Positions 1 through 64,000 of a DNA stretch of 64,000 nucleotides are shown piece by piece; within the stretch, counting starts at the first letter, position 1; each line of letters starts with the position of its first letter. The notes beneath the pieces were generated by a model that did not search any database, had not been told where the DNA came from, and was given only the letters and a program-made list of their open reading frames with translations. The translations under genes and the position numbers were made by a program. Source of the DNA: Mesorhizobium sp. 65-26 (GTDB lineage: Bacteria > Pseudomonadota > Alphaproteobacteria > Rhizobiales > Rhizobiaceae); NCBI GenBank assembly GCA_001899205.1, contig MKVL01000012.1:161903-225902 (forward strand), read 5' to 3'.

Positions 1-20
1 CGCCGGCTTTCTCGCCGGCG
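1..20 (-). terminator. GC hairpin just downstream of the OsmC gene
   Basis: A perfect 7-bp stem (CGCCGGC/GCCGGCG) with a 6-base loop begins at the window edge, 20 bases beyond the OsmC stop codon on the minus strand. Any T tract would lie outside the window, so a terminator role is only inferred. Confidence 0.35.
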
Positions 21-40
21 CTGCCCTCACCGTGCCGGCG

Positions 41-466
41 TCAGGCCAGCCTGGCGTCGAGCGAGACCTTGATGGCGCCGAGCGCCTTGGAGACCGGGCA
101 TTCGGCCTTGGCCTTCTCGGCCAGTTCCTTGAACTTCGCCGCGTCGATGCCCGGCACCTTGCCGACCAGCGTGATGGCGCTGCCGGTGATGCCGGTGCCC
201 GGAACCAACGTCACCACGGCCTTGGCGTCGAGCTCGGCGGCGGGCGTGCCGTTCTCGGCCAGGAAATGCGAGAGCTGCATGGCGTAGCAGCCGGCATGCG
301 CCGCCGCGATCAGCTCTTCCGGGTTGGTGCCGGATTTGCCGCTTTCGTCCTGGAAGCGCATCTTGAACGAATAGGGCGAGCCCTTGAGCACGCCGCTCTG
401 TGTATCGAGCGTGCCCTTGCCTTCCGTCAGATTGCCTTTCCAGACGGCGTTCGCGGTGCGGTCCAT
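41..466 (-). CDS. osmC: OsmC-family peroxiredoxin
   Basis: Probable thiol-dependent peroxidase that reduces organic hydroperoxides in the cytoplasm. The 141-residue length fits the family. The first redox cysteine is in AAAHAGCYAM (Cys60) and the second in AECPVSKAL (Cys123), the paired positions used by OsmC/Ohr enzymes. The ATG at 466 is preceded by AAGGAG at a normal distance. The gene stands alone, with the cytochrome b561 gene upstream on the same strand. The N-terminus and the EELIAAAHAGC pattern fit OsmC better than Ohr, but the subfamily is a judgement by eye. Confidence 0.9.
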   Translation of the reverse strand: MDRTANAVWKGNLTEGKGTLDTQSGVLKGSPYSFKMRFQDESGKSGTNPEELIAAAHAGCYAMQLSHFLAENGTPAAELDAKAVVTLVPGTGITGSAITLVGKVPGIDAAKFKELAEKAKAECPVSKALGAIKVSLDARLA

Positions 467-589
467 GAGATGTCTCCTTGCGGTCGCGGTGAAAGTGTTC
501 GTCCGACTATAGCGCGGGCCGGGGCGAAGGCTACGGGCAGCGGCCGAAAAATCACGCGGCAGCCTGCGTCCCGGAGCGCCCTCGGTCTG

Positions 590-1075
590 CTACGACTGCT
601 TCGACGGGAGCATGCGCGCAAGAACGTCGTCGCGACGCAAGCCGTGCCAGGCGGCCGCCGCGACATGAACCGAAATCAGCGCGAGGGTCACGTTCCAGAT
701 GGCCCTGTGAATTCCTGCCATCGGTCCCCAATAGTAGGAAGCGATAAACCCGGTGAGGGCCTGCGCCGCCAGTGCCGCGTAAAGCCCCCAATGGACGAAG
801 GCGGCGGCGCGATCCTGCCAGTTCGACATGCGGGGCGCTTGCCGAAATCCGCGCGCAAGCCGCAAGGCGACCCGCAGTGCGATCAGCACTCCGATCGTCA
901 TGCCGCAATAGTTGTGAACCTTGTGCTGGAACAGGTCCGATGCCGTTGGCGGCAACAGGGGGCTGTGCGTGCGCGGGATCGCCGCCGCGGTCCACCACTG
1001 GGCGATGATCATCAAAACGACCGCCCAATGCAGGACAATCTGGATGTTGGAATATCTGCGCATCTCTTCCTTCAT
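590..1075 (-). CDS. Cytochrome b561-family membrane protein
   Basis: A 161-residue four-helix di-haem cytochrome of the prokaryotic b561 type, probably moving electrons between quinol and a periplasmic acceptor. Hydrophobic segments lie near residues 12-32, 55-72, 90-112 and 125-145. Candidate haem-ligand histidines are in VLHWAVV, HKVHNYCG, FVHWGLY and SVHVAAA, near the segment ends as the family requires. It is shorter than the ~175-180 residues usual for YodB/CybB. A second ATG at 1063 has AAGGA just before it and could be the true start, giving MRRYSNIQIVLHW. The physiological partner cannot be told from context. Confidence 0.85.
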   Translation of the reverse strand: MKEEMRRYSNIQIVLHWAVVLMIIAQWWTAAAIPRTHSPLLPPTASDLFQHKVHNYCGMTIGVLIALRVALRLARGFRQAPRMSNWQDRAAAFVHWGLYAALAAQALTGFIASYYWGPMAGIHRAIWNVTLALISVHVAAAAWHGLRRDDVLARMLPSKQS

Positions 1076-1250
1076 CAGGCAATCATCGCATCCCGCACGT
1101 TTGAGATTTATGAATTGTCCGATCTCCTGGATCGGGCGGGATGTTCATCGAGAACGGGCGAACGAAAAAAGTGCGCGCGAAAATGTCGGCGCGCGCCTCG
1201 GCCGGTCGTCCTGCGGGCGGCCACGGTGGTCGTGGCGCATGGAGGATGAC

Positions 1251-1451
1251 ATGAACCCGCTTGTTTCCCGCAGCCAGGGACCTGCCTGGCAGGTCGCGCC
1301 GGACACCTTCCCTTTCCGCGCATCGGGCCTTGGCCGCCTGCTGGTGGCCCTCGCCATCATTGCCGGCGCTGTCGGCCTTGTCGATCATGCCGCCGCTGGT
1401 TGGCGCTCCGACGCGCCGATCGTGGACATTGAAGCTGGAACCGGGAGATAG
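1251..1451 (+). CDS. Small single-TM protein upstream of YciI
   Basis: A 66-residue open frame with a strong ribosome site (GGAGG six bases before the ATG), ending three bases before the YciI start, so the two are probably co-transcribed. One hydrophobic helix is visible around residues 28-44 (RLLVALAIIAGAVGLV), followed by a short polar tail. I do not recognise a family. A longer in-frame extension upstream to 921 lacks a comparable ribosome site and overlaps the cytochrome gene, so I rejected it. The ribosome site and gene spacing are the only support for its being real. Confidence 0.5.
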   Translation: MNPLVSRSQGPAWQVAPDTFPFRASGLGRLLVALAIIAGAVGLVDHAAAGWRSDAPIVDIEAGTGR

Positions 1452-1454
1452 GTC

Positions 1455-1811
1455 ATGCAGTATGTTTGTCTGGTCTACGGAGAGGAGAGGCTGCTGCACG
1501 AGCTCACCGCCGAGCAGGGCAGGAAGCTCGATGCCGATTCGCTCGCCTATGACAGGGTGCTTGAACAACAGGGAAAGCTGATTATTGCCCAGGCGCTGCA
1601 GCCGGTTCGCACATCGAAGACAGTGCGCCGCCGCAAGGGCAAGCAGCTGGTGACCGACGGGCCGTTCGCCGAAACCAAGGAGCAGCTCCTCGGCTTCGTC
1701 ATGGTCGAGGCCGCTGATCTGGACGAGGCGCTGGCGATTGCCGGCGGCATTCCGCTGGCGGAGCTCGGAACCGTCGAGGTCAGGGCGGTCTACGACATAC
1801 CGGGGTCATGA
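1455..1811 (+). CDS. YciI/DGPF-domain protein
   Basis: A 118-residue YCII-related protein of the DGPF subfamily. The diagnostic block TDGPFAETKEQLLGF is at about residues 66-80, with the ferredoxin-like beta-alpha-beta start MQYVCLVYGEE and the closing VEVRAVYDI. Proteins of this family are common in Proteobacteria and often lie beside ECF sigma factors, but none is seen here. Their biochemical role is poorly known. It follows the small membrane ORF by three bases. Confidence 0.88.
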   Translation: MQYVCLVYGEERLLHELTAEQGRKLDADSLAYDRVLEQQGKLIIAQALQPVRTSKTVRRRKGKQLVTDGPFAETKEQLLGFVMVEAADLDEALAIAGGIPLAELGTVEVRAVYDIPGS

Positions 1812-1925
1812 GCGCCTTGCATCATACTCGCGGCGGGCTGGATCTTTCCACGTCCGCCGCAACCCTGGCGTGTTGAAGCGGTGCCTCGCTTCCCCTATCG
1901 TTGCCGGGAATTCGGGGGATTCGAC

Positions 1926-2456
1926 ATGCCTTTCTTGATTGCAGTTCTTGGCGTGCTGGGGGCAGCCGCCTTCTGGTGGTATCGGTTGAAGATGATGAAC
2001 GAGGCGGCCCAGGAGGTCGCGGACGTCGTCGGACGCGTGCAGGGCAACATCCGCCGCAAGAAGCTGCGCAAGCAGGCGGCGCTTTCACCGCTCACCGCGA
2101 TCGACGATCCGGTCGTGGCCGCCGCGACGCTGATCGCCGCGATCGTTTCCGAACAGGGGCCGATCCTGCCGCAGCGCGAGTCCGTGCTGCGCGATGTGAT
2201 CTCGCAGATCGCCGATTCCCAGAAGAAGACCGACGAGGCGGTCGTCTACGCCAAATGGGCCGTCTCGCAGGTCGACGACACCACGATAACCATCGACAAG
2301 CTGGCGCCGTTCCTGCGCGAGCGGCTGGACCCCGCGGAACGGAACGACCTGCTGGGAATGCTCAATCGCGTCGCCGAAGGCGGCGAGCAGCGTCTGAGGA
2401 TCGCGGACCAGCGCATGCTCCGGCTGCGGCAGAAGCTTGGTTTTGAAGTGAACTAG
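1926..2456 (+). CDS. Membrane-anchored TerB-like hypothetical protein
   Basis: A 176-residue protein with an N-terminal hydrophobic helix (residues 2-16, PFLIAVLGVLGAAAFWW), a basic stretch (NIRRKKLRKQ) and a helical domain whose PVVAAATLIAAIVSEQG segment resembles TerB/DjlA-like domains. The first ATG of the open frame is at 1881; I prefer 1926 because the hydrophobic anchor then begins directly after Met. It is a single gene converging on the UbiH-type gene. The TerB resemblance is suggestive only, and no function is assigned. Confidence 0.75.
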   Translation: MPFLIAVLGVLGAAAFWWYRLKMMNEAAQEVADVVGRVQGNIRRKKLRKQAALSPLTAIDDPVVAAATLIAAIVSEQGPILPQRESVLRDVISQIADSQKKTDEAVVYAKWAVSQVDDTTITIDKLAPFLRERLDPAERNDLLGMLNRVAEGGEQRLRIADQRMLRLRQKLGFEVN

Positions 2457-2484
2457 TCCAGAGCGGGGGACGCCAGCCAGAGGC

Positions 2485-2540
2485 GACAGTTTTTCCTCTG
2501 AACTGCAAACCTCGACCGCTTTGCCGAAAAGTAAACTGTC
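2485..2540. repeat. 8-bp inverted repeat flanking a 40-base spacer
   Basis: GACAGTTT at 2485-2492 and AAACTGTC at 2533-2540 form an inverted repeat in the convergent intergenic region between the TerB-like and UbiH-type genes. It could be a weak bidirectional terminator or an eroded repeat element. Confidence 0.3.
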
Positions 2541-2617
2541 ACCGCGCCTACGCCTGCGTCGACGATCGGTGCGAAGCGTTTCTCGTGTCGCGCCTTACGG
2601 TCAAGGTCACGGCATGG

Positions 2618-2640
2618 ATCCTCGGGTCAAGCCCGAGGAT
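2618..2640. repeat. Dispersed palindrome ATCCTCGGG-N5-CCCGAGGAT
   Basis: A perfect 9-bp stem (2618-2626 with 2632-2640, loop TCAAG) in the 3' region shared by two convergent genes. This palindrome, preceded by GGCATGG, resembles a short dispersed element I recall as common in alphaproteobacterial genomes. It could also act as a terminator for either gene. Confidence 0.55.
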
Positions 2641-2666
2641 GACGATTCAATACCGGTCACTGCCGC

Positions 2667-3926
2667 TCAGATCGCCTCGCCCTTGAGCAGCCTTGGCGTG
2701 TCGCCGGACAGGCCCGAGGCCTGACGGATGAAGAAGTCCTTCAGGCGCGGCATGCGCTCGACGAGGCCGAGGCCGATGTCGCGCACCGTGCGCAGCGGGG
2801 CGATGTCGTTGGAGAACAGGCGGTTCAGCACATCGGTGGTGATGCCCATCTGCACCGTGTCGAAGCGCCGCCATTGCTGGTAGCGCTCGAGCACGTCGAG
2901 GGCGCCGATGTCCTGGCCGAGCCGGTCGGCTTCGACCACCACCTCGGCCAACGCCGCGACGTCCTTGAGGCCGAGATTGAGGCCCTGGCCGGCGATCGGA
3001 TGGATGCCATGGGCGGCATCGCCCGCCAGCGCGACGCGCGGCGCCACGAAGGCCCGCGCCAGCGTCAGGCCGAGCGGCCAGGCCCGCGGCTTGTCGGCGA
3101 CGCGGATCTCGCCGAGCTTCAGGCTGAAACGCTGCTCCAGCTCGTGTTCGAACAGGAACTCGTCGCCGGCCACCAGCTTTTCGGCATCCTCTGTGCGCTC
3201 CACCCAGACGATCGAGGAGCGGTTGGTGCCATCCTGGTCGGGCTTGAGGGGCAGCGTGGCGAACGGGCCCGCGGGGAGAAAATGCTCCTCGGCGCGGCCA
3301 TTGTGCGGGCGCTCGTGCGCGACGGTGCAGACAATGCCGGACTGGCCGTATTCCCACCGTACCGTCTTGATGCCGGCCATGTCGCGCAGTCTTGAGTTCA
3401 CGCCGTCGGCGGCGACCAGCAGGCGCGTGGCCAGCGCCGCGCCGTCGGCGAGATGCACGGTAAGGCTGGCGCCCCGGGTTTCGAAACCCTGCACGGCGAC
3501 GCCTTCGATGATGTCGATGCCGAGCGTTTCGGCGCGCTTGCGCAGGGCACCGTTCAGCGCCTGGTTGGCGACCATATGGGCAAACGGCTCGCCGGGCGCC
3601 ACCTCGCCGTCGAATGTCAGGAAGGTCGGGCGCACCGGGTCGGCGGTGCGTGAATCGGTGACGACCATCTCGGTGATTGCCTGGGCATGCGGCGCGATCT
3701 CGCCCCAGACGCCAAGCTGCTCCAGCATGCGGCAGGCGGCGGCGGCGATGGCCGAGGCGCGGCCATCCTTGCGCCATGCGCCGGCGGGGGCAGCGTCGAC
3801 CACGGCCACGGAAAGGCTGGGGCGCGCCGCCTTCAGCGAGACGGCGGCGGCAAGCCCGACATAGCCAGCGCCCGCCACCAGCACGTCCAGACCCTGTCTG
3901 GCTTCAGCCTTCGTCCTGCGTTCCAT
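2667..3926 (-). CDS. UbiH/COQ6-family FAD-dependent hydroxylase
   Basis: A 419-residue flavin monooxygenase of the ubiquinone-biosynthesis hydroxylase family, which adds hydroxyl groups to the polyprenylated ring during ubiquinone synthesis. The FAD-binding GxGxxG is VAGAGYVGLAAAVSL near residue 15; the DG motif is LVAADGVNSRLRD near residue 170; the second FAD motif is ALAGDAAHGIHPIAGQGLNLGLKD near residues 290-313. Length is typical. Whether it works at C4, C5 or C6 (UbiH, UbiI, UbiF or UbiL) cannot be told by eye. It is divergent from tesB across a region holding a dispersed palindrome. Confidence 0.9.
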   Translation of the reverse strand: MERRTKAEARQGLDVLVAGAGYVGLAAAVSLKAARPSLSVAVVDAAPAGAWRKDGRASAIAAAACRMLEQLGVWGEIAPHAQAITEMVVTDSRTADPVRPTFLTFDGEVAPGEPFAHMVANQALNGALRKRAETLGIDIIEGVAVQGFETRGASLTVHLADGAALATRLLVAADGVNSRLRDMAGIKTVRWEYGQSGIVCTVAHERPHNGRAEEHFLPAGPFATLPLKPDQDGTNRSSIVWVERTEDAEKLVAGDEFLFEHELEQRFSLKLGEIRVADKPRAWPLGLTLARAFVAPRVALAGDAAHGIHPIAGQGLNLGLKDVAALAEVVVEADRLGQDIGALDVLERYQQWRRFDTVQMGITTDVLNRLFSNDIAPLRTVRDIGLGLVERMPRLKDFFIRQASGLSGDTPRLLKGEAI

Positions 3927-3952
3927 CTTTCCTGTCCTTTCGTGCCGGCCAG

Positions 3953-4022
3953 AGCATGATGCCGAAAAGTGTGAAGCGGTTTTCTCTGGATAAAGCGCGG
4001 AGCGCTTTCCCTGACATCATGC
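3953..4022. repeat. Dispersed rhizobial palindrome (GCATGATG element), copy 1
   Basis: GCATGATG (3954-3961) pairs with CATCATGC (4015-4022), with CCGAAAAGTGTGAAGCGG inside. A second nested stem, AAAGCGC/GCGCTTT (3992-4008), follows. Copies of the same element lie at 49952-50000 and 51641-51684. It sits in the divergent UbiH/tesB promoter region, so it may influence or insulate both promoters. Confidence 0.7.
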
Positions 4023-4108
4023 CCTATCTTTTTGCCCCGGGTTTCACCCTTGACGGCCCGCCCATCCTGTCGGAAACCCGCCGATGGTAATCGCGGCGAG
4101 GTCATCAA

Positions 4109-4966
4109 ATGACGGTCATGGACGAACTTCTGCGCATTCTCGACCTCGAGCAGCTGGAACACAATCTGTATCGTGGTCGCAGCCCGCAGGTCGAATGGCA
4201 GCGCGTGTTCGGCGGCCAGACCATCGCCCAGGCGCTCATCGCGGCGCAGCGGACCGTCGAGCCGGACCGCCACGTCCATTCGCTGCACGGTTATTTCATG
4301 CGGCCGGGCGACATCAAGGTGCCGATCGTCTACGAGGTCGACCGTATCCGCGACGGACGCTCCTTCACCACGCGCCGGGTTCTGGCGGTTCAGCACGGGC
4401 AGGCGATCTTCTCGCTCGAGGCGTCGTTCCAGCTCGACGAGAAAGGCCTTGAGCACCAGTTCGCGCTGCCGGATGGCGTTCCGCCCCCGGAAGGGCTGAA
4501 GACCCAGCGGCAGCTGCTGGAGAACGCCTTGCACGTGCCGGAAGCCGTTCGCCGCTTCTGGGCCCGGGAACGGCCATTGGAACTGAGGCCGGTCAATCTC
4601 GAACACTACGAGAGCCGCGACAAGCTGCCGCCACGGCAGAATGTTTGGATCAGGCTCGCCGGTCCGGTTCCCGACGACCGCGCGCTGCAATCGGCGCTGC
4701 TTGCCTATCTGTCCGACATGACGCTGCTCGATACCTCCACCTTCGCGCATGGCAGGGGCCTGTTCGATCCCGATATCCAGGCCGCCAGCCTCGATCATTC
4801 GATGTGGTTCCACAGGCCGCACCCGCTCGACGACTGGCTGCTCTACACGCAGGACAGCCCGTCGAGCTCCGGGTCGCGCGGCTTCAGCCGCGGCACGCTC
4901 TACGCCCGCGACGGCACGTTGATTGCCTCGGTCGCCCAGGAAGGGCTGGTGCGGCTGCGGCGCTGA
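4109..4966 (+). CDS. tesB: Acyl-CoA thioesterase II
   Basis: A 285-residue double-hotdog thioesterase of the TesB family, hydrolysing acyl-CoA to free fatty acid and CoA. Typical blocks are visible: YRGRSPQVEWQRVFGGQ near the start, HSLHGYFMRPGD near residue 62, and SLDHSMWFHRP plus DDWLLYTQDSPSS in the second hotdog, where the Asp/Thr/Gln catalytic network lies. GAGG stands seven bases before the ATG. It lies directly upstream of glnK-amtB but with a 345-base gap, so it is a separate transcript. Confidence 0.93.
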   Translation: MTVMDELLRILDLEQLEHNLYRGRSPQVEWQRVFGGQTIAQALIAAQRTVEPDRHVHSLHGYFMRPGDIKVPIVYEVDRIRDGRSFTTRRVLAVQHGQAIFSLEASFQLDEKGLEHQFALPDGVPPPEGLKTQRQLLENALHVPEAVRRFWARERPLELRPVNLEHYESRDKLPPRQNVWIRLAGPVPDDRALQSALLAYLSDMTLLDTSTFAHGRGLFDPDIQAASLDHSMWFHRPHPLDDWLLYTQDSPSSSGSRGFSRGTLYARDGTLIASVAQEGLVRLRR

Positions 4967-5650
<684 letters not shown>

Positions 5651-5681
5651 GCGGCGAACACGTATTCCAATGGAGAGTTCA

Positions 5682-7031
5682 ATGACCATTCCTTCCACAT
5701 TGAAGACGACGGGACGCGCGGCCCTGGGCTCGCTCGTCCTCGGTCTGCTGGGCACCGTCGCCGCGCTGGCGCAGGAGGCCGCTCCGGCCGCCGCTGCCGC
5801 CGCCCCCGCCACGCCGGCCCCGGCGCTCGACGCCGGCAACACCGCATGGATGCTCACTTCCACCGCGCTGGTGCTGATGATGACCATTCCGGGCCTGGCG
5901 CTGTTCTACGGCGGCATGGTGCGCAAGAAGAACGTGCTCGCCACCATCATGCAGAGCTTCGCCATCACCTGCCTGGTGACGGTGCTGTGGTTCATGTTCG
6001 GCTATTCGCTGGCCTTCTCGGACGGCGGCAGCCTCAACAAATTCATCGGCGGCCTGTCGAAGGCCTTCCATCACGGCATCACAGTCTCGACGCTGTGGGC
6101 GCCGGGCGTGGCGAACATTCCTGAATTCGTCTTCTCGATGTTCCAGATGACCTTCGCCATCATCACGCCCGCCCTCATCGCCGGCGCCTTCGCCGAACGC
6201 ATGAAGTTCTCGGCGCTGCTCATCTTCATGGGCCTGTGGCTGGTCTTCGTCTACGCGCCGATCGCCCACTGGGTGTGGGGCGGAGGCTTCCTCGGCACGG
6301 CCGGCGTTCTCGACTTCGCCGGCGGCACGGTCGTCCACATCAACGCCGGTGTCGCGGGCCTCGTCTGCGCGCTCGTTCTCGGCAAGCGCGAGGGCTACGG
6401 CACCACCAACATGGCGCCGCACAACCTCGTCTACTCGGTCATCGGCGCTTCGCTGCTGTGGGTCGGCTGGTTCGGCTTCAATGCCGGTTCGGAACTGGCG
6501 GCCGACGGCCTGGCCGGCGCCGCGATGATGAACACGCAGGTCGCCACCGCCGCGGCGGCGCTGGCCTGGATGTTCGCCGAATGGATCGTCGCCAAGAAGC
6601 CTTCGGTGCTCGGCATCATCTCCGGCGCCGTTGCCGGCCTGGTCGCGATCACGCCGGCTTCCGGCTTCGTCAACCCGACCGGCGCCTTCATCATCGGCAT
6701 CATCGCCGGCGTGGTCTGCTACATCTCGGCGGTCAAGGTGAAGCACGCTCTGGGCTATGACGACTCGCTCGATGCCTTCGGCGTGCACGGCGTCGGCGGC
6801 ATCGTCGGCGCGCTGCTCACCGGCGTGCTCGCCGATCCGGCGATCAACAGCCTCGGCAAGGATGCTTCCGTCGTCACCCAGCTCTACGGCATCGCCTTCA
6901 CCATCCTGTGGACCGCGATCGTCACCTTCGTGATCCTCTACATCGTCAAGGCGCTGGTCGGCCTGCGTCCGACCACCCAGGAAGAAGTCGAGGGTCTCGA
7001 CATCACCCAGCACGGCGAGGTGGTTCCGTAA
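5682..7031 (+). CDS. amtB: Ammonium transporter AmtB
   Basis: A 449-residue inner-membrane ammonium channel. It begins with a cleavable-looking signal (basic GR, then ALGSLVLGLLGTVAALAQ) followed by an Ala/Pro linker and eleven membrane helices. The twin pore histidines are in GGTVVHINAGVAG and GVHGVGGIVGAL, and the FYGGMVRKKN block after the first helix is typical. Start 5682 is preferred to 5670 because GAGAG lies just upstream. It is regulated with glnK, from the sigma-54-like promoter, and is closed by a 12-bp hairpin at 7048-7079. Confidence 0.97.
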   Translation: MTIPSTLKTTGRAALGSLVLGLLGTVAALAQEAAPAAAAAAPATPAPALDAGNTAWMLTSTALVLMMTIPGLALFYGGMVRKKNVLATIMQSFAITCLVTVLWFMFGYSLAFSDGGSLNKFIGGLSKAFHHGITVSTLWAPGVANIPEFVFSMFQMTFAIITPALIAGAFAERMKFSALLIFMGLWLVFVYAPIAHWVWGGGFLGTAGVLDFAGGTVVHINAGVAGLVCALVLGKREGYGTTNMAPHNLVYSVIGASLLWVGWFGFNAGSELAADGLAGAAMMNTQVATAAAALAWMFAEWIVAKKPSVLGIISGAVAGLVAITPASGFVNPTGAFIIGIIAGVVCYISAVKVKHALGYDDSLDAFGVHGVGGIVGALLTGVLADPAINSLGKDASVVTQLYGIAFTILWTAIVTFVILYIVKALVGLRPTTQEEVEGLDITQHGEVVP

Positions 7032-7047
7032 GGGGCTCTCGCCAGAA

Positions 7048-7079
7048 GGGACCGGCGGCCCCCTTCCGCCGCCGGTCCC
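7048..7079 (+). terminator. 12-bp hairpin after amtB
   Basis: GGGACCGGCGGC pairs perfectly with GCCGCCGGTCCC around an 8-base loop, 17 bases after the amtB stop. It lacks a T run, so it may stabilise the 3' end or act with Rho. Confidence 0.6.
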
Positions 7080-7174
7080 TATCGACCTCATGCAATTCCC
7101 CGCGGAAAACCGCCGCGCACTTCCGGAATTGCTTTCGTAATCCCGTCGTGACCTCCGCAAGGGGTTCACGCTTT

Positions 7175-7206
7175 GAGGCCCGGACCTGGTCCGGGCCTCC
7201 TTTTTT
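7175..7206 (+). terminator. Rho-independent terminator
   Basis: GAGGCCCGG (7175-7183) pairs with CCGGGCCTC (7191-7199), followed by C and six T residues. This is the best classical terminator in the window. It lies 144 bases beyond amtB and before the 91-residue secreted protein gene. Confidence 0.85.
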
Positions 7207-7346
7207 CCGAGGGGCGACCGGGTCGCCGTGCCCGGACGATCACGTTCACTTGATGCCGAAGTCATGAAACGCCGGCGCGGCCGATCCCGAACTGTTGTGA
7301 CGATCGTCGTCTGGGCGGTCGATAAACACAGGGAAGGAACCGACCC

Positions 7347-7622
7347 ATGAATCTCAAATACATCGCGCTCGGCGCGCTCGCTCTTTCGATGGTTGGCGGC
7401 GTTGCATTTGCCGGCGCGCTCGACGAGCCGGACAATATGGCGCCGTTCTTCACCGATTCCGGCATGAAGACCATGAAGTCGCAGACCGAATTCAAGGCAG
7501 CCTGGGACGCGACGGCCAAGGACAAGCAGGATTCGATGATGAAGGAGTGCCAGGACGCGGCGATGAGCAAGCCGCACGCCGAGTTCTGCGCCAATGTGAT
7601 GGCGCTTGCCGGCCATAAGTGA
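7347..7622 (+). CDS. Small secreted protein of unknown function
   Basis: A 91-residue protein with a clear Sec signal peptide (MNLKYIALGALALSMVGGVAFA, cleavage expected near residue 22). The mature part is polar, rich in Met, Lys and Asp, with two cysteines (ECQDAA and FCANVM) that could form a periplasmic disulfide. GGAAGG precedes the ATG. I do not recognise a family. It stands between the amtB terminator and the ftsK promoter, so it is probably monocistronic. Confidence 0.75.
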   Translation: MNLKYIALGALALSMVGGVAFAGALDEPDNMAPFFTDSGMKTMKSQTEFKAAWDATAKDKQDSMMKECQDAAMSKPHAEFCANVMALAGHK

Positions 7623-7735
7623 ACGGAGGGATCGGGTTCCAGCGACCCGGTCGATGTGCCGTTTCCGGCGCAATGGCGGCGGGCCCCGGGGCCTGCCGTC
7701 ACTGTCTTTCAGGCAGCGCTGGTAAAAACCCATGG

Positions 7736-7750
7736 TTAATGCGGCCTTAA
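7736..7750. promoter_or_regulatory. CtrA-type box upstream of ftsK
   Basis: TTAATGCGGCCTTAA is an exact TTAA-N7-TTAA match to the CtrA-binding consensus and is embedded in a wider dyad (GGTTAA and TTAACC). It lies 79 bases before the ftsK ATG. CtrA is the cell-cycle regulator of alphaproteobacteria. Confidence 0.65.
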
Positions 7751-7828
7751 CCATCCAGCCTCTAGTCTGGGCGCGAATCCGCCGGTGCGTCCTGCGTCCG
7801 GCAGTCCATCACTGACGGGGATTGAGGC

Positions 7829-10471
7829 ATGCGTTCAGGGGCTTCCGCACCGCTCGCGCTGACAGACACCGGACATGGCGTCCGGGCCTTCGCGCGACGT
7901 CAGGTTGGGCGGCTTGTCGGCGCCGGCCTGTTCGCGTTGGTCGCGTTCGGGGTCGCCGCGCTGGCCACCTGGAACGTCGCTGATCCAAGTTTCTCGCACG
8001 CCACCGCCAACACCGTCACCAACGCCATGGGCTATCCAGGCGCGGTCTTTTCCGACCTCGCCATGCAGTTCTTCGGCCTTGCCGCCGTCGCGGCGCTCGT
8101 CCCGGCGGTCATCTGGGGCTTCCTGCTGTTCACCGCGCGCGGTGTTGACAAGCTGCCGAAGCGTGGTTTCTCCTGGTTCGGCTTCGCGCTGCTCGCCGCC
8201 GCGATCGCGGGCTGCGTCACCCCGCCCAAGACCTGGCCATTGCCAACCGGCCTCGGCGGCGTGTTCGGCGACATGGTGCTCAAGATACCGGGCATGGCGA
8301 TCGGCGGCTATCCGACCGGCCTCGTCGCCAGCATCATCGCCGTGCTGCTCGCCGCGCCGGCGCTGTGGCTGTTCGCGCATGGTTCGGCGCTCATCGGCCG
8401 CAAGAACGGCTTCGCCATCCTCGAAGAGCCGGAGACAGTCGATCCCCGCGATCAGGACGAGCTGCTGGACGATGACGATGACGAGGGCGGCGAGGGCATG
8501 CTGGCGCTCGGCGCCATCACCCACTGGTGGCTGTCGGGCCGCGCCTGGCTGCGCCGCCACATCGCCGCGCGTCGGCGTGACCATGACGACTACGAACCGG
8601 AAATGGAGGCGCGTCCCAGCGCCTGGCGCCGTGCCGCCGAGCGGGTGGAATCAGCTGAATTCGCCGAGCAGCGCATGAGCCCGGACGGCCGCGCCCGCGT
8701 CGAGCCGGAATTCTTCGCCGCCATGGTCAACGACCGCAGCGCGTCCCTCGACCCCGATGATGCCGATGTCTTCGACGACGAGGACGACATGGATTTCGCG
8801 CCGGAACCGAGCCCGCGCGTGTCGACCGCCAAGGTCCAGCAGTTCCGTTCCGATGCGGCGACTCGCGTCGCGGCACCGTCGCCGCGGCCCGCCCCCGGCG
8901 CCCGCGTCCAGCGCGAGGCGCAGACGTCGCTGATCGGCTCCGACCATTTCGAGATGCCGTCGCTGCACTTCCTGTCCGAGCCGAAGAATGTGGTGCGCGA
9001 TCCCAGCCTGTCGAAGGACGCGCTGGAACAGAACGCGCGCCTGCTCGAGGGGGTGCTCGAGGATTTCGGCGTCAAGGGCGAGATCATCCAGGTCCGGCCC
9101 GGCCCGGTCGTCACCCTCTACGAACTTGAGCCCGCCCCGGGGATCAAGTCGTCGCGCGTCATTGGCCTCGCCGACGACATCGCCCGTTCGATGAGCGCGA
9201 TCGCCTGCCGCGTCGCCGTCGTGCCCGGCCGCAACGCCATCGGCATCGAGCTGCCGAACGCCAAGCGCGAGACCGTCTACCTGCGCGAGATCCTGGCGAG
9301 CCGTGACTTCGAGACGACCAAGGCCAGGCTGGCGCTGGCGCTGGGCAAGACCATCGGCGGCGAGGCGGTCATCGTCGATATCGCCAAGATGCCGCACGTG
9401 CTGGTCGCCGGCACCACCGGCTCCGGCAAGTCGGTCGCCATCAACACCATGATCCTGTCGCTGCTCTACCGGCTGAAGCCGGAAGAGTGCCGCCTGATCA
9501 TGATCGACCCCAAGATGCTCGAACTCTCCGTCTATGACGGCATCCCGCATCTGCTGACGCCGGTCGTCACCGATCCGAAGAAGGCCGTCGTGGCGCTGAA
9601 GTGGACGGTGCGCGAGATGGAGGACCGCTATCGCAAGATGTCCAAGGTCGGCGTGCGCAACATCGACGGCTTCAACGCCCGCGTGCTGCAGGCCGGCAAG
9701 AAGGGCGAGAAGATCTCGCGCACGGTGCAGACCGGCTTCGACCGCCAGACCGGCGAGGCGATCTATGAGACGGAGGATCTCGACCTCGAGCCGATGCCCT
9801 ACATCGTCGTCATCATCGACGAGATGGCCGACCTGATGATGGTCGCCGGCAAGGACATCGAGGGCGCGGTACAGCGCCTGGCGCAGATGGCGCGCGCCGC
9901 CGGCATCCATGTGATCATGGCCACGCAACGCCCCTCGGTCGACGTCATCACCGGCACCATCAAGGCCAACTTCCCGACCCGCATGTCGTTCCAGGTGACC
10001 TCGAAGATCGACAGCCGCACGATCCTGGGCGAGCAGGGCGCCGAACAACTGCTCGGCATGGGCGACATGCTCTATATGGCCGGCGGCGGCCGCATCCAGC
10101 GCGTGCACGGCCCGTTCGTCTCGGACGACGAGGTCGAGAAGGTCGTGGCGCATCTCAAGCTCCAGGGCGTGCCGGAATATCTCGACGCCATCACCGAGGA
10201 TGACGACGAGGACGACGATGAGCCAGCGGGCAAGGGTGGCTCCGGTGGCGGCGGGAATTTCGACGATTCGGACGATCCCTACGACCAGGCGGTCGCCGTG
10301 GTGCTGCGCGACGGCAAGGCCTCGACCAGCTACATCCAGCGCCGCCTCGGCATCGGCTACAACCGCGCCGCCTCGATCATCGAGAGGATGGAGAAGGAAG
10401 GCATCGTCGGCGCCGCCAACCATGCCGGCAAGCGCGAGATCCTGGTGCCGACCGAAGAGGACAAGTTCTAG
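7829..10471 (+). CDS. ftsK: DNA translocase FtsK
   Basis: An 880-residue septal DNA pump that moves chromosome termini to dif and supports XerCD resolution. The N-terminus has four membrane helices (about residues 30-190). A linker with acidic runs ([21 protein letters not shown]) follows, then the motor domain with Walker [10 protein letters not shown] at 527-535 and the Walker B region IIDEMADLM from about residue 662. The C-terminal gamma domain (about 815-876) has [22 protein letters not shown] for KOPS recognition and is joined by another Asp/Glu-Gly linker. A CtrA-type box precedes it and a long hairpin follows it. Confidence 0.97.
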
Positions 10472-10475
10472 GGTT

Positions 10476-10527
10476 GCCGAGATTCCGGGTCAGGCGCGGG
10501 GCTTTCCCGCGCCCGCCGAATCTCGGC
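10476..10527 (+). terminator. Long hairpin downstream of ftsK
   Basis: GCCGAGATTC (10476-10485) pairs with GAATCTCGGC (10518-10527), and inside it GGCGCGGG pairs with CCCGCGCC. It begins four bases after the ftsK stop. No T tract follows. Confidence 0.55.
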
Positions 10528-10658
10528 CGGCCCGCGCGGCAGAGGCAACCTCAAATCATCTGGCGCGTTCATGCGACGGAGCCGTCGCAACCCCGCCAAA
10601 CTTAGGCCCAACTGGGGGTCCAGAGACTAGACTACACGAACCATAGAGAGTGACCGGC

Positions 10659-11327
10659 ATGAAGACCCAGACGCAATTCACCCCGACCCGCCGACAGGTT
10701 CTAGGCCTCGGCCTGGTGGTCGCGGGGGCAGCCGCTCTCAACGTCGTGCCCGGATTCCAGCTGCTCGCCGCCGCGCAGGCGGCGGTGCCGCCAGCGGCGC
10801 AGAAGATCGCCGACCATTTCTCGTCGGTCAAATCGATGAGCGGTGAATTCGTGCAGTTCGGCCCGAAGGGCGAGCAGACCGGCGGCAAGTTCTTTCTCGA
10901 GCGGCCGGGCAAGATTCGCTTCAACTATGACGGCGCGTCGAACTTCCGGGTGATTTCCGACGGCAAGTCGGTCGTCATCCTCAACAAGAAGCTCAACACA
11001 TCCGACCTCTATCCGCTGTCGAAGACGCCGCTGAAGCTGCTGCTGGAGGACCGGATCGACCTTTCCGGCGGGCGCGTGCAGGCCGTCAAGGAAGAGGACG
11101 ACATCACAACCATCCAGCTCTCCGACAAGTCGGTGTTCGGCAATGCCCGGATCACCATGATGTTCGATCCGAAGACCTACGAACTGCGGCAGTGGACGAT
11201 CACCGACGCGCAGGGCAAGGACACGACGGTGATGATCTTCAACGTCAAGGAGGGCGTCTCCTTCGCGCCCGACACCTTCGCCATCGACTATACGGCGAAC
11301 CGCGAGCTCAACACCAAGACGCGGTAG
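10659..11327 (+). CDS. lolA: Outer-membrane lipoprotein carrier LolA
   Basis: A 222-residue periplasmic chaperone that carries lipoproteins from the LolCDE transporter to the outer membrane. The mature domain has the LolA blocks KSMSGEFVQFGPKGEQTGGKF, RPGKIRFNYD and DLYPLSKTPLKLLL. The signal peptide carries TRRQVLGLGLVVAGAAAL, which contains a twin-arginine motif. ATG 10659 is preferred to GTG 10650 because the GAGAG ribosome site at 10646-10650 is correctly spaced only for the ATG. Upstream is ftsK and downstream xthA, an order I recall from other Rhizobiales. Confidence 0.92.
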   Translation: MKTQTQFTPTRRQVLGLGLVVAGAAALNVVPGFQLLAAAQAAVPPAAQKIADHFSSVKSMSGEFVQFGPKGEQTGGKFFLERPGKIRFNYDGASNFRVISDGKSVVILNKKLNTSDLYPLSKTPLKLLLEDRIDLSGGRVQAVKEEDDITTIQLSDKSVFGNARITMMFDPKTYELRQWTITDAQGKDTTVMIFNVKEGVSFAPDTFAIDYTANRELNTKTR

Positions 11328-11384
11328 GTTTTCGCCGCTCCGAAGCTCTTTCGGACCACGCCGACGTTCCTCCGCTGCTGCCAT

Positions 11385-11447
11385 CTTCTCTCCGCAAACG
11401 GCGAGAAGGGCCCGGCGGGGCAATGAGGGGCGGCATTGGCATTGGCG
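11385..11447. repeat. Dispersed ~60-bp repeat, copy A
   Basis: TTCTCTCCGCAAACGGCGAG begins a segment that continues with GGCCCGGCGGGGCAATGAG and GGGCGGC. The second half is nearly identical to the segment at 60961-61002, where CCCGGCAGGGCAATGAGG occurs. It lies between lolA and xthA. Confidence 0.6.
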
Positions 11448-11521
11448 ATTGTCGATAGCTTGTTTTTGTCGCGCGCGGCTGGCACTAGTTCGACGACCTT
11501 AGCCGTCCCGGACCCCGCCGC

Positions 11522-12328
11522 ATGCCGTTTACCCTCGCCACCTGGAACATCAACTCCGTGCGCCTGCGCATGCCGATCGTCGAACGGCTGCTGGAGGAGC
11601 ACGCGCCCGACGTGCTGTGCCTGCAGGAAACCAAGGTTCCGGACGAGCTCTTTCCGGAGAAGGCCTTTCGCAAGGCCGGATACGAGCACATCCTGTTCCA
11701 TGGCCAGAAGGGCTATCACGGCGTCGCCACGGTGGCCCGTCGCCCGCTCGAGCTGGTCGAGAAGCGGCGCTTCTGCGAGATCGACGACAGCCGCCACCTG
11801 TCGGTCCGGGTCAAGGCCGGTGGCCGGTCGATCCTGCTGCACAATTTCTACGTCCCGGCCGGCGGCGACGAACCCGATCCCGAGATCAACGCCAAGTTCA
11901 AGCACAAGCTGGGTTTCGTGGCCGAGATGAACGCCATCCGCGCCGAGCATGATGAGGCTTCGGCGTCGATTCTGGTCGGCGACCTCAACATCGCGCCGCT
12001 GGAGCATGACGTCTGGTCGCACAAGCAGCTCCTCAACGTCGTCAGCCACACGCCGGTCGAGACCGAGAATTTCGAGGCGATGCGCGTTGCCGGCCAGTGG
12101 GTCGACCTGATGCGGCTCAACGTGCCGCCGGAGCAGAAGCTCTACACCTGGTGGAGCTATCGCGCGCGCGACTGGGAGCTTTCCGACCGGGGCCGCCGGC
12201 TCGACCATGTCTGGTCGTCGCCCAACCTGGTGCCCAGCTTCGCCGGTTATGAGATCCTGCGCGCGGCGCGCGGCTGGGACCGGCCGTCGGACCATGTGCC
12301 GGTGATCGCCAAGTTCGATCTGGACTAG
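11522..12328 (+). CDS. xthA: Exodeoxyribonuclease III
   Basis: A 268-residue AP endonuclease/3'-exonuclease of the base-excision repair pathway. The metal and catalytic motifs are in order: TWNINSVRLR (Asn), LCLQETKV (Glu), VGDLNIAP (Asp-x-Asn), RGRRLDHVWSS and SDHVPVIAKF (final Asp-His). Length is typical. The 195 bases upstream contain a dispersed repeat and presumably its promoter. It converges on the cNMP-binding gene. Confidence 0.96.
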   Translation: MPFTLATWNINSVRLRMPIVERLLEEHAPDVLCLQETKVPDELFPEKAFRKAGYEHILFHGQKGYHGVATVARRPLELVEKRRFCEIDDSRHLSVRVKAGGRSILLHNFYVPAGGDEPDPEINAKFKHKLGFVAEMNAIRAEHDEASASILVGDLNIAPLEHDVWSHKQLLNVVSHTPVETENFEAMRVAGQWVDLMRLNVPPEQKLYTWWSYRARDWELSDRGRRLDHVWSSPNLVPSFAGYEILRAARGWDRPSDHVPVIAKFDLD

Positions 12329-12428
12329 CGCGAGCGGACCGAGGGTCGCCGCCGGGCAGGCCGCGACGCTTTGCCCCGCCCATTGCCCGTCGACCTGTGG
12401 CCAGCGCCTCAATGGTTCAGCGACAAGG

Positions 12429-12884
12429 CTAGCCGAGGAACCGGGGCGCCAGTTCCTCCAGGCGGCGAATCATCGCCTGGAACTCGTCCGATATGCGCTG
12501 GTAGAGCTGCTCGGCGATCTCGGGATACTCCTCGAGAATGCGGCGGAACATCTTGCGGCTGAGCCGGATCACTTCCGAATCGGTGGCGGCGGAGGCGCTG
12601 GTCAGCCTCCTCGTATCGGCAATCAGCGCCAGTTCGCTCAGAATCGTGCCGGGGCCGGCCATGGCGACGGGGACGCCCGCGCCGTCCTGCTCGCGATAGA
12701 GCACGATGCTGCCCGAGACCACGATGTATGCCGAATCGGCCTCGTCGTCCTCGCGGTAGAGCTTGCGTTCGGCCTGCAGCAGGGTGGTCTCGGCGCCGAA
12801 GGCGAGCAGGCGCAGCTGTTCCTGCGTGAAGCCCTGGAAGAGCCTCACGTCGGACAGGATGCGGATGTCGTCATCCAGCGCCAT
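12429..12884 (-). CDS. Cyclic-nucleotide-binding (Crp/Fnr-like effector) domain protein
   Basis: A 151-residue single-domain protein with a cNMP-binding beta-roll: ILSDVRLFQGFTQEQLRLLAFGAE, LYREDDEADSAYIVVSGSI, and the phosphate-cassette position MAGPGTILSELALIADTRRLTSASA. The C-terminus is a helical tail without a DNA-binding domain, so it is not a Crp regulator by itself. It lies 124 bases downstream of the CenR-like gene on the same strand and may be co-transcribed. The ligand and output are unknown. Confidence 0.85.
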   Translation of the reverse strand: MALDDDIRILSDVRLFQGFTQEQLRLLAFGAETTLLQAERKLYREDDEADSAYIVVSGSIVLYREQDGAGVPVAMAGPGTILSELALIADTRRLTSASAATDSEVIRLSRKMFRRILEEYPEIAEQLYQRISDEFQAMIRRLEELAPRFLG

Positions 12885-13007
12885 CTTCAGCTATGTCCCC
12901 GCACCGACAGTCCGACACCTCCTCCGCGAGCCCGATCCAAACCGCCTCCAGTTTCAGACCGTACCCGAAAAGCGCCCCGCCCGACCGCTCATTGGATAAT
13001 GAAATGT

Positions 13008-13691
13008 TTAAGGAACCAGCTTGTAGCCGCCGCTTTCTGTCACAAGAATTTCGGCATTGGAAGGATCGCGCTCGATCTTCTGGCGCAGGCGATAAACGTG
13101 CGTTTCCAGCGTGTGCGTGGTGACGCCGGAATTGTAGCCCCACACCTCTTCGAGCAGCACGTCGCGCGTCACCACCTTCTGGTCGGCGCGGTAGAGATAT
13201 TTGATGATCGAGGCTTCCTTTTCGGTCAGCCTCACCTTGGCGCCGCGCGGGTCGATGAGAAGCTTCTGGCTCGGCTTGAAGGTGTAGGGCCCGACCGAGA
13301 AGGTGGCGTCCTCGCTCTGCTCGTGCTGGCGCAGCTGGGCGCGGATGCGGGCGAGCAGGACGGCGAAGCGGAACGGCTTGGTGACATAGTCGTTGGCGCC
13401 GGCCTCGAGGCCGAGGATGGTGTCCGAATCGGTATCGTGGCCGGTCAGCATGATGATGGGCGCCTTGTAGCCGCCCTTGCGCAGGATCTTGACCGCTTCG
13501 CGCCCGTCCATGTCAGGCAGGCCGACGTCCATGATCAGCAGGTCGACGAGACCGGCACGCGCGGCGGCGACGCCCTTTGCGGCGCTCGATTCCTGCAAAA
13601 CCTCGAATTCCTCGTAGAGCGAGAGCTGTTCGAGAAGCGTGCCGCGCAGGTCGTCATCGTCGTCGACGATCAGAATTGTGCGTGAAGTCAT
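13008..13691 (-). CDS. cenR: OmpR-family response regulator, CenR-like
   Basis: A 227-residue two-component regulator. The receiver domain has the acidic pocket DDDDD (10-14), the phosphoacceptor Asp55 (LLIMDVGLPDMDG), the Thr/Lys switch (MLTGHD, YVTKPFRF) and then an OmpR winged helix (EVWGYNSGVTTHTLETHVYRLRQKIE). The sequence closely recalls Caulobacter CenR, which controls cell-envelope integrity; this assignment is from memory. No histidine kinase lies next to it, as is usual for CenR. It is divergent from an L,D-transpeptidase gene, consistent with an envelope role. Confidence 0.85.
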   Translation of the reverse strand: MTSRTILIVDDDDDLRGTLLEQLSLYEEFEVLQESSAAKGVAAARAGLVDLLIMDVGLPDMDGREAVKILRKGGYKAPIIMLTGHDTDSDTILGLEAGANDYVTKPFRFAVLLARIRAQLRQHEQSEDATFSVGPYTFKPSQKLLIDPRGAKVRLTEKEASIIKYLYRADQKVVTRDVLLEEVWGYNSGVTTHTLETHVYRLRQKIERDPSNAEILVTESGGYKLVP

Positions 13692-13775
13692 GGATCAATC
13701 CGTTGTTTTGAAAAGAAAATTCAGTTGACCGCTGCCTGTTTATGCGGAAGCTGACCGGCACAACAGCCGTTCACA

Positions 13776-14372
13776 GTGATTTGTTCCGTGGCACGATCAT
13801 ACAAGAAAAAACGAGATCGCAATGCAGCCGGCGCAATTTTGCCGAAAGGGCTGGCCGTGCTGACGGTGCGCGCACGTCCCGGCCATGCCACGCAGGGCCT
13901 GCTGGGAGCTGGCCGGCTGGTGTTTCCCTGCGCGCTGGGGCGCGGTGGCATTTCGGCCGCCAAGCGCGAGGGCGACGGCGCGACGCCGCTGGCCGCGATG
14001 CGGGTTCTCTCGGGATATTTCCGGCGCGACCATTTCCGGAGCGCCCGCGTGACACGCCTGGCGATGGCACCAATCGGGCCGGATCTCGGCTGGTGCGAGG
14101 TGCCGGACGACCGCAACTACAATCGCCCTGTGAGGATACCCTATGGCGCCAGCCACGAGCGCATGCTGCGCGACGACAGGCTCTACGATGCCTGCCTGGT
14201 GCTGGACTGGAACATCGCGCCGCGCCGCCGGGGGCGGGGCAGCGCCATCTTTTTCCATTTGTCGCGGCCGGGATTCTCGCCGACACAGGGCTGCGTGGCG
14301 GTCACGGCCCGCACCATGCAGCGGCTGTTGCCGCTGCTGTCGGACCGGACGGTAGTGAAGGTGCTCAGGTAG
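13776..14372 (+). CDS. L,D-transpeptidase (YkuD-type) family protein
   Basis: A 198-residue protein with a YkuD-like catalytic segment: IFFHLSRPGFSPTQGCVAV near residues 167-185, where the Cys is the nucleophile and the upstream His the base. The more common SHGC is replaced by TQGC, the pattern of one recognised subfamily. No clear signal peptide is visible; the N-terminus is basic (KKKRDRN). The start is GTG 13776 or GTG 13788, as no ATG fits. It would crosslink or modify peptidoglycan if exported. It is divergent from the CenR-like regulator. Confidence 0.75.
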   Translation: MICSVARSYKKKRDRNAAGAILPKGLAVLTVRARPGHATQGLLGAGRLVFPCALGRGGISAAKREGDGATPLAAMRVLSGYFRRDHFRSARVTRLAMAPIGPDLGWCEVPDDRNYNRPVRIPYGASHERMLRDDRLYDACLVLDWNIAPRRRGRGSAIFFHLSRPGFSPTQGCVAVTARTMQRLLPLLSDRTVVKVLR

Positions 14373-14447
14373 GATTCTGCCGGCCAGCAAATGGCGGTCT
14401 CTGAAGCCAGCCGGTTCGGCCACGTCGCGGTTCCGACGCGGCCTGAC

Positions 14448-14846
14448 CTAATCTTTCGTATAGTCAGGTCCGGAACGTGTCGGCAGACCGTCGGCGAGTT
14501 TCAGCCAAGGAAGCCTCTCTTCAAAGGCGACATGCAGCGTGGGCGCAAATTTCTCCGGCTCCTCCATTGCCGCGGCAAAGAAATGCATGACGTCGGACAT
14601 CTTCTTCGAGCGGAATGACAGCGGCGTGCCGCAGTGATCGCAAAATGTTCTTTCCACACCGGGAGACGAGTTGAACACCTTCGGCCGTTTGCCCAGCCAT
14701 CGCCATTGGCCGTCCAGGACGCCGATGTAGGTTGCCATCGGTGCAGAACATTGCCGCCGGCAACTCTCACAATGACAGACCACGCAGGCCTGCGTCGGAC
14801 CATCGACTTCAAAAGCAATGGCGCCGCACAAGCAATGACCACGCAT
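14448..14846 (-). CDS. GFA-family zinc protein
   Basis: A 132-residue protein of the glutathione-dependent formaldehyde-activating (GFA/CENP-V) fold. Zinc-binding cysteines are in GHCLCGAIAFE, VVCHCESCRRQ and FCDHCGTPLSF, the complete set for the family. These proteins are annotated as S-hydroxymethylglutathione synthases, but for most members the reaction is unproven. It has no obvious functional partner nearby. Confidence 0.9.
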   Translation of the reverse strand: MRGHCLCGAIAFEVDGPTQACVVCHCESCRRQCSAPMATYIGVLDGQWRWLGKRPKVFNSSPGVERTFCDHCGTPLSFRSKKMSDVMHFFAAAMEEPEKFAPTLHVAFEERLPWLKLADGLPTRSGPDYTKD

Positions 14847-14922
14847 GCGGATTCTCCTTCAGTCCACTGACCCGCTGGCGCCAAAGCCGGTCATGCCGAT
14901 GATGGTGCCAGCGGTATATGCA

Positions 14923-15168
14923 TTAGTGATGGGATCGACGCGGACGCTGCCAGCCGGTGTCGAGCAGGCCGATCCTGCCGAGTTCGCGGTCGAGGGCGTG
15001 CGCAACGTCGCTGCGCCTGGCGCCGATGTCACGCAACTGATGGTCCGACAGCTCCTCGACATCGCGATTTGCCAGGGTGGCTGCAACCCTGGCCTGGCGA
15101 AGCCAGTCGAGCGCCACGCTCAGCCAGGACGGCCTGGCATGCTCGGACTTCAAGACAATGTACGACAT
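14923..15168 (-). CDS. DUF1127-domain protein
   Basis: An 81-residue protein with the DUF1127 core ANRDVEELSDHQLRDIGARRSDV near its middle. Small Arg-rich DUF1127 proteins are common in Rhizobiales, where some bind RNA or affect metabolism and are often under LysR control. I start it at the ATG at 15168 (MSYIVLKSEHARP); in-frame ATGs at 15192 and 15195 are possible. It is divergent from a LysR gene, with paired operator-like dyads between them. Confidence 0.85.
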   Translation of the reverse strand: MSYIVLKSEHARPSWLSVALDWLRQARVAATLANRDVEELSDHQLRDIGARRSDVAHALDRELGRIGLLDTGWQRPRRSHH

Positions 15169-15189
15169 GGTGTGATCCGTTCTTCCGGA

Positions 15190-15210
15190 CATCAAGTCCG
15201 GTTTGATGTT
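15190..15210. promoter_or_regulatory. Operator-like dyad ACATCAA-N7-TTGATGT
   Basis: A 7-bp inverted repeat 22 bases before the DUF1127 start and 98 bases before the LysR start. The half-site TTTGATG recurs at 15286-15292, in the second dyad. This is a plausible LysR-type binding site. Confidence 0.5.
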
Positions 15211-15270
15211 GTTTCGATGCCCACATCATGGCGAATTGAAACAAAAGGGGGAAACGAGTAGTTCTTTCCG

Positions 15271-15295
15271 GATCATAAAGTTTTCTTTGATGATC
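15271..15295. promoter_or_regulatory. Operator-like dyad GATCATAAAG/CTTTGATGATC
   Basis: An imperfect dyad centred on TTTT, 12 bases before the LysR ATG. It shares the TTTGATG half-site with the dyad at 15190-15210. Its position suits autorepression of the LysR gene. Confidence 0.5.
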
Positions 15296-15307
15296 GAGGT
15301 CCCATCC

Positions 15308-16228
15308 ATGGCCAGGTTGCTGCCGGGAACGCGCGCGCTGAGGACGCTGGAGACGGCGGGCCGTCATCTCAATTTCACCCGTGCCGCCGACGAGCTCGGC
15401 CTGACGCCCGCCGCCGTCAGCCACCAGATCAAGGAGATCGAGGATCAGCTCGGCGTCGTGCTTTTCCAGCGCACCAGCCGCACCATCCGCCTGACCGAGG
15501 CGGGCAGCGTGCTGTTCGACGCGGCGACCGAAGCGCTCGACGTGCTCGGCCGCGCCGTTGCCCGGGCGCACAAGGTGACGCGCGGCACCGCCTTGCTGAA
15601 GGTGACGCTCGACGCGCAATTCGCGGCCAAATGGCTGATGCGGCGAGTGGAGGATTTCCGCAGCCACCACCCCGGCATCGAGCTGCGCTTCGACATTGCT
15701 TATGGCCTGCGCGATTTCGAGCTCGACGACATTGATGTCGGCATCCGGTTCGGGGCCGGCAAGTATCCGGGTCTCAGCGCGCACCGCCTGTTCGACAACA
15801 TCATCATTCCGGTGTGCAGTCCGAGCCTGCTGGCGTCCGGGCTGCCGCTGCGCGAGCCGCGCGACCTGTTCCGGCATACGCTTGCCCATATCGAATGGGC
15901 GCGCCAGGGCGTCACCTGGCCGAACTGGCGCATGTGGATGCAGGCCGCCGGCGTCGACGATTTCGACGACAGCCGCACCGTGGTGTTCGGCACGTCGACG
16001 GATGCCGTGCAGGCCGCGCTCGACGGCAGCGCCGTGGCGCTGGCCGATTTCGCGATGGTTGCCAACGACCTGTCCGAGGGCCGGCTGGTGCGGCCTTTCG
16101 AACTCGGCATCAAGGTGGCGGCGGAGTTCGCCTACTTCCTGGTCTATCCGAAGGAGACAGGCAACGATCCGCGCATCGTCGCCTTCCGAGAGTGGATCCT
16201 GGGCGAGGTTGCCAAGACACGCCCGTGA
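15308..16228 (+). CDS. LysR-family regulator, GcvA-like
   Basis: A 306-residue LysR-type regulator. The N-terminal helix-turn-helix is in LNFTRAADELGLTPAAVSHQIKEIEDQLG, and the substrate-binding domain begins with ALLKVTLDAQFAAKWLM. The C-terminal blocks (DDIDVGIRFGAGKYPG, FGTSTDAVQAALDG) follow the GcvA-like subgroup. ATG 15308 is chosen over ATG 15203 and 15290 because GAGG stands eight bases before it. Its likely target is the divergent DUF1127 gene. The effector is unknown. Confidence 0.92.
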   Translation: MARLLPGTRALRTLETAGRHLNFTRAADELGLTPAAVSHQIKEIEDQLGVVLFQRTSRTIRLTEAGSVLFDAATEALDVLGRAVARAHKVTRGTALLKVTLDAQFAAKWLMRRVEDFRSHHPGIELRFDIAYGLRDFELDDIDVGIRFGAGKYPGLSAHRLFDNIIIPVCSPSLLASGLPLREPRDLFRHTLAHIEWARQGVTWPNWRMWMQAAGVDDFDDSRTVVFGTSTDAVQAALDGSAVALADFAMVANDLSEGRLVRPFELGIKVAAEFAYFLVYPKETGNDPRIVAFREWILGEVAKTRP

Positions 16229-16235
16229 CGTTGGT

Positions 16236-16652
16236 TCAGCCCGCCGTCGCGCCGAACCAGCCGATCAACGCGCCCATGATCAGCAGCACGCCGAGCCAGT
16301 GGCCGGCGTCGATGGCCGTCAGCCCCCAGCCGAATCCCTGGTAGCGGTGGTTGACCGACAGCGTGGTGACGACGAAGCCGAGCCACAGCACGAAGCCGAA
16401 GACGAGGCCGGCGGCCGGGTTCGGCTCGCCGCCGGTCATCGCGCCGACGACCAGCGCCAGCACGAAGGCCATGACGAGTTCGGCGACGAAGCTGACGATG
16501 AATGGCAAGGCGGATCTCTTCATCGTCGCGGGGTCGAGCCGGGCGGCCGCCAGCCACGGCTTGCTCAAGGCCACGTACCAGACCGCGCCGAACAACCAGG
16601 CCACCACGGCGGCGGCAATCACCGCCAGCCAGTTAACCGCCGAGAAATCCAT
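16236..16652 (-). CDS. DUF1761 membrane protein
   Basis: A 138-residue integral membrane protein with four hydrophobic segments (near residues 6-24, 48-68, 80-98 and 115-134). The opening NWLAVIAAAVVAWLFGAVWY and the closing HWLGVLLIMGALIGWFG match the DUF1761 family pattern. Its function is unknown. It converges on the LysR gene with a seven-base gap. Confidence 0.85.
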   Translation of the reverse strand: MDFSAVNWLAVIAAAVVAWLFGAVWYVALSKPWLAAARLDPATMKRSALPFIVSFVAELVMAFVLALVVGAMTGGEPNPAAGLVFGFVLWLGFVVTTLSVNHRYQGFGWGLTAIDAGHWLGVLLIMGALIGWFGATAG

Positions 16653-16751
16653 TTTCCCCTCCCTCCGGAACGCTCGCGCTTCTCATGGAATCACCGGGAC
16701 GCTCCAGGCGCTGGGCGCTTTCCCGGATGGAACGCCCGTTCGCGACCGGCG

Positions 16752-17408
16752 TCAAGAAAGACGCCACACCGTGGTGCGCTTGACCTCGGCGTCTTCCAGG
16801 GCGCGGGTCACCGGCACCTCGTAGACGCCGAGCGACGTCAGGCCGTCGCGCGGCAGGTAGGAGCGGCCGGGATCGCCGACGAGGATGTCGACGCCGCGCG
16901 CCTTCAAGGCGCGAAACCACGGCATCAGCCTGTCGGCCATGCCCTTGTCGTAGAAGACATCGCCGGCCAGCACGACGTCCCAGCCGGCATCCGTCCCGAT
17001 GCAGTCGGTGCCGAGGAATTGCGCCTCCGTGCCGTTGGCGCGGAGGTTGAGGGCAATCGCCGTGGCGCAGAAAGGGTCGATGTCGGCGGCCACCACACCG
17101 GCCGCGCCCGCCTTGGCGGCGGCGATGGCAACGAGGCCGGAGCCGGAGGCGAAATCCAGCACGCGCTTGCCGCGCACCAGCGCGGGATTGTCGAGAACAT
17201 GGCGCGCCAGGCCCTGTCCGCCGGCCCAGGCGAAGGCCCAGAAGGGTGGCGGCAGGCCGATCTCGGCCAACTCCTCCTCCGTCTTCAGCCATAAGTCATG
17301 CGCCTCGTCGGCCAGGTGCAGGACGATCTCCGGCACATGCGGCGGCGCCATCAGCGCCGTGTTGTCGAGGATGAAGCGCGCGGCGTTGTCCGGCGTCAGC
17401 CGCGTCAC
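16752..17408 (-). CDS. Class I SAM-dependent methyltransferase (ETFB-lysine/nicotinamide N-MT-like)
   Basis: A 218-residue methyltransferase. The SAM-binding motif is GKRVLDFASGSGLVAIAAAKAGA near residues 75-97, followed by VVAADIDPFC, and the DVVLAGDVFYDK motif IV resembles the METTL20/nicotinamide N-methyltransferase-like group. The start is a GTG overlapping the stop of the upstream EVE gene (GTGA), so translation is coupled and the two should be co-expressed. No substrate can be assigned; methylation of the electron-transfer flavoprotein beta subunit is one possibility known for relatives. Confidence 0.88.
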   Translation of the reverse strand: MTRLTPDNAARFILDNTALMAPPHVPEIVLHLADEAHDLWLKTEEELAEIGLPPPFWAFAWAGGQGLARHVLDNPALVRGKRVLDFASGSGLVAIAAAKAGAAGVVAADIDPFCATAIALNLRANGTEAQFLGTDCIGTDAGWDVVLAGDVFYDKGMADRLMPWFRALKARGVDILVGDPGRSYLPRDGLTSLGVYEVPVTRALEDAEVKRTTVWRLS

Positions 17409-17830
17409 GGCGCCGGGTTCAGGCCGGCCATGCGGCAAACCTCTTTCCACTCCGCCGGCGTCACCGGCTGCACGGAAAGCCGGCCCAGCCGCACCAGCGC
17501 CATTTCGGAGAGCTTGGGATTGGCCTTGACCTGCTCCAGTGTCACCGGCGTGGGAACGTCTTTGTAGGCGCGCACGTCGACGCATTCCCAGCGCGGATCG
17601 TCCGTGGTGGTATCGTGATGGGCGAGCGCGCAGACCTCGGCGATGCCGACGATGTTGAGCCCCTCGTTGGAATGATAGAAGAAGCCGAGATCGCCGACCT
17701 GCATGGCCTTCATGTTGTTGCGCGCGGCATAGTTGCGCACGCCGTCCCACTGCGTGCCTTCCTTGCCCTTGGCCTTCAGCATCTCGAAGGAGAACTTGAA
17801 GGGCTCGGATTTGAACAGCCAGTAGTTCAT
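17405..17830 (-). CDS. EVE-domain protein
   Basis: A 141-residue EVE (PUA-like) protein, the bacterial relative of thymocyte nuclear protein 1. The canonical start is MNYWLFKSEPFKFSFEML, followed by QWDGVRNYAARNNMKAMQVGD and FFYHSNEG. EVE domains bind modified bases in DNA or RNA. It overlaps the methyltransferase start by four bases. The pairing with a methyltransferase is suggestive, but the downstream enzyme looks like a protein or small-molecule methyltransferase. Confidence 0.93.
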   Translation of the reverse strand: MNYWLFKSEPFKFSFEMLKAKGKEGTQWDGVRNYAARNNMKAMQVGDLGFFYHSNEGLNIVGIAEVCALAHHDTTTDDPRWECVDVRAYKDVPTPVTLEQVKANPKLSEMALVRLGRLSVQPVTPAEWKEVCRMAGLNPAP

Positions 17831-17894
17831 CTCAGTCGTCCTGTCGCCATTGTCGGTTCGCCGCTGTCGGGCGTCTGCGTTGCCCTATCCTTAT

Positions 17895-17920
17895 CCTCTC
17901 CCCGCGACGACGGGGAGAGG
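17895..17920. repeat. Dispersed palindrome CCTCTCCCCG-N6-CGGGGAGAGG
   Basis: A perfect 10-bp stem with loop CGACGA, between the YciI and EVE genes. It belongs to the CTCCCCGT/ACGGGGAG family also seen at 60848-60869 and 60941-60960. It may double as a terminator for the YciI/gpsA/tsaD unit. Confidence 0.65.
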
Positions 17921-17967
17921 GGATTGCCGCGCGTCGCGGCCGAACCGCGAAGGCGGTGCAATATAGC

Positions 17968-18258
17968 TCACGCGGGCTTGTTGAAGGTCCAGTTCCACGG
18001 ACGGATCTCGACGCTCTCGAACAGCCCGGCCTTGGCATAGGGGTCTCCGGCTGCAAGCGCCTGCGCCGCCGCCATGTCCGGCGCCTCGACCACGACGAGG
18101 CTGCCGTTCGGCTTGCTGTCGCCGTCGAGGAAGGGACCGGCGAAGGCCAGCTTCTTTTCGCCATTCAGCCCTTCCAGATAGGCAACGTGGGTCGGGCGCG
18201 TGTCGAGCCGCACCTGAAGGCTTCCGGGCTTGTCCTTGCAAATCAGCGCAAACAGCAT
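17968..18258 (-). CDS. YciI-family protein
   Basis: A 96-residue single-domain YciI protein: MLFALICKDKPGSLQVRLDTRP, FAGPFLDGDSKPNGSLVVVEA and YAKAGLFESVEIRPWNW are the family blocks, including the His/Asp-type centre positions THVAYLEG and DGD. It follows gpsA by 61 bases on the same strand; a yciI gene beside gpsA and tsaD is an arrangement I recall from related alphaproteobacteria. The biochemical role is unknown. Confidence 0.92.
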   Translation of the reverse strand: MLFALICKDKPGSLQVRLDTRPTHVAYLEGLNGEKKLAFAGPFLDGDSKPNGSLVVVEAPDMAAAQALAAGDPYAKAGLFESVEIRPWNWTFNKPA

Positions 18259-18319
18259 GTCTTCGTCTCCATTGATCGATCGGTTCAGGTGGCCTGATGC
18301 GCGCTCGCGGGATCGCGCC

Positions 18320-19321
18320 TCAGGAATCGGTTTCGGTCTTCAGCGGCCGCGTCATCAGCGCCGTCACCGCCTGCCCGATGGTGAGCGCGCCGTCGAGGAT
18401 CGCGGCCGTGGCGGTGATGATCGGCGCATCGATGCCGCGCTCGCTGGCAAGGCGGGCGGCAATGGCGGCCGTCGGCACGCCCTCGGCCAGCGGCAGTCCG
18501 GCAAGCGGCTTGCCCTGTCCGAGCGCCAACCCGTAAGCGAAGTTGCGCGACTGGGTGGACGAACAGGTGAGCAGCAGGTCGCCCAGGCCGGAAAGGCCCA
18601 TCAGCGTCTCGGGCCGGGCACCGAAGGCGGCGCCGATGCGGCGCAGCTCGACGAAGCCGCGTGTCACCATGGCCGCCTGCGCGCTGGCGCCGAGGCCGGC
18701 GCCGGTGACCGCGCCGGCGGCAATGGCGAAGACGTTCTTCAGCGCGCCGCCAATCTCGACGCCGACCACGTCGTCGCTGGAATAGCAGCGCAGGTTGAGC
18801 GCCGAGAAACGCGCCGCGAGGTCAGCGGCGAGCGCCTCGTCGCCGGCGACGACGACGGCCGTCGGCAAGCCCCTGGCGACGTCAGTTGCGAAGCTCGGGC
18901 CGGAAAGAACGGCGACCGGATTGGCCGGCAGCATCTCCTCGACGATGGTCGACAAGAGCGCCCCTGTTTCGCGCTCGATGCCCTTGGCGCACAGCACCAG
19001 CGGCGCGCCCTTCGGCACGTGGTCGCGCGCTTCGGATAGCACGGCGCGCAGCGACTGCGCCGGCGTCACCGCCAGCACGCAATCAGCGCCGGCCAGCGCG
19101 GCCTGCAGCTCGTGCGTGGCCTCGATGCCGGGGTCTATGGCGATGCCGGGCAGGTAGCGCGGGTTCTCGCCGCGACGGATCGCGGCCACCATCGCCTCGT
19201 CGCGCGCCCACAGGGCGACGTCATGTCCGGCGCGCAGCATGGCCAACGCCAGTGCCGTACCCCAGGCGCCGCCACCCAGCACGGCCACGCGCCAGCCGCT
19301 CTTGCCCGCCGGCTCGCTCAT
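18320..19321 (-). CDS. gpsA: Glycerol-3-phosphate dehydrogenase [NAD(P)+]
   Basis: A 333-residue cytoplasmic enzyme that reduces dihydroxyacetone phosphate to sn-glycerol-3-phosphate for phospholipid synthesis. The NAD(P) loop is [16 protein letters not shown], the catalytic Lys lies in [15 protein letters not shown], and [11 protein letters not shown] and [14 protein letters not shown] are family signatures. The ATG at 19321 has GGAGAGG just upstream; an in-frame ATG at 19336 overlaps the tsaD stop (ATGA) and would add five residues. Either way it is coupled to tsaD. Confidence 0.96.
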
Positions 19322-19332
19322 GCCCTCTCCAC

Positions 19333-20421
19333 TCATGCCTTGGCCCCGCGCCGGCCGGAACCAACCATCGGAGCGGAGATGCCGTCCAGCGGCCAGCGCG
19401 AACGCGGAACGAAATCGAAGCCGTTCTCGTCCGCCATGCCGGCCCCGATCCGTTCGATGCCGGCCCAGGCGATCATCGCCGCATTGTCGGTGCAGAGCTT
19501 CATCGGCGGCGCGACGAAGTTGAAGCCGGCTTCGGCGCACAGCGCCTGCAGCCGGTCCTTGATCGTCCGGTTGGCGGCGACGCCGCCGGCCACGACGAGC
19601 GCCGGCGCGGCCATGTCGGGGAATGTCTCGCGGAAACGGGCCAAGGCGCGCGCCACGCGATCGCCCAACGCGTCGGCCACCGCCGCCTGGAACGAGGCGC
19701 AGATGTCGGCGACGTCCTGGTCGCTCAGCGGGCTGATGGCTTCCGCCGCCTGCCGCACGGCGGTCTTGAGGCCGGAAAAGGAGAAGTCGGGCTGCGCAGA
19801 GCCTTTCATCGGACGCGGGAAGGCGAAGCGCGTCGCATCGCCGGCGGCAGCGGCCTTCTCGACATTGGGACCGCCGGGATAGGGCAGGCCGAGCATTTTG
19901 GCGGTCTTGTCGAAGGCCTCGCCGAGCGCGTCGTCGATGGTGGTCGCCCAGCGCTGGTAGTCGCCGACGCCACGCACCGCGACGATCTGGGTGTGTCCGC
20001 CCGAGACCAGCAGCAGCAGGTAAGGGAAGGCGAGGCCGTCGGTCAGCCGCGCTGTCAGCGCATGGCCCTCGAGGTGGTTGACCGCGATCAGCGGCTTGCC
20101 GGTGGCGGCGGCGATGGCCTTGGCCGTCATCAGACCGACGATCAGCCCGCCGACAAGTCCCGGCCCGGCGGTGGCGGCGACGGCGTCGATGTCGGAAAGC
20201 GCCATCCCCGAATCCGCGAGCGCCGCCTCGATGATGCCGTCCAGCGCCTCGACATGGGCGCGGGCGGCGATCTCGGGCACGACGCCGCCGAAAGCCGCGT
20301 GCTCCTCGATCTGGCTCAGCACGACATTGGACAGGATTTCCGGCTTCGAATCGCCGGCAAGCGCGACGACGCTGGCCGCCGTCTCGTCGCAACTCGTTTC
20401 AATGCCCAGCACGCGGATCAA
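19333..20421 (-). CDS. tsaD: tRNA N6-threonylcarbamoyladenosine transferase TsaD
   Basis: A 362-residue essential enzyme that transfers threonylcarbamoyl to A37 of ANN-decoding tRNAs. The start [16 protein letters not shown], the metal-binding [11 protein letters not shown], the [11 protein letters not shown] block and [16 protein letters not shown] are all canonical for TsaD/Gcp. It overlaps or abuts gpsA downstream and is divergent from hemC, a conserved alphaproteobacterial arrangement. Confidence 0.97.
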
Positions 20422-20450
20422 TTGGTCGCTGCCCCTAGAGATTGTGCAGT

Positions 20451-20477
20451 CGGCCTTTCCCCGTTAGGAGAAGGCCG
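20451..20477. repeat. Imperfect hairpin in the tsaD-hemC divergent region
   Basis: CGGCCTTTCC and GGAGAAGGCCG form an imperfect stem with a short loop between the divergent tsaD and hemC starts. It may be a degenerate copy of the CCCCGT palindrome family. Confidence 0.35.
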
Positions 20478-20608
20478 AAAAGGCCTCGCTGGACCGGATG
20501 CGCTCAATCCGTCGCGCATTTCGCTCCAGCTGTTTATCCAGCCGCATTTCCGCCACGCCATATGGCCGCGAAATGCTTCCAGCCGGGGGTTATCACGGAC
20601 CGCGCGCC

Positions 20609-21535
20609 ATGCAAACAATCTTGAGGATCGGAACACGTGGCAGCCCGTTGGCGCTCGCCCAGGCACGCGAGACGCAAAGCCGGCTGATGGCCGCGCACGG
20701 CCTGCCCGAACAGGCGTTCGAGATCGTGGTCATCGCCACCAGCGGCGACCGCATCCAGGACCGGCCGCTGTCGGAAGCCGGCGGCAAGGGACTCTTCACC
20801 AAGGAGATCGAGGAGGCGCTGCTGGAGCGTCGCCTCGACATCGCCGTGCATTCGTCCAAGGACATGCCGACCACGCTGCCGGACGGGCTGGAATTGTCGG
20901 CTTTCCTGCCGCGCGAGGACGCGCGCGACGCTTTCATAGGCAAGGCGGCTAGGCGAATCGCCGACCTGCCGCGCGGCGCTACGGTGGGCTCCTCGTCGCT
21001 GCGGCGGCAGGCGCTGATCCGCCGCATGCGGCCGGACCTCGACGTGGTGATGTTCCGCGGCAACGTCAACACCCGCCTGCGCAAGCTGGAGGAGGGCGTC
21101 GCCTCGGGCACCATCCTCGCCTATGCCGGGCTCAAGCGCCTCGGGCTCGAGCATGTCATCACCGACCTGATGTCGCTCGACGACTTTCCGCCGGCGCCCG
21201 GGCAAGGGGCGATCTGCATCGAGAGCCGCGCCGGCGATGCCGACACACACGCATTGCTGGCGGCGATCCACGACGTGCCGACCGGCCAGGCGCTGGCATG
21301 CGAACGCGCCTTCCTGGCCGCGCTCGACGGGTCATGCCGCACGCCGATCGCCGGCTATGCCACCGTCGCCGACGGGCAGTTGTCCTTCGCCGGGCTGATC
21401 CTTTCCCCGGATGGCGCGCAGTCGCACGAGGTGCGCTCGGCCGGCCTTGCGTCCGACGCCGCGCGTCTTGGCGACGCGGCCGGCCGGGAGGTTCGGGCGA
21501 AGGCCGGCGAGACGTTCTTCGACGGCTGGGCCTGA
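20609..21535 (+). CDS. hemC: Hydroxymethylbilane synthase
   Basis: A 308-residue haem-pathway enzyme that polymerises four porphobilinogen units. The start [14 protein letters not shown], the VHSSKDMPT motif, [12 protein letters not shown] and the dipyrromethane-cofactor cysteine loop [13 protein letters not shown] are all present. The start at 20609 gives the standard N-terminus. An upstream extension to 20498 is unsupported. HemD follows one base after the stop codon. Confidence 0.97.
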
Positions 21536-21536
21536 C

Positions 21537-22241
21537 ATGGTCCGCGTCCTGGTCACGCGGCCGGCGTCCGGTGCCTCGCGCACCGCGCGCCGGCTCGAGG
21601 ACCAGGGATTTCAGCCGCTGTTGCTGCCCTTGACGCGCACGCAGGCGCTGCCGGTCGATGCCCTGCCCGGCGACGTGGCTGCGGTGGCGATCACCAGCGC
21701 CAACGCGATCCGCCACGCGCCGCGCGAAATCGTCGCGGCGCTCGCCGCGCTGCCATGCCACGCGGTCGGCGCCAGGACGGCGCAAGCTGCGCGTGCCGCC
21801 GGATTCCTCTCGGTCAGCGAGGGGCCGGGCACGGCTGAGGCTCTTGCAGACGTCCTGGCCGGTTCGCTTGCGGGAAAATCACTTGCGTATCTGTGCGGCC
21901 GCGTTCGGCTGCCGGCCTTCGAGGCGCGCCTGTCGTCGGCCGGCGTCGATGTGCGGGCGGTCGAGACCTACGACACGATCGGCATCGACTATGCCGACGC
22001 GGCCGTGCTCGAGCGGCTTTCGGGCAGGCCCGTCGACATCGCTCTGGTCTATTCTGCCCGGGCTGGAGCGGCCATACGGGAACTGGCCGGCCGACCGGCC
22101 CTGCGCGAGCTGTTTGAAAAGACGCGTTTCCTGGCGCTTTCCGACCGCGTCGCGGCAGCGCTCGGCGATATCGCAGGCACGGATATCCGCGTTGCGGCGC
22201 GGCCCGACGAGGATGCGCTGCTAGCGCTCGTGCGGGCGTAG
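21537..22241 (+). CDS. hemD: Uroporphyrinogen-III synthase
   Basis: A 234-residue enzyme closing hydroxymethylbilane into uroporphyrinogen III. It is a poorly conserved family; here the opening VLVTRPASGASRTARRLEDQGFQPLLLPLT, the AITSANAIRHAP block and SARAGAAIRELAG support it. The start is the ATG directly after the hemC stop. It is followed by the Mic60-like gene after 153 bases. Confidence 0.93.
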   Translation: MVRVLVTRPASGASRTARRLEDQGFQPLLLPLTRTQALPVDALPGDVAAVAITSANAIRHAPREIVAALAALPCHAVGARTAQAARAAGFLSVSEGPGTAEALADVLAGSLAGKSLAYLCGRVRLPAFEARLSSAGVDVRAVETYDTIGIDYADAAVLERLSGRPVDIALVYSARAGAAIRELAGRPALRELFEKTRFLALSDRVAAALGDIAGTDIRVAARPDEDALLALVRA

Positions 22242-22394
22242 GCCGCGATGCGCCGGAAGGATCAAAATGTCCGGGCGCCAAAGCGCGCCATCACGCCGCC
22301 CCTTTTCACCGCTTGGTGATGTGCTAGACCCATTCCAGCCATTACGCGCCGCCGTTGCGAACCTGAAGCCCAACTGAATTAGCGGAGTCCGAAC

Positions 22395-23870
22395 ATGGTC
22401 AAGACGCCGAAGACGCGACATTCGAAGAGCCGGCGCGAACCGGTGACCATCGAGCTGGAGCCCGGCGCCGTGTCGCGAATCGTCGACGAGGATGCGACGA
22501 AGGCCAAGGCCGGCGAGACGAAGGCGAGCGATTCGCCGCCCGTCGCGGAACCCGTGCATGCCGAGCAGAGCGACCTGGAGCCGTGGGAGCACGCCGACGC
22601 TCCGACATCCGGCAAGGACGAGCAGGCCAAGCCGGGCGGAGAGGACTTCAGCGGTCCCGATTCCACCTATCCCGGAGCCACGGCCGAAGCCGCTACGGCG
22701 CCGGAAGATGGCAAGGCCGGCACGACGCGAAGCTTCGACTATGACTTCAGCGAGAAGACCCAGGCCGGCGCGGCGGCGGCTGGCGGCGAGTCGGCTGGCA
22801 ACGGCCAGGCGGCTTTCGCGCCGCCCCCCGCCCGTGGCGGCGCGCGCGGGCTCGGTGCCGGCGTCATCGGTGGCATCGTGGCGCTGGCGGTTGCCGGCGG
22901 CCTGCAGTTCGCGGGCCTGCTTGGCGCACCAGGCCAGAATGCGTCCGGCGTGTCGATCGACGACGTCAACAGCCAGGTCGCCGCGCTGAAGAGCGAGATC
23001 GCGCGGCTGAAGGAAACCAATGGTGGCGACGTATCGTCCAAGGTCGATGGTTTTTCCTCGGCGCTCGACCATGTCAAATCGGATGTCGCGGCGCTGAAAT
23101 CGGCCGTGCAATCCGGCGGAACCGGCGACAGCGCGGCCATCGCGTCGCTGACCGACAAGCTCAGCCAGGTCGAATCGGCAGTCGCGACCCTCAACCAGGC
23201 GCCCAAGGCAGCCCCGGTCGATCTCGGCCCTGTCAACGACAAGCTAGCCGGCCTCGACGCGCTGGTGAAATCGGCCGGCGATGCCGCCAAGAGCGAGGAC
23301 GGCCGGATCGGCGCGCTGGAACAGTCGGTGTCGCAGCTCTCCGGCAAGGTCGAGGCGCAGGCCTCGCAGCCGAAGATCGCGCTCGCCATCGCCGCCTCGG
23401 CGCTGAAGGCGGCGCTCGATCGCGGCGCGCCGTTCTCGGCCGAACTCGAGACCTTCGCCGCGATCGCGCCGAACGCGCCCGAGCTCGCCACCTTGCGCGG
23501 CTATGCCGACAAGGGCGTGCCGACCAGGGCCGAGATCGCCACGCAGGTGGACGCCGCCGCCAACGCCATGGTGGCCGCCGCCAAGCCCGCGGATGCCAAT
23601 GCCGGTTTCTTCCAGAACCTGGTTTCGAGCGCGCAGTCGCTCGTCAAGGTGCGTCCGGTTGGCGCCGTCGAAGGCAAGGGCGCGCCAGAGACCGTCGCGC
23701 GCATGGAGGTCGCCGTCAACCAGGGCGACTACGCCAAGGCGCTCAGCGAGTACGAAACGTTGCCCGACGCGGCAAAGGCGGCAGGCGCCGACTTTGCCGG
23801 CAAACTGAAGGCGCGCATTGAGGTCGAGGCGCAGATCGGCGCCTTGATCGCCGACGCGATGAAGGCATGA
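22395..23870 (+). CDS. Mic60/mitofilin-like (COG4223) inner-membrane protein
   Basis: A 491-residue protein with a disordered acidic cytoplasmic N-terminus (about 1-150), one membrane helix (GLGAGVIGGIVALAVAGG, about 152-175), a long coiled-coil region (about 195-320) and a C-terminal helical domain. This plan and the position between hemD and HemY match the alphaproteobacterial homologue of mitochondrial Mic60, which shapes inner-membrane invaginations. In other alphaproteobacteria the gene is also linked to hemC-hemD. The Mic60 call rests on architecture and synteny. Confidence 0.82.
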   Translation: MVKTPKTRHSKSRREPVTIELEPGAVSRIVDEDATKAKAGETKASDSPPVAEPVHAEQSDLEPWEHADAPTSGKDEQAKPGGEDFSGPDSTYPGATAEAATAPEDGKAGTTRSFDYDFSEKTQAGAAAAGGESAGNGQAAFAPPPARGGARGLGAGVIGGIVALAVAGGLQFAGLLGAPGQNASGVSIDDVNSQVAALKSEIARLKETNGGDVSSKVDGFSSALDHVKSDVAALKSAVQSGGTGDSAAIASLTDKLSQVESAVATLNQAPKAAPVDLGPVNDKLAGLDALVKSAGDAAKSEDGRIGALEQSVSQLSGKVEAQASQPKIALAIAASALKAALDRGAPFSAELETFAAIAPNAPELATLRGYADKGVPTRAEIATQVDAAANAMVAAAKPADANAGFFQNLVSSAQSLVKVRPVGAVEGKGAPETVARMEVAVNQGDYAKALSEYETLPDAAKAAGADFAGKLKARIEVEAQIGALIADAMKA

Positions 23871-23880
23871 GGACCAGGCA

Positions 23881-25449
23881 ATGATCCGCATCCTGCTTTT
23901 CCTCGTCGTCGTCTTCGGGCTCGGACTCGGCTTTGCCTGGCTGGCGGACCGGCCCGGCGAAATGGTCGTCACCTTCAACGGCTACCAGTACCAGGTCAGC
24001 CTGATGGTGGCGGCGGTGGCGGTCGTGGCCGTGGTGGCCGCGGTGATGATCCTCTGGTGGCTGGTGAAATCGGTCTGGAACAGCCCCTACACGATCTCGC
24101 GGTATTTCCGGGTGCGTCGTCGCGATCGCGGCTACCAGGCGCTGTCCACCGGCATGATCGCGGCGGGCGCCGGCGACGGCGCGCTTGCGCGCAAGAAGAC
24201 CAGGGAGGCCGCCAAGCTGATCAGCGCCGATCAGGAGCCGCTGATCCACCTGCTCGAAGCACAGGCCTCGCTGCTCGAGGGCGACCACAAGGCGGCGCGC
24301 GAGAAGTTCGAGAGCATGCTCGACGATCCGGAAATGCGGCTGCTCGGCCTGCGCGGGCTCTATCTCGAGGCCGAGCGCCTTGGTGACCGCAACGCCGCGC
24401 GTCACTATGCCGGCCGTGCCGCCGCTGCCGCGCCGCAACTCGCCTGGGCCGCCGAATCGACGCTCGAGGACCTTACGGGCCAGGGCGACTGGGACGGCGC
24501 GCTGAAACTGGTTGAATCGCAGAAGTCGACCAGGCAGATTGAGCGCGACGCCGCCAGTCGCCGCCGCGCCGTGCTGCTTACCGCCAAGGCCCAGGCGCTC
24601 ATGGAAAGCGATCCCAACGCGGCGCGCGCCGCCGCCGTCGAGGCCAATCGCCTGCGGCCGGACTTCGCGCCGGCGGCCGTCGCGGCCGCCAAGGCACTGT
24701 TTCGCCAGAACGATGTGCGCAAGGGCTCCAAGGTGCTGGAAACGGCGTGGCAGACCGAGCCGCATCCGGAGATCGCCGAACTTTACACCCATGCCCGTCC
24801 GGGCGACGCGGTGCTCGACCGGCTCAACCGGGCGCGCAAGCTGCAATCGATGAAGAAGAACCATGCCGAATCGTCGATGGCGGTGGCGCGCGCCGCCTTC
24901 GATGCGCAGGACTTCGCCACGGCCCGCGCCGAGGCGGAAGCGGCTATCCGCATGGATCGGCGCGAGAGCGCCTATCTGCTGCTGGCCGACATCGAGGAGG
25001 CAGAGACGGGCGACCAGGGCAAGGTCCGCCAGCTTCTGGCCAAGGCGGTGCGGGCGCCGCGCGACCCGGCCTGGGTAGCCGATGGCGTCGTGTCGGAACG
25101 CTGGGAGCCGGTCTCGCCGGTGACCGGCAAGCTCGACGCCTTCGAATGGCGTGCGCCGGTGGAACGTCTCGGCCAGTTGATCGACAGCCACGATGAGGTG
25201 GAGGCGGTGCCGGCCATCTCCGCCCCCCGCGACAGCGCCGATGTGATTGACCGCGTGCTGCCGGACGGTGTCACGGCAGGCAAGGAAGGCGAGCCGCTCG
25301 ACCATCAGGTCGCGCCTCCCGTCGCCGACGGGCCGGGCGATGCCGCGACGGCGGAGCCGGCCGACGCTCCCGCCAGGCTTCCCGACGATCCGGGTGTCGA
25401 CCCGGACGACGAGGGCGAAAAATCATCGCGCCGGTTCCGGCTGTTCTGA
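23881..25449 (+). CDS. HemY-domain protein
   Basis: A 522-residue protein starting ten bases after the Mic60-like gene. Two hydrophobic helices lie near residues 3-22 and 40-60, bounding the HemY_N domain (RPGEMVVTFNGYQYQVSLMVAAV), followed by TPR-like helices (DFATARAEAEAAIR and similar). The C-terminus (after about residue 430) is Asp/Pro-rich and probably disordered. In gammaproteobacteria HemY is encoded with hemC/hemD/hemX; its role is undefined. It is not the HemY protoporphyrinogen oxidase of Bacillus. Confidence 0.9.
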   Translation: MIRILLFLVVVFGLGLGFAWLADRPGEMVVTFNGYQYQVSLMVAAVAVVAVVAAVMILWWLVKSVWNSPYTISRYFRVRRRDRGYQALSTGMIAAGAGDGALARKKTREAAKLISADQEPLIHLLEAQASLLEGDHKAAREKFESMLDDPEMRLLGLRGLYLEAERLGDRNAARHYAGRAAAAAPQLAWAAESTLEDLTGQGDWDGALKLVESQKSTRQIERDAASRRRAVLLTAKAQALMESDPNAARAAAVEANRLRPDFAPAAVAAAKALFRQNDVRKGSKVLETAWQTEPHPEIAELYTHARPGDAVLDRLNRARKLQSMKKNHAESSMAVARAAFDAQDFATARAEAEAAIRMDRRESAYLLLADIEEAETGDQGKVRQLLAKAVRAPRDPAWVADGVVSERWEPVSPVTGKLDAFEWRAPVERLGQLIDSHDEVEAVPAISAPRDSADVIDRVLPDGVTAGKEGEPLDHQVAPPVADGPGDAATAEPADAPARLPDDPGVDPDDEGEKSSRRFRLF

Positions 25450-25472
25450 GGTCAACCCGACTGGGAAATTTC

Positions 25473-25952
25473 ATGTTCGAACGCGTACTGTCATTCCTGA
25501 GGGATTTACCCGGAACGGGCGGCGCCCGACCCAGCGCGGACGACCCGCGCGTCGCCGCGTCGGCGCTGCTCTATCATGTGATGAGCGCCGACGGCGTGCG
25601 TCAAGATGTCGAGTGGGAGCGCTTCAAGGCGGTACTGTCAGAGACCTATTCGATCGGTGGCGCAGAGCTGGAGGCGCTGGCGGCCGCCGGCCAGCGCGCC
25701 GACGACGAGGCAATCGACCTCTATGCCTTCACCAGCGTGCTGAAGCGGCACCTCGGCGCCGAGGAGCGCAAGGCCTTCATCGGCCTGATGTGGGAGATCG
25801 TCTATGCCGACGGCGAATTGCACGAGCTGGAGGACAATACGGTCTGGCGCGTCGCCGAGCTGATCGGTGTCGAGCGTCATGACCGGGTCGAGGCGCGCCG
25901 CAGGGCGGCGGCGCACGCGCCGGGCGCGACCGGGACGGCCAGCGACGAATAG
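25473..25952 (+). CDS. TerB-family protein
   Basis: A 159-residue helical protein of the TerB (tellurite resistance/COG4103) type: DDPRVAASALLYHVMSADGVRQDVEW, then EERKAFIGLMWEIVYADGELHELEDN. The two acidic ADG repeats are the family's likely metal-binding positions. It is 23 bases downstream of the HemY gene and probably the last gene of the hemC operon. The function is unclear; tellurite resistance is not implied. Confidence 0.9.
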   Translation: MFERVLSFLRDLPGTGGARPSADDPRVAASALLYHVMSADGVRQDVEWERFKAVLSETYSIGGAELEALAAAGQRADDEAIDLYAFTSVLKRHLGAEERKAFIGLMWEIVYADGELHELEDNTVWRVAELIGVERHDRVEARRRAAAHAPGATGTASDE

Positions 25953-25976
25953 AGCATACAGGGATCCCGCGCCACG

Positions 25977-26687
25977 ATGCCTCCGAGGCCCAAGCCCAGA
26001 ATCCTGATCGTACTGCATCAGGAGAATTCGAGCGCCGGGCGGGTCGGCCACATGCTGCTCGAAGAGGGGTTCGACCTCGATATCCGCCGTCCGCCGCTCG
26101 GCGACAGCCTGCCGGAAACACTCGAAAACCATGCCGGCGCCGTGGTGTTCGGCGGGCCGATGAGCGCCAATGACGAAGACGAGTTCGTGCGTCGCGAGAC
26201 GGAGTGGCTGAAGGTGCCGCTCGGCGAGAATCGGCCGCTGCTGGGCATCTGCCTCGGCGCGCAGATGCTGGTCAACCACCTCGGCGGCAAGGTCGGCGGC
26301 CACGACACCGGCCTTGTCGAGATCGGCTGGTATCCGCTCAAGGCGACGGATGAGGGCCGCAAGCTGATGCACTGGCCCGAAATGGTCTATCAATTCCATC
26401 GCGAGGGCTTTTCGCTGCCCAGCGACGCGACGCTGCTGGCGACGGCCGAGGCCTATCCGAACCAGGCTTTCCGCTATGGCGACAATGCCTGGGGCATCCA
26501 GTTCCACGGCGAGCTGACACGGATAATGATGCAGCGCTGGGTGGTGCATGGCGCGCATCGCTTCGAGCTGCCCGGTGCCCAGCCCGGCCGCGACCATCTC
26601 GGCGGCCGGCTGATCTGGGACATGCATCTGAAGCGCTGGCTCGGCGAATTCCTGGGGTTGATCTTCGGCAGGCCGGCGGCCGGCTGA
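25977..26687 (+). CDS. Class I glutamine amidotransferase-like protein
   Basis: A 236-residue free-standing GATase. The nucleophile elbow is LLGICLGAQMLVNHLGG (Cys near residue 90), and the His of the triad is in GIQFHGELTRIMMQRW. VVFGGPMSANDEDEF gives the oxyanion strand. Stand-alone proteins of this kind are often annotated as GMP synthase-like and their substrate is unknown. It follows the TerB gene by 24 bases and may belong to the same operon. Confidence 0.92.
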   Translation: MPPRPKPRILIVLHQENSSAGRVGHMLLEEGFDLDIRRPPLGDSLPETLENHAGAVVFGGPMSANDEDEFVRRETEWLKVPLGENRPLLGICLGAQMLVNHLGGKVGGHDTGLVEIGWYPLKATDEGRKLMHWPEMVYQFHREGFSLPSDATLLATAEAYPNQAFRYGDNAWGIQFHGELTRIMMQRWVVHGAHRFELPGAQPGRDHLGGRLIWDMHLKRWLGEFLGLIFGRPAAG

Positions 26688-26725
26688 GCCGACCGCCCGG
26701 AGCGCCGTGCGTCAGATTTCCGGGG

Positions 26726-27964
26726 TCATTCGCGGCTGGTCAGGCGGCGTACGTCGCGCAACTGAGGAAACAGCACCGCCCACAGCCCGGCAACCGCAAT
26801 GGCGCCGACACCGCCAATCACCACCGCCGGAACCGTGCCGATCAGCGCCGCCATCGTGCCCGCGCGGAATTCGCCGAGCTCGTTCGAAGCCCCGACGAAC
26901 ACCTGGTTCACGGCATTGACGCGGCCGCGCACATGGTCCGGCGTCCAGAGCTGGATCAGCGTTTCCCTGATATAGACGCTGAACATGTCGGTGGCGCCGA
27001 GCAGAGCGAGCGCGACGATCGACAGCCAGGTGACGGTCGACAGGCCGAACAGCGCGGTGCAGGCGCCGAACAGGGCAACGAAGGTCAGCATGATGCGGCC
27101 GGCATGATCTCGGAGCGGATGGCCGGCGAGCCATATGGCGACGCAGATGGCGCCGACGCCGGGCGCGGAGCGCAGCAGGCCGAGCCCCCATGGGCCGAGG
27201 TCGAGGATGTCGCGCGCGTAGACCGGCAGCAGCGCCGAGGCGCCGGAGAGCAGCACCGCGAAGAGGTCGAGCGAAATGGCGCCGAGCACCACCTTCTCGC
27301 TCCAGATGTAGCCGAAACCGGCAAACAGCGTCTGCATCGTCGGCTTTTCCGTCGCGCTGCGCTGCTCGGGGCGCGGAATGGTGAAGACGAGGATGCCGGC
27401 GAGCAGCATCAGGACCGCCGCCGTGCCATAGGCGACCTCCGCCGACAGGCCGTAGAGCAGGCCGCCGGCGACTGGCCCGAGGATCGTCGCCGTCTGCCAG
27501 GCGGATGAATTCCAGGCGATCGCGTTGGCGAAATCCTCCGGCGGCACGAGGTTGGCAAACAGCGAGGCGGAGGCCGGGCCGAAGAAGGCGCGCGCCATGC
27601 CGAACAGGGCAAGCACGGCGAAGATCGGCAATGGTCCGCCGGCATGGCGCAGTGAAAGCACCAGCAGCGCCAGCGCGCAGGCGGCTTCCACCAGGATCGC
27701 CAGCGCCATGATCAGCCGGCGGCCGAAGCGGTCGGCGACGACGCCGGTGACCAGCACCAGCAGCAGCGACGGCAGGAACTGGACGATGCCGACAAGGCCG
27801 AGATCGAAGGGGTCGCGGGTCAGGTCGTACATCTGCCAGCCCACCGCCACCGACACGATCTGCGCGGCGAAGGTGGTGAGGAAGCGTGACGCCCAGTAGC
27901 TCAGGAAGGAGCGATGGCGGAACGCGGCATAGCGCTGGTCCGGTGATATGTCTTCGGCAATCAT
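26726..27964 (-). CDS. MFS exporter (12 TM)
   Basis: A 412-residue major facilitator protein. Typical features are FLSYWASRFLTTFAAQ at the start, VTGVVADRFGRRLIMAL (the loop 2-3 MFS motif, near residue 77) and twelve hydrophobic helices. It resembles the enterobactin-exporter EntS/MFS_3 subgroup. The substrate is unknown and no neighbour suggests one. It converges on the GATase gene. Confidence 0.88.
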   Translation of the reverse strand: MIAEDISPDQRYAAFRHRSFLSYWASRFLTTFAAQIVSVAVGWQMYDLTRDPFDLGLVGIVQFLPSLLLVLVTGVVADRFGRRLIMALAILVEAACALALLVLSLRHAGGPLPIFAVLALFGMARAFFGPASASLFANLVPPEDFANAIAWNSSAWQTATILGPVAGGLLYGLSAEVAYGTAAVLMLLAGILVFTIPRPEQRSATEKPTMQTLFAGFGYIWSEKVVLGAISLDLFAVLLSGASALLPVYARDILDLGPWGLGLLRSAPGVGAICVAIWLAGHPLRDHAGRIMLTFVALFGACTALFGLSTVTWLSIVALALLGATDMFSVYIRETLIQLWTPDHVRGRVNAVNQVFVGASNELGEFRAGTMAALIGTVPAVVIGGVGAIAVAGLWAVLFPQLRDVRRLTSRE

Positions 27965-28287
27965 GAAAATCGGCCCCGGTGCTGTGGCGGCGGGGCTCTT
28001 CCACCATGGGCGCTGGTCCGGCCAAGAAACCTTATGAAAGTTCAGCCGGGGGTGTGCGACAAATCCGCCCGCTGATCAAGCCGTTTCATGAAACAACGGC
28101 CGGATACCACGCGGGCGTTACTGGTCGTGACGCCAGTCCAGAGGTCGCGGGGATCATGGCCATACTGTGGTTTCTGACGCCTTGAACGCGCTTCGACTTC
28201 GTCGGAAAGCCGTGGCGGCGCACCCTGTTCCAAGGCCTCGTGGCAGGTGTCAACCCGGTGCCATGCACCGCGGTTGCCGGGGAGCAC
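27965..28287. other. Gene-free region upstream of the MFS exporter
   Basis: Short frames here lack ribosome sites and family features. The only structure I see is the 12-bp palindrome at 28083-28094. Confidence 0.5.
28083..28094. promoter_or_regulatory. Perfect palindrome GTTTCATGAAAC
   Basis: A 12-bp perfect palindrome 119 bases before the MFS exporter start. It could be a repressor site, but no regulator gene is adjacent. Confidence 0.3.
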
Positions 28288-29187
28288 CTACGGTGCGGAC
28301 AGAGACCAGGAATCCTCGTCCTCGTCACGCAGTTTGCCGCCCAGGATTGCCGAGACGGCGGCGATGAAAGCGCCGATGACCAGGGACAAGGCTCCGAGGA
28401 GCGCGGTCTTCACGGCCGACTTCCTGGCGGTTTCCGCCGCTTGCTGGGCTTTTACCTTGGCGTCCTCGATCCTGGTCCAGGTGTCATCGATACGCTTTTG
28501 CGCATCCTGCTGGGAAAGGCCCGTGCGTGCCGCGACGAGCATCGCGAGATAGCTCTTGTCGCCTTCGGAAATTTCGCCCGACGCCGCGCTCGTCAACAGG
28601 ATACGGGTCGCCTGTGCCGCCGCTTCGCCATCGCCTGCCTGGCCTGGCGCGTTCAGTCGCGCGCTGTCCGCCGGCCGAAACAGGCTGTCGACGAAGTAGG
28701 CCATCGAGGGGTTGGCGCCCGCATCGGCGACGGCCGAGGATGCAGCATTGGCGGCGCCGGCCGCAACGTTGGCCGTGGCCTGAAGGCCCGAACCGATGAG
28801 GCTCGATATGGCGGATCCCAGGACACCCACGACGATCAGCGTCGCCAGCGCCCAGGCCAGAAGTCCATGCGCGCTGTCGCGAAAGACAACCTCGTCGGAA
28901 TGGACGGAGGTCCATCGCCGGCGAAGCCGGCCAGCGAGGTACCCGCCGAGGCAGGATGAAATCCACTGCACGACGACGAGCCAGATGGCGGCTGAAGCAA
29001 GAACAGCCGTGGCGGTGCTGCCTTGAGACGACCATGGCGAAACCATCGTCAGGCCGAGGCCGGAGCCGATCAGCAACAGGACCAGCGTCGCAACGGTGGC
29101 GACGAGCGCGCCGGCAACGATCGCTCCCCAGTTCACCGGGGAAGGAGCTGGGCTGCCGGTTGCGACGACTATGTCTGTATTTGACAT
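28288..29187 (-). CDS. Multi-span membrane protein (PhnA-like of rhizobia)
   Basis: A 299-residue membrane protein with hydrophobic segments near 18-40, 60-80, 108-128 and 268-290. A helical, Ala-rich periplasmic or cytoplasmic segment lies between. The opening PVNWGAIVAGALVATVATLVLLLIG resembles proteins often annotated PhnA-like in rhizobia, a name without functional basis. I start it at 29187, where GAGGTGG lies just upstream. It is 11 bases after a 25-residue micro-protein gene, which suggests co-transcription. Confidence 0.8.
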   Translation of the reverse strand: MSNTDIVVATGSPAPSPVNWGAIVAGALVATVATLVLLLIGSGLGLTMVSPWSSQGSTATAVLASAAIWLVVVQWISSCLGGYLAGRLRRRWTSVHSDEVVFRDSAHGLLAWALATLIVVGVLGSAISSLIGSGLQATANVAAGAANAASSAVADAGANPSMAYFVDSLFRPADSARLNAPGQAGDGEAAAQATRILLTSAASGEISEGDKSYLAMLVAARTGLSQQDAQKRIDDTWTRIEDAKVKAQQAAETARKSAVKTALLGALSLVIGAFIAAVSAILGGKLRDEDEDSWSLSAP

Positions 29188-29198
29188 GATACCACCTC

Positions 29199-29276
29199 TC
29201 AATGCCAGAAAAGCAGTATCAGCAAGATAATCGGGATCGGAACGCCAAGCAGCCACAACAATATACCACGGCCCAT
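29199..29276 (-). CDS. 25-residue hydrophobic micro-protein
   Basis: An open frame of 25 codons plus stop, starting ATGGGCCGTGG after a strong GAGGAG ribosome site eight bases upstream. The product has MGRG, then WLLGVPIPI and ILLILLF, ending FWH: a single membrane helix with a central Pro-x-Pro kink. I recall similar tiny proteins in rhizobia, starting with the same ILLWLLG pattern. It ends 11 bases before the 299-residue membrane protein gene. It is too short for most gene callers. Confidence 0.7.
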   Translation of the reverse strand: MGRGILLWLLGVPIPIILLILLFWH

Positions 29277-29582
29277 CTGTCTTTCTCCTCGTCACCGGAC
29301 GATCATCTATTGGTTATTCATTAATGATCGAGCGGCCGGAATGTTCCAAAGAGTTTGAGGGCGCCGGGACGAGCAGGAAATGGGGCGCGCCAATCCTTCC
29401 CGGGAAACGCTTGCCGCGCTTTCCCTGGGGACCAATGGTCGGAATGCAGGGTGAATCGGATGACTTCAGGCCGAATCGACCTGAAGTCCGGAGATATCTC
29501 GATCGAGGAGACGCCGCAAAGAGACCGGGTGTGAAGTCCAGGGAGAGCGCTTCGCGCTTTCCCCAGCGCTCGACATCAGGCC
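29277..29582. other. Gene-free region with two hairpins
   Basis: No gene is supported. It holds a 9-bp hairpin at 29462-29488 and a weaker stem, GGGAGAGCGC with GCGCTTTCCCC, at 29541-29564 just downstream of the aminotransferase. The promoter of the micro-protein gene must lie near 29280-29340. Confidence 0.5.
29462..29488. repeat. 9-bp hairpin GACTTCAGG-N9-CCTGAAGTC
   Basis: A perfect 9-bp stem with a 9-base spacer, between the micro-protein and aminotransferase genes. It could be a terminator for the aminotransferase transcript (minus strand) or a protein-binding dyad. Confidence 0.4.
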
Positions 29583-30683
29583 TTAGTCGCGCAGCGCAGC
29601 CGAAATGGCGTCGAGCCCGCCCCTGAGTTCGGCCTCGGTCGGCCAGCCGAAGCCGACGCGGAAGAAGTGCTTCGGCATCTCGAACCAGTGACCCGGGCCG
29701 ACATAGGTGCCGTGCTTCTCCAGCAGCCTGACGTAGAACGCGTCGAGGTCGAAGCCGGCATCGACATTCAGACGAGGGAAGCCCACCACGCCGCCTTCCG
29801 GGCGCACCCAGTCGACGAGCGGTTCGCGGTCGATCCAGGCCTGCACGATGTCGCGACGCCTGGCCATTTCCGGCAGCAGCGCTCCAAGGAACGCGTCGCG
29901 GCGCTCGAGCATGGAGCGCGCGATGGCCTCGTCGATGACGCTGCCGCAGATGCCGATCTGCTCCTTGGCGGCAAGGAACGTCTCCTGCAGTCCGGGGTCC
30001 CGTGTGACCAGCCAGCCGATGCGGATGCCGGGGATGCCGAAGGCCTTGGACAGCGAGGCGACGCTGATCGCCCTCGGGCTGAGCGAGGCAGCCGTCGGCA
30101 GGCGGTGTCCGTAGGAGAGGTCGCGATAGGTCTCGTCGACCAGCAGCCGGCAGCCATGCTTCTCGGCCAGAGCGACCAGCGCGTCGAGATCGTCCCGCTT
30201 CATCATCGTGCCCGTCGGATTGTGCGGGCAGGTGACGCTGATCAGCTTCGTGCTCGGCCGAATGGCGGCCGCGACGCGGTCGATATCGATCGCGAAGCCG
30301 TCCTCGAAGGCGAGGTCGACATAGCTGATGGCGCAGCCGATCGCCCTCGGTGTCTCGATGTTCGTGGCATAGTTGGGCCTGACGACGACGAGATGGTCGC
30401 CGGCCGACAGAAGCGAGGTGGAGATGATGAACAGGGCGCCGGCGGCCCCTGCCGTCACCAGCACGTCATCGGGCGAGATCCCCTGGTCCTGCGCCGCGAT
30501 CAGCGCGCGCAAGGCCTTGTCGCCGCGATGCTCGCCATAGAAGAGGGTGACATCCGGCAGCGACAGGCCGGTGTCGGAGAGTTTCTGGTCGGCGATCGAG
30601 CTTTCCGAGAGGTTGTAGCGGATGCGGTCGTAACCGTATTCCTCCGGCGCTTCCTTCTCGATGACCATTCGCGTGTAGTGCAT
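29583..30683 (-). CDS. PLP-dependent aminotransferase, class I/II
   Basis: A 366-residue fold-type I aminotransferase. The substrate region CPHNPTGTMMKRDDL, the PLP-phosphate block DETYRDLSYGHR and the Schiff-base lysine in SVASLSKAFGIPGIRIGWL are clear. I use the ATG at 30683 because GGGGGAGAAAGCC precedes it, rather than the longer frame to 30797. The N-terminus is shorter than in AspC. The substrate is unknown. It lies between mucR and the micro-protein gene. Confidence 0.92.
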   Translation of the reverse strand: MHYTRMVIEKEAPEEYGYDRIRYNLSESSIADQKLSDTGLSLPDVTLFYGEHRGDKALRALIAAQDQGISPDDVLVTAGAAGALFIISTSLLSAGDHLVVVRPNYATNIETPRAIGCAISYVDLAFEDGFAIDIDRVAAAIRPSTKLISVTCPHNPTGTMMKRDDLDALVALAEKHGCRLLVDETYRDLSYGHRLPTAASLSPRAISVASLSKAFGIPGIRIGWLVTRDPGLQETFLAAKEQIGICGSVIDEAIARSMLERRDAFLGALLPEMARRRDIVQAWIDREPLVDWVRPEGGVVGFPRLNVDAGFDLDAFYVRLLEKHGTYVGPGHWFEMPKHFFRVGFGWPTEAELRGGLDAISAALRD

Positions 30684-30829
30684 GGCTTTCTCCCCCGGGC
30701 CACGCCGGCGCGCGTCCCCATCGAGGCGCAAGCCATGCCGCGGCAATTGATCCCCACGTTGTCCCCGGCAAATCGAATCCGATCTTCGGCGGAGCACACG
30801 TCGGTTTCATCCAAGCCACAAAAGCATGA

Positions 30830-30860
30830 AGCCTGCCAAGGCGGATTTCGCCGGCAGGCT
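30830..30860 (-). terminator. Hairpin terminator of mucR
   Basis: AGCCTGCC pairs with GGCAGGCT, extended inside by GGCG/CGCC around GATTT. It lies 34 bases after the mucR stop codon, and the minus-strand sequence continues with a short CTTTTG T run. Confidence 0.65.
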
Positions 30861-30894
30861 CCATGAAATCGTTAGTACAGGCGTTCTGGCCGGC

Positions 30895-31362
30895 TCAGGC
30901 GGTGGCCTTGGCCTTCTTTGCCCTGGCCGGCTTTGCCGTTTCAGCCACCGTCGGCTTGCGACCGAGGCCGATCGACTTGGCAAGCTGCGAGCGCGATGCC
31001 GCGTAGTTGGGGGCAACCATGGGATAGTCGGCCGGCAAGCCCCATTTTGCGCGGTAGGCATCCGGCGTGAGGCCGTAATGCACCCCGAGGTGGCGCTTGA
31101 GCGACTTGAACTTCTTGCCGTCCTCGAGACAGATGATGAAGTCCGGCGTCACGGACCGCTTGGGGTTGACCGCGGGCACCGGCGGGACCACTTCCGGCAC
31201 GGTCGGCTGCCCCAGTCCGCCTATCGACGCGCTGACACTGGCGATGAGGTCGCTCAGGCCGGAAGCCGGAAGCCGGTTCTTCTCGACATAGGCGGACACG
31301 ATGTGGGCGGTCAGCTCCAGAAGGTCAACTTCCTTGCGGTCGTTGTTGTTGGTGTCGGTCAA
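30895..31362 (-). CDS. mucR: MucR/Ros-family zinc-finger regulator
   Basis: A 155-residue regulator that in rhizobia represses or activates exopolysaccharide, motility and cell-cycle genes. The zinc-finger region is IICLEDGKKFKSLKRHLGVH, followed by YGLTPDAYRAKWGLPADYPMVAPNYA; the second zinc ligand is Asp (Cys-x2-Asp), as in many rhizobial MucR proteins. The likely start is TTG at 31362 (MTDTNNNDRKEV) with GGAG seven bases upstream; the upstream ATG at 31455 would add 31 residues unlike the family. MucR often represses its own AT-rich promoter, and the region 31363-31520 is AT-rich by this window's standards. Confidence 0.92.
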   Translation of the reverse strand: MTDTNNNDRKEVDLLELTAHIVSAYVEKNRLPASGLSDLIASVSASIGGLGQPTVPEVVPPVPAVNPKRSVTPDFIICLEDGKKFKSLKRHLGVHYGLTPDAYRAKWGLPADYPMVAPNYAASRSQLAKSIGLGRKPTVAETAKPARAKKAKATA

Positions 31363-31519
31363 GTCAGTCTCCGTCTTTTGAACGACCGAATTTCTAGTCG
31401 GCAAATCTGCAAGGCGCAATCGGCTATGGCGCCATGAACACGTTATTTTGAACAACTATACTAAAGGATATCCAGCGTATTCGGCCAGTAACTTCCGACG
31501 ACGGCAAATCTGTATGAGT

Positions 31520-32224
31520 TCAGACGACCAAAGATTTGTCGCGCCAGAGTCGAAATCCGCCCTGGAAAGCGAGCGTATTGTCACCGCGACGGCTATCCTG
31601 AGGCAGTTCGTCGAGCTTCTCTACATTGCCGCCACCGATGACGACGTAATCAGGCCGCAACGCGGCGCGAAGTCTGTCGACGACATCGAAGACATGCTTG
31701 CGCCATTTCTTCTTGCCGCGCTTCACCAGGCCGCGTTCGCCGACATAATCCTCGAAGCTGCGACCCTTCCTGTAGGGAAGGTGCGCGAGCTCCATCGGCT
31801 GGGCGACATTGTCGACGATCATGGCCGCGCCGAGGCCGGTTCCGAGCCCGAGGAACAGCATGCGGCCGCCCTCGTAGCTGCCGATTGCCTGCATCAGCGC
31901 ATCGTTCACGACCTTCACGGGCGTGCCGAAGGCGGCCGCGAAGTCGAAGCCGGCCCAGCCCTTGCCGAGGTTGGCGGGATCGGCGAAGGGGCGGTTGTGC
32001 GCCACCGGGCCGGGATAGCCCATCGAGACGACGTCATAGGCAAGGCCGTCCGCCAGGCCCTTCACCGCATCGATCATCTTCTGCGGCGTCAGGTCCGGGC
32101 CGGAATCGGCGCGGCGCTCCTCGCCGCCGGCGCTGCTGCGTATCTTGACGTGCGAGCCGCCTATGTCGATGGCGAGCACCTTCGCTTCGGCCTTTGCCGC
32201 CGTCCGCTTTTCCGGCTTCTTCAT
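31520..32224 (-). CDS. ROK-family glucokinase (polyphosphate glucokinase-like)
   Basis: A 234-residue ROK sugar kinase. The ATP-binding start is VLAIDIGGSHVKI, the catalytic Asp is in VKVVNDALMQAIG, and LFLGLGTGLGAAMIVD is typical of the polyphosphate/ATP glucokinase branch. The N-terminal tail is short and basic. It lies 35 bases downstream of zwf, so it can make the glucose-6-phosphate that Zwf uses. Whether polyphosphate or ATP is the donor cannot be told by eye. Confidence 0.88.
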   Translation of the reverse strand: MKKPEKRTAAKAEAKVLAIDIGGSHVKIRSSAGGEERRADSGPDLTPQKMIDAVKGLADGLAYDVVSMGYPGPVAHNRPFADPANLGKGWAGFDFAAAFGTPVKVVNDALMQAIGSYEGGRMLFLGLGTGLGAAMIVDNVAQPMELAHLPYRKGRSFEDYVGERGLVKRGKKKWRKHVFDVVDRLRAALRPDYVVIGGGNVEKLDELPQDSRRGDNTLAFQGGFRLWRDKSLVV

Positions 32225-32259
32225 GGCTGCCTCTCCCAGAACGTTGTTTGGCCCGAATG

Positions 32260-33636
32260 CTATTTGACCGGATCGATCCAGCCATTGGGCGGCCCGAAAT
32301 TGGCCATCGCGTCAGCGGGGCCCCAGGTGCCGGGATCGTAGAGGTGCGGCGGCGTCGTGTCGCCCAGGACCGGGCCGACGATGCGCCATGCGAACTCGCT
32401 GGCATCCTGTCGCGTGAAGAGCTGCCGGTTGCCGTTCATGGCGTCGCCGATCAGCCGCTCGTAAGGCGGCATGTCGCTCTTGCTGTCGTCGAGCGCGGTC
32501 AGTTCGACCTGCTCGCCGACCATGTCGTCGCCCGGCTGCTTGCGCTGGGCGCCGATGGCGATCACCACCTGGGGGTCGATGCGAAAGCGGACGTAATTGG
32601 CGTCGCCCGGCTTGATCGGGTCGAAGACATCGAGCGGTGGCCGCTTCAGCCGCACCACCACTTCAGTCACGTGCACGGGCATGTTCTTGCCGGCGCGGAT
32701 GAAGAAAGGAACGTCCTGCCAGCGCCAGGTGTCGACGAAGAACCGCACAGCGGCGAAAGTCTCGACCGGCGAGTTCGGCGCCACGCCGGGTTCGTTGAGA
32801 TAGCCCTTGAACTGGCCGCGCACGACATCGTCCCTGGTCAGCGTGCGGATGGCGCGCAGCACCTGGACCTTCTCGTCGATCAGGTCGTCGGCGGAACGCC
32901 CTACCGGCGGCTCCATGGCGAGCAGCAGCAGGATGTTGAGAAGATGGTTCTCGATGACGTCGCGGATGCAGCCGACTTCGTCATAAAAGCGGCCGCGCCC
33001 CTCGACGCCGAAATCCTCGGCCATGGTGATCTGCACGCTCTCAACGAAATTGCGGTTCCAGATCGGCTCCAGGAAGGAGTTGGCGAAGCGGAAGTAGAGC
33101 AGGTTCTGGATCGCCTCCTTGCCGAGATAGTGGTCGATGCGGAAGATCGATTCCTCGTCGAACACCAGATGCAGTACCCGGTTCAGCCAGCGCGCCGACT
33201 GCAGGTCGTGGCCGAAGGGTTTTTCCACCATCAGCCGCGCGCCGCGCGTGATGCCGGCCTGTTCCAGCCCCTGGACCACGGTCTCGAACATGTTGGGCGG
33301 CACCGCCATGTAGTGCAGCGGACGCTGCGCCGAGCCAAGCGCGGTCTTCAGCTTCTCGAAGGTCGCCGAGTCGCGGTAGTCGCCACTGACGTAGCGCAGC
33401 AGCGAGGAGAACTTGGCGAACACCTTCTCGTCGATGCCGCCGAGCGCGGTGACGATGCCGTCGCGGGCGCGCGCCTGCAGCTTGCTGATGTCCCAGGGGT
33501 CGAAGGCGACGCCGATGACCGGTTCGGTCAGCGTTCCCTTGGCGACCATCCGGTAGAGCGCCGGAAAGATCTTCTTGTGGGCGAGGTCGCCGGTCGCTCC
33601 GAAAAGCACCAGCGTGTCGGACCGCTGCTCAGTCAT
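32260..33636 (-). CDS. zwf: Glucose-6-phosphate 1-dehydrogenase
   Basis: A 458-residue enzyme oxidising glucose-6-phosphate to 6-phosphogluconolactone with NAD(P)+. The nucleotide motif [19 protein letters not shown], the substrate motif [21 protein letters not shown] and the end block [13 protein letters not shown] are clear. It is about 30 residues shorter than typical Zwf. It is 15 bases downstream of the gnd gene. No pgl or edd is adjacent. Confidence 0.95.
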
Positions 33637-33651
33637 GCGCGTGTCTCCCCC

Positions 33652-34659
33652 TCACGCCTTCGGCTTTTCGAGATGGCCGCCAAAGGCGTAGCGCATCGCC
33701 GAGAGCAGCTTGTCGGCAAAGGCGGATTCGCCTTGCGAGGAGAAACGGTCGAACAGGGCGGAAGACAAGACCGGCGCCGGCACGCCGGTGTCGATCGCCG
33801 CCTTCAGCGTCCAGCGCCCCTCGCCGGAATCCGACACGCGGCCGCCGAACTGGGCGAGCGTGGGATCGCTTTTAAGCGCGCCGGCCGTGAGATCCAGCAG
33901 CCAGGAACCGATGACGCTGCCGTGCCGCCAGACCTCGGCGACGGCCGGAAGATCGATATCGAACTGGTAGTATTCCGGGTTCTGCAGAGGGCTGGTCTCG
34001 GCATCCGCGTCGCGCTTGACCTTGCCGGCATTGGCCGCGTTGAGGATGTTCATGCCCTCGGCATAGGCGGCCATGACGCCGTATTCGATGCCGTTGTGCA
34101 CCATCTTGACGAAGTGGCCGGCGCCGCTCGGGCCGCAATGCAGGTAACCGAAGGGTGCGGTCCCGGCGTCCCTTGGCGGATTGGCGCCGGAATCGGCGCC
34201 GGGCGCAAGCGTGGCGAAGACCGGATCGAGGTGCCGCACGGCTTCGTCGGGGCCGCCGATCATCAAGCAGTAGCCGCGCTCCAGCCCCCAGACGCCGCCG
34301 CTGGTGCCGACATCGACGAAGTTGATGCCCTTGGCTGCCAGCTTTGCGCCCTGGTCCACCGCGTCATGATAATAGGAATTGCCGCCGTCGATGACGATGT
34401 CGCCGGGCTCCATCAGCGCCGCCACCTGGTCGACGATCTTGCCGGTGATGGCGGCCGGCAGCATCAACCAGGCGCTGCGCGGCTTGCTGAGCTTGCCGAC
34501 GAACTCCTCGAGTGAGGCCGCGCCGATGGCGCCGTCCTTGACCAGCGCGGCGACGCTCGCCGGATTGATGTCATAGACGACGCATTGGTGGCCGTCGCGC
34601 ATGAGCCGCCGCACCATGTTGGCGCCCATCCTTCCCAGTCCCATCATTCCGATCTGCAT
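33652..34659 (-). CDS. gnd: 6-phosphogluconate dehydrogenase, decarboxylating (short type)
   Basis: A 335-residue short-chain member of the family (GndA/YqeC-like, about 300-335 residues, often NAD-preferring). The NAD(P) loop is MMGLGRMGANMVRRLM, with VDVGTSGGVWGLERGYCLMIGG and the catalytic block GPSGAGHFVKMVHNGIEYG. It oxidises 6-phosphogluconate to ribulose-5-phosphate and CO2. It lies between the GH15 gene and zwf with small gaps, so the three probably form one transcript. Cofactor preference is inferred only from length. Confidence 0.93.
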   Translation of the reverse strand: MQIGMMGLGRMGANMVRRLMRDGHQCVVYDINPASVAALVKDGAIGAASLEEFVGKLSKPRSAWLMLPAAITGKIVDQVAALMEPGDIVIDGGNSYYHDAVDQGAKLAAKGINFVDVGTSGGVWGLERGYCLMIGGPDEAVRHLDPVFATLAPGADSGANPPRDAGTAPFGYLHCGPSGAGHFVKMVHNGIEYGVMAAYAEGMNILNAANAGKVKRDADAETSPLQNPEYYQFDIDLPAVAEVWRHGSVIGSWLLDLTAGALKSDPTLAQFGGRVSDSGEGRWTLKAAIDTGVPAPVLSSALFDRFSSQGESAFADKLLSAMRYAFGGHLEKPKA

Positions 34660-34704
34660 GTTTTCTCGTCCTGGTCGCTAGAGGTATCGATCTGTGAGCA
34701 TGGC

Positions 34705-37164
34705 CTATTGCGAGACCCGCGTCGCGCCTTTCGCCGGTGCGGCTCCCGGCTTCGGGATAGCTCCTGGGTCCGGTTCGCCGACGCCGACGGAGAAGTCGAC
34801 ATTCTCCCATCGGCCGGTATCGGGCCAGAAAAAAGTGAAGAGGATCGAGCCGCCCGGCGCGAGGCCGGCAACAGGCAGGTCCACGAGATGAATGCCGAGC
34901 GCGTTCCCGGCGGTCGCGCTGTCCGTCACCGTCAGCCATCTGTCGCTGCTCCAGTGAACCACGGCGCGGGCAGAAAGTTCCAGGCGCAGCACCTTGCCAG
35001 CCGGAATGGCGCGGATCCTGTTGTTGAAGCGCCAGGTCCTGAGCCGCGATCCCGTGCCTTGCCTGAGATAGCGTTCCACCCCTTGCGGCGGCAGGTCGAA
35101 GACCGCTCCGTCGCGCAGCGAGCGCAGCAGCTTTATGTGTTCCGCATGCGCCCAGACCAGCGGCATGGCGCTGCCCGACGGAGCGCCCCGCCGCAACTCG
35201 CGCTCCGGCATGTCAGGGGCATCCCAAACCTGCTCCGGCAGCAGGCCGCCCGGGCCGGCCGAATTCTCGAAGGTCGCGAGCAGTTCCCGCGCCCTCTCGT
35301 CGCGTCCCGCCGCCAGCTCGTAATGGGCGCGCTCGCCGGTCAGCAACGGCCACGGCCGTCCCCTTCCGGTTCCGTCGAAGGGGGCGCCGTCCTCATGCTC
35401 GCCATAGCCGTCGCCGGTGTAGCGGTACCAGACAGGGCCTTGCGGCAGGTCGCAGCGCAACGACGCATCGATGGCCTTGACGGTGTTGACGATGCGCGGG
35501 TCGTCGGCGGCCCTGAGCCCGAAGCGCACCAGGGCTAGCGCGTCCGGGCTGACGATGGCGCGCGCCGGCCTGTCGGTGTCGCCGGGCGGCCGGTTCTTGA
35601 TCGGCACGTAACCGTCCTTCGGCGAGGCGGCGCCGGCGTCGTCGGGCGGCGCGACCCGTACGTAGTAACCTTCCACTCCGGCCGTTGCGCACAGCTCCGT
35701 CCCGGTGACGTAGGTCCAGCGTTCGATCTGGTCGTTCCAGCAGTCGGCTGTTTCGCGCAGGTAGTTTGCCGGCTCCGCATTCCCGCAGGCATCCAGCATG
35801 TCGGCGGCGGCGAGCAGGCCGGCGATTTCGACGGCGAGCGTGAAGGGGCTGTAGCCGGCATCCTCTTCCCAGCGATCCTCGCCGGTGACGGGACCGTTGC
35901 GCGCGACATAGGAAGCGGCGTTCTCGATCATCGGCAGGAACTCGGCCAGCCTGGCGCGCGGCAGGTGGCCGGCGCGGCGAAGCGCGTCGGCAAGCAGCAG
36001 CGGGAAGGCGCATTCGTCCATCTGGATGCCGGGCCAGTAGGCGGTCCCGTTCGACCAGGCATTCTGCGGCCAATGGCCGTCCGGCTGCTGGATCGAGCGG
36101 AGATAGGTGAGGATCCGCAGCGCTTCCACAGCGTCGCCGGCGGCGAGAAATCCGCCGGCGGTCTCGACGAGATCGCGCGGCCAGACCAGATGGTAGCCGC
36201 CAAGGTCGTCATCGCCCTTGTCGAAGCCCCAGGGGATCGACAGGCTGGCCACGGCGGCGCCTTGCCTGGCGATCGACAGGTGCGTGGCAAGCACCGCGGT
36301 GCCGACTCGGTAGGCATTCAGGCCGGACGCGGCGCGGCGGTCGAGCCTCTCCAGGCCGGCCTGCCATTTCCGCCAGTTCGCGACATAGAGGCCAGCGGCG
36401 GCCTCGAAACCCTCACGCAGGCTGGCGGCGGCGTGATCGGCGGCCTCTTCGGGATAGGCGCCGAAGCCGAGCGCCAGCACGGCCGTGGCCTTGCCGGCCG
36501 AGAAGCCGATCTCGCCGGTGAGCGCGACGTTGCCGTCGTCGGCGCGTTCCCAGGCCGGATCGAGCTGGCCCCTGTCGCGCAACTGCTGCCAGCCGTCCGA
36601 GACGCCGACATAGCCGGCCGAGCAATCGCCCCAGGGCAGCGACGAGGCGAGGGCGATAAAGACGCCGCGACCGGACGCGAACAGCATCCGCTGCCCCCTG
36701 TGCTCGCCGAGCCAGGCGCTGTTGCCCATGCCGGCGTTGACGAGATGCGGCGCAAGCAATGCGTAGACGCGGTGGTCGGTGCCTTTGAGGGAAAGGAAAG
36801 TGATTTCCTGCAACAGGACCGGGCGCTTCGGGTCGGTGATGACGCGCTTGTCGATTCGGTAGGCACCGTCGGCCGCGCTGTTGGTCAGGCGATAGGCGGG
36901 CACGCCGTCCTCGAATGGTTCGACCGCGTGAGTGGCGTCGCGCTTTTCCTCGGAGAAATAGCCGCCTGGTCCGGTAACGATCAGGCCAAGGTCGCGCGTG
37001 CAGGCGGCGTCGAGGCGCGGGTAGTAGATCTCGTTCAGAATGCCGTGGCTGAGCGTGAACCAGAGCGGGCTTTTGGACGAAAGCGCGGTGCCGACGCCGC
37101 TCTTGGCGCTTGAGGTCCAGCGCGCCGGAATTCCGGGCGCTCCGGGAGCAACTGTCGGCGTCAT
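34705..37164 (-). CDS. Glycoside hydrolase family 15 alpha-glucosidase (glucoamylase-like)
   Basis: An 819-residue enzyme: an N-terminal glucodextranase-like beta domain (about 1-270, SPLWFTLSHGILNEIYYPRLD) and a GH15 (alpha/alpha)6 barrel. The catalytic region holds GIQMDECAFPLLLADALR (general acid) and LLPEQVWDAPD (base), with DDDLGGYHLVWPRDLVETAGG at the barrel entry. No signal peptide is visible, so it probably acts in the cytoplasm, releasing glucose from short alpha-glucans or trehalose-like sugars. ATG 37164 is preferred to 37284. The gene leads a unit with gnd, zwf and the ROK kinase. Confidence 0.9.
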   Translation of the reverse strand: MTPTVAPGAPGIPARWTSSAKSGVGTALSSKSPLWFTLSHGILNEIYYPRLDAACTRDLGLIVTGPGGYFSEEKRDATHAVEPFEDGVPAYRLTNSAADGAYRIDKRVITDPKRPVLLQEITFLSLKGTDHRVYALLAPHLVNAGMGNSAWLGEHRGQRMLFASGRGVFIALASSLPWGDCSAGYVGVSDGWQQLRDRGQLDPAWERADDGNVALTGEIGFSAGKATAVLALGFGAYPEEAADHAAASLREGFEAAAGLYVANWRKWQAGLERLDRRAASGLNAYRVGTAVLATHLSIARQGAAVASLSIPWGFDKGDDDLGGYHLVWPRDLVETAGGFLAAGDAVEALRILTYLRSIQQPDGHWPQNAWSNGTAYWPGIQMDECAFPLLLADALRRAGHLPRARLAEFLPMIENAASYVARNGPVTGEDRWEEDAGYSPFTLAVEIAGLLAAADMLDACGNAEPANYLRETADCWNDQIERWTYVTGTELCATAGVEGYYVRVAPPDDAGAASPKDGYVPIKNRPPGDTDRPARAIVSPDALALVRFGLRAADDPRIVNTVKAIDASLRCDLPQGPVWYRYTGDGYGEHEDGAPFDGTGRGRPWPLLTGERAHYELAAGRDERARELLATFENSAGPGGLLPEQVWDAPDMPERELRRGAPSGSAMPLVWAHAEHIKLLRSLRDGAVFDLPPQGVERYLRQGTGSRLRTWRFNNRIRAIPAGKVLRLELSARAVVHWSSDRWLTVTDSATAGNALGIHLVDLPVAGLAPGGSILFTFFWPDTGRWENVDFSVGVGEPDPGAIPKPGAAPAKGATRVSQ

Positions 37165-37261
37165 CTTGATCCTGGTCTCCTGGGCAATCCGTAGACCACT
37201 CCGGGAGCGCTTTTCAATCGTCCCACCGCAAGTTGATCGCCAGGCGCGCCACGACTGCGGG

Positions 37262-37882
37262 TCAGCGCTCGGCGTCCGCCCCAAGATGCCGGCTCAGCAT
37301 CAGCTTCAACTCTTCCAGCACGCCGTCGCGCAGCCGCTTCTCGCCGACGAGCGCCAGCGGTATGCGCATCATCTGCGGCACGATGACGGCCAGCCGCTCC
37401 GCCTGGGCGGGGGGCACGGCCGGTTCCGGGCCGGCAAACAGGGCCGCGATCTGCTGGCGCCGGCGGGCCCGCATCGAACGCCGCCAGACGTCGTCTCCAG
37501 GAATGTCGACAAGCGCGGAATAGGCCGGATGGCTGGCCATGAAATCGCCGAGCACGCTAAACAGGGCGTCGGCAATGGCCGCCGCGTCGAGACCCGAAGT
37601 GCGCTCGCGCAGCGCGTCGAGCCGGGTGGAGAGCTCCTCGGCGTGCTCCGCCAGGATCGCCTGCGCCAGCCCTTCCTTGGTAGGGAAGAACAGATAGAGC
37701 GTGCCGATGGCCGCGCCGGCGCGCGCGGCGATCTCGGTCATCGTCGTCGCGTCATAGCCCTTCTCGGCGAACAGTTCCGTGGCGCTCGCCGCCAGCGCGG
37801 CGACGCGATCATGGCCTCTTTTTTGCCGTGGCGCGCGGGGTTGCGGCATCTTCGCGCTTGCTTTTTCCGAGACCATACTCAT
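37262..37882 (-). CDS. TetR-family regulator
   Basis: A 206-residue TetR repressor. The helix-turn-helix is in AALAASATELFAEKGYDATTMTEIAARAGAAIGTLYLFFPTKEGL (about residues 28-72). The C-terminal ligand domain is unassigned. It is divergent from an MFS exporter, so that exporter is the likely target. An operator-like repeat overlaps its own start codon, so the true start may be the in-frame ATG at 37876. Confidence 0.92.
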   Translation of the reverse strand: MSMVSEKASAKMPQPRAPRQKRGHDRVAALAASATELFAEKGYDATTMTEIAARAGAAIGTLYLFFPTKEGLAQAILAEHAEELSTRLDALRERTSGLDAAAIADALFSVLGDFMASHPAYSALVDIPGDDVWRRSMRARRRQQIAALFAGPEPAVPPAQAERLAVIVPQMMRIPLALVGEKRLRDGVLEELKLMLSRHLGADAER

Positions 37883-37909
37883 ATTCCAAACCTGAGACTA
37901 TCCTCATAT
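37869..37909. promoter_or_regulatory. Two tandem operator-like repeats between tetR and mfs
   Basis: GAGACCATACTCATAT (37869-37884) and GAGACTATCCTCATAT (37894-37909) agree at 14 of 16 bases. The second contains the dyad TGAG-N6-CTCA, the first GAG-N6-CTC. Their spacing is 25 bases. This is a plausible pair of TetR-dimer sites. Confidence 0.55.
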
Positions 37910-37952
37910 ATCGGCGGCCGCCTGTCCGCCAGCATCCCGAAAGTCGCACTCC

Positions 37953-39665
37953 ATGAATGCCCCGGTCGCAGCACGTCCACGGAACCACAAGTGGATGGTT
38001 CTGAGCAATACCACCCTCGGCATGCTGGCGGCGGCGATCAATGGCTCGATCCTGCTGATCAGCCTGCCGGCGGTGTTTCGTGGCATCGGCCTCAAGGCGC
38101 TGGACCCCGGCAACATCAACTACCTGCTATGGGCGATCATCGGTTACATGATTGCGACAGCCGTGCTCGTCGTGGCATTCGGGCGCCTGGGCGACCAGTT
38201 CGGCCGCGCGAAGATGTACAATCTGGGCTTCGCCATCTTCACCGCCGCCTCGATCGCGCTCAGCCTGCTGCCCGGCCAGGGCGATTTCGCCGCCATGTAT
38301 CTGATCAGTGTGCGCATCATACAGGGCATCGGCGGCGCGCTGATCATGGCCAATTCCACGGCCCTGCTCACCGATGCCTTTCCCGAGAACGAGCGCGGCT
38401 TCGCGCTGGGCATCAATGTGGTGGCGGCCATCGGCGGCCAGTTCATCGGCCTGCTGATCGGCGGGCTGCTGGCCGACACCGACTGGCGGCTGGTGTTCTG
38501 GATCAACGTGCCCTTCGGCCTCGTCGGCACGGTATGGGCCTATCTCAAGCTGCATGACGCGCCCAACCGCTCGAGCCACAAGATCGACTGGCTGGGCAAC
38601 ATCAGCTTCGGCCTCGGCCTGGTGTTGATCCTGACCGCCATTACCTACGGGCTGCAGCCCTATGGCGATCAGGTCATGGCATGGACCAGCCCGAAAGTGC
38701 TGATCTTCTTTGCCGTCGGCATCGTCTCGCTGGTCGCCTTCGTGATGATCGAGCAGCGCGTCGAGAAGCCGATGCTCGACCTCAAGCTGTTCCGCATTCC
38801 GGGCTTCGCCTACGGCAACCTCGCCAACCTCGCCTCGGGCATCGCGCGCGGCGGCCTGCAGTTCATGCTTATCGTCTGGCTCCAAGGCATCTGGCTGCCG
38901 TTGCATGGCTATTCGTTCGAGCAGACGCCGCTGTGGTCGGCCATCTTCATGCTGCCGCTCACCGTCGGCTTCCTCATCGCCGGTCCGCTTTCCGGCTATT
39001 TCTCCGACCGGATCGGCGGGGTGCCGTTCGCGGTCGGCGGCATGGTGGCGGGCGCGGCCAGCTTCGTGGCGCTGATGGCGCTGCCCGCCGACTTCTCCTA
39101 CACGGCTTTTGCCGCGCTCTTGTTCCTCAACGGTCTCGGCTCGGGCCTGTTCGTGGCGCCGAACTCGACCCAGATCATGAATTCAGTGCCGGCACGCGAG
39201 CGCGGCCAGGCGTCCGGCATGCGTGCCACGACCACCAATGCCGGGCAGGTGCTGTCCATCGGGCTGTTCTTCAGCCTGATGCTTGCCGGCCTCGCGGCCA
39301 GCCTGCCGCAGACCATGGAGGCCGGGCTGCTGGCACAGCACGTGCCGGAGGCCGTCGCGCACCAGGTCGCCAACATGCCGCCGGTGGCCAGCCTGTTCGC
39401 CGCCTTCCTCGGTTACAACCCGATGGGCGAACTGATCCCGGCCGACGTCCTGCACGCGCTGCCAGCGCAGAACGCGACGATCCTGACCGGCAACACCTTC
39501 TTCCCCGAACTGATGTCCGGCCCCTTCAAGCACGGGCTGGTCTTCGCCTTCACCTTCTCGGCTGTCCTGTATCTCGTCGCCGCCTTCGCCTCCTGGCGCG
39601 GCGGCCGCCGTGTCGAGGTGGACCTGCCGGAGATGATGGCGACGGAAGCGGCCGGCCGGCGGTAA
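37953..39665 (+). CDS. DHA2-family MFS exporter (14 TM)
   Basis: A 570-residue drug/proton antiporter of the DHA2 (EmrB/QacA) family with 14 hydrophobic helices. The motif A region AFGRLGDQFGRAKMYNLGFA (about residues 66-85) and motif C-like INVPFGLVGTVWAYLKL support this. The C-terminal extension after residue 540 is short and charged. The divergent TetR gene suggests ligand-induced expression. The substrate is unknown; the gene pair resembles many efflux loci. Confidence 0.9.
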   Translation: MNAPVAARPRNHKWMVLSNTTLGMLAAAINGSILLISLPAVFRGIGLKALDPGNINYLLWAIIGYMIATAVLVVAFGRLGDQFGRAKMYNLGFAIFTAASIALSLLPGQGDFAAMYLISVRIIQGIGGALIMANSTALLTDAFPENERGFALGINVVAAIGGQFIGLLIGGLLADTDWRLVFWINVPFGLVGTVWAYLKLHDAPNRSSHKIDWLGNISFGLGLVLILTAITYGLQPYGDQVMAWTSPKVLIFFAVGIVSLVAFVMIEQRVEKPMLDLKLFRIPGFAYGNLANLASGIARGGLQFMLIVWLQGIWLPLHGYSFEQTPLWSAIFMLPLTVGFLIAGPLSGYFSDRIGGVPFAVGGMVAGAASFVALMALPADFSYTAFAALLFLNGLGSGLFVAPNSTQIMNSVPARERGQASGMRATTTNAGQVLSIGLFFSLMLAGLAASLPQTMEAGLLAQHVPEAVAHQVANMPPVASLFAAFLGYNPMGELIPADVLHALPAQNATILTGNTFFPELMSGPFKHGLVFAFTFSAVLYLVAAFASWRGGRRVEVDLPEMMATEAAGRR

Positions 39666-39762
39666 TCGCTGGCTCCGCGTCCGCGCCGGGTTTTCATTCG
39701 CGTCCCATCCCTGTAAACCGCCAACGCGGTCGCGGCCGGTCATACATTTCGGGAGGTCCTGC

Positions 39763-41835
<2,073 letters not shown>

Positions 41836-41920
41836 TCAAATGGTGGGTCGATAGTACCGCGGCGTTGCGCAAGAGTTTTACTCCCGCTTCGCCTCGGTAT
41901 GACGACGTGGCGAGAACGCG

Positions 41921-42733
41921 CTACCGGATCCGCGCCTCGATGATCTCGACGAAGCGCGCGAAGAGCCCGGCCTGCGACTTGATCTTGAGCTTGCGATATA
42001 TGTTGCGGCGATGAACCTTCACCGTTCCCGGCACGATGCGCATGGCCCTTGCGATCGACTCCGTGGAATGCCCCTGCAGCACCAGGTCGACGACATGCTT
42101 TTCGCGCGGCGTCAGCGACAGGCTTTCCCAGATATGGGCCCGATCGAACTCGTTGACCGCGGGTAACGTTTCGTCCTGCATGGATTCGGCGGGTTCGTCG
42201 GCTGGAAGGGCGGGCCAGCGCAATCTGGCCAGGCTGATCACTGCCGGCGCCATGTCGCGCAGCAATCTGGCATCGGCGGTGCCGAACGGACCTGAAGCGC
42301 GCAAGCGCATCAGCGACAGCACCAGCGCATCCTTGCCCGGCAGGGGCACGAAGAAGCCGACCTCCTCGGCCAGTCTCGTCTGGCTGTAGTAGGAACGAAA
42401 ATACTCGCTGGCGTAGAAGCGGTCCGGAGCGAGTTCGCGCATGCGCCAGAAGCCTTCCTTGCGCTCGACCGCCGCGTGATGGAACGGGTCGAGCAGATAG
42501 GGTCCTTCCTGATAGAGCGCGACGAAGACGTGACTTTCGGCGGGCGAGAAGGTCTCGAACAGGAGTGGCGGTCGCGAGGCGCCGCGATAGCCGAAGATCA
42601 CGCAATGATCGAAACCGACATATAGCCTCAGCCAGTCGACCATCGCCTTGCCGAAGAGATCGCCATTGGTCTCGCGCGTCGCAGCGACCAGCGCGGCGAG
42701 CCGGCTGTATTCGTCCTTTCGGGATGCGCCCAA
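41921..42733 (-). CDS. LuxR-type HTH transcriptional regulator
   Basis: A 270-residue regulator. The C-terminal LuxR/FixJ DNA-binding domain is LSLTPREKHVVDLVLQGHSTESIARAM, then VPGTVKVHRRNIYRKLKIKSQAGLFARF. The N-terminal ~190 residues (FDHCVIFGYRG, SYYSQTRLAEEVGFFVPL) look like a PAS/GAF-like sensor and show no AHL-binding signature I recognise. It is divergent from the first polyamine-type ABC operon, its likely target, with a 7-bp dyad between them. Confidence 0.9.
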   Translation of the reverse strand: MGASRKDEYSRLAALVAATRETNGDLFGKAMVDWLRLYVGFDHCVIFGYRGASRPPLLFETFSPAESHVFVALYQEGPYLLDPFHHAAVERKEGFWRMRELAPDRFYASEYFRSYYSQTRLAEEVGFFVPLPGKDALVLSLMRLRASGPFGTADARLLRDMAPAVISLARLRWPALPADEPAESMQDETLPAVNEFDRAHIWESLSLTPREKHVVDLVLQGHSTESIARAMRIVPGTVKVHRRNIYRKLKIKSQAGLFARFVEIIEARIR

Positions 42734-42765
42734 TTCCTACCCCTTAAAACGCGAAAATAGATCAG

Positions 42766-42787
42766 ATATACCACTCGCGAGGTATAT
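42766..42787. promoter_or_regulatory. Dyad ATATACC-N8-GGTATAT between luxR-type gene and ABC operon
   Basis: A perfect 7-bp inverted repeat with an 8-base spacer, in AT-rich sequence 33 bases upstream of the LuxR-type gene. LuxR/FixJ-type regulators bind such dyads, so it is a good operator candidate for this divergent promoter. Confidence 0.6.
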
Positions 42788-42851
42788 ACTAGCTGCCATT
42801 GGCTCTGGTAGCGTCTTGAAATCGATCGTCCTGTTGCTGGAGCCCGCAGCC

Positions 42852-43988
42852 TTGACCGCAGTGCCCGACATCGAGTTTCGCGGCGTCACCAAACGCTATG
42901 GCGCGGTGACCGCGGTCAGCGGCATCGACCTGGCTGTCCCGCCATCCGCCTTTGTCGCGCTGCTCGGGCCGTCCGGCTGCGGCAAGACGACCTGCCTGCG
43001 CATGATCGGCGGCTTCGAACAGCCGAGCGAAGGCCAGGTGTTCATCCGCGGCCAGGACATGGCCGGCACGCCGCCCTACCGGCGGCCGGTCAACATGGTG
43101 TTCCAGCAATACGCGCTGTTCCCGCATTTGAATGTCGAGGACAACGTTGCCTACGGGCTGCGCCAGGCGCGGCCGAGACTGGCGTCGCGCGAGATCGGCC
43201 AGAGGGTCGGGGAAGCGCTCGAGATGGTGCGGCTCGCCGGCTACGGCCGCCGCAAGATCCACGAACTTTCCGGCGGCCAGCAGCAGCGTGTCGCCCTGGC
43301 GCGCGCGCTGGTGAACAAGCCGGCGGTGCTCTTGCTCGACGAGCCGCTGGCGGCGCTCGACAAGAAGCTTCGCACCGACATGCAGATCGAGCTGCAGAAC
43401 CTGCAACGCGACATCGGCATCACCTTCGTGCTGGTTACCCACGACCAGGAGGAAGCGCTGTCGATGAGCGATTTCGTCTGCGTCATGAATGGCGGCCGCA
43501 TTGTCCAGCTCGGACAGCCGAGCGAGATCTATGACGAGCCGGCCGATCTGTTCGTCGCCGATTTCGTCGGCAAGACCAATCTGTTGAGCGGCAAGGTTGC
43601 CGGACACTCGGGCGATCTGGTCGACGTGGCCCTTGCCGACGGCACTGTCATTGCGGCGCGCAAGCGGACCGCCCTGCGGCAGGGCGAGACCGTTTCGGTC
43701 AGCCTGCGGCCGGAATCACTCAGTCTCGGCGCGGCGGAGAGCGGTCCGTTCAAGGGCATCGTCCGCAACCGGATTTTTCTCGGCTCGACCGCGGAATACG
43801 CCATCGAGGTCCAGGGCATCGGAACGCTGCTCGCCAAGGCCGATCACCTGATCGGCCACGGCAATCTCTTCAAGCCGGGCGAACCCGTCGCCATCGGCTT
43901 TGCCACCGGAACGCCGCTGGCGTTTCCGGAGACCAAGAACAACGGGACCAACCAGAGGGTAAGCAAACATGTCGAAATCATATCGTGA
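42852..43988 (+). CDS. ABC transporter ATP-binding protein, polyamine type (system 1)
   Basis: A 378-residue PotA-like ATPase. Walker A GPSGCGKTT is at about residues 39-47, the Q-loop is VFQQYALFPHL, the ABC signature is LSGGQQQRVALARALV, Walker B is LLLDEPLAALD, and a TOBE-type C-terminal domain (SLRPESLSLG) follows. The start is uncertain; TTG 42852 has GGAG nine bases upstream, and GTG 42861 is the alternative. It overlaps the start of the binding-protein gene by 20 bases. Confidence 0.92.
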   Translation: MTAVPDIEFRGVTKRYGAVTAVSGIDLAVPPSAFVALLGPSGCGKTTCLRMIGGFEQPSEGQVFIRGQDMAGTPPYRRPVNMVFQQYALFPHLNVEDNVAYGLRQARPRLASREIGQRVGEALEMVRLAGYGRRKIHELSGGQQQRVALARALVNKPAVLLLDEPLAALDKKLRTDMQIELQNLQRDIGITFVLVTHDQEEALSMSDFVCVMNGGRIVQLGQPSEIYDEPADLFVADFVGKTNLLSGKVAGHSGDLVDVALADGTVIAARKRTALRQGETVSVSLRPESLSLGAAESGPFKGIVRNRIFLGSTAEYAIEVQGIGTLLAKADHLIGHGNLFKPGEPVAIGFATGTPLAFPETKNNGTNQRVSKHVEIIS

Positions 43989-45132
43989 TGGACTGCCGAT
44001 AAGCCCTGAGAACTTCGTCGATCAGCTGATGCGCCTCAAGCGCGGTTCGATCGGCCGCCGCGATTTCCTCGGTCTCACCGGCCTCGGCATCGCGACGGCG
44101 GTGATGGCGCGCGAGATCGGCATCATGCCGACGCCGGTCTTCGCCGCCGAAAGCCTTGGCGACCGCATGTCGATCGCCACATGGCCGAATTATCATGACC
44201 CGCAGACCTTCGAGAACTTCAAGAAGGACACAGGCGTGGCCGTCGAGGTCAACGTGTTCGGCTCGAATGAGGAGATGCTGGCCAAGCTGCAGGCCGGTGC
44301 GTCGGGCTGGAGCCTGTTTGTGCCGACCAATTACACGATCTCGACCTACAAGAAGCTCGGCATCATCGAGCCGCTCGACATGGCGAAACTGCCGAATTTC
44401 GACGGCACGCAGGAAGATCCGCGCTTTACCGCCGAAGGCACGATCGACAAGGTCATCTATGCGGTGCCGAAGAACTGGGGCACCACGGGCTTTGCCGTCA
44501 ACACCAAGAAGCTCGCCAAGCCGATGACGAGCTGGAAGGAGTTCTGGGACACGGCCATGGCGGAGGGTGATGGCCGCACCATGGTGCATGACTACCAGCT
44601 GACCACGATCGGCAATGCGCTGAAATATTATGGCTATTCGTTCAATTCGCTGAAGCAGGACGAACTCGCCAAGGCCGAAGAACTGCTGCTGAAGGTCAAG
44701 CCGCACCTGTTCGCGGTTTCGTCCGACTATCAGCCTGGAATGCGCGCTGGCGATGCCTGGATGACGATGTGCTGGACCAATGACGGCGCCCAGCTCCATC
44801 GCGACATTCCCGAGATCGCCTATGTGCTGGGCAAGGAGGGCGGCGAGATCTGGACCGACTTCTATGCCATCCCCAAGGACGCACCGAACAAACCCGCCGG
44901 CTATGCCTTGCTCAACTATCTGATGAACCCGCAGGTCGCGGTGAAGGAGCACCTCGCCAATGGCGCGCCATCGACCGACGCGCGGGTCAACAAGCTGCTG
45001 CCGAAGGAGGTGCTGGACAACCCGATCCTGTATCCGGCGGCCGACCTGTTGACGCCGCTGGAGTTCGGCGCGGCGGCGACGCTGACCGACCCGGGCCGCG
45101 CGGAGCTGATGGCGCGTTTCAAGTCGGCCTGA
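43969..45132 (+). CDS. Extracellular solute-binding protein, PotD-like (system 1)
   Basis: A 387-residue periplasmic binding protein of the spermidine/putrescine class. The N-terminus carries a twin-arginine signal (GSIGRRDFLGLTGLG, residues 26-40) rather than a plain Sec signal. The mature part has MSIATWPNYHDPQTFENFKKDTG, VPTNYTISTYKKLGIIEPLD and DFYAIPKDAPNKPAGYALLNYLMNPQ, all PotD-like. The substrate is probably a polyamine or related cation, but is not proven. A GC hairpin follows before the permease genes. Confidence 0.92.
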   Translation: MSKSYRDGLPISPENFVDQLMRLKRGSIGRRDFLGLTGLGIATAVMAREIGIMPTPVFAAESLGDRMSIATWPNYHDPQTFENFKKDTGVAVEVNVFGSNEEMLAKLQAGASGWSLFVPTNYTISTYKKLGIIEPLDMAKLPNFDGTQEDPRFTAEGTIDKVIYAVPKNWGTTGFAVNTKKLAKPMTSWKEFWDTAMAEGDGRTMVHDYQLTTIGNALKYYGYSFNSLKQDELAKAEELLLKVKPHLFAVSSDYQPGMRAGDAWMTMCWTNDGAQLHRDIPEIAYVLGKEGGEIWTDFYAIPKDAPNKPAGYALLNYLMNPQVAVKEHLANGAPSTDARVNKLLPKEVLDNPILYPAADLLTPLEFGAAATLTDPGRAELMARFKSA

Positions 45133-45169
45133 CGCGAACGAGTCTCAGATCCGACGCAGACAAACTTGA

Positions 45170-45191
45170 CCGGCGGGCCTCCACCCGCCGG
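45170..45191 (+). promoter_or_regulatory. Intra-operon hairpin after the binding-protein gene (system 1)
   Basis: CCGGCGGG pairs with CCCGCCGG around CCTCCA, 38 bases after the potD-like stop and before the permease gene. A similar hairpin follows the binding-protein gene of system 2. In malE-malF-type operons such stems protect the upstream mRNA so that the binding protein is made in excess. Confidence 0.55.
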
Positions 45192-45209
45192 CACCGGGGC
45201 AATCCTTCG

Positions 45210-46073
45210 ATGCGCGGCAACGTCCTTCGCAAAAATCTGCTGACGGCCATGCTGCTCGCCCCGGCGACAGCGTGGCTGGTTGTGTTCCTCGTGCTGCCGT
45301 TCATTGCCATTGCCGTGTTCAGCGTCGGCGAGCGGGCGCCGGAGGGCGGCTACCAGGCGGCGTTCACGCTGGCGCAATATGCCAACCTCCCGGCGCGGGC
45401 GACCGCCTTCTGGAACACGATGGTGCTGGCGCCGGTGGGCGCGCTCGCCTGCCTGCTCGTCGCCTATCCGGTTGCCTACTACCTCGCCCTTCTTGCGCCG
45501 CAGCGCTGGCGGCTGATCCTGCTTGCGCTGGTCGTCATTCCGTTCTGGACCAGCCTCCTGATGCGGACCTATGCCTGGATGTACATTCTGGGCGGGCGCG
45601 GCATCCCCGCGCTGCTCGCCTTGGCCGGCATCGAGGATGTCAGGTTGATCAACACGCCGGGCGCCGTCCTGCTCGGTATCGTCTACGGCTATCTGCCGCT
45701 GATGATCCTGCCGATCTATGTCAGCCTCGAGCGGCTCGACAGACGGCTGCTGGAAGCTTCAGCGGATCTCGGAGCGACGCCGCTCGCGACTTTCCTCGGC
45801 GTGACCCTGAAGCTGTCGCTGCCCGGCGTGATGACCGGCTTCTCGCTGGTCATGATCCTGCTGCTCGGCGAATACCTGATCCCGACACTGCTCGGCGGCG
45901 GCAAGGTGTTCTTCATCGGCAATGCACTGGTCGACCTGTTCCTGCAGTCGCGCAACTGGCCGTTCGGTTCGGCGATCGCGATCACGCTGGTTTTGGTCTC
46001 GGTCGTGGTGCTGATTGCCGCCAACCGAATCTCGACCCGGGTTTCGGGCGCGCGCCGGGTGGACCTGATCTGA
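45210..46073 (+). CDS. ABC permease, PotB-like (system 1)
   Basis: A 287-residue inner-membrane permease with six hydrophobic helices and the EAA-type loop LEASADLGATPLATFLGVTLKLSLPG, where the ATPase docks. The first helix is LLTAMLLAPATAWLVVFLVLPFI. It overlaps the next permease by one base (TGATG), so translation is coupled. Confidence 0.93.
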   Translation: MRGNVLRKNLLTAMLLAPATAWLVVFLVLPFIAIAVFSVGERAPEGGYQAAFTLAQYANLPARATAFWNTMVLAPVGALACLLVAYPVAYYLALLAPQRWRLILLALVVIPFWTSLLMRTYAWMYILGGRGIPALLALAGIEDVRLINTPGAVLLGIVYGYLPLMILPIYVSLERLDRRLLEASADLGATPLATFLGVTLKLSLPGVMTGFSLVMILLLGEYLIPTLLGGGKVFFIGNALVDLFLQSRNWPFGSAIAITLVLVSVVVLIAANRISTRVSGARRVDLI

Positions 46074-46885
46074 TGCGCGCCTTCGTCATCGCCGTCTTCG
46101 CCTTCCTCTATCTGCCGATCGCGCTGGTCGTGCTGTTCTCCTTCAACGCCGGCCACCATGCGAGCGAGTTCACCGGCTTTTCCGTGCAGTGGTACGGCAA
46201 GGCGCTGTCCAACCCGTTCCTGGTCGAGGCGCTGAAGAACAGCCTGTTCATCGCCACCACCAGCGCCCTGCTGGCGGCTGTGTTCGGTACAGCGGCGGCG
46301 CTTGGCCTGGCCCGCGTCGGCGTCAGGACCCGCGCAATCTTCGACGCGCTGCTGGGTGCCGCGATCGTCGTTCCCGGCGTCGTCATCGGCATCTCGACCC
46401 TGGTCGCCCTCGTCCAGCTGTTTGCGGTCGTCAATCCGTTCCTCGCCTCGATCTGGCCTGATGACCAGCCGCCGCGGCTGTCGCTGGGGTATGGCTCGAT
46501 CATCGCCGCGCACGGCCTGTTCTCGATGGCGCTGGTGACGATGATCGTCGGTACGCGGCTCGGCAGCCTCGACCGCAACCTGGTCGAGGCCTCGAGCGAT
46601 CTCTATGCCACGCCGCTGACGACCTTCCGTTCGATTGTCCTGCCGCAGATCATGCCGGCGGTTGTCGCAGGCTTCCTGCTCGCCTTCACATTTTCCTTCG
46701 ACGATTTCATCATCGCCTTCTTTGTCGCCGGCGCGCAGACGACACTGCCGATCTATGTCTTTGCGTCGATCCGGCGCGGCGTGACGCCGGAAATCAACGC
46801 CATCGCGACGATCGTGCTCGTCGCCTCCGTCCTGCTCGTGGTGCTTGCCCAATTGCAGCTGCGCCAGCGCAAGCCATCAAATTGA
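46073..46885 (+). CDS. ABC permease, PotC-like (system 1)
   Basis: A 270-residue permease partner. The EAA loop is VEASSDLYATPLTTFRSIVLPQIMPA, with FSFDDFIIAFFVAGAQTTLPIYVFASIRRGVTPEINAIATI following, which is highly typical of PotC/YdcV. The ATG begins within the potB-like stop (TGATG). The SDR gene follows ten bases later and is probably in the same operon. Confidence 0.94.
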   Translation: MRAFVIAVFAFLYLPIALVVLFSFNAGHHASEFTGFSVQWYGKALSNPFLVEALKNSLFIATTSALLAAVFGTAAALGLARVGVRTRAIFDALLGAAIVVPGVVIGISTLVALVQLFAVVNPFLASIWPDDQPPRLSLGYGSIIAAHGLFSMALVTMIVGTRLGSLDRNLVEASSDLYATPLTTFRSIVLPQIMPAVVAGFLLAFTFSFDDFIIAFFVAGAQTTLPIYVFASIRRGVTPEINAIATIVLVASVLLVVLAQLQLRQRKPSN

Positions 46886-46895
46886 AAGTCGCATC

Positions 46896-47657
46896 ATGAT
46901 CCTCAAGGACCGCATCGCCGTGGTGACAGGCGCAGGCTCCGGCATAGGCCGCGCCGGGGCCGTGATCATGGCAAGGGAAGGCGCCATGGTCGTCATCGCC
47001 GACAGGGATGAGGCCGCCGGCGAAGCGACGGCCGCGGACATCCGCGTTGCGGGTGGCCGGGCCGAAGCGGTCGCCACCGATGTTTCTGACGACGGGGCGG
47101 TCGAGCAACTCATCGCCGGCACGCTCGACAGGCATGCGCGCATCGACATCCTGCACAATCACGCCGGCATCCAGGTCGGCGGCACGCTCACGGAGGTCGA
47201 GACCAGCGGCATGGATGCCTCGTGGCGGGTCAATGTGCGCGCGCAGTTCCTGGCGGCCAGGCTGGTCATGCCGTCGATGATCGCGCAGGGCGGCGGCGTC
47301 ATCCTCAACACGGCCTCCAATTCGGGCGTGTTCTACGACCGCGAGATGATCGCCTATGCGACATCGAAACATGCCGTGGTGGCGATGACCCGGCAGATGT
47401 CGCTCGACTATGCCCGGCACAATGTCCGCGTCAACGCGCTCTGCCCGGGATGGGTCGACACGCCGTTCAATGAACCGTTCATCGCCCAGATGGGCGGCCG
47501 CGAAGCGATCGAGAACTATGTCCGCACCAAGATCCCGATGGGGCGCTGGGCCAGCGCCGAGGAGATCGCCGACGCGATCCTGTTCCTCGTCTCCGACCGG
47601 TCATCCTTCATGACCGGCCAGGCGCTGGTGATCGACGGAGGCGAAAGCATCGGCTGA
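46896..47657 (+). CDS. Short-chain dehydrogenase/reductase
   Basis: A 253-residue classical SDR. The nucleotide loop is VTGAGSGIGRAGA (about 11-23), the NHAGI block follows near 85, and the catalytic Tyr/Lys pair is in IAYATSKHAVVAMTR. The C-terminus ends ALVIDGGESIG. NAD preference is suggested by Asp in VVIADRDEAAG. It is the last gene of the first transporter operon, so it probably oxidises or reduces the transported compound or a derivative. Its stop codon forms the loop of a hairpin. Confidence 0.93.
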   Translation: MILKDRIAVVTGAGSGIGRAGAVIMAREGAMVVIADRDEAAGEATAADIRVAGGRAEAVATDVSDDGAVEQLIAGTLDRHARIDILHNHAGIQVGGTLTEVETSGMDASWRVNVRAQFLAARLVMPSMIAQGGGVILNTASNSGVFYDREMIAYATSKHAVVAMTRQMSLDYARHNVRVNALCPGWVDTPFNEPFIAQMGGREAIENYVRTKIPMGRWASAEEIADAILFLVSDRSSFMTGQALVIDGGESIG

Positions 47658-47665
47658 GCCGATGC
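47647..47665. terminator. Bidirectional hairpin at the SDR stop codon
   Basis: GCATCGGC pairs perfectly with GCCGATGC; the loop is the SDR stop codon TGA itself. It lies between the convergent SDR and aldehyde dehydrogenase genes, six bases from the latter's stop. Confidence 0.55.
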
Positions 47666-47671
47666 CTCTCC

Positions 47672-49180
47672 TCAGACGTGCTTGCGGCCGCCGGTTTCGC
47701 GGAACCAGCTGTCGGGATAGGGATACCACCACTCCTGGATCGCCGGCTTGTGGTCGATGATCACCATCTTCGACCGCCGGAAGGCGTCGAGACCCTGGCG
47801 GCCGAGCTCGCGCCCGAGGCCGGAAGCCTTCCAGCCGCCGAACGGCAGCGCGTCATTGTCGATCAGCGGATTGTTGACCCAGACCATGCCGGCTTCCAGC
47901 CGCTCGGCCGCTTCATGCGCCTCGGCGAGGTCAGTGCTGAACACCGACGCGCCGAGCCCGAAGGGGCTGTCGTTGGCGAGCCGGATGGCCTCGTCGAAAT
48001 CCTTGACGCGGCAGATCGCGGCTACCGGCCCGAAGCATTCCTCGCGCACGATCGCCATGTCCGGCGTCACGCCGGTCAGGATGGTCGGCTCGTAGAACCA
48101 GCCGGTGTCGTGCGCCGGCGGGATGCGTCCGCCGGTCACCGCCCGGGCGCCGGCGCGAACCGCCTCGTCGACCAACCGCATGACCTTGGCGCGTGCCGCC
48201 TCGCTGACCAGCGGCCCGATCTCGCTGCGGTCGAGCCCGTTGCCGATGCGCAGCGCGCGCGTCCTTTCGGCGAAGAGATCGACGAAGCGGTCGTGCACGG
48301 CATCGACGACGAAGAAGCGCTCGGCCGAGGTGCAGACCTGGCCAGTGAGGTGGAAGGCGGCGGTGACGGCGCCGGCCGCCGCCACCTCCAGCGGCGCGTG
48401 CGCGCTGATGATCATGGGGTCGCTGCCGCCGGCCTCGATGACGCAAGGCTTCATGCGCTCGGCGCAGGCGACGGCGACGGCCTTGCCGGCGACGACCGAG
48501 CCGGTGAAGGCAACCGCGTGCGTGCGCTCCGACGCGATCAGCGCCTGGGCGGTGGCCGCGCCACCCGGCAGGCAGGAAACCAGCCCCTCCGGCAGCGAGC
48601 GGAAGACCGTCATGTAGTCGAGCGTCGACAGCGTCGTCGCCTCGGCGGGCTTGATCACGCAGGCATTGCCGGCAGCCAATGAGGCCGCCACCGTCCAGCA
48701 CATCAGCAGGATCGGGAAATTGTAGGGCATGATATGGACGGAAACGCCATAGGGTTCGTAGCGCGCGTACTGGAACGACCCGGCCTGCGTCGTGCCGGCA
48801 ACCTTGCCTGCGTCGTCGCGCGCCATCTCGGCATAGTAGCGGAAGATCGGCGCGCAATTGGCGATCTCGCCAATCGCCTCGGGATAGGGCTTGCCCATCT
48901 CGCGCACCATCAGTTCGGCGCAGCGCGTGAAGTCGGCTGCCTCGATGGCGCTGGCCACCATGTGCAGATGTTTCGCGCGGCTCTTGGCGTCGAGCCGCTT
49001 CCAAGCCGATTGCGCCCTGGTGGCGGCGTCGAGCACGGCGTCGATCTCGGGCTCGCTCGCCACGCTGATGGCGCCCACCGCCTCCAGTGTCGCGGGGTCG
49101 ATGACCGATCGCGATGGCCCCGTCATCGGCCTGTAGGCCGGGTTCACGAACAGGGCAGGCCTATCGGGTGAAAACTCCAT
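47672..49180 (-). CDS. NAD(P)-dependent aldehyde dehydrogenase (PuuC/GabD-like)
   Basis: A 502-residue aldehyde dehydrogenase. Key blocks are MPYNFPILLMCW (cofactor), VAFTGSVVAGKAV (Rossmann), VIEAGGSDPMII (Glu) and the catalytic Cys in TGQVCTSAERFFVVD. It would oxidise an aminoaldehyde, or semialdehyde, made by the amine oxidase of this island. It is the last gene of the long minus-strand unit that begins with transporter system 2, 21 bases after the first cupin gene. The precise substrate is inferred from context. Confidence 0.93.
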   Translation of the reverse strand: MEFSPDRPALFVNPAYRPMTGPSRSVIDPATLEAVGAISVASEPEIDAVLDAATRAQSAWKRLDAKSRAKHLHMVASAIEAADFTRCAELMVREMGKPYPEAIGEIANCAPIFRYYAEMARDDAGKVAGTTQAGSFQYARYEPYGVSVHIMPYNFPILLMCWTVAASLAAGNACVIKPAEATTLSTLDYMTVFRSLPEGLVSCLPGGAATAQALIASERTHAVAFTGSVVAGKAVAVACAERMKPCVIEAGGSDPMIISAHAPLEVAAAGAVTAAFHLTGQVCTSAERFFVVDAVHDRFVDLFAERTRALRIGNGLDRSEIGPLVSEAARAKVMRLVDEAVRAGARAVTGGRIPPAHDTGWFYEPTILTGVTPDMAIVREECFGPVAAICRVKDFDEAIRLANDSPFGLGASVFSTDLAEAHEAAERLEAGMVWVNNPLIDNDALPFGGWKASGLGRELGRQGLDAFRRSKMVIIDHKPAIQEWWYPYPDSWFRETGGRKHV

Positions 49181-49201
49181 GGAAAACTCCTCCCGATCGC
49201 T

Positions 49202-49546
49202 TCAGCGGATCATGTAGACCTTCTTGATCGTCTCATGGACGGTGCATACGCCCTTCCAGTCCTGCGGGAAGAAGGCGGCCGTGTCGGGCTCGATCTCGAT
49301 CACCTCCCCGGACTCGTGCACGTAGGTGCAGCGGCCCTCCAGGAAGTGGCAGAACTCGTCGCGGGTGACGTGGCAGTGCCACTTGCCCGGCGTGCAGACC
49401 CACAGCCCGCATTCGGAACGGCCTTCCGGCCCCTTGTGCAGCAATTTGCCCGACGTGCGGGATTCGCCCTCGATCATGGTGGGAATGACGCCCCAGTCGA
49501 CCAGGTCGGTGATGGCGAGCGGCGATTTCATGACAGGTGTGGTCAT
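49202..49546 (-). CDS. Cupin-domain protein 1 (DUF861/EutQ-like)
   Basis: A 114-residue single-domain cupin. It shares a plan with the next two genes: SECGLWVCTPGKWHCHVTRDEFCHFLEGR, an acidic turn (GEVIEIEPDTAAFFP) and a terminal TVHETIKKVYMIR. DUF861 cupins are often found beside amine or betaine catabolic enzymes; the family's activity is mostly unproven. It lies between the second cupin and the aldehyde dehydrogenase with small gaps. Confidence 0.9.
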   Translation of the reverse strand: MTTPVMKSPLAITDLVDWGVIPTMIEGESRTSGKLLHKGPEGRSECGLWVCTPGKWHCHVTRDEFCHFLEGRCTYVHESGEVIEIEPDTAAFFPQDWKGVCTVHETIKKVYMIR

Positions 49547-49577
49547 CAGTCTTGTCCTTGCAGGTCGTTCTGGGGGC

Positions 49578-49919
49578 TCACCGGCACATGAAGGCCTTGG
49601 TCAGCGTTTCGGTTATCTCGCAGGTGCCGGTCCAGCCGGCGGGGAAGAACACCAGCGTCTGTGCCTCGACGGGGATGCGTTCGCCATTGTCCCTGATGTA
49701 GAGACCGCGCCCGGAGAGGAAATGGCAGAACTCGTCGACCTGGAAGGCGACGCGCCGGGTGCCGGGCGTGCAACGCCACAGGCCGCACTCGCTCGATCCA
49801 TCCTCGCGCTGGAAGAGCACCTTGCCCGAGGCGCGCGGCGCGCCCGCTATCGTGTTGGTGCCGGCGCCCCAGTCGTCGAGCTCGACGGAAGCGGCGTTCG
49901 GCCAGTGCGGTGTCGGCAT
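49578..49919 (-). CDS. Cupin-domain protein 2 (DUF861-like)
   Basis: A 113-residue cupin, the middle of three tandem paralogues: SECGLWRCTPGTRRVAFQVDEFCHFLSGRG, then TLVFFPAGWTGTCEITETL. It is the most divergent of the three at the N-terminus (VELDDWGAGTNTIAG). A dispersed palindrome separates it from cupin 3. Confidence 0.9.
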   Translation of the reverse strand: MPTPHWPNAASVELDDWGAGTNTIAGAPRASGKVLFQREDGSSECGLWRCTPGTRRVAFQVDEFCHFLSGRGLYIRDNGERIPVEAQTLVFFPAGWTGTCEITETLTKAFMCR

Positions 49920-49951
49920 GAATGAAGCTCCGTTCAGCAGATTCTTAGCTT

Positions 49952-50000
49952 GAGCGTGATCTTGTCCGAAAACCGGTTCCCACTTTTCGGGATCACGCCC
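49952..50000. repeat. Dispersed rhizobial palindrome (GCGTGATC element), copy 2
   Basis: GCGTGATC (49954-49961) pairs with GATCACGC (49991-49998), and inside CCGAAAA pairs with TTTTCGG. It belongs to the same family as the copies at 3953-4022 and 51641-51684. It touches the 3' end of the cupin 3 gene. Confidence 0.75.
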
Positions 50001-50351
50001 TCAGGCCAGCATGTAGACGTTGCGCATGGTCTCATGCACCGTGCATTCGCCCGTCCAGCCGGCGGGGAACATGACCACGGTTCCCGCGGAGACTTCTATC
50101 ACCTCGCCGACATCCGACCGATACGTCGCGCGCCCGGCGACGAAGTGGCAGAGCTCGTCGCGCGGGATGGAGAGCCGCCAGCGGCCGGGCGTGCAGACCC
50201 AGATGCCGGACTCGGGCTGGTTGTTCGGCCCCTTGTGCACCAGCCGGCCGGTCGAATGGGAGGCGCCTTCGAGCGCGTCGGGCTGGACGCCCCAGTCGAC
50301 GAGGTCGGTGCGGGTGGATGCCTGATGAAGATGCGGCGCTGACGAGCTCAC
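50001..50351 (-). CDS. Cupin-domain protein 3 (DUF861-like)
   Basis: A 116-residue cupin paralogue, closest to cupin 1: TRTDLVDWGVQPDALEG, then SGIWVCTPGRWRLSIPRDELCHFVAGR, with TVHETMRNVYML at the end. The start is a GTG at 50351 overlapping the glycosyltransferase stop (GTGA), so translation of the two is coupled. That tight coupling is the best clue that the cupin and glycosyltransferase share a substrate or step. Confidence 0.88.
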   Translation of the reverse strand: MSSSAPHLHQASTRTDLVDWGVQPDALEGASHSTGRLVHKGPNNQPESGIWVCTPGRWRLSIPRDELCHFVAGRATYRSDVGEVIEVSAGTVVMFPAGWTGECTVHETMRNVYMLA

Positions 50352-51622
50352 AGCAGCCTCTCCAGCAGACCGGCCGCCGTCTCTGGTCCGTTCTGTGACC
50401 GCATGCGTGCGGAGGTAGCCGCCAGCTTCGCCCGCATCGCCGGGTCGGTCAGGCATGTCTCGATCCTGGCGACCAGCTCGGCATCGGTCCAGTCGTAGCG
50501 CGGCATGCCGAAGCCGTGGCCCGTCTCCTCGACACGCCGGGCGTTGTCGTGGCCGTCCCAGACATAGGGCATGATGATCGCCGGCTTGCCGAAGTAGAGG
50601 CACTCGGTGAACGAGTTGTTGCCGCCATGGTGGATGACCGCGTCGACCTGCGGGATGACCGAGGGCTGCGGGAACCAGCTGTCGACGATGACATTGCCGG
50701 GCACGTCCGTGTACTGGTCCTTGTAGCCGCCGACGTTGACCAGCGCGCGATAGCGGGTGCCGGCAAGCGTGGCGATGATGCGCTTCAGGAGATCGACGTC
50801 GCCAGCCCCCAGGCTGCCGAAGGAGACATAGAGCAACGGCCCGTCATTGTTCTTGGCGAAGGTGGGGATCTCGTAGGGCTTCTCCTGCCGCACGCAACCC
50901 TCCAGATACTGGAAGCGGGCCGGGTCGAGCGGATGCCGGCGCTTGAATTTTGCGGCCTCCGGATAGAGCAGCAGGTTGAGATGGGGCGAGGCCTCGAAGA
51001 ATTGCCCGAGCGGGTAGGCTGCCTCGCCATTGGCCGTGAGGAAGGCGTTGAAGTCGTCGTGGATCGGCCTGATCACCGCGTTGAAATGGTCGCGGTAGCG
51101 CTGATGCCCGGCATGGTCGTCCTCGGCGCAGCCGGAAAGATGCGGCGGGATGTCCTCGTCCTCGATCTCGTTCTCCGAACAGGAGATGACGCGCACCCAG
51201 GGCTTGCCGTACTGCTTGATCGCCGGAAACAGGATGACGTTATCGACGCAGATGACGTCGGGCTTGATGGAAGCCAGCACACCGGGCAGGTCCTTCTGCG
51301 CCCATTTGGCGCTATCGACGATGGCGGTCCAGCAATCCTTCACATAGTTGTCGACCTGGTCGTAGGGCGACTTGCGGAAGTTGGGGATATGGCCGTTGAT
51401 GAAGTCTTCCCAGAACTTGGCCATCTGCTCCGGCGGCATGGGCTCGGAGAGGTTCACCGGGTGCGCCTCGAAGCCGTAACCCCTGTAGACATCGACGAAG
51501 CCGGGGTCCGACAGGAAAACCGCCTTGTGGCCGCGCGCCTCCACGGCCTGGGCGATGCCGACGGAATTGAGCGCCGGCCCGAAGGCTGCCTCGGGGAAAA
51601 ACGCGATCGTCTTCTGCGCCAT
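50348..51622 (-). CDS. GT1-type (UGT-like) glycosyltransferase A
   Basis: A 424-residue GT-B glycosyltransferase. The N-terminal acceptor domain begins TIAFFPEAAFGPALNSVGIAQAV. The donor-binding C-terminal half has LYVSFGSLGAGDVDLLKRI, VNVGGYKDQYTDVPGNV, DAVIHHGGNNSFTECLYFGKP and WDGHDNARRVEETGHG, equivalent to the UGT signature. ATG 51622 is chosen because GAGAGAGG precedes it. The gene is coupled to cupin 3. A close paralogue lies at 56789-58078. The acceptor is unknown; an imported amine or its derivative is suggested by context. Confidence 0.9.
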   Translation of the reverse strand: MAQKTIAFFPEAAFGPALNSVGIAQAVEARGHKAVFLSDPGFVDVYRGYGFEAHPVNLSEPMPPEQMAKFWEDFINGHIPNFRKSPYDQVDNYVKDCWTAIVDSAKWAQKDLPGVLASIKPDVICVDNVILFPAIKQYGKPWVRVISCSENEIEDEDIPPHLSGCAEDDHAGHQRYRDHFNAVIRPIHDDFNAFLTANGEAAYPLGQFFEASPHLNLLLYPEAAKFKRRHPLDPARFQYLEGCVRQEKPYEIPTFAKNNDGPLLYVSFGSLGAGDVDLLKRIIATLAGTRYRALVNVGGYKDQYTDVPGNVIVDSWFPQPSVIPQVDAVIHHGGNNSFTECLYFGKPAIIMPYVWDGHDNARRVEETGHGFGMPRYDWTDAELVARIETCLTDPAMRAKLAATSARMRSQNGPETAAGLLERLL

Positions 51623-51640
51623 GAAACCTCTCTCCACCAA

Positions 51641-51684
51641 AGCATGATCCCGAAAAGTTGCGGACTTTTCGGCCGAGATCATGC
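51641..51684. repeat. Dispersed rhizobial palindrome (GCATGATC element), copy 3
   Basis: GCATGATC (51642-51649) pairs with GATCATGC (51677-51684), with an inner CCGAAAAGT/ACTTTTCGG stem. It lies in the gap between the potA-like gene and glycosyltransferase A, so it may split or attenuate this long unit. Confidence 0.8.
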
Positions 51685-51734
51685 GTCAAACAAAAGCACT
51701 AGCGCGGGATGACCATTCCATTGCCCATCCCGCG

Positions 51735-52826
51735 CTAATCCGCGAAAATCCTGACGTCGGCAGCGTCCCAGCCGAGCTCCACCTGGTCGCCGACCGAAAC
51801 CGGCCGGCGGTCGGCGGCATCCGCCGTGACGCGCACCAGGAACGGCCTGTCGGACAAGGCCGTGCGCACATGCAGCTGCAGGTCCTGGCCCTGATAGGCG
51901 AGCGCTTCCACCTTGCCCGTGGTCCGATTCGCGGCCTGCGGCGGTGGGAACAACCGGATGCGCTCCGGCCGCACGGCGGCAACCCCGGCGCCGGTGGCAC
52001 CCGAGGTGCCGGCGCCGACTGGCGTGGCCGTCCCCCTGCCTTCCAGGCGGGTGCCATCGGCGGCGCGCACGCCGCCATTGTCGAGATGACCGGGGACAAA
52101 GTTCATCACGCCGATGAAGTCGGCGACGAAACGGTCGGCGGGATGTTCGTAGACCGTGTGCGGCGTGTCGCATTGCAGCAGCCTGCCGCCGCGCAACACC
52201 GCCATGCGGTCAGCCATGACCAGTGATTCCTCCTGGTCGTGGGTGACGATGACGAAGGTGATGCCGACTTCGTGCTGCAGGCGCTTCAGCTCGAGCTGCA
52301 TGGCGCCGCGCAGCTTCTTGTCGAGCGCGCCGAGCGGCTCGTCCAGCAGCAGCAGGCGCGGCCGCTTGACCAGGGCGCGCGCCAGCGCCACGCGCTGCTT
52401 CTGGCCGCCCGAGAGCTGCTCCGGCTTGCGGTCGGCGAAGGGCACGAGCTCCGTCGTCGCAAGGATGGAATCAACGCGGTCGCGGATTTCCCGTGCCGGC
52501 AGCCGTTCCATCTCCAGTCCGTAGGAGACATTGGCCCTGACGCTCATGTGCGGGAACAGCGCGTAGGACTGGAACATCAGGTTGACGGGCCGCTTGTTGG
52601 GCGGCGTGCGCGCAATGTCGCGCCCGTCGAGCATGATGCGGCCTTCGCTGGGCGTCTCGAAACCGGCCAGCATGCGCAGCAGCGTGGTCTTGCCGCATCC
52701 CGACGGACCGAGCAGGGCGAAGAACTCGTTCTCGCGGATGTCGAGGCTGACGCGGTCGACCGCCGTCACCCGGCCGAAATTCTTCGAAACGCCGTCGATG
52801 GAAAGCAAGGTGCGCGGCTCGTTCAT
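51735..52826 (-). CDS. ABC transporter ATP-binding protein, polyamine type (system 2)
   Basis: A 363-residue PotA-like ATPase. Walker A GPSGCGKTT is at residues 40-48, the signature is LSGGQKQRVALARALV, Walker B LLLDEPLGALD, and a TOBE domain ends it (VAAVRPERIRLFP). It overlaps the potC-like gene by four bases (ATGA). It differs clearly from the system 1 ATPase, so the two transporters are not a recent duplication. Confidence 0.93.
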   Translation of the reverse strand: MNEPRTLLSIDGVSKNFGRVTAVDRVSLDIRENEFFALLGPSGCGKTTLLRMLAGFETPSEGRIMLDGRDIARTPPNKRPVNLMFQSYALFPHMSVRANVSYGLEMERLPAREIRDRVDSILATTELVPFADRKPEQLSGGQKQRVALARALVKRPRLLLLDEPLGALDKKLRGAMQLELKRLQHEVGITFVIVTHDQEESLVMADRMAVLRGGRLLQCDTPHTVYEHPADRFVADFIGVMNFVPGHLDNGGVRAADGTRLEGRGTATPVGAGTSGATGAGVAAVRPERIRLFPPPQAANRTTGKVEALAYQGQDLQLHVRTALSDRPFLVRVTADAADRRPVSVGDQVELGWDAADVRIFAD

Positions 52827-53617
52827 TGACCGATGATCCCGCGGTTGAGCCGCTGCGAAAGCGTCAGCGCGGTGATCGAGACCGCCATGACGATGGTCGC
52901 CAGCGCGTTGATCTCCGGCGTGATGCCGAAGCGGATCATCGAATAGATCTGCATCGGCAGCGTGGTCGAGGCGCGGCCGGCGCCGGCGGTGAAGAAGGCG
53001 ATGATGAACTCGTCGACCGAAAGCGTGAAGGCGAGCAGCGCGCCGGCGATGACGGCCGGCAGGATGACCGGCAACGTCACGCGCCGGAAGGTGGTGAACG
53101 CGGAGGCGCCGAGGTCGGCCGACGCCTCGACGATCGACCAGTCGAAACTCTTCAGCCGGGCGCGCACGACCGAGCAGACGAAAGCGAGGTTGAAGACGAC
53201 GTGGGCGAGGATGATGGTGTGCAGGCCCATGGTGAGGTTGAGCATCGAGAAGAACGAGAGCAGGGCGATCGCCAGCACGATGTCGGGAATGATCATCGGC
53301 GCGAAGATCAGCGCCTCCAGGGCCTTGCCATGGCGGCGGCGCATCTCGACGCCGATCGCCAGCAGCGTGCCGAGCAGCGTCGCGGTGGCCGTCGAGACCA
53401 GCGCCACGATCAGCGTGTTGAGGCCGGCCGACAGGATCGCCGAATTACCGGCGAGCGAGACATACCATTTCAGCGAGAAGCCGGACCAGGCGGTCGGCAG
53501 GCCGCCCTTGTTGAACGACAGCGCCACCAGCACGGCGATCGGGATGTAGAGGAAGGCGAAGACGAGGCCGAGCACCAGCCGGAGCGTTCGCCTCGTGGCC
53601 AGCGAGCGCTCAGCCAT
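52823..53617 (-). CDS. ABC permease, PotC-like (system 2)
   Basis: A 264-residue permease. The EAA loop is VEASADLGASAFTTFRRVTLPVILPA, followed by LSVDEFIIAFFTAGAG and TTLPMQIYSMIRFGITPEINALATI. Six helices are visible. It overlaps the upstream potB-like gene by eight bases, so the permeases are translated together. Confidence 0.94.
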   Translation of the reverse strand: MAERSLATRRTLRLVLGLVFAFLYIPIAVLVALSFNKGGLPTAWSGFSLKWYVSLAGNSAILSAGLNTLIVALVSTATATLLGTLLAIGVEMRRRHGKALEALIFAPMIIPDIVLAIALLSFFSMLNLTMGLHTIILAHVVFNLAFVCSVVRARLKSFDWSIVEASADLGASAFTTFRRVTLPVILPAVIAGALLAFTLSVDEFIIAFFTAGAGRASTTLPMQIYSMIRFGITPEINALATIVMAVSITALTLSQRLNRGIIGQ

Positions 53618-54485
53618 CGGCGCCTCCCGTGGCTTCGGCGGCGCGGCCGGCGGCGCGGTCGGCGAACATGGCCTGCGCCATCAGCACGAGAAGCATGATG
53701 GCTATCAGCGCCATGGCGAGCGCGGCGCCGAACGGCCAGTCATTGGCGGTCAGGAACTGGTCGTAGACGAGGTTGCCGATCATCTGGAAACGTCCGCCGC
53801 CGAGCAGTGCGGGCGTGACGAAATTTCCGATCGACAGGACGAAGACGAAGACCGCGCCGGCCGCGATGCCCGGCACGGTGAGCGGCAGGATGACGCGGCG
53901 AAAGGTGGTGGCGGCGGAGGCGCCGAGGTCGCGCGAGGCCTCGGCCAGTTCGGGGTTGAGCCGCGACAGCGGCGCATAGCAGGCGAGGATGACGAAGGGC
54001 AGGTAATTGTAGACCAGGCCGGCGATCACCGCGCCCTCGGTGTAGAGCATCGACGGCGGCTCGCCGGTGTAGCCCAGCCAGCGCAGCAACTGCGTGACCA
54101 GTCCCTCGCGGTTGAGGAGCACGATCCAGGCATAGGTGCGGATCAGGTAGTTCGACCAGAAGGGCAGCACGGCGAAGAACAGGAAGACCGGCTGCAGGCG
54201 GCGCGGCGCCGCCGATATCGCGTAGGCCGCGGCATAGCCGATGACCACCGCTATGATCGTCGCGGTGCCGGCGATGCGCGCCGATTTCAGAAAGATGCCG
54301 GCATAGAGCGGGTCGACGACGAGCCCGAAATTCTCCAGCGTGAACGTATAGTCGATGCCGCCATAGATGCCGCGCCGGAAGAAGGCGAGCGCCAGCACCA
54401 GCGCGCACGGCACCACCATCAGCGCGGTCAGCCAGACCAGCGCCGGAGCCATCAGCAGGGAGGAGCGAAATCGGGTCTGGGACAA
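53610..54485 (-). CDS. ABC permease, PotB-like (system 2)
   Basis: A 291-residue permease. The EAA loop is AEASRDLGASAATTFRRVILPLTVPG. The N-terminus starts with a helix (SLLMAPALVWLTALMVVPCALVLAL) after a short cytoplasmic tail. It is 65 bases downstream of the binding-protein gene, with a strong hairpin in the gap. Confidence 0.94.
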   Translation of the reverse strand: MSQTRFRSSLLMAPALVWLTALMVVPCALVLALAFFRRGIYGGIDYTFTLENFGLVVDPLYAGIFLKSARIAGTATIIAVVIGYAAAYAISAAPRRLQPVFLFFAVLPFWSNYLIRTYAWIVLLNREGLVTQLLRWLGYTGEPPSMLYTEGAVIAGLVYNYLPFVILACYAPLSRLNPELAEASRDLGASAATTFRRVILPLTVPGIAAGAVFVFVLSIGNFVTPALLGGGRFQMIGNLVYDQFLTANDWPFGAALAMALIAIMLLVLMAQAMFADRAAGRAAEATGGADG

Positions 54486-54502
54486 TTTCAGGTACCGCTC
54501 AG

Positions 54503-54528
54503 GGCCGGCGACAGAAACATCGCCGGCC
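54503..54528 (-). promoter_or_regulatory. Intra-operon hairpin after the binding-protein gene (system 2)
   Basis: GGCCGGCGA pairs perfectly with TCGCCGGCC around an 8-base loop, in the 65-base gap after the potD-like stop. It mirrors the hairpin at 45170-45191 in system 1 and should stabilise or set apart the binding-protein mRNA. Confidence 0.6.
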
Positions 54529-54550
54529 GTGATGACTGGTTCAACGCCGC

Positions 54551-55615
54551 TTACTGCGCGGCCTTGATCTCGCTGACGATCTTCGCGTAATCGCGCTGGG
54601 CTTCGCCGACGTCACGCAATTGTTCGAACTTGACGAGATCGGCCACGGGCATTGCCATGTTGGGGAACTTGGCGAGAAAATCCGCCGGCAGGCTTTCCAT
54701 GGCCGGCTTGTTTGGCACCTTGTAGTCGATGTTCTGCGCCGCCCAGGCGTGGTTCTTGGCGTCGAGCATGAAGTTGATGAACTTGAAGGCGGCGTCCTTG
54801 TTCTGCGACGCCTTCATGACGACCATCGTGTCGACCCAGAGGTCGGAGCCTTCCTTCGGGATGACGTATTTGATCTCCGGCTTCTCGGCGATGCCGTAAT
54901 TGCACCAGCCGTCCCAGGCCTGCACCATCAGCGCCTCGCCGGACACCAGCTTCGAATAGAAGGTGGTGTCGTCATAGGCGAGCAGCGTCTTCTTGGCCGA
55001 GATCAGCAGGTCCTTCACCTCGGCGAGCTTTGCAGGGTCGGTCTCGTTGACGGAAAAGCCCTTGTCGAGCTGGCCTGCGGCGAGCAGCCAACGGTCGGTC
55101 GCCAGCATCGTCGTCTTGCCCTTGAGCTCGTCGGAGGGCGCCAGAAGATCGTTCCAGCTCGTCGGCGCCGCCTTCATGAGGTCGGAGCGGTAGCACAGGC
55201 CGGTGGTGCCCCAGGTGTAGGGGACGGAAAAGGCGTTGCCCACGTCGTGCGGAAGCCTGGTCGCTTCCGGGTAGAGATTGGCGAGGTTGGGGATCTTGGC
55301 GTGATCGATCGGCTCGGTCAGGCCGAGCTTGTTCAGTACCTCGGCGAAAGGCGAGGAAACGAAGACCACGTCATAGCCCTTGCCGCCGGAGGCGACGAGC
55401 TTGCCCATGATCTCCTCATTGGTGGCGTGCACCACCACTTCGCCGGCAACGCCCGTCTCGGCCTTGAAGGCCGTCATGGCGTCGGGGGCCATGTAGCCAT
55501 CCCAGTTGGAAATGACGAGATCGGCGGCGGCGGCTGGCAGCGACAGGGCCAGTGCAAGGCCGAGCGCGATCGAAGACGTTCTCAGCGAACGATACCGCAA
55601 AGCGGTGGCGGTCAT
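54551..55615 (-). CDS. Extracellular solute-binding protein, PotD/PotF-like (system 2)
   Basis: A 354-residue periplasmic protein with a Sec signal (SSIALGLALALSLPAAAA, cleavage near residue 29). The mature domain has DLVISNWDGYMAPDAMTAFKAETG, then VDTMVVMKASQNKDAAFKFINFMLDAKNHA, typical of PotD/PotF. ATG 55615 is used, with GGGAG upstream; a frame to 55906 has no family-like N-terminus. It is the first gene of the minus-strand unit (transporter, glycosyltransferase A, cupins, aldehyde dehydrogenase) and is divergent from the GntR gene. Confidence 0.93.
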   Translation of the reverse strand: MTATALRYRSLRTSSIALGLALALSLPAAAADLVISNWDGYMAPDAMTAFKAETGVAGEVVVHATNEEIMGKLVASGGKGYDVVFVSSPFAEVLNKLGLTEPIDHAKIPNLANLYPEATRLPHDVGNAFSVPYTWGTTGLCYRSDLMKAAPTSWNDLLAPSDELKGKTTMLATDRWLLAAGQLDKGFSVNETDPAKLAEVKDLLISAKKTLLAYDDTTFYSKLVSGEALMVQAWDGWCNYGIAEKPEIKYVIPKEGSDLWVDTMVVMKASQNKDAAFKFINFMLDAKNHAWAAQNIDYKVPNKPAMESLPADFLAKFPNMAMPVADLVKFEQLRDVGEAQRDYAKIVSEIKAAQ

Positions 55616-55727
55616 GGCGGACTCCCATTCCGGTTGATCGTCGAAATCTTGTGCGGACCGGGGCTCGCGGCTCTGCCGCGGTTCCGATCCCTGTTCCCTC
55701 GGTCTTTTTGTCGCCGATTGCACTGAC

Positions 55728-55755
55728 AGTACTATTGCAGAAAAAAGTACGTCAA
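55728..55755 (-). promoter_or_regulatory. Possible promoter and operator of transporter system 2
   Basis: On the minus strand TTGACG (55750-55755) looks like a -35 element, with TAGTACT about 16 bases on as a weak -10. The element AGTAC occurs on both sides of an AT-rich core (55728-55750). It lies 113 bases before the potD-like start, in the region shared with the GntR gene. Confidence 0.3.
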
Positions 55756-55829
55756 TCCATAATTTGGCGGGTGGCTGAGGAATCTCGCCGGTTGCGTCCG
55801 CAACGGCGATCGGTCTAACCATCACGGAC

Positions 55830-56789
55830 ATGCCCGTCCCGAGAAGTGTCATGCAAGCGGCAGCCAGGCGACCTCGCACCAACCATCTCGATCTCGCGCA
55901 GCGCATCCTGGATGTGGCGCGGCAGCGCGGCTTCGAGCCCGGTACTCATTTGCCGGAACAGCAGATCGCCTCCTTGTGCAGCGTTTCGCGGACCCCGGTC
56001 CGGGCGGCCTTGCGGCTGCTGGCCGAACAGGGCGTGGTGCAGTGGGAGGCCGCCACCGGCTATCGTCTCGCCGTCGACCTCGCCGCCCAGGCGGCCGTGA
56101 CCACCGAATTGCCCGCCGCCGAAGAGGATGAGCTCGCCGAAGCGATCCTGCGCGACCGCTCGGCGCGGCGGCTGGACCAGACCGTGACCGCCAGCGGGTT
56201 GATGCGGCGGTACAATGCGGATCGTAAGACGGTACTAAAAGCACTCACGAGACTGACTGACGAGAATCTGCTCGACCGCGCGCCCGGCCAGTCCTGGCTG
56301 TTTCGCCGGGCGCCGGACGATCCGGAAGCGCAGGGCGAGAGCTACGAGTTTCGCCTTTTGCTGGAGCCGGCCGCATTGCTCGCGCCGGGCTTCCGCCTCG
56401 ACGGCGCCCGCGCGGCGGCGCTGCGGCAGGGCATGGAGGCGCTGGCGGCGTTGCCCGACCCCGCGTTCGACACCAGGGAATTCCAGCGGCTCGACATCGA
56501 GTTCCACGGCATGATCGCCGACGGCTCGGCCAATCGTTTCATCACCGATGCGCTCTCCGACCACTTGCGGCTGCGCCGGCTGCCCGGCATCTATGCGGGC
56601 ATCAACGTCTTCAGGCTGAAGCAGTCCCTGCGCGAGCATCTGACCATTCTCGACCATCTGGAAAGCCGGCAGTACGAGGTGGCGGCCGATCTGTTGCGTG
56701 TGCATCTGCGGCTGTCGCGCAGCCAGCGGCCGCAAGCGGCCAGCCGGGGCGCGCCGGCCCTGTTCGGCATGATCAGCCGGCCGGATTGA
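55830..56789 (+). CDS. GntR/FadR-family regulator with a second winged-helix segment
   Basis: A 319-residue regulator. The N-terminal GntR winged helix is LPEQQIASLCSVSRTPVRAALRLLAEQGVV (about 44-73). A second winged-helix-like segment follows (about 120-165, ASGLMRRYNADRKTVLKALTRLTDENLL), and a C-terminal FCD-type ligand domain (LDIEFHGMIADGSANRFITDAL) ends it. It probably controls its own operon (with glycosyltransferase B, the ligase and the oxidase) and the divergent transporter unit. Its stop overlaps the glycosyltransferase B start. Confidence 0.9.
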   Translation: MPVPRSVMQAAARRPRTNHLDLAQRILDVARQRGFEPGTHLPEQQIASLCSVSRTPVRAALRLLAEQGVVQWEAATGYRLAVDLAAQAAVTTELPAAEEDELAEAILRDRSARRLDQTVTASGLMRRYNADRKTVLKALTRLTDENLLDRAPGQSWLFRRAPDDPEAQGESYEFRLLLEPAALLAPGFRLDGARAAALRQGMEALAALPDPAFDTREFQRLDIEFHGMIADGSANRFITDALSDHLRLRRLPGIYAGINVFRLKQSLREHLTILDHLESRQYEVAADLLRVHLRLSRSQRPQAASRGAPALFGMISRPD

Positions 56790-58078
56790 TGAACCGCATG
56801 CGCAAGCCGAACCCGACGATCGCGTTGTTTCCCGAAGCGAGTTTCGGCGCGGCGCTGAACTGCGTCGGCATCGCGCAGGCGCTGCGCGCCCGTGGCGCGC
56901 GGCCGGTGTTCATCTGCCATGCCGGCTTCACCGGCGTGTTCGCCGATTACGGCTTTCAGGAATACCAACTGCCGACCGAGGACCGGTTGAGCGACAGCGA
57001 ACGGCAGAGCTACTGGCAGGCTTTCGTGCGTCGGCACCTGCCGCATTTTCGGCTGAGCCCGGCCGACCAGCTCGAGACCTATGTCGCGCCGACCTGGGAA
57101 GCGATCGTCGATACGGCCGTCGACGCCGAGGCGCCGCTCCGGCAATTGCTGGCGCGGCTGAAACCCGACGCCGTGGTGCTCGACAACGTCATCATGTTCC
57201 CGGCCATCGCCGCGTCCGGCTGTCCGTGGGTGCGCGTCGTTTCCTGCGCCGAGACCGAGCTTCCGGACGCCAATGTGCCGCCCTATCTGTCCGGCCTTGC
57301 CACCGGCGACGCCGCCCGCGCCGCCTTCGAACGGCGCTATCTCGCGGCGGTTGCCCCCGCGCATGAAAGGTTCAACCGGCTGCGCGCCGAGGCGGGACTG
57401 GCGCCGCTGCCCAAGGGGTCGTTCCTGGAGGCCTCGCCGGATCTCAACCTGCTGCTCACGCCCTCGATCGTGCGGCGCGAGCGAACCGAGCCGCTCGATC
57501 CGGATCGCTTCGTCTATCTCGAAGGCTGCGTGCGTTCGGAAGGGCCGTTCGAGGTGCCGGTCTTCCCGCGCGACGGCGGCCCCCTGGTCTATCTCAGCTT
57601 CGGCAGCCTCGGCGCCATGGATGTCGGACTGATCGAACGCATGCTGGCCGTGTTCGACAGGCTGCCGGCGCGCTTCATAGTCAATGTCGGCGGCCTGCGT
57701 GACGCCTATCGCGCGGTGCCGGACAATGTCTATCTCGACGCCTGGTTTCCGCAGCCTTCGGTGGTGGCGAAGTCCGATCTGTTCATCCACCATGGCGGCA
57801 ACAACAGTTTTTGCGAGGCGCTGCGCTTCGGCGTGCCGTCGCTGATCATGCCCTACTGCTGGGACGGGCACGACAATGCGCGCCGCGCCGAGGAGACCGG
57901 CGTCGGCAACCATCTCAGCCGCGACGGCTGGACAGAGGGAGTACTGGAAAGAGCCATTGTCGGCCTGCTGGCCGACGATGCCATGCGCGCCCGCCTCAGG
58001 GAGAATGCAGCCCATATGGCGCTGAAACCCGGAACGGACGTGGCCGCGCAAGCGATACTCTCCCTGATACGGACATGA
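56789..58078 (+). CDS. GT1-type (UGT-like) glycosyltransferase B
   Basis: A 429-residue paralogue of the glycosyltransferase at 50348-51622. It shares FPEASFGAALNCVGIAQAL, FVYLEGCVRSEGP, YLSFGSLGAMDVGLIERML, HHGGNNSFCEALRFG and WDGHDNARRAEETG. The ATG begins at the last base of the GntR stop, and its own stop overlaps the ligase ATG (ATGA), so it is locked into one operon with a regulator, a gamma-glutamyl-amine ligase and an amine oxidase. Its acceptor is unknown. Confidence 0.9.
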   Translation: MNRMRKPNPTIALFPEASFGAALNCVGIAQALRARGARPVFICHAGFTGVFADYGFQEYQLPTEDRLSDSERQSYWQAFVRRHLPHFRLSPADQLETYVAPTWEAIVDTAVDAEAPLRQLLARLKPDAVVLDNVIMFPAIAASGCPWVRVVSCAETELPDANVPPYLSGLATGDAARAAFERRYLAAVAPAHERFNRLRAEAGLAPLPKGSFLEASPDLNLLLTPSIVRRERTEPLDPDRFVYLEGCVRSEGPFEVPVFPRDGGPLVYLSFGSLGAMDVGLIERMLAVFDRLPARFIVNVGGLRDAYRAVPDNVYLDAWFPQPSVVAKSDLFIHHGGNNSFCEALRFGVPSLIMPYCWDGHDNARRAEETGVGNHLSRDGWTEGVLERAIVGLLADDAMRARLRENAAHMALKPGTDVAAQAILSLIRT

Positions 58079-59460
58079 ACGAAATGCCTGACAAGATCAC
58101 GAATACCGCGACGACCTCCAGCGACCCGGAGGCCTGGCTGGCCCGGCACGGCATCAACGAGGTCGAATGCCTGGTGCCCGACATGAACGGCGTGCTGCGC
58201 GGCAAGACGCTGCCGACAGCCAAATTCCTCAAGGCGCTGGAAGACCGCGCGCTCTATCTGCCGAGCAGCGCCTTCCTGGTGAGCATCGATGGCCGCTATT
58301 CCGGCTCGGTCGACGAGGGCTTTGCCTATTCGGATCCGGACATGCGCATGGTGCCCGACGTCTCGACGCTTTGCCTGGCGCCCGGTGCCGGCGCTGGCAA
58401 GGCCTATGTCTTCGCCGATGCCTTCCACATGGACGGCCGGCCATGGACGGCCTCGCCGCGCCATGTGCTGCGCGCCGTGCTCGATCTTTATCGCCGGCGC
58501 GGCTGGCGCGCCGTGGTGGCGCCCGAACTCGAGTTCTACCTTACGGCGCCCAATCCCGATCCGGACCGGCCGCTGACCGCGCCGGTCGGCGCCAATGGCC
58601 GCGCCGAGGCCGTGCAGCATCCCTACGACATGGCCGCGCTCGAGGAATTCGAACCGGTGATCCGGCGCGTCTACGACTATGCCGCCGCCGCGGGCCTGCC
58701 GCTCGACACGCTGATCCACGAATCGGGGACGGCGCAGCTGGAGATCAACTTCCTGCATGGCGACGCCTTGCCGCTGGCCGACAAGGTGCTTCTGTTCAAG
58801 CGGCTGACGCGTCAGGCCGCGCAGCAATGCGGCATGCACGCCACCTTCATGGCCAAGCCGATCGCAGAGCAGGCCGGGAGCTCGATGCATCTGCACATGT
58901 CGGTCGTCGACGAGGCCGGCAACACGCTGTTTGCCGGCAAGGACGATGCCGATACCGAGATGTTCGGCCACTTCATTGGCGGGTTGCAGAAATACGTCCC
59001 CGAGATCATGCCGCTGTTCGCGCCGAACGTGAATTCGTTCCGGCGCATCCGGCCGAACCACAGCGCGCCGGCCAATATCGAATGGTCGCACGACAACCGC
59101 TCCTGCGGCCTTCGTGTGCCGGCTGGCGGGCGTGCCGCGCGGCGGGTGGAAAACCGGCTGCCGGGCGCGGATTGCAATCCCTATCTGGCGATCGCCGGTT
59201 CGCTGCTCGCCGGCTATCTCGGCGTCGAGGAGAAGCTGGCGCGGTCGGCCGAAGCTTCGGGCAATGCCTACAAGGTCAAGAGCACTCTGCCGAAGACCAT
59301 GGAAGAAGCGCTCGACCGGTTCGCGGCCTGCGACCCGGTGCGAAACCTGCTCGGCGAGGATTTCTTCCAGACCTATCTGCGCGTCAAGAGCGTGGAGCTC
59401 GACCTGTTCCAGGGCGTGGTCACGTCCTGGGAACGCGACCATCTGCTGCTCAAGGTGTGA
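58075..59460 (+). CDS. Glutamine synthetase-like gamma-glutamyl-amine ligase (PuuA-like)
   Basis: A 461-residue enzyme of the type I/III glutamine synthetase superfamily, in the branch that makes gamma-glutamyl amides. Glutamate- and ATP-site blocks are VAPELEFYL, GTAQLEINFLHGDAL, SSMHLHMSV, NSFRRIRPNHSAP and RVENRLPGADCNPYLAIAGSLLAG. The adenylylation Tyr region of housekeeping GlnA is absent. It would ligate glutamate to an amine in the first catabolic step. It overlaps glycosyltransferase B by four bases and is followed after two bases by the oxidase. Confidence 0.92.
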   Translation: MNEMPDKITNTATTSSDPEAWLARHGINEVECLVPDMNGVLRGKTLPTAKFLKALEDRALYLPSSAFLVSIDGRYSGSVDEGFAYSDPDMRMVPDVSTLCLAPGAGAGKAYVFADAFHMDGRPWTASPRHVLRAVLDLYRRRGWRAVVAPELEFYLTAPNPDPDRPLTAPVGANGRAEAVQHPYDMAALEEFEPVIRRVYDYAAAAGLPLDTLIHESGTAQLEINFLHGDALPLADKVLLFKRLTRQAAQQCGMHATFMAKPIAEQAGSSMHLHMSVVDEAGNTLFAGKDDADTEMFGHFIGGLQKYVPEIMPLFAPNVNSFRRIRPNHSAPANIEWSHDNRSCGLRVPAGGRAARRVENRLPGADCNPYLAIAGSLLAGYLGVEEKLARSAEASGNAYKVKSTLPKTMEEALDRFAACDPVRNLLGEDFFQTYLRVKSVELDLFQGVVTSWERDHLLLKV

Positions 59461-59462
59461 CC

Positions 59463-60758
59463 ATGGCTTCGACGGGCTTCAATTCCGGCCTCGACATCGG
59501 CAAGTCCTACTATGTCGCGACCGCGGCTCCGGCGGTCGTTCATCCGGCCTTGCAGGGCGAGGTCGAGGCCGATCTCGTGGTTGTCGGTGGCGGCTGCACC
59601 GGCCTTTCCGCCGCGCTCCACGCCGCCGAGCGCGGGCTGAAGGTCGTGCTGCTCGAAGGCGGCAGGATCGGCTGGGGCGCTTCGGGCCGCAATGGCGGCC
59701 AGATGATCCCGGGCCTGCGCAAGGGCGCCAAGGGATTGGTCAGGAGCTTTGGGCCCGAACGCGCCAAGGCGCTGTTCGATCTGGCCTTCGAGGCGCGCGG
59801 CCTGGTGCTCGACATCATCGAGCGCCATGCCATTGATTGCGATCTCCGGCTGACCGGTCATCTGGTCGGCGCGGTCAGCGCCTCGGATCTGCGGGATCTC
59901 GAGGAGGAGGCGGAATGCCTCGCCAAGGTGATGAATTTCCCGCATGTCGAGATGCTTTCTGCTGGGCAGGCGCGCGGCATCGTCAATTCGCCCTATCAAG
60001 GCGCGATGCTGGAAAAGCTCGGCGGCCACATGCATCCGCTGAACTACACACTGGGCCTGGCCCGCGCGGCCGTAGCCGCGGGCGTGACCATCCACGAAAA
60101 CTCGGTCGCGACCCGCCTCGATCGCGAGCCCTCGATCCGCGTCTCGACGGCGAAAGGCTCGGTGCGGGCACGCCACGCCGTTCTTGCCGGCGACGCGCTT
60201 CTCAAGGGGCTGGAGCCGCGCGTCAACAGCCGCATCATGCCGGTCGGCAACTATATCATCGCCACGGAGCCGCTCGCCGACGCCGCGGAGGTGATCCCCG
60301 GCAATGTCGCCGTCTCCGACACGCGTTTCGTGGTCAACTATTTCAGGCTGTCAGCGGACGGGCGCATGCTGTTCGGCGGCGGCGAGCGCTACACGCCGTC
60401 GCCGCCGGCCGACATCGCCGGTTTCGTGCGGCCGCATATGGAGAACACCTTTCCGCAACTGCGCGGCCGCCGCATCGAACATGCCTGGGGCGGGCTGGTG
60501 TCGGTCACGACGTCCCGGCTGCCGCATGTCGGTCACTATGGCGAGGTCTATTTCGCGCATGGCTATTCCGGCAAGGGCGTCATCCTGTCGACCCTGTCGG
60601 GCAAGCTGCTCGCCGAGGCGATTACCGGCGATGCCGCGCGGCTCGACCTGTTCTCGACGCTGAGCCCGCTGCCATTCCCGGGCGGCACGGCACTGCGCGG
60701 CCCGCTCTATGTGCTGGGCATGCTGTGGTACGCGATGCGCGACCGCCTCAAGCATTGA
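59463..60758 (+). CDS. FAD-dependent amine oxidase (PuuB/DAO-family)
   Basis: A 431-residue flavoprotein oxidase. The FAD loop is LVVVGGGCTGLSAALHAAERG (about 36-56), then GRIGWGASGRNGGQ, a motif typical of gamma-glutamylputrescine oxidase. The C-terminal YFAHGYSGKGVILSTLSGKLLAEAI is also typical. It would oxidise the gamma-glutamyl-amine to an aldehyde, ammonia and peroxide, feeding the aldehyde dehydrogenase. It is the last gene of the GntR operon. Confidence 0.92.
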   Translation: MASTGFNSGLDIGKSYYVATAAPAVVHPALQGEVEADLVVVGGGCTGLSAALHAAERGLKVVLLEGGRIGWGASGRNGGQMIPGLRKGAKGLVRSFGPERAKALFDLAFEARGLVLDIIERHAIDCDLRLTGHLVGAVSASDLRDLEEEAECLAKVMNFPHVEMLSAGQARGIVNSPYQGAMLEKLGGHMHPLNYTLGLARAAVAAGVTIHENSVATRLDREPSIRVSTAKGSVRARHAVLAGDALLKGLEPRVNSRIMPVGNYIIATEPLADAAEVIPGNVAVSDTRFVVNYFRLSADGRMLFGGGERYTPSPPADIAGFVRPHMENTFPQLRGRRIEHAWGGLVSVTTSRLPHVGHYGEVYFAHGYSGKGVILSTLSGKLLAEAITGDAARLDLFSTLSPLPFPGGTALRGPLYVLGMLWYAMRDRLKH

Positions 60759-60847
60759 GCGAATGGTGGATGTCGGAACCAGGGCGATTCGACTTCGAGT
60801 CCTAAGTCGTCGATGCAGGCGCTGCCCCCACCTCCTGCCGGCATCCT

Positions 60848-60869
60848 CTCCCCGTATAGGGACGGGGAG
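60848..60869. repeat. Dispersed palindrome CTCCCCGT-N6-ACGGGGAG
   Basis: A perfect 8-bp stem with loop ATAGGG, in the region between the amine oxidase and IclR genes. It belongs to the same family as 17895-17920 and 60941-60960. Confidence 0.7.
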
Positions 60870-60940
60870 CGGGGCGCTGCCATCGACGGTTTCGCCAGTC
60901 GTCAACGCTGCCGAAGAACGCTAGCGCCGCGGCCAGCTTT

Positions 60941-61002
60941 TTCTCCCCGTACGGGGAGAAATGCCCGGCAGGGCAATGAGGGGCGGCGCCAGCGTTGGCG
61001 GG
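60941..61002. repeat. Dispersed ~60-bp repeat, copy B
   Basis: A 20-base perfect palindrome (TTCTCCCCGT with ACGGGGAGAA) is followed by CCCGGCAGGGCAATGAGG and GGCGGC. It matches the element at 11385-11447 closely over its second half. The two copies are about 49 kb apart. Confidence 0.7.
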
Positions 61003-61029
61003 TTGGGTGCACCGCCATAACGACTTCAA

Positions 61030-61800
61030 TCAGACGACGAAGAAATCCTCGATCCGCCGCCTTGCGTCGAGCAGGACGGGCAGGATCTCCCGCTCCATTT
61101 CGGCCACCGAAAAACGCGCCGACTGGGTCGAGACGTTGAGCGCCGCGACGATGCCGCCGGCGCGGTCGCGGATCGGCGCGGCGATCGAGCGCAGGCCGGG
61201 TTCCAGTTCCCCATCGACGATGGCGAAGCCCTTGGTCCTTGCCTCGCCGATGGCGGCGGCCAGCGCGCGCCTGTCGGTGAGGGTCTTCGGCGTTCGCCGC
61301 TCAAGCGCTGCCTGGCCAAGGAATGCCTGGAGTTCGTCCTCCGCAAGGCCGCCGAGCAGGACCCGTCCCATCGATGTGCAATAGGCCGGCAGTCGTGTGC
61401 CGATGTCGAGCGAGACGCTGAGGATGCGGCGGCCGGGAATGCGGGCGACATAGACGACGTCCTGGCCCGACAGCACGGCGGCGTTGCAGGCCTCGTCGAA
61501 CCTGGCCGCCACCTCACGCATGATCGGTGTCGCGAAAGTCCACAGCGAAGCGCCGCCGAGCCATGTGCGCGCCACGGTCAGAAGGCGCGGCGACAGCGAA
61601 AACCGCCGGCCCGACTGCGAAGCGTAGCCGGTCGCGGTCAGCGTCAGCAGGAAGCGGCGCGCGCCGGCACGGGTCAGTCCGGCCGCCTCGGCCATCTCGG
61701 TCAGCGTCATGCCCTGGGGATGCCTGGCCAGGATCTCCATCACCTGCAGGCCGCGCTCCAGCGATCCGACATGGTCGCGCGATGTTGCTTCCTGGTCCAT
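61030..61800 (-). CDS. IclR-family regulator
   Basis: A 256-residue IclR-type regulator of the PcaU/PobR/PcaR group. The HTH is GMTLTEMAEAAGLTRAGARRFLLTLTATGYA (about 28-58), and the effector domain has LDIGTRLPAYCTSMGRVLLGG and GFAIVDGELEPGLRSIAAPIRDRAG. ATG 61800 is used, with GAGGGGCGGA upstream. It is divergent from the CoA-transferase genes, so it probably regulates them in response to an aromatic-pathway intermediate such as beta-ketoadipate. Confidence 0.93.
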   Translation of the reverse strand: MDQEATSRDHVGSLERGLQVMEILARHPQGMTLTEMAEAAGLTRAGARRFLLTLTATGYASQSGRRFSLSPRLLTVARTWLGGASLWTFATPIMREVAARFDEACNAAVLSGQDVVYVARIPGRRILSVSLDIGTRLPAYCTSMGRVLLGGLAEDELQAFLGQAALERRTPKTLTDRRALAAAIGEARTKGFAIVDGELEPGLRSIAAPIRDRAGGIVAALNVSTQSARFSVAEMEREILPVLLDARRRIEDFFVV

Positions 61801-61887
61801 TCCGCCCCTCGCGACTCCAATCAGGGAGGCTGCGCACCATGCGTCCGAAAGCCGCTTCCCGGGCTTCTGCGTGATGCGCCAACGCCG

Positions 61888-61912
61888 TTGCCGGGATTGA
61901 CTCGTCCGGCAA
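61888..61912. promoter_or_regulatory. Inverted repeat TTGCCGG-N11-CCGGCAA
   Basis: A 7-bp dyad in the IclR-CoA-transferase divergent region, nearer the IclR start. It could be a secondary operator or a loop-forming partner of the palindrome at 61947-61961. Confidence 0.4.
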
Positions 61913-61946
61913 AGCCAGCCTAGAAAGTATCGCATAGGAAACAAAA

Positions 61947-61961
61947 GTTCGCAATGCGAAC
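61947..61961. promoter_or_regulatory. Perfect 15-bp palindrome, probable IclR operator
   Basis: GTTCGCAATGCGAAC is a perfect palindrome (7-bp arms, one central base) 38 bases before the CoA-transferase ATG. IclR-type activators of the pca/pob group bind such palindromes near -35 or further upstream. Confidence 0.7.
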
Positions 61962-61999
61962 AAATGCCAATCTGGCAAATCGCCCCGGAGGCCTGTTCG

Positions 62000-62857
62000 A
62001 TGGTCAAGTTCCTGCCGCTCAAGCAGGCTGTCGCGGAAAATCTCAGGGATGGCGACACGGTCGCTTTCGAAGGCTTCACCCATCTGATCCCGACGGCCGC
62101 CGCGCATGAGGCGATCCGCCAGGGCTTCCGCGACCTGACATTGGTGCGCATGACGCCGGACCTGATCTACGACCAGATGATCGGCATGGGCATGGCCAAG
62201 AAGATCGTCTTTTCCTATGTCGGCAACCCGGGCGTCGGCCTGCTCAGGCGCGCCCGCGACGCCATCGAGAACGGCTTCCCGAACCGGATCGAGGTCGAGG
62301 AACATAGCCATGCCGGCATGGCCAACGCCTATGAGGCGGGCGCCGCCGGCCTTCCCTGCGCGGTGTTTCGTGGCTATCGCGGCGCCGGGCTCGCCGAGGT
62401 CAATCCGAACATCCGCTCCGTCACCTGCCCGTTCACCGGCGAGGTCCTGGCCGCCGTTCCGGCGATACGCCCCGACGTCACCTTCATTCACGCGCAGAAG
62501 GCCGACAGGAAGGGAAACGTGCTGGTCGAGGGCATCATCGGCATCCAGAAGGAAGCGGTGTTGGCGGCCAAGCGCGCCGTGGTGACGGTGGAGGAGGTGG
62601 TCGACAATTTCGACGATCTCCATCCGAACCTCACCGTGTTGCCGCGCTGGACGATCGCGGCGATCTCCGTGGTGCCCGGCGGCTCGCATCCGTCCTACGC
62701 ACATGGCTACTACGCGCGCGACAACGCCGCCTATCTCGAATGGGACGAGATCGCCGCCGACCGCGACCGGTTCCAGGCGTGGATGCGCGAGAACGTGCTG
62801 GAGAGAACGGCCGATGATTTCGCGGCCCGGGTCGAGCATCTGAGGAAAGCCGCATGA
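62000..62857 (+). CDS. CoA-transferase subunit A (CatI/PcaI-type)
   Basis: A 285-residue alpha subunit of a succinyl-CoA-dependent CoA transferase, probably 3-oxoadipate CoA-transferase. Clear blocks are AVAENLRDGDTVAFEGFTHLIP, VGNPGVGLLRRARDAIENG and HAQKADRKGNVLVEGIIG. GGAGG lies nine bases before the ATG at 62000. It overlaps the beta subunit by four bases (ATGA). The length fits CatI better than the shorter PcaI. Confidence 0.9.
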   Translation: MVKFLPLKQAVAENLRDGDTVAFEGFTHLIPTAAAHEAIRQGFRDLTLVRMTPDLIYDQMIGMGMAKKIVFSYVGNPGVGLLRRARDAIENGFPNRIEVEEHSHAGMANAYEAGAAGLPCAVFRGYRGAGLAEVNPNIRSVTCPFTGEVLAAVPAIRPDVTFIHAQKADRKGNVLVEGIIGIQKEAVLAAKRAVVTVEEVVDNFDDLHPNLTVLPRWTIAAISVVPGGSHPSYAHGYYARDNAAYLEWDEIAADRDRFQAWMRENVLERTADDFAARVEHLRKAA

Positions 62858-63651
62858 GCGAGGAAACGGGTTTCACGCCGGCCGAGATGATGACGATCGC
62901 GGCGAGCCGCGCGCTCAAAAACGACGATGTCTGCTTCGTCGGCATCGGCGCGCCGTCGGCCGCCTGCAATGTCGCGCGGCTGACGCACGCGCCCGACATC
63001 ACGCTGATCTACGAAAGCGGCACGATCGGCACCGCGCCGGATGTGCTGCCCTTGTCGATCGGCGACGGAGAACTCTGCGAGACGGCGGTCACCACCGTGG
63101 CGGTGCCGGAGATGTTCCGCTACTGGCTGCAGGGCGGGCGCATTTCGATCGGCTTCCTCGGCGCCGCGCAGCTCGACAAGTTCGGCAACATCAACACGAC
63201 GGTCATCGGCGACTATTTCCATCCCAAAACGCGGCTTCCTGGCGGCGGTGGCGCGCCGGAGATCGCGACCTCGTCGCGCGAGGTCTACATCACAATGGCG
63301 CAGTCGAAGCGCGGCATGGTCGAGAAGATCGATTTCTTCACCTCCTTCGGCCATGGCGAGGGCGGCGACCATCGCAAACGTCTCGGCATCGACACGGCGG
63401 GACCGACGCTGCTGATCACCGACCTCGCCATCTGGAAGCCGGATCCCGTCACCAAGGAGTTCACGGTCGTGTCGCTGCACCCCGGCGTCTCGCGCCAGCG
63501 GGTCCAGGACAGCTGCGGATGGATCGTGAAATTCGCCGAGGGGCTTGACGAAACGCCGGCGCCCAGCGAACTCGAACTCAGGACATTGCGCGACCTGCAG
63601 GCACGCACCAGGGCCGCGCATGAGGGAACCGGAAAAGAAAAGGCTGCATGA
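62854..63651 (+). CDS. CoA-transferase subunit B (CatJ/PcaJ-type)
   Basis: A 265-residue beta subunit. It has ESGTIGTAPDVLPLSIGDGELCE, where the Glu of the E-S-G loop forms the CoA thioester, and LGAAQLDKFGNINTTVIGDY. It follows the alpha subunit with coupled translation and precedes the thiolase by one base. Together they convert 3-oxoadipate to its CoA ester. Confidence 0.92.
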   Translation: MSEETGFTPAEMMTIAASRALKNDDVCFVGIGAPSAACNVARLTHAPDITLIYESGTIGTAPDVLPLSIGDGELCETAVTTVAVPEMFRYWLQGGRISIGFLGAAQLDKFGNINTTVIGDYFHPKTRLPGGGGAPEIATSSREVYITMAQSKRGMVEKIDFFTSFGHGEGGDHRKRLGIDTAGPTLLITDLAIWKPDPVTKEFTVVSLHPGVSRQRVQDSCGWIVKFAEGLDETPAPSELELRTLRDLQARTRAAHEGTGKEKAA

Positions 63652-63652
63652 C

Positions 63653-64000
63653 ATGGCCGAGGCCTACATCTGTGACTACATCCGCACGCCGATCGGCCGC
63701 TTCGGCGGGTCGCTGTCTTCGGTGCGGACGGACGATCTGGGCGCGGTGCCGCTCAGGGCGCTGATCGAACGCAATGCCGGTGTCGACTGGCAGGCGGTGG
63801 ACGATGTCGTCTACGGCTGCGCCAACCAGGCCGGCGAGGATAACCGCAACGTGGCGCGCATGGCGCTGCTTCTCGCGGGCCTGCCGAAGGAAGTTCCCGG
63901 CTCGACCGTCAATCGCCTGTGCGGCTCCGGCATGGACGCCACCATTATCGCCGCCCGCGCCATCAAGGCCGGCGAGGCCGAACTGATGATATCGGGCGGC
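63653..64000 (+). CDS. pcaF: Acetyl-CoA C-acyltransferase / 3-oxoadipyl-CoA thiolase (partial)
   Basis: The first 116 codons of a thiolase, cut by the window end. The opening AYICDYIRTPIGRFGGSLSSVRTDDLGAVPLRALIERN is typical of PcaF, and the acyl-accepting Cys is in VNRLCGSGMDATIIAARAI. It would cleave 3-oxoadipyl-CoA to succinyl-CoA and acetyl-CoA, completing the beta-ketoadipate pathway. The gene symbol is inferred from the CoA-transferase neighbours. Confidence 0.88.
   Translation, partial: MAEAYICDYIRTPIGRFGGSLSSVRTDDLGAVPLRALIERNAGVDWQAVDDVVYGCANQAGEDNRNVARMALLLAGLPKEVPGSTVNRLCGSGMDATIIAARAIKAGEAELMISGG

Follow-up and report, generated by a model that had tools for sequence, protein, structure and literature searches.

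Among the described systems closest to the locus analyzed here is the Puu gamma-glutamyl-putrescine pathway (PuuA/B/C/D), which shares with it amine import, an FAD oxidase, an aldehyde dehydrogenase (ALDH), in Mesorhizobium also a glutamine-synthetase-like ligase, and possibly a temporary tag on the amino group. In contrast to Puu, the locus has two glycosyltransferases and Cupin_3 proteins replacing, or alongside, the ligase. Its importers resemble the PotABCD polyamine importers in component types and in their PotD-like binding protein, although the acidic amine contacts of PotD are only partly kept. The AmgK/MurU route of cell-wall sugar recycling has in common with related loci an AmgK-like kinase, whose expected product from a free sugar is a sugar-1-phosphate; in the cassette, however, the kinase is placed between the ALDH and cupin genes and scores under the curated cut-off. 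In GT1 glycosyltransferases, the His of the N-terminal GH motif is catalytic and a D-Q pair is the donor-sugar pair. Compared with UGT203A2 and UGT202A2 of Tetranychus urticae and the bacterial macrolide GT1 enzymes, the cassette transferases carry Pro, Ala or Ser in place of the FGH His and D-G in place of D-Q, and they are set among amine-catabolism genes. Full-text literature searches aimed at the cassette returned no recognised description of it.

Gene content and organization of the locus

The window, i.e., the whole stretch of 64,000 nucleotides that was analyzed, contains in domain searches all of the gene types that the initial annotation had named, on the strands and in the order given there:

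42648..47657, plus strand: second PotABCD-type importer and SDR dehydrogenase
47672..49180, minus strand: ALDH of a distinct subfamily, core (PF00171, 486 bits)
49202..49546, minus strand: cupin 3, Cupin_3/EutQ-like, core (PF05899, 62.6 bits)
49578..49919, minus strand: cupin 2, accessory paralogue (PF05899, 51.2 bits)
50001..50351, minus strand: cupin 1, GTG start (PF05899, 53.4 bits)
50348..51622, minus strand: glycosyltransferase A (GT-A), core (GT1-type, EryCIII-like_C/UDPGT)
51735..52826, minus strand: ABC importer 1, ATPase (PF00005 and TOBE_2)
52823..53617, minus strand: ABC importer 1, permease 2 (PF00528)
53610..54485, minus strand: ABC importer 1, permease 1 (PF00528)
54551..55615, minus strand: ABC importer 1, PotD-like binding protein (PF13416)
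55830..56789, plus strand: GntR/FCD regulator (PF00392 and PF07729)
56789..58078, plus strand: glycosyltransferase B (GT-B), paralogue of GT-A (PF06722, 68.5 bits)
58075..59460, plus strand: glutamine-synthetase-like ligase, Mesorhizobium neighbour (NCBIfam GlnA 224 bits, GGputSyn 192 bits)
59463..60758, plus strand: FAD oxidase of the DAO family, Mesorhizobium neighbour (PF01266, 247 bits)

The most likely starts are 51622 for GT-A, the ATG at 56789 for GT-B, 55615 for the binding protein and the GTG at 50351 for cupin 1. An 863-aa ORF at 58167-60758 was rejected as a single gene, since it corresponds to the ligase plus the oxidase. The stop/start overlaps that had been noticed were confirmed at five junctions: GntR/GT-B (TGATG), GT-B/ligase (ATGA), GT-A/cupin 1 (GTGA) and, within ABC importer 1, ATPase/permease and permease/permease. 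Because the identical gene order recurs in other bacterial orders, a chance arrangement is excluded.

Conservation of the cassette and its separation from the ligase and oxidase

The importer, the two glycosyltransferases, the cupins and the ALDH form a recurring unit in many bacteria, and no other part of the island is as well conserved. A related gene set occurs in two haloarchaea of related genera. The distribution of the cassette is patchy (16/151 genomes of the family, 79/146 of the genus and 8/398 across the phylum), and soil and marine bacteria carry it both chromosomally and on plasmids. The ALDH and the glycosyltransferase occur in the identical 16 of the 151 family genomes; among 72,556 plasmid records, 11 have the ALDH and all 11 have the glycosyltransferase. 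We compared 80 loci, 30 from Mesorhizobium and 50 named ones from outside the genus, in which related strains are not independent of each other. The GntR/FCD regulator was present in 80/80 loci, cupin 3, the best conserved of the cupins, in 73/80 (the 7 misses all on contigs that end before its place), cupin 1 in 71/80 and cupin 2 in 23/80. These genome, plasmid and locus counts indicate, in line with the initial annotation, that neither the glycosyltransferases nor the cupins are passengers; both are co-conserved with the ALDH and the ABC importer. Genome G095 has cupin 1, a partial cupin 3 and just a C-terminal fragment of the ALDH near a contig end; a cupin without a transferase was rejected here, and the truncated cassette genes were read as a remnant. 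A glycosyltransferase piece on a Pseudomonas frederiksbergensis plasmid is surrounded by type VI secretion genes, and the cassette is absent there.

The initial annotation had placed a Puu-like ligase and oxidase at the core of the island, and this did not hold. The ligase scored 191.6 bits against the PuuA model NF045547 (gamma-glutamylputrescine synthetase; cut-off 650), and its GlnA score was likewise under the NCBIfam cut-off. The ALDH reached 241.7 bits with the PuuC-type model PRK09847 (cut-off 850) and 378 bits with BADH, its best NCBIfam model (cut-off 668.6). No PuuB model was among the 25 of 36 matched NCBIfam families listed, and the window proteins scanned included no PuuD-type gamma-glutamyl hydrolase. 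On the curated scores and neighbourhoods, Puu orthology was rejected.

The link between the glycosyltransferases and the ligase, which had been the proposed check, proved to be two-sided. Within Mesorhizobium, the ligase is the next gene after 77 of the 78 copies of GT-B, with a 1-nt overlap of the matched ends in 42 of these 77, so the linkage there is not incidental. Presence, on the other hand, varies independently: the ligase was found in 123/146 Mesorhizobium genomes, 46 of which are without the glycosyltransferase when absence is scored at E 1e-100. In genome G610, the second importer/SDR block adjoins the ligase and oxidase with no intervening cassette. Outside the genus, the pair was found in 1 of the 50 named loci (L113, by a ligase match of at least 40%), and another genus (genome G038) has a ligase match of 65% identity beside the ALDH. 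Ligase and oxidase genes are found where the cassette is missing, and the cassette where they are missing. The tight Mesorhizobium pairing would suit an ordinary gamma-glutamyl pathway of the Puu type whose neighbours are incidental, but this reading is largely refuted by the neighbourhoods, and with the low PuuA and PuuC scores we consider it very improbable.

Active sites of the glycosyltransferases and the imported substrate

GT-A and GT-B are paralogues of 50% identity, and GT-A groups with the haloarchaeal copies. Both have the UDPGT/EryCIII-type C-terminal domain of the GT-B fold, while the GT1/GT-B fold itself was established for glycosyltransferase A. Active-site positions were compared in alignment rows with 50% or more identity and 75% or more coverage (88 for A and 87 for B). 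The usual catalytic His was Pro in 88/88 rows of A, and Ala in 85/87 and Ser in 2/87 rows of B, and a Glu near the lost His was invariant in both alignments. D-G replaced the D-Q pair in 88/88 and 87/87 rows, while three actinobacterial relatives retained D-Q. With D-G in place of D-Q, A and B are no more than putative transferases, and their donor may be a sugar nucleotide other than UDP-glucose. An amine acceptor, being nucleophilic, would have less need of a catalytic base.

The transferases might instead be detoxifiers that conjugate a toxic amine or an aldehyde by-product beside an ordinary amine pathway. Mite and macrolide glycosyltransferases detoxify by conjugation and are the closest solved structures, and MGT (TIGR01426) is the best NCBIfam model for both proteins, at 109 and 121 bits under a cut-off of 260. 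The transferases are, however, tied to one ALDH subfamily and one cupin, with which they share the same genomes, more tightly than a detoxifier would predict, the core genes include no exporter, and the usual catalytic His is gone. We regard this explanation as unlikely.

The acidic contacts of PotD are Glu36, Glu171 and Asp257 (PMC4096761). In the binding protein, with PotD numbering assigned from motifs, Glu36 is replaced by Gly and Glu171 seemingly by Trp, the alignment being weak there, while Asp257 is kept; several conserved tryptophans are also present. A polyamine-type binding site is just partly conserved in this alignment, and since the Glu36 and seemingly the Glu171 contacts are lost, a simple polyamine is judged an unlikely substrate. 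The tryptophans and the one kept acid could suit a sugar-amine ligand. The imported amine might then be already glycosylated, e.g., a plant or algal conjugate, and both transferases would run in reverse, so that the sugar passes to a nucleotide and the released amine can be oxidized. The lack of the usual base and the absence of glycosidase models among the window's cassette proteins in domain searches would agree with this. But reverse transfer gives a nucleotide sugar directly, which would make a free-sugar kinase needless, and it demands that GT1 enzymes carry a net reverse flux during catabolism, for which we know of no precedent. We consider reverse transfer rather unlikely.

Neighbouring genes and a possible sugar-tag route

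An AmgK-like kinase gene lies between the ALDH and cupin 3 in 29/80 loci. Three operon copies scored 245, 223 and 225 bits with the AmgK model NF045698 (cut-off 500). RD[FY]H.DN, a motif of our own choice, was present in 32/33 loci (33/34 rows when the L077 query is counted as a row) and missing from L101, and a second motif, DFQDA, in 29/34 rows. The two haloarchaeal cassettes are flanked by non-homologous ROK glucokinase-like and phosphoglucomutase-like genes, families tested for Natrialba; this kinase gene is convergent to the cassette and so not in one operon with it. Amine-oxidizing neighbours also differ among lineages: a DAO type in 26/30 Mesorhizobium loci, another DAO type in 9/14 Pseudomonas loci, and saccharopine-dehydrogenase-like genes in 12/15 loci of other Hyphomicrobiales. 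As background for the Pseudomonas count, four whole genomes gave 0.07-0.11 DAO matches per 20 kb. Some DAO and ALDH neighbours may be there by chance, both gene types being common.

The conserved and co-inherited core, the sugar-activation genes joining it in bacteria and haloarchaea, and the differing amine-to-aldehyde candidates beside it suggest that the cassette is a self-contained unit for the catabolism of an imported amine, with a sugar as temporary tag. The lost His with the invariant Glu counts for this too, and the lack of a glycosidase model fits a labile glycoside. We put this possibility first, though tentatively and at less than even confidence. The initial proposal that glycosylation is coupled to the oxidation of an amine is still the best reading, without the Puu-like core. 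The ABC importer would take up the amine, and GT-A and GT-B would use a nucleotide sugar to place a hexose or N-acetylhexosamine on it, nitrogen being the most plausible site. The resulting secondary amine would be oxidized at carbon by a lineage-supplied enzyme, either of the DAO type or resembling saccharopine dehydrogenase, and the dedicated ALDH would convert the aldehyde into an acid. The sugar would be released free from the labile N-glycoside, perhaps with help of the cupins. The three window cupins match PF05899 (Cupin_3) at 51-63 bits. A metal-dependent (HxH) cupin was rejected, as the HxH of the window's cupin 3 is not conserved and both haloarchaeal copies are without it. The free sugar would become sugar-1-phosphate through the AmgK-like kinase or through glucokinase and phosphoglucomutase. 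In Mesorhizobium, the cassette between the importer/SDR block and the ligase/oxidase pair may feed into both.

Several observations weigh against the sugar tag. The kinase was unseen in 51/80 loci, 7 of them on contigs ending before its place; these 51 include 30/30 Mesorhizobium loci, 4 of them cut before it. One AmgK relative occurs in the window's genome, away from the cassette. The haloarchaeal kinase/mutase linkage comes from two related genera, ligase and transferases together would be two redundant tags, and with a simple polyamine unlikely it is less clear why a protecting group would be needed. The D-G motif, the patchy distribution, the commonness of DAO and ALDH genes and the relatedness of strains count against it as well.

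A more specific version, in which the nucleotide-sugar-dependent transferase pair activates the amine as an N-glycoside, oxidative C-N cleavage leaves a 1-aminosugar, and hydrolysis yields a sugar that is returned to sugar-1-phosphate, seems rather unlikely. If true, it would be a new catabolic principle, a sugar carrier cycle that releases nitrogen, and a glycosyl counterpart of gamma-glutamylation common to Proteobacteria and haloarchaea. Amine breakdown through a temporary sugar would in any case be a new route. If the tagging cycle is real, bacteria would have two kinds of chemical tag for breaking down amines, and three protein groups now named by domain only (a GT1 family lacking the His, a family of Cupin_3 proteins and a subfamily of ALDH) would gain functions. 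With soil and marine hosts, the cassette may mark the use of an overlooked nitrogen compound.

The sugar-activation genes would also suit a cassette that builds a glycosylated compatible solute or signal, by amine import, oxidation to the acid and glycosylation, with the kinase activating the sugar. Salt-loving hosts agree with this, but many hosts are soil bacteria, as inferred from names and sources, and the importer, the GntR/FCD regulator and the adjoining oxidases appear catabolic. We hold a biosynthetic role to be quite improbable. The salt-loving hosts belong to the Halomonadaceae, the haloarchaea and the marine Rhodobacterales.

Gene content of the window

Every gene type named in the initial annotation was present in the window, arranged as follows.

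42648..47657, plus strand: second PotABCD-type importer and SDR (also found at loci L032, 14430-19224, L102 and L151)
minus strand: ABC importer (binding protein, two permeases, ATPase)
50348..51622, minus strand: glycosyltransferase A (GT-A)
minus strand: cupins 1-3 (Cupin_3 proteins)
minus strand: aldehyde dehydrogenase (ALDH)
plus strand: GntR/FCD regulator
56789..58078, plus strand: glycosyltransferase B (GT-B)
58075..59460, plus strand: glutamine-synthetase-like ligase
59463..60758, plus strand: DAO oxidase

The minus-strand genes, the regulator and GT-B are called the cassette here. Overlaps of 1-4 bases were found for GntR/GT-B, GT-B/ligase and GT-A/cupin 1. GT-A and GT-B (both GT1-type) are paralogues with 50% identity. 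The components belong to known families, and their combination is not the gamma-glutamyl-putrescine (Puu) pathway by the curated tests run; Puu orthology was rejected on these scores and on the gene neighbourhoods. No description of the cassette was recognised in full-text searches, which covered few subscription journals, and a prior report is possible. A palindrome with one mismatch against its own complement lies between cupins 1 and 2 (49966-49990), and a second palindrome-like element, judged by eye, upstream of GT-A (~51630-51680); both resemble rhizobial intergenic repeats. An IclR regulator and a CoA-transferase gene lie downstream (61030-63651), and some Mesorhizobium loci keep both with the ligase and oxidase.

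Conservation and co-inheritance of the cassette

Genomes were scanned with a GT alignment, and the best 80 of at least 568 relatives were analysed, so the following counts are biased to close relatives of GT-B. GT-B and GntR occurred in all 80 loci, GT-A in 78, the importer binding protein in 77, cupin 3 and ALDH in 73 each, cupin 1 in 71 and cupin 2 in 23. Each locus missing GT-A, cupin 3 or ALDH lies on a contig that stops before the expected place. The true exceptions were L089, in which the importer is absent between GT-A and GntR; L113, in which about 8 kb of other genes replace it and the contig starts within GT-A; and L079 and L092, in which no cupin 1 match was found. The hosts, grouped by organism names, were Mesorhizobium (the closest named relatives of GT-B, 28 loci, 86-91% identity), other Hyphomicrobiales, Rhodobacterales, Pseudomonas, Halomonadaceae and one betaproteobacterial MAG. 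In Pararhizobium gei, a 103-kb plasmid carries the cassette, its dehydrogenase and a second ALDH in isolation amid unrelated genes. A further locus, L137, carries a cassette with one glycosyltransferase and no GntR/GT-B match; its neighbours, by eye, include a regulator-like ORF and one resembling a flavin amine oxidase.

The distribution was patchy: 79 of 146 genomes in the genus, 16 of 151 in the family, and 8 of 398 sampled across the phylum, where four candidates per genome were scored. In the family scan (E cut-offs: GT 1e-50, ALDH 1e-180, cupin 3 1e-20), GT and ALDH marked the identical 16 genomes, and cupin 3 marked these plus G095, which holds an apparent cassette remnant. Among 72,556 plasmid records (GT 1e-50, ALDH 1e-150), GT was found in 15 and ALDH in 11, all within those 15. 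Two of the 11 are haloarchaeal (Natrialba magadii and Natronorubrum aibiense), each with a single GT adjoining cupin and ALDH. The four GT records without ALDH were a fragmentary Pseudomonas frederiksbergensis copy and three actinobacteria. Two of the latter (L037, L039) have a PotABCD-type importer near GT with 49-55% identity to that of the window, and L039 also has an ALDH of only 34% identity close by; the third, L035, showed neither near GT. The P. frederiksbergensis relative (L034, 12001-13001) is broken and lies amid type VI secretion genes.

In the GT tree, the haloarchaeal copies grouped with GT-A (support 0.965) and GT-B formed a separate clade (1.0), which indicates that the A/B split is old; the single GT of L137 was placed without firm support (0.549). 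The closest solved relatives of GT-A and GT-B are Tetranychus urticae UGT203A2 and UGT202A2. A bacterial origin has been proposed for mite UGTs, on which this family may bear.

Ligase and oxidase as a separable module

In Mesorhizobium (n = 146; GT 1e-100, ligase 1e-230), the ligase was found in 123 genomes. A GT-B match was found in 78 genomes, and in 77 of them the ligase lies 3' of GT-B, with a gap of -1 to 121 nt; in the other (G672), a 64% identical ligase occupies that place, and a contig end cuts GT-B in the 79th GT genome (G616). No GT was found at 1e-100 in 46 ligase-bearing genomes, five of which were inspected. G073, G219 and G544 retain ligase and oxidase beside cassette scars, namely GntR pieces and a GT-B without its middle, with ALDH-end pieces in two of them. 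G610 has the order importer 2, SDR, a gap of about 0.4 kb, ligase and oxidase with the cassette absent, and in G658 no remnant was found at the search cut-off. Outside Mesorhizobium, the ligase occurred in 1 of 50 loci (L113, 42% identical) within the best 80 of at least 568; a 65% identical ligase adjoins ALDH in G038, a genome of another genus.

This distribution, together with the rarity outside the genus, indicates that the cassette is a separable block and that ligase and oxidase are a module apart from it; in Mesorhizobium, the cassette is set within, or next to, a series of importer, SDR, ligase and oxidase genes. Scars of a lost cassette that resemble one another, with GntR or ALDH pieces, were seen at L144, L149 and L152 in three Mesorhizobium genomes, where GT-B breaks near residues 39-40 and 333-342 and its middle is missing. 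In Ruegeria and Shimia the second importer and SDR again lie close to the cassette, and in one Mesorhizobium genome without a cassette they come immediately before ligase and oxidase.

Putative amine oxidation and sugar activation

The cassette's neighbours differ by lineage and include enzymes that could convert an amine to an aldehyde. One DAO type lies beside it in 26 of 30 Mesorhizobium loci, and a different DAO in 9 of 14 Pseudomonas loci (8 with an extra Cupin_3 protein), 4 of 17 Rhodobacterales and 1 of 3 Halomonadaceae loci. Other Hyphomicrobiales have a saccharopine-dehydrogenase-like protein (12/15) and a second ALDH (13/15), and the haloarchaeal cassettes have DAO and class-III aminotransferase genes nearby. 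Four whole genomes of 4.3 to 6.8 Mb gave 16 to 38 DAO matches each, or roughly 0.07-0.11 per 20 kb. The Pseudomonas count therefore exceeds chance, although these strains are mutually related. In some loci no such partner was found within the stretch analysed.

A kinase closest to AmgK, which phosphorylates free amino sugars at C1, sits between ALDH and cupin 3 in 29 of the 80 loci: Pseudomonas 13/14, Halomonadaceae 3/3, Rhodobacterales 9/17, other Hyphomicrobiales 4/15, Mesorhizobium 0/30 and the betaproteobacterial MAG 0/1. Three copies scored 245, 223 and 225 bits against a cut-off of 500, and one solved relative (3csv) was found. In the haloarchaea, ROK glucokinase-like (opposite strand) and phosphoglucomutase/GlmM-like genes adjoin ALDH, the family assignment being tested for Natrialba. 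That two unrelated sugar-1-phosphate routes accompany the same transferase suggests release of free sugar followed by its re-activation.

We propose, tentatively and with some doubt, transient glycosylation: the imported amine would carry a sugar for a time, the lineage-specific oxidase and dedicated ALDH would take it through the aldehyde to the acid, and the sugar would leave free and be re-activated. Saccharopine-dehydrogenase-like and DAO enzymes act on secondary amines, and an N-glycosylated amine would be one, which would make a specific step order possible. Against this reading, it corresponds to no known activity, 51 of the 80 loci showed no AmgK-like kinase (in 7 of them the contig stops before its place), and the Mesorhizobium ligase would add a second tag. 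The genome of the window has a single AmgK relative, away from the cassette, adjoining an ORF that by eye resembles a sugar nucleotidyltransferase. At L157 (Rhizobium sp. ACO-34A, 18414-25194), ALDH, N-methylproline demethylase and aminotransferase genes follow the cassette, a hint of N-methylated amines as substrates.
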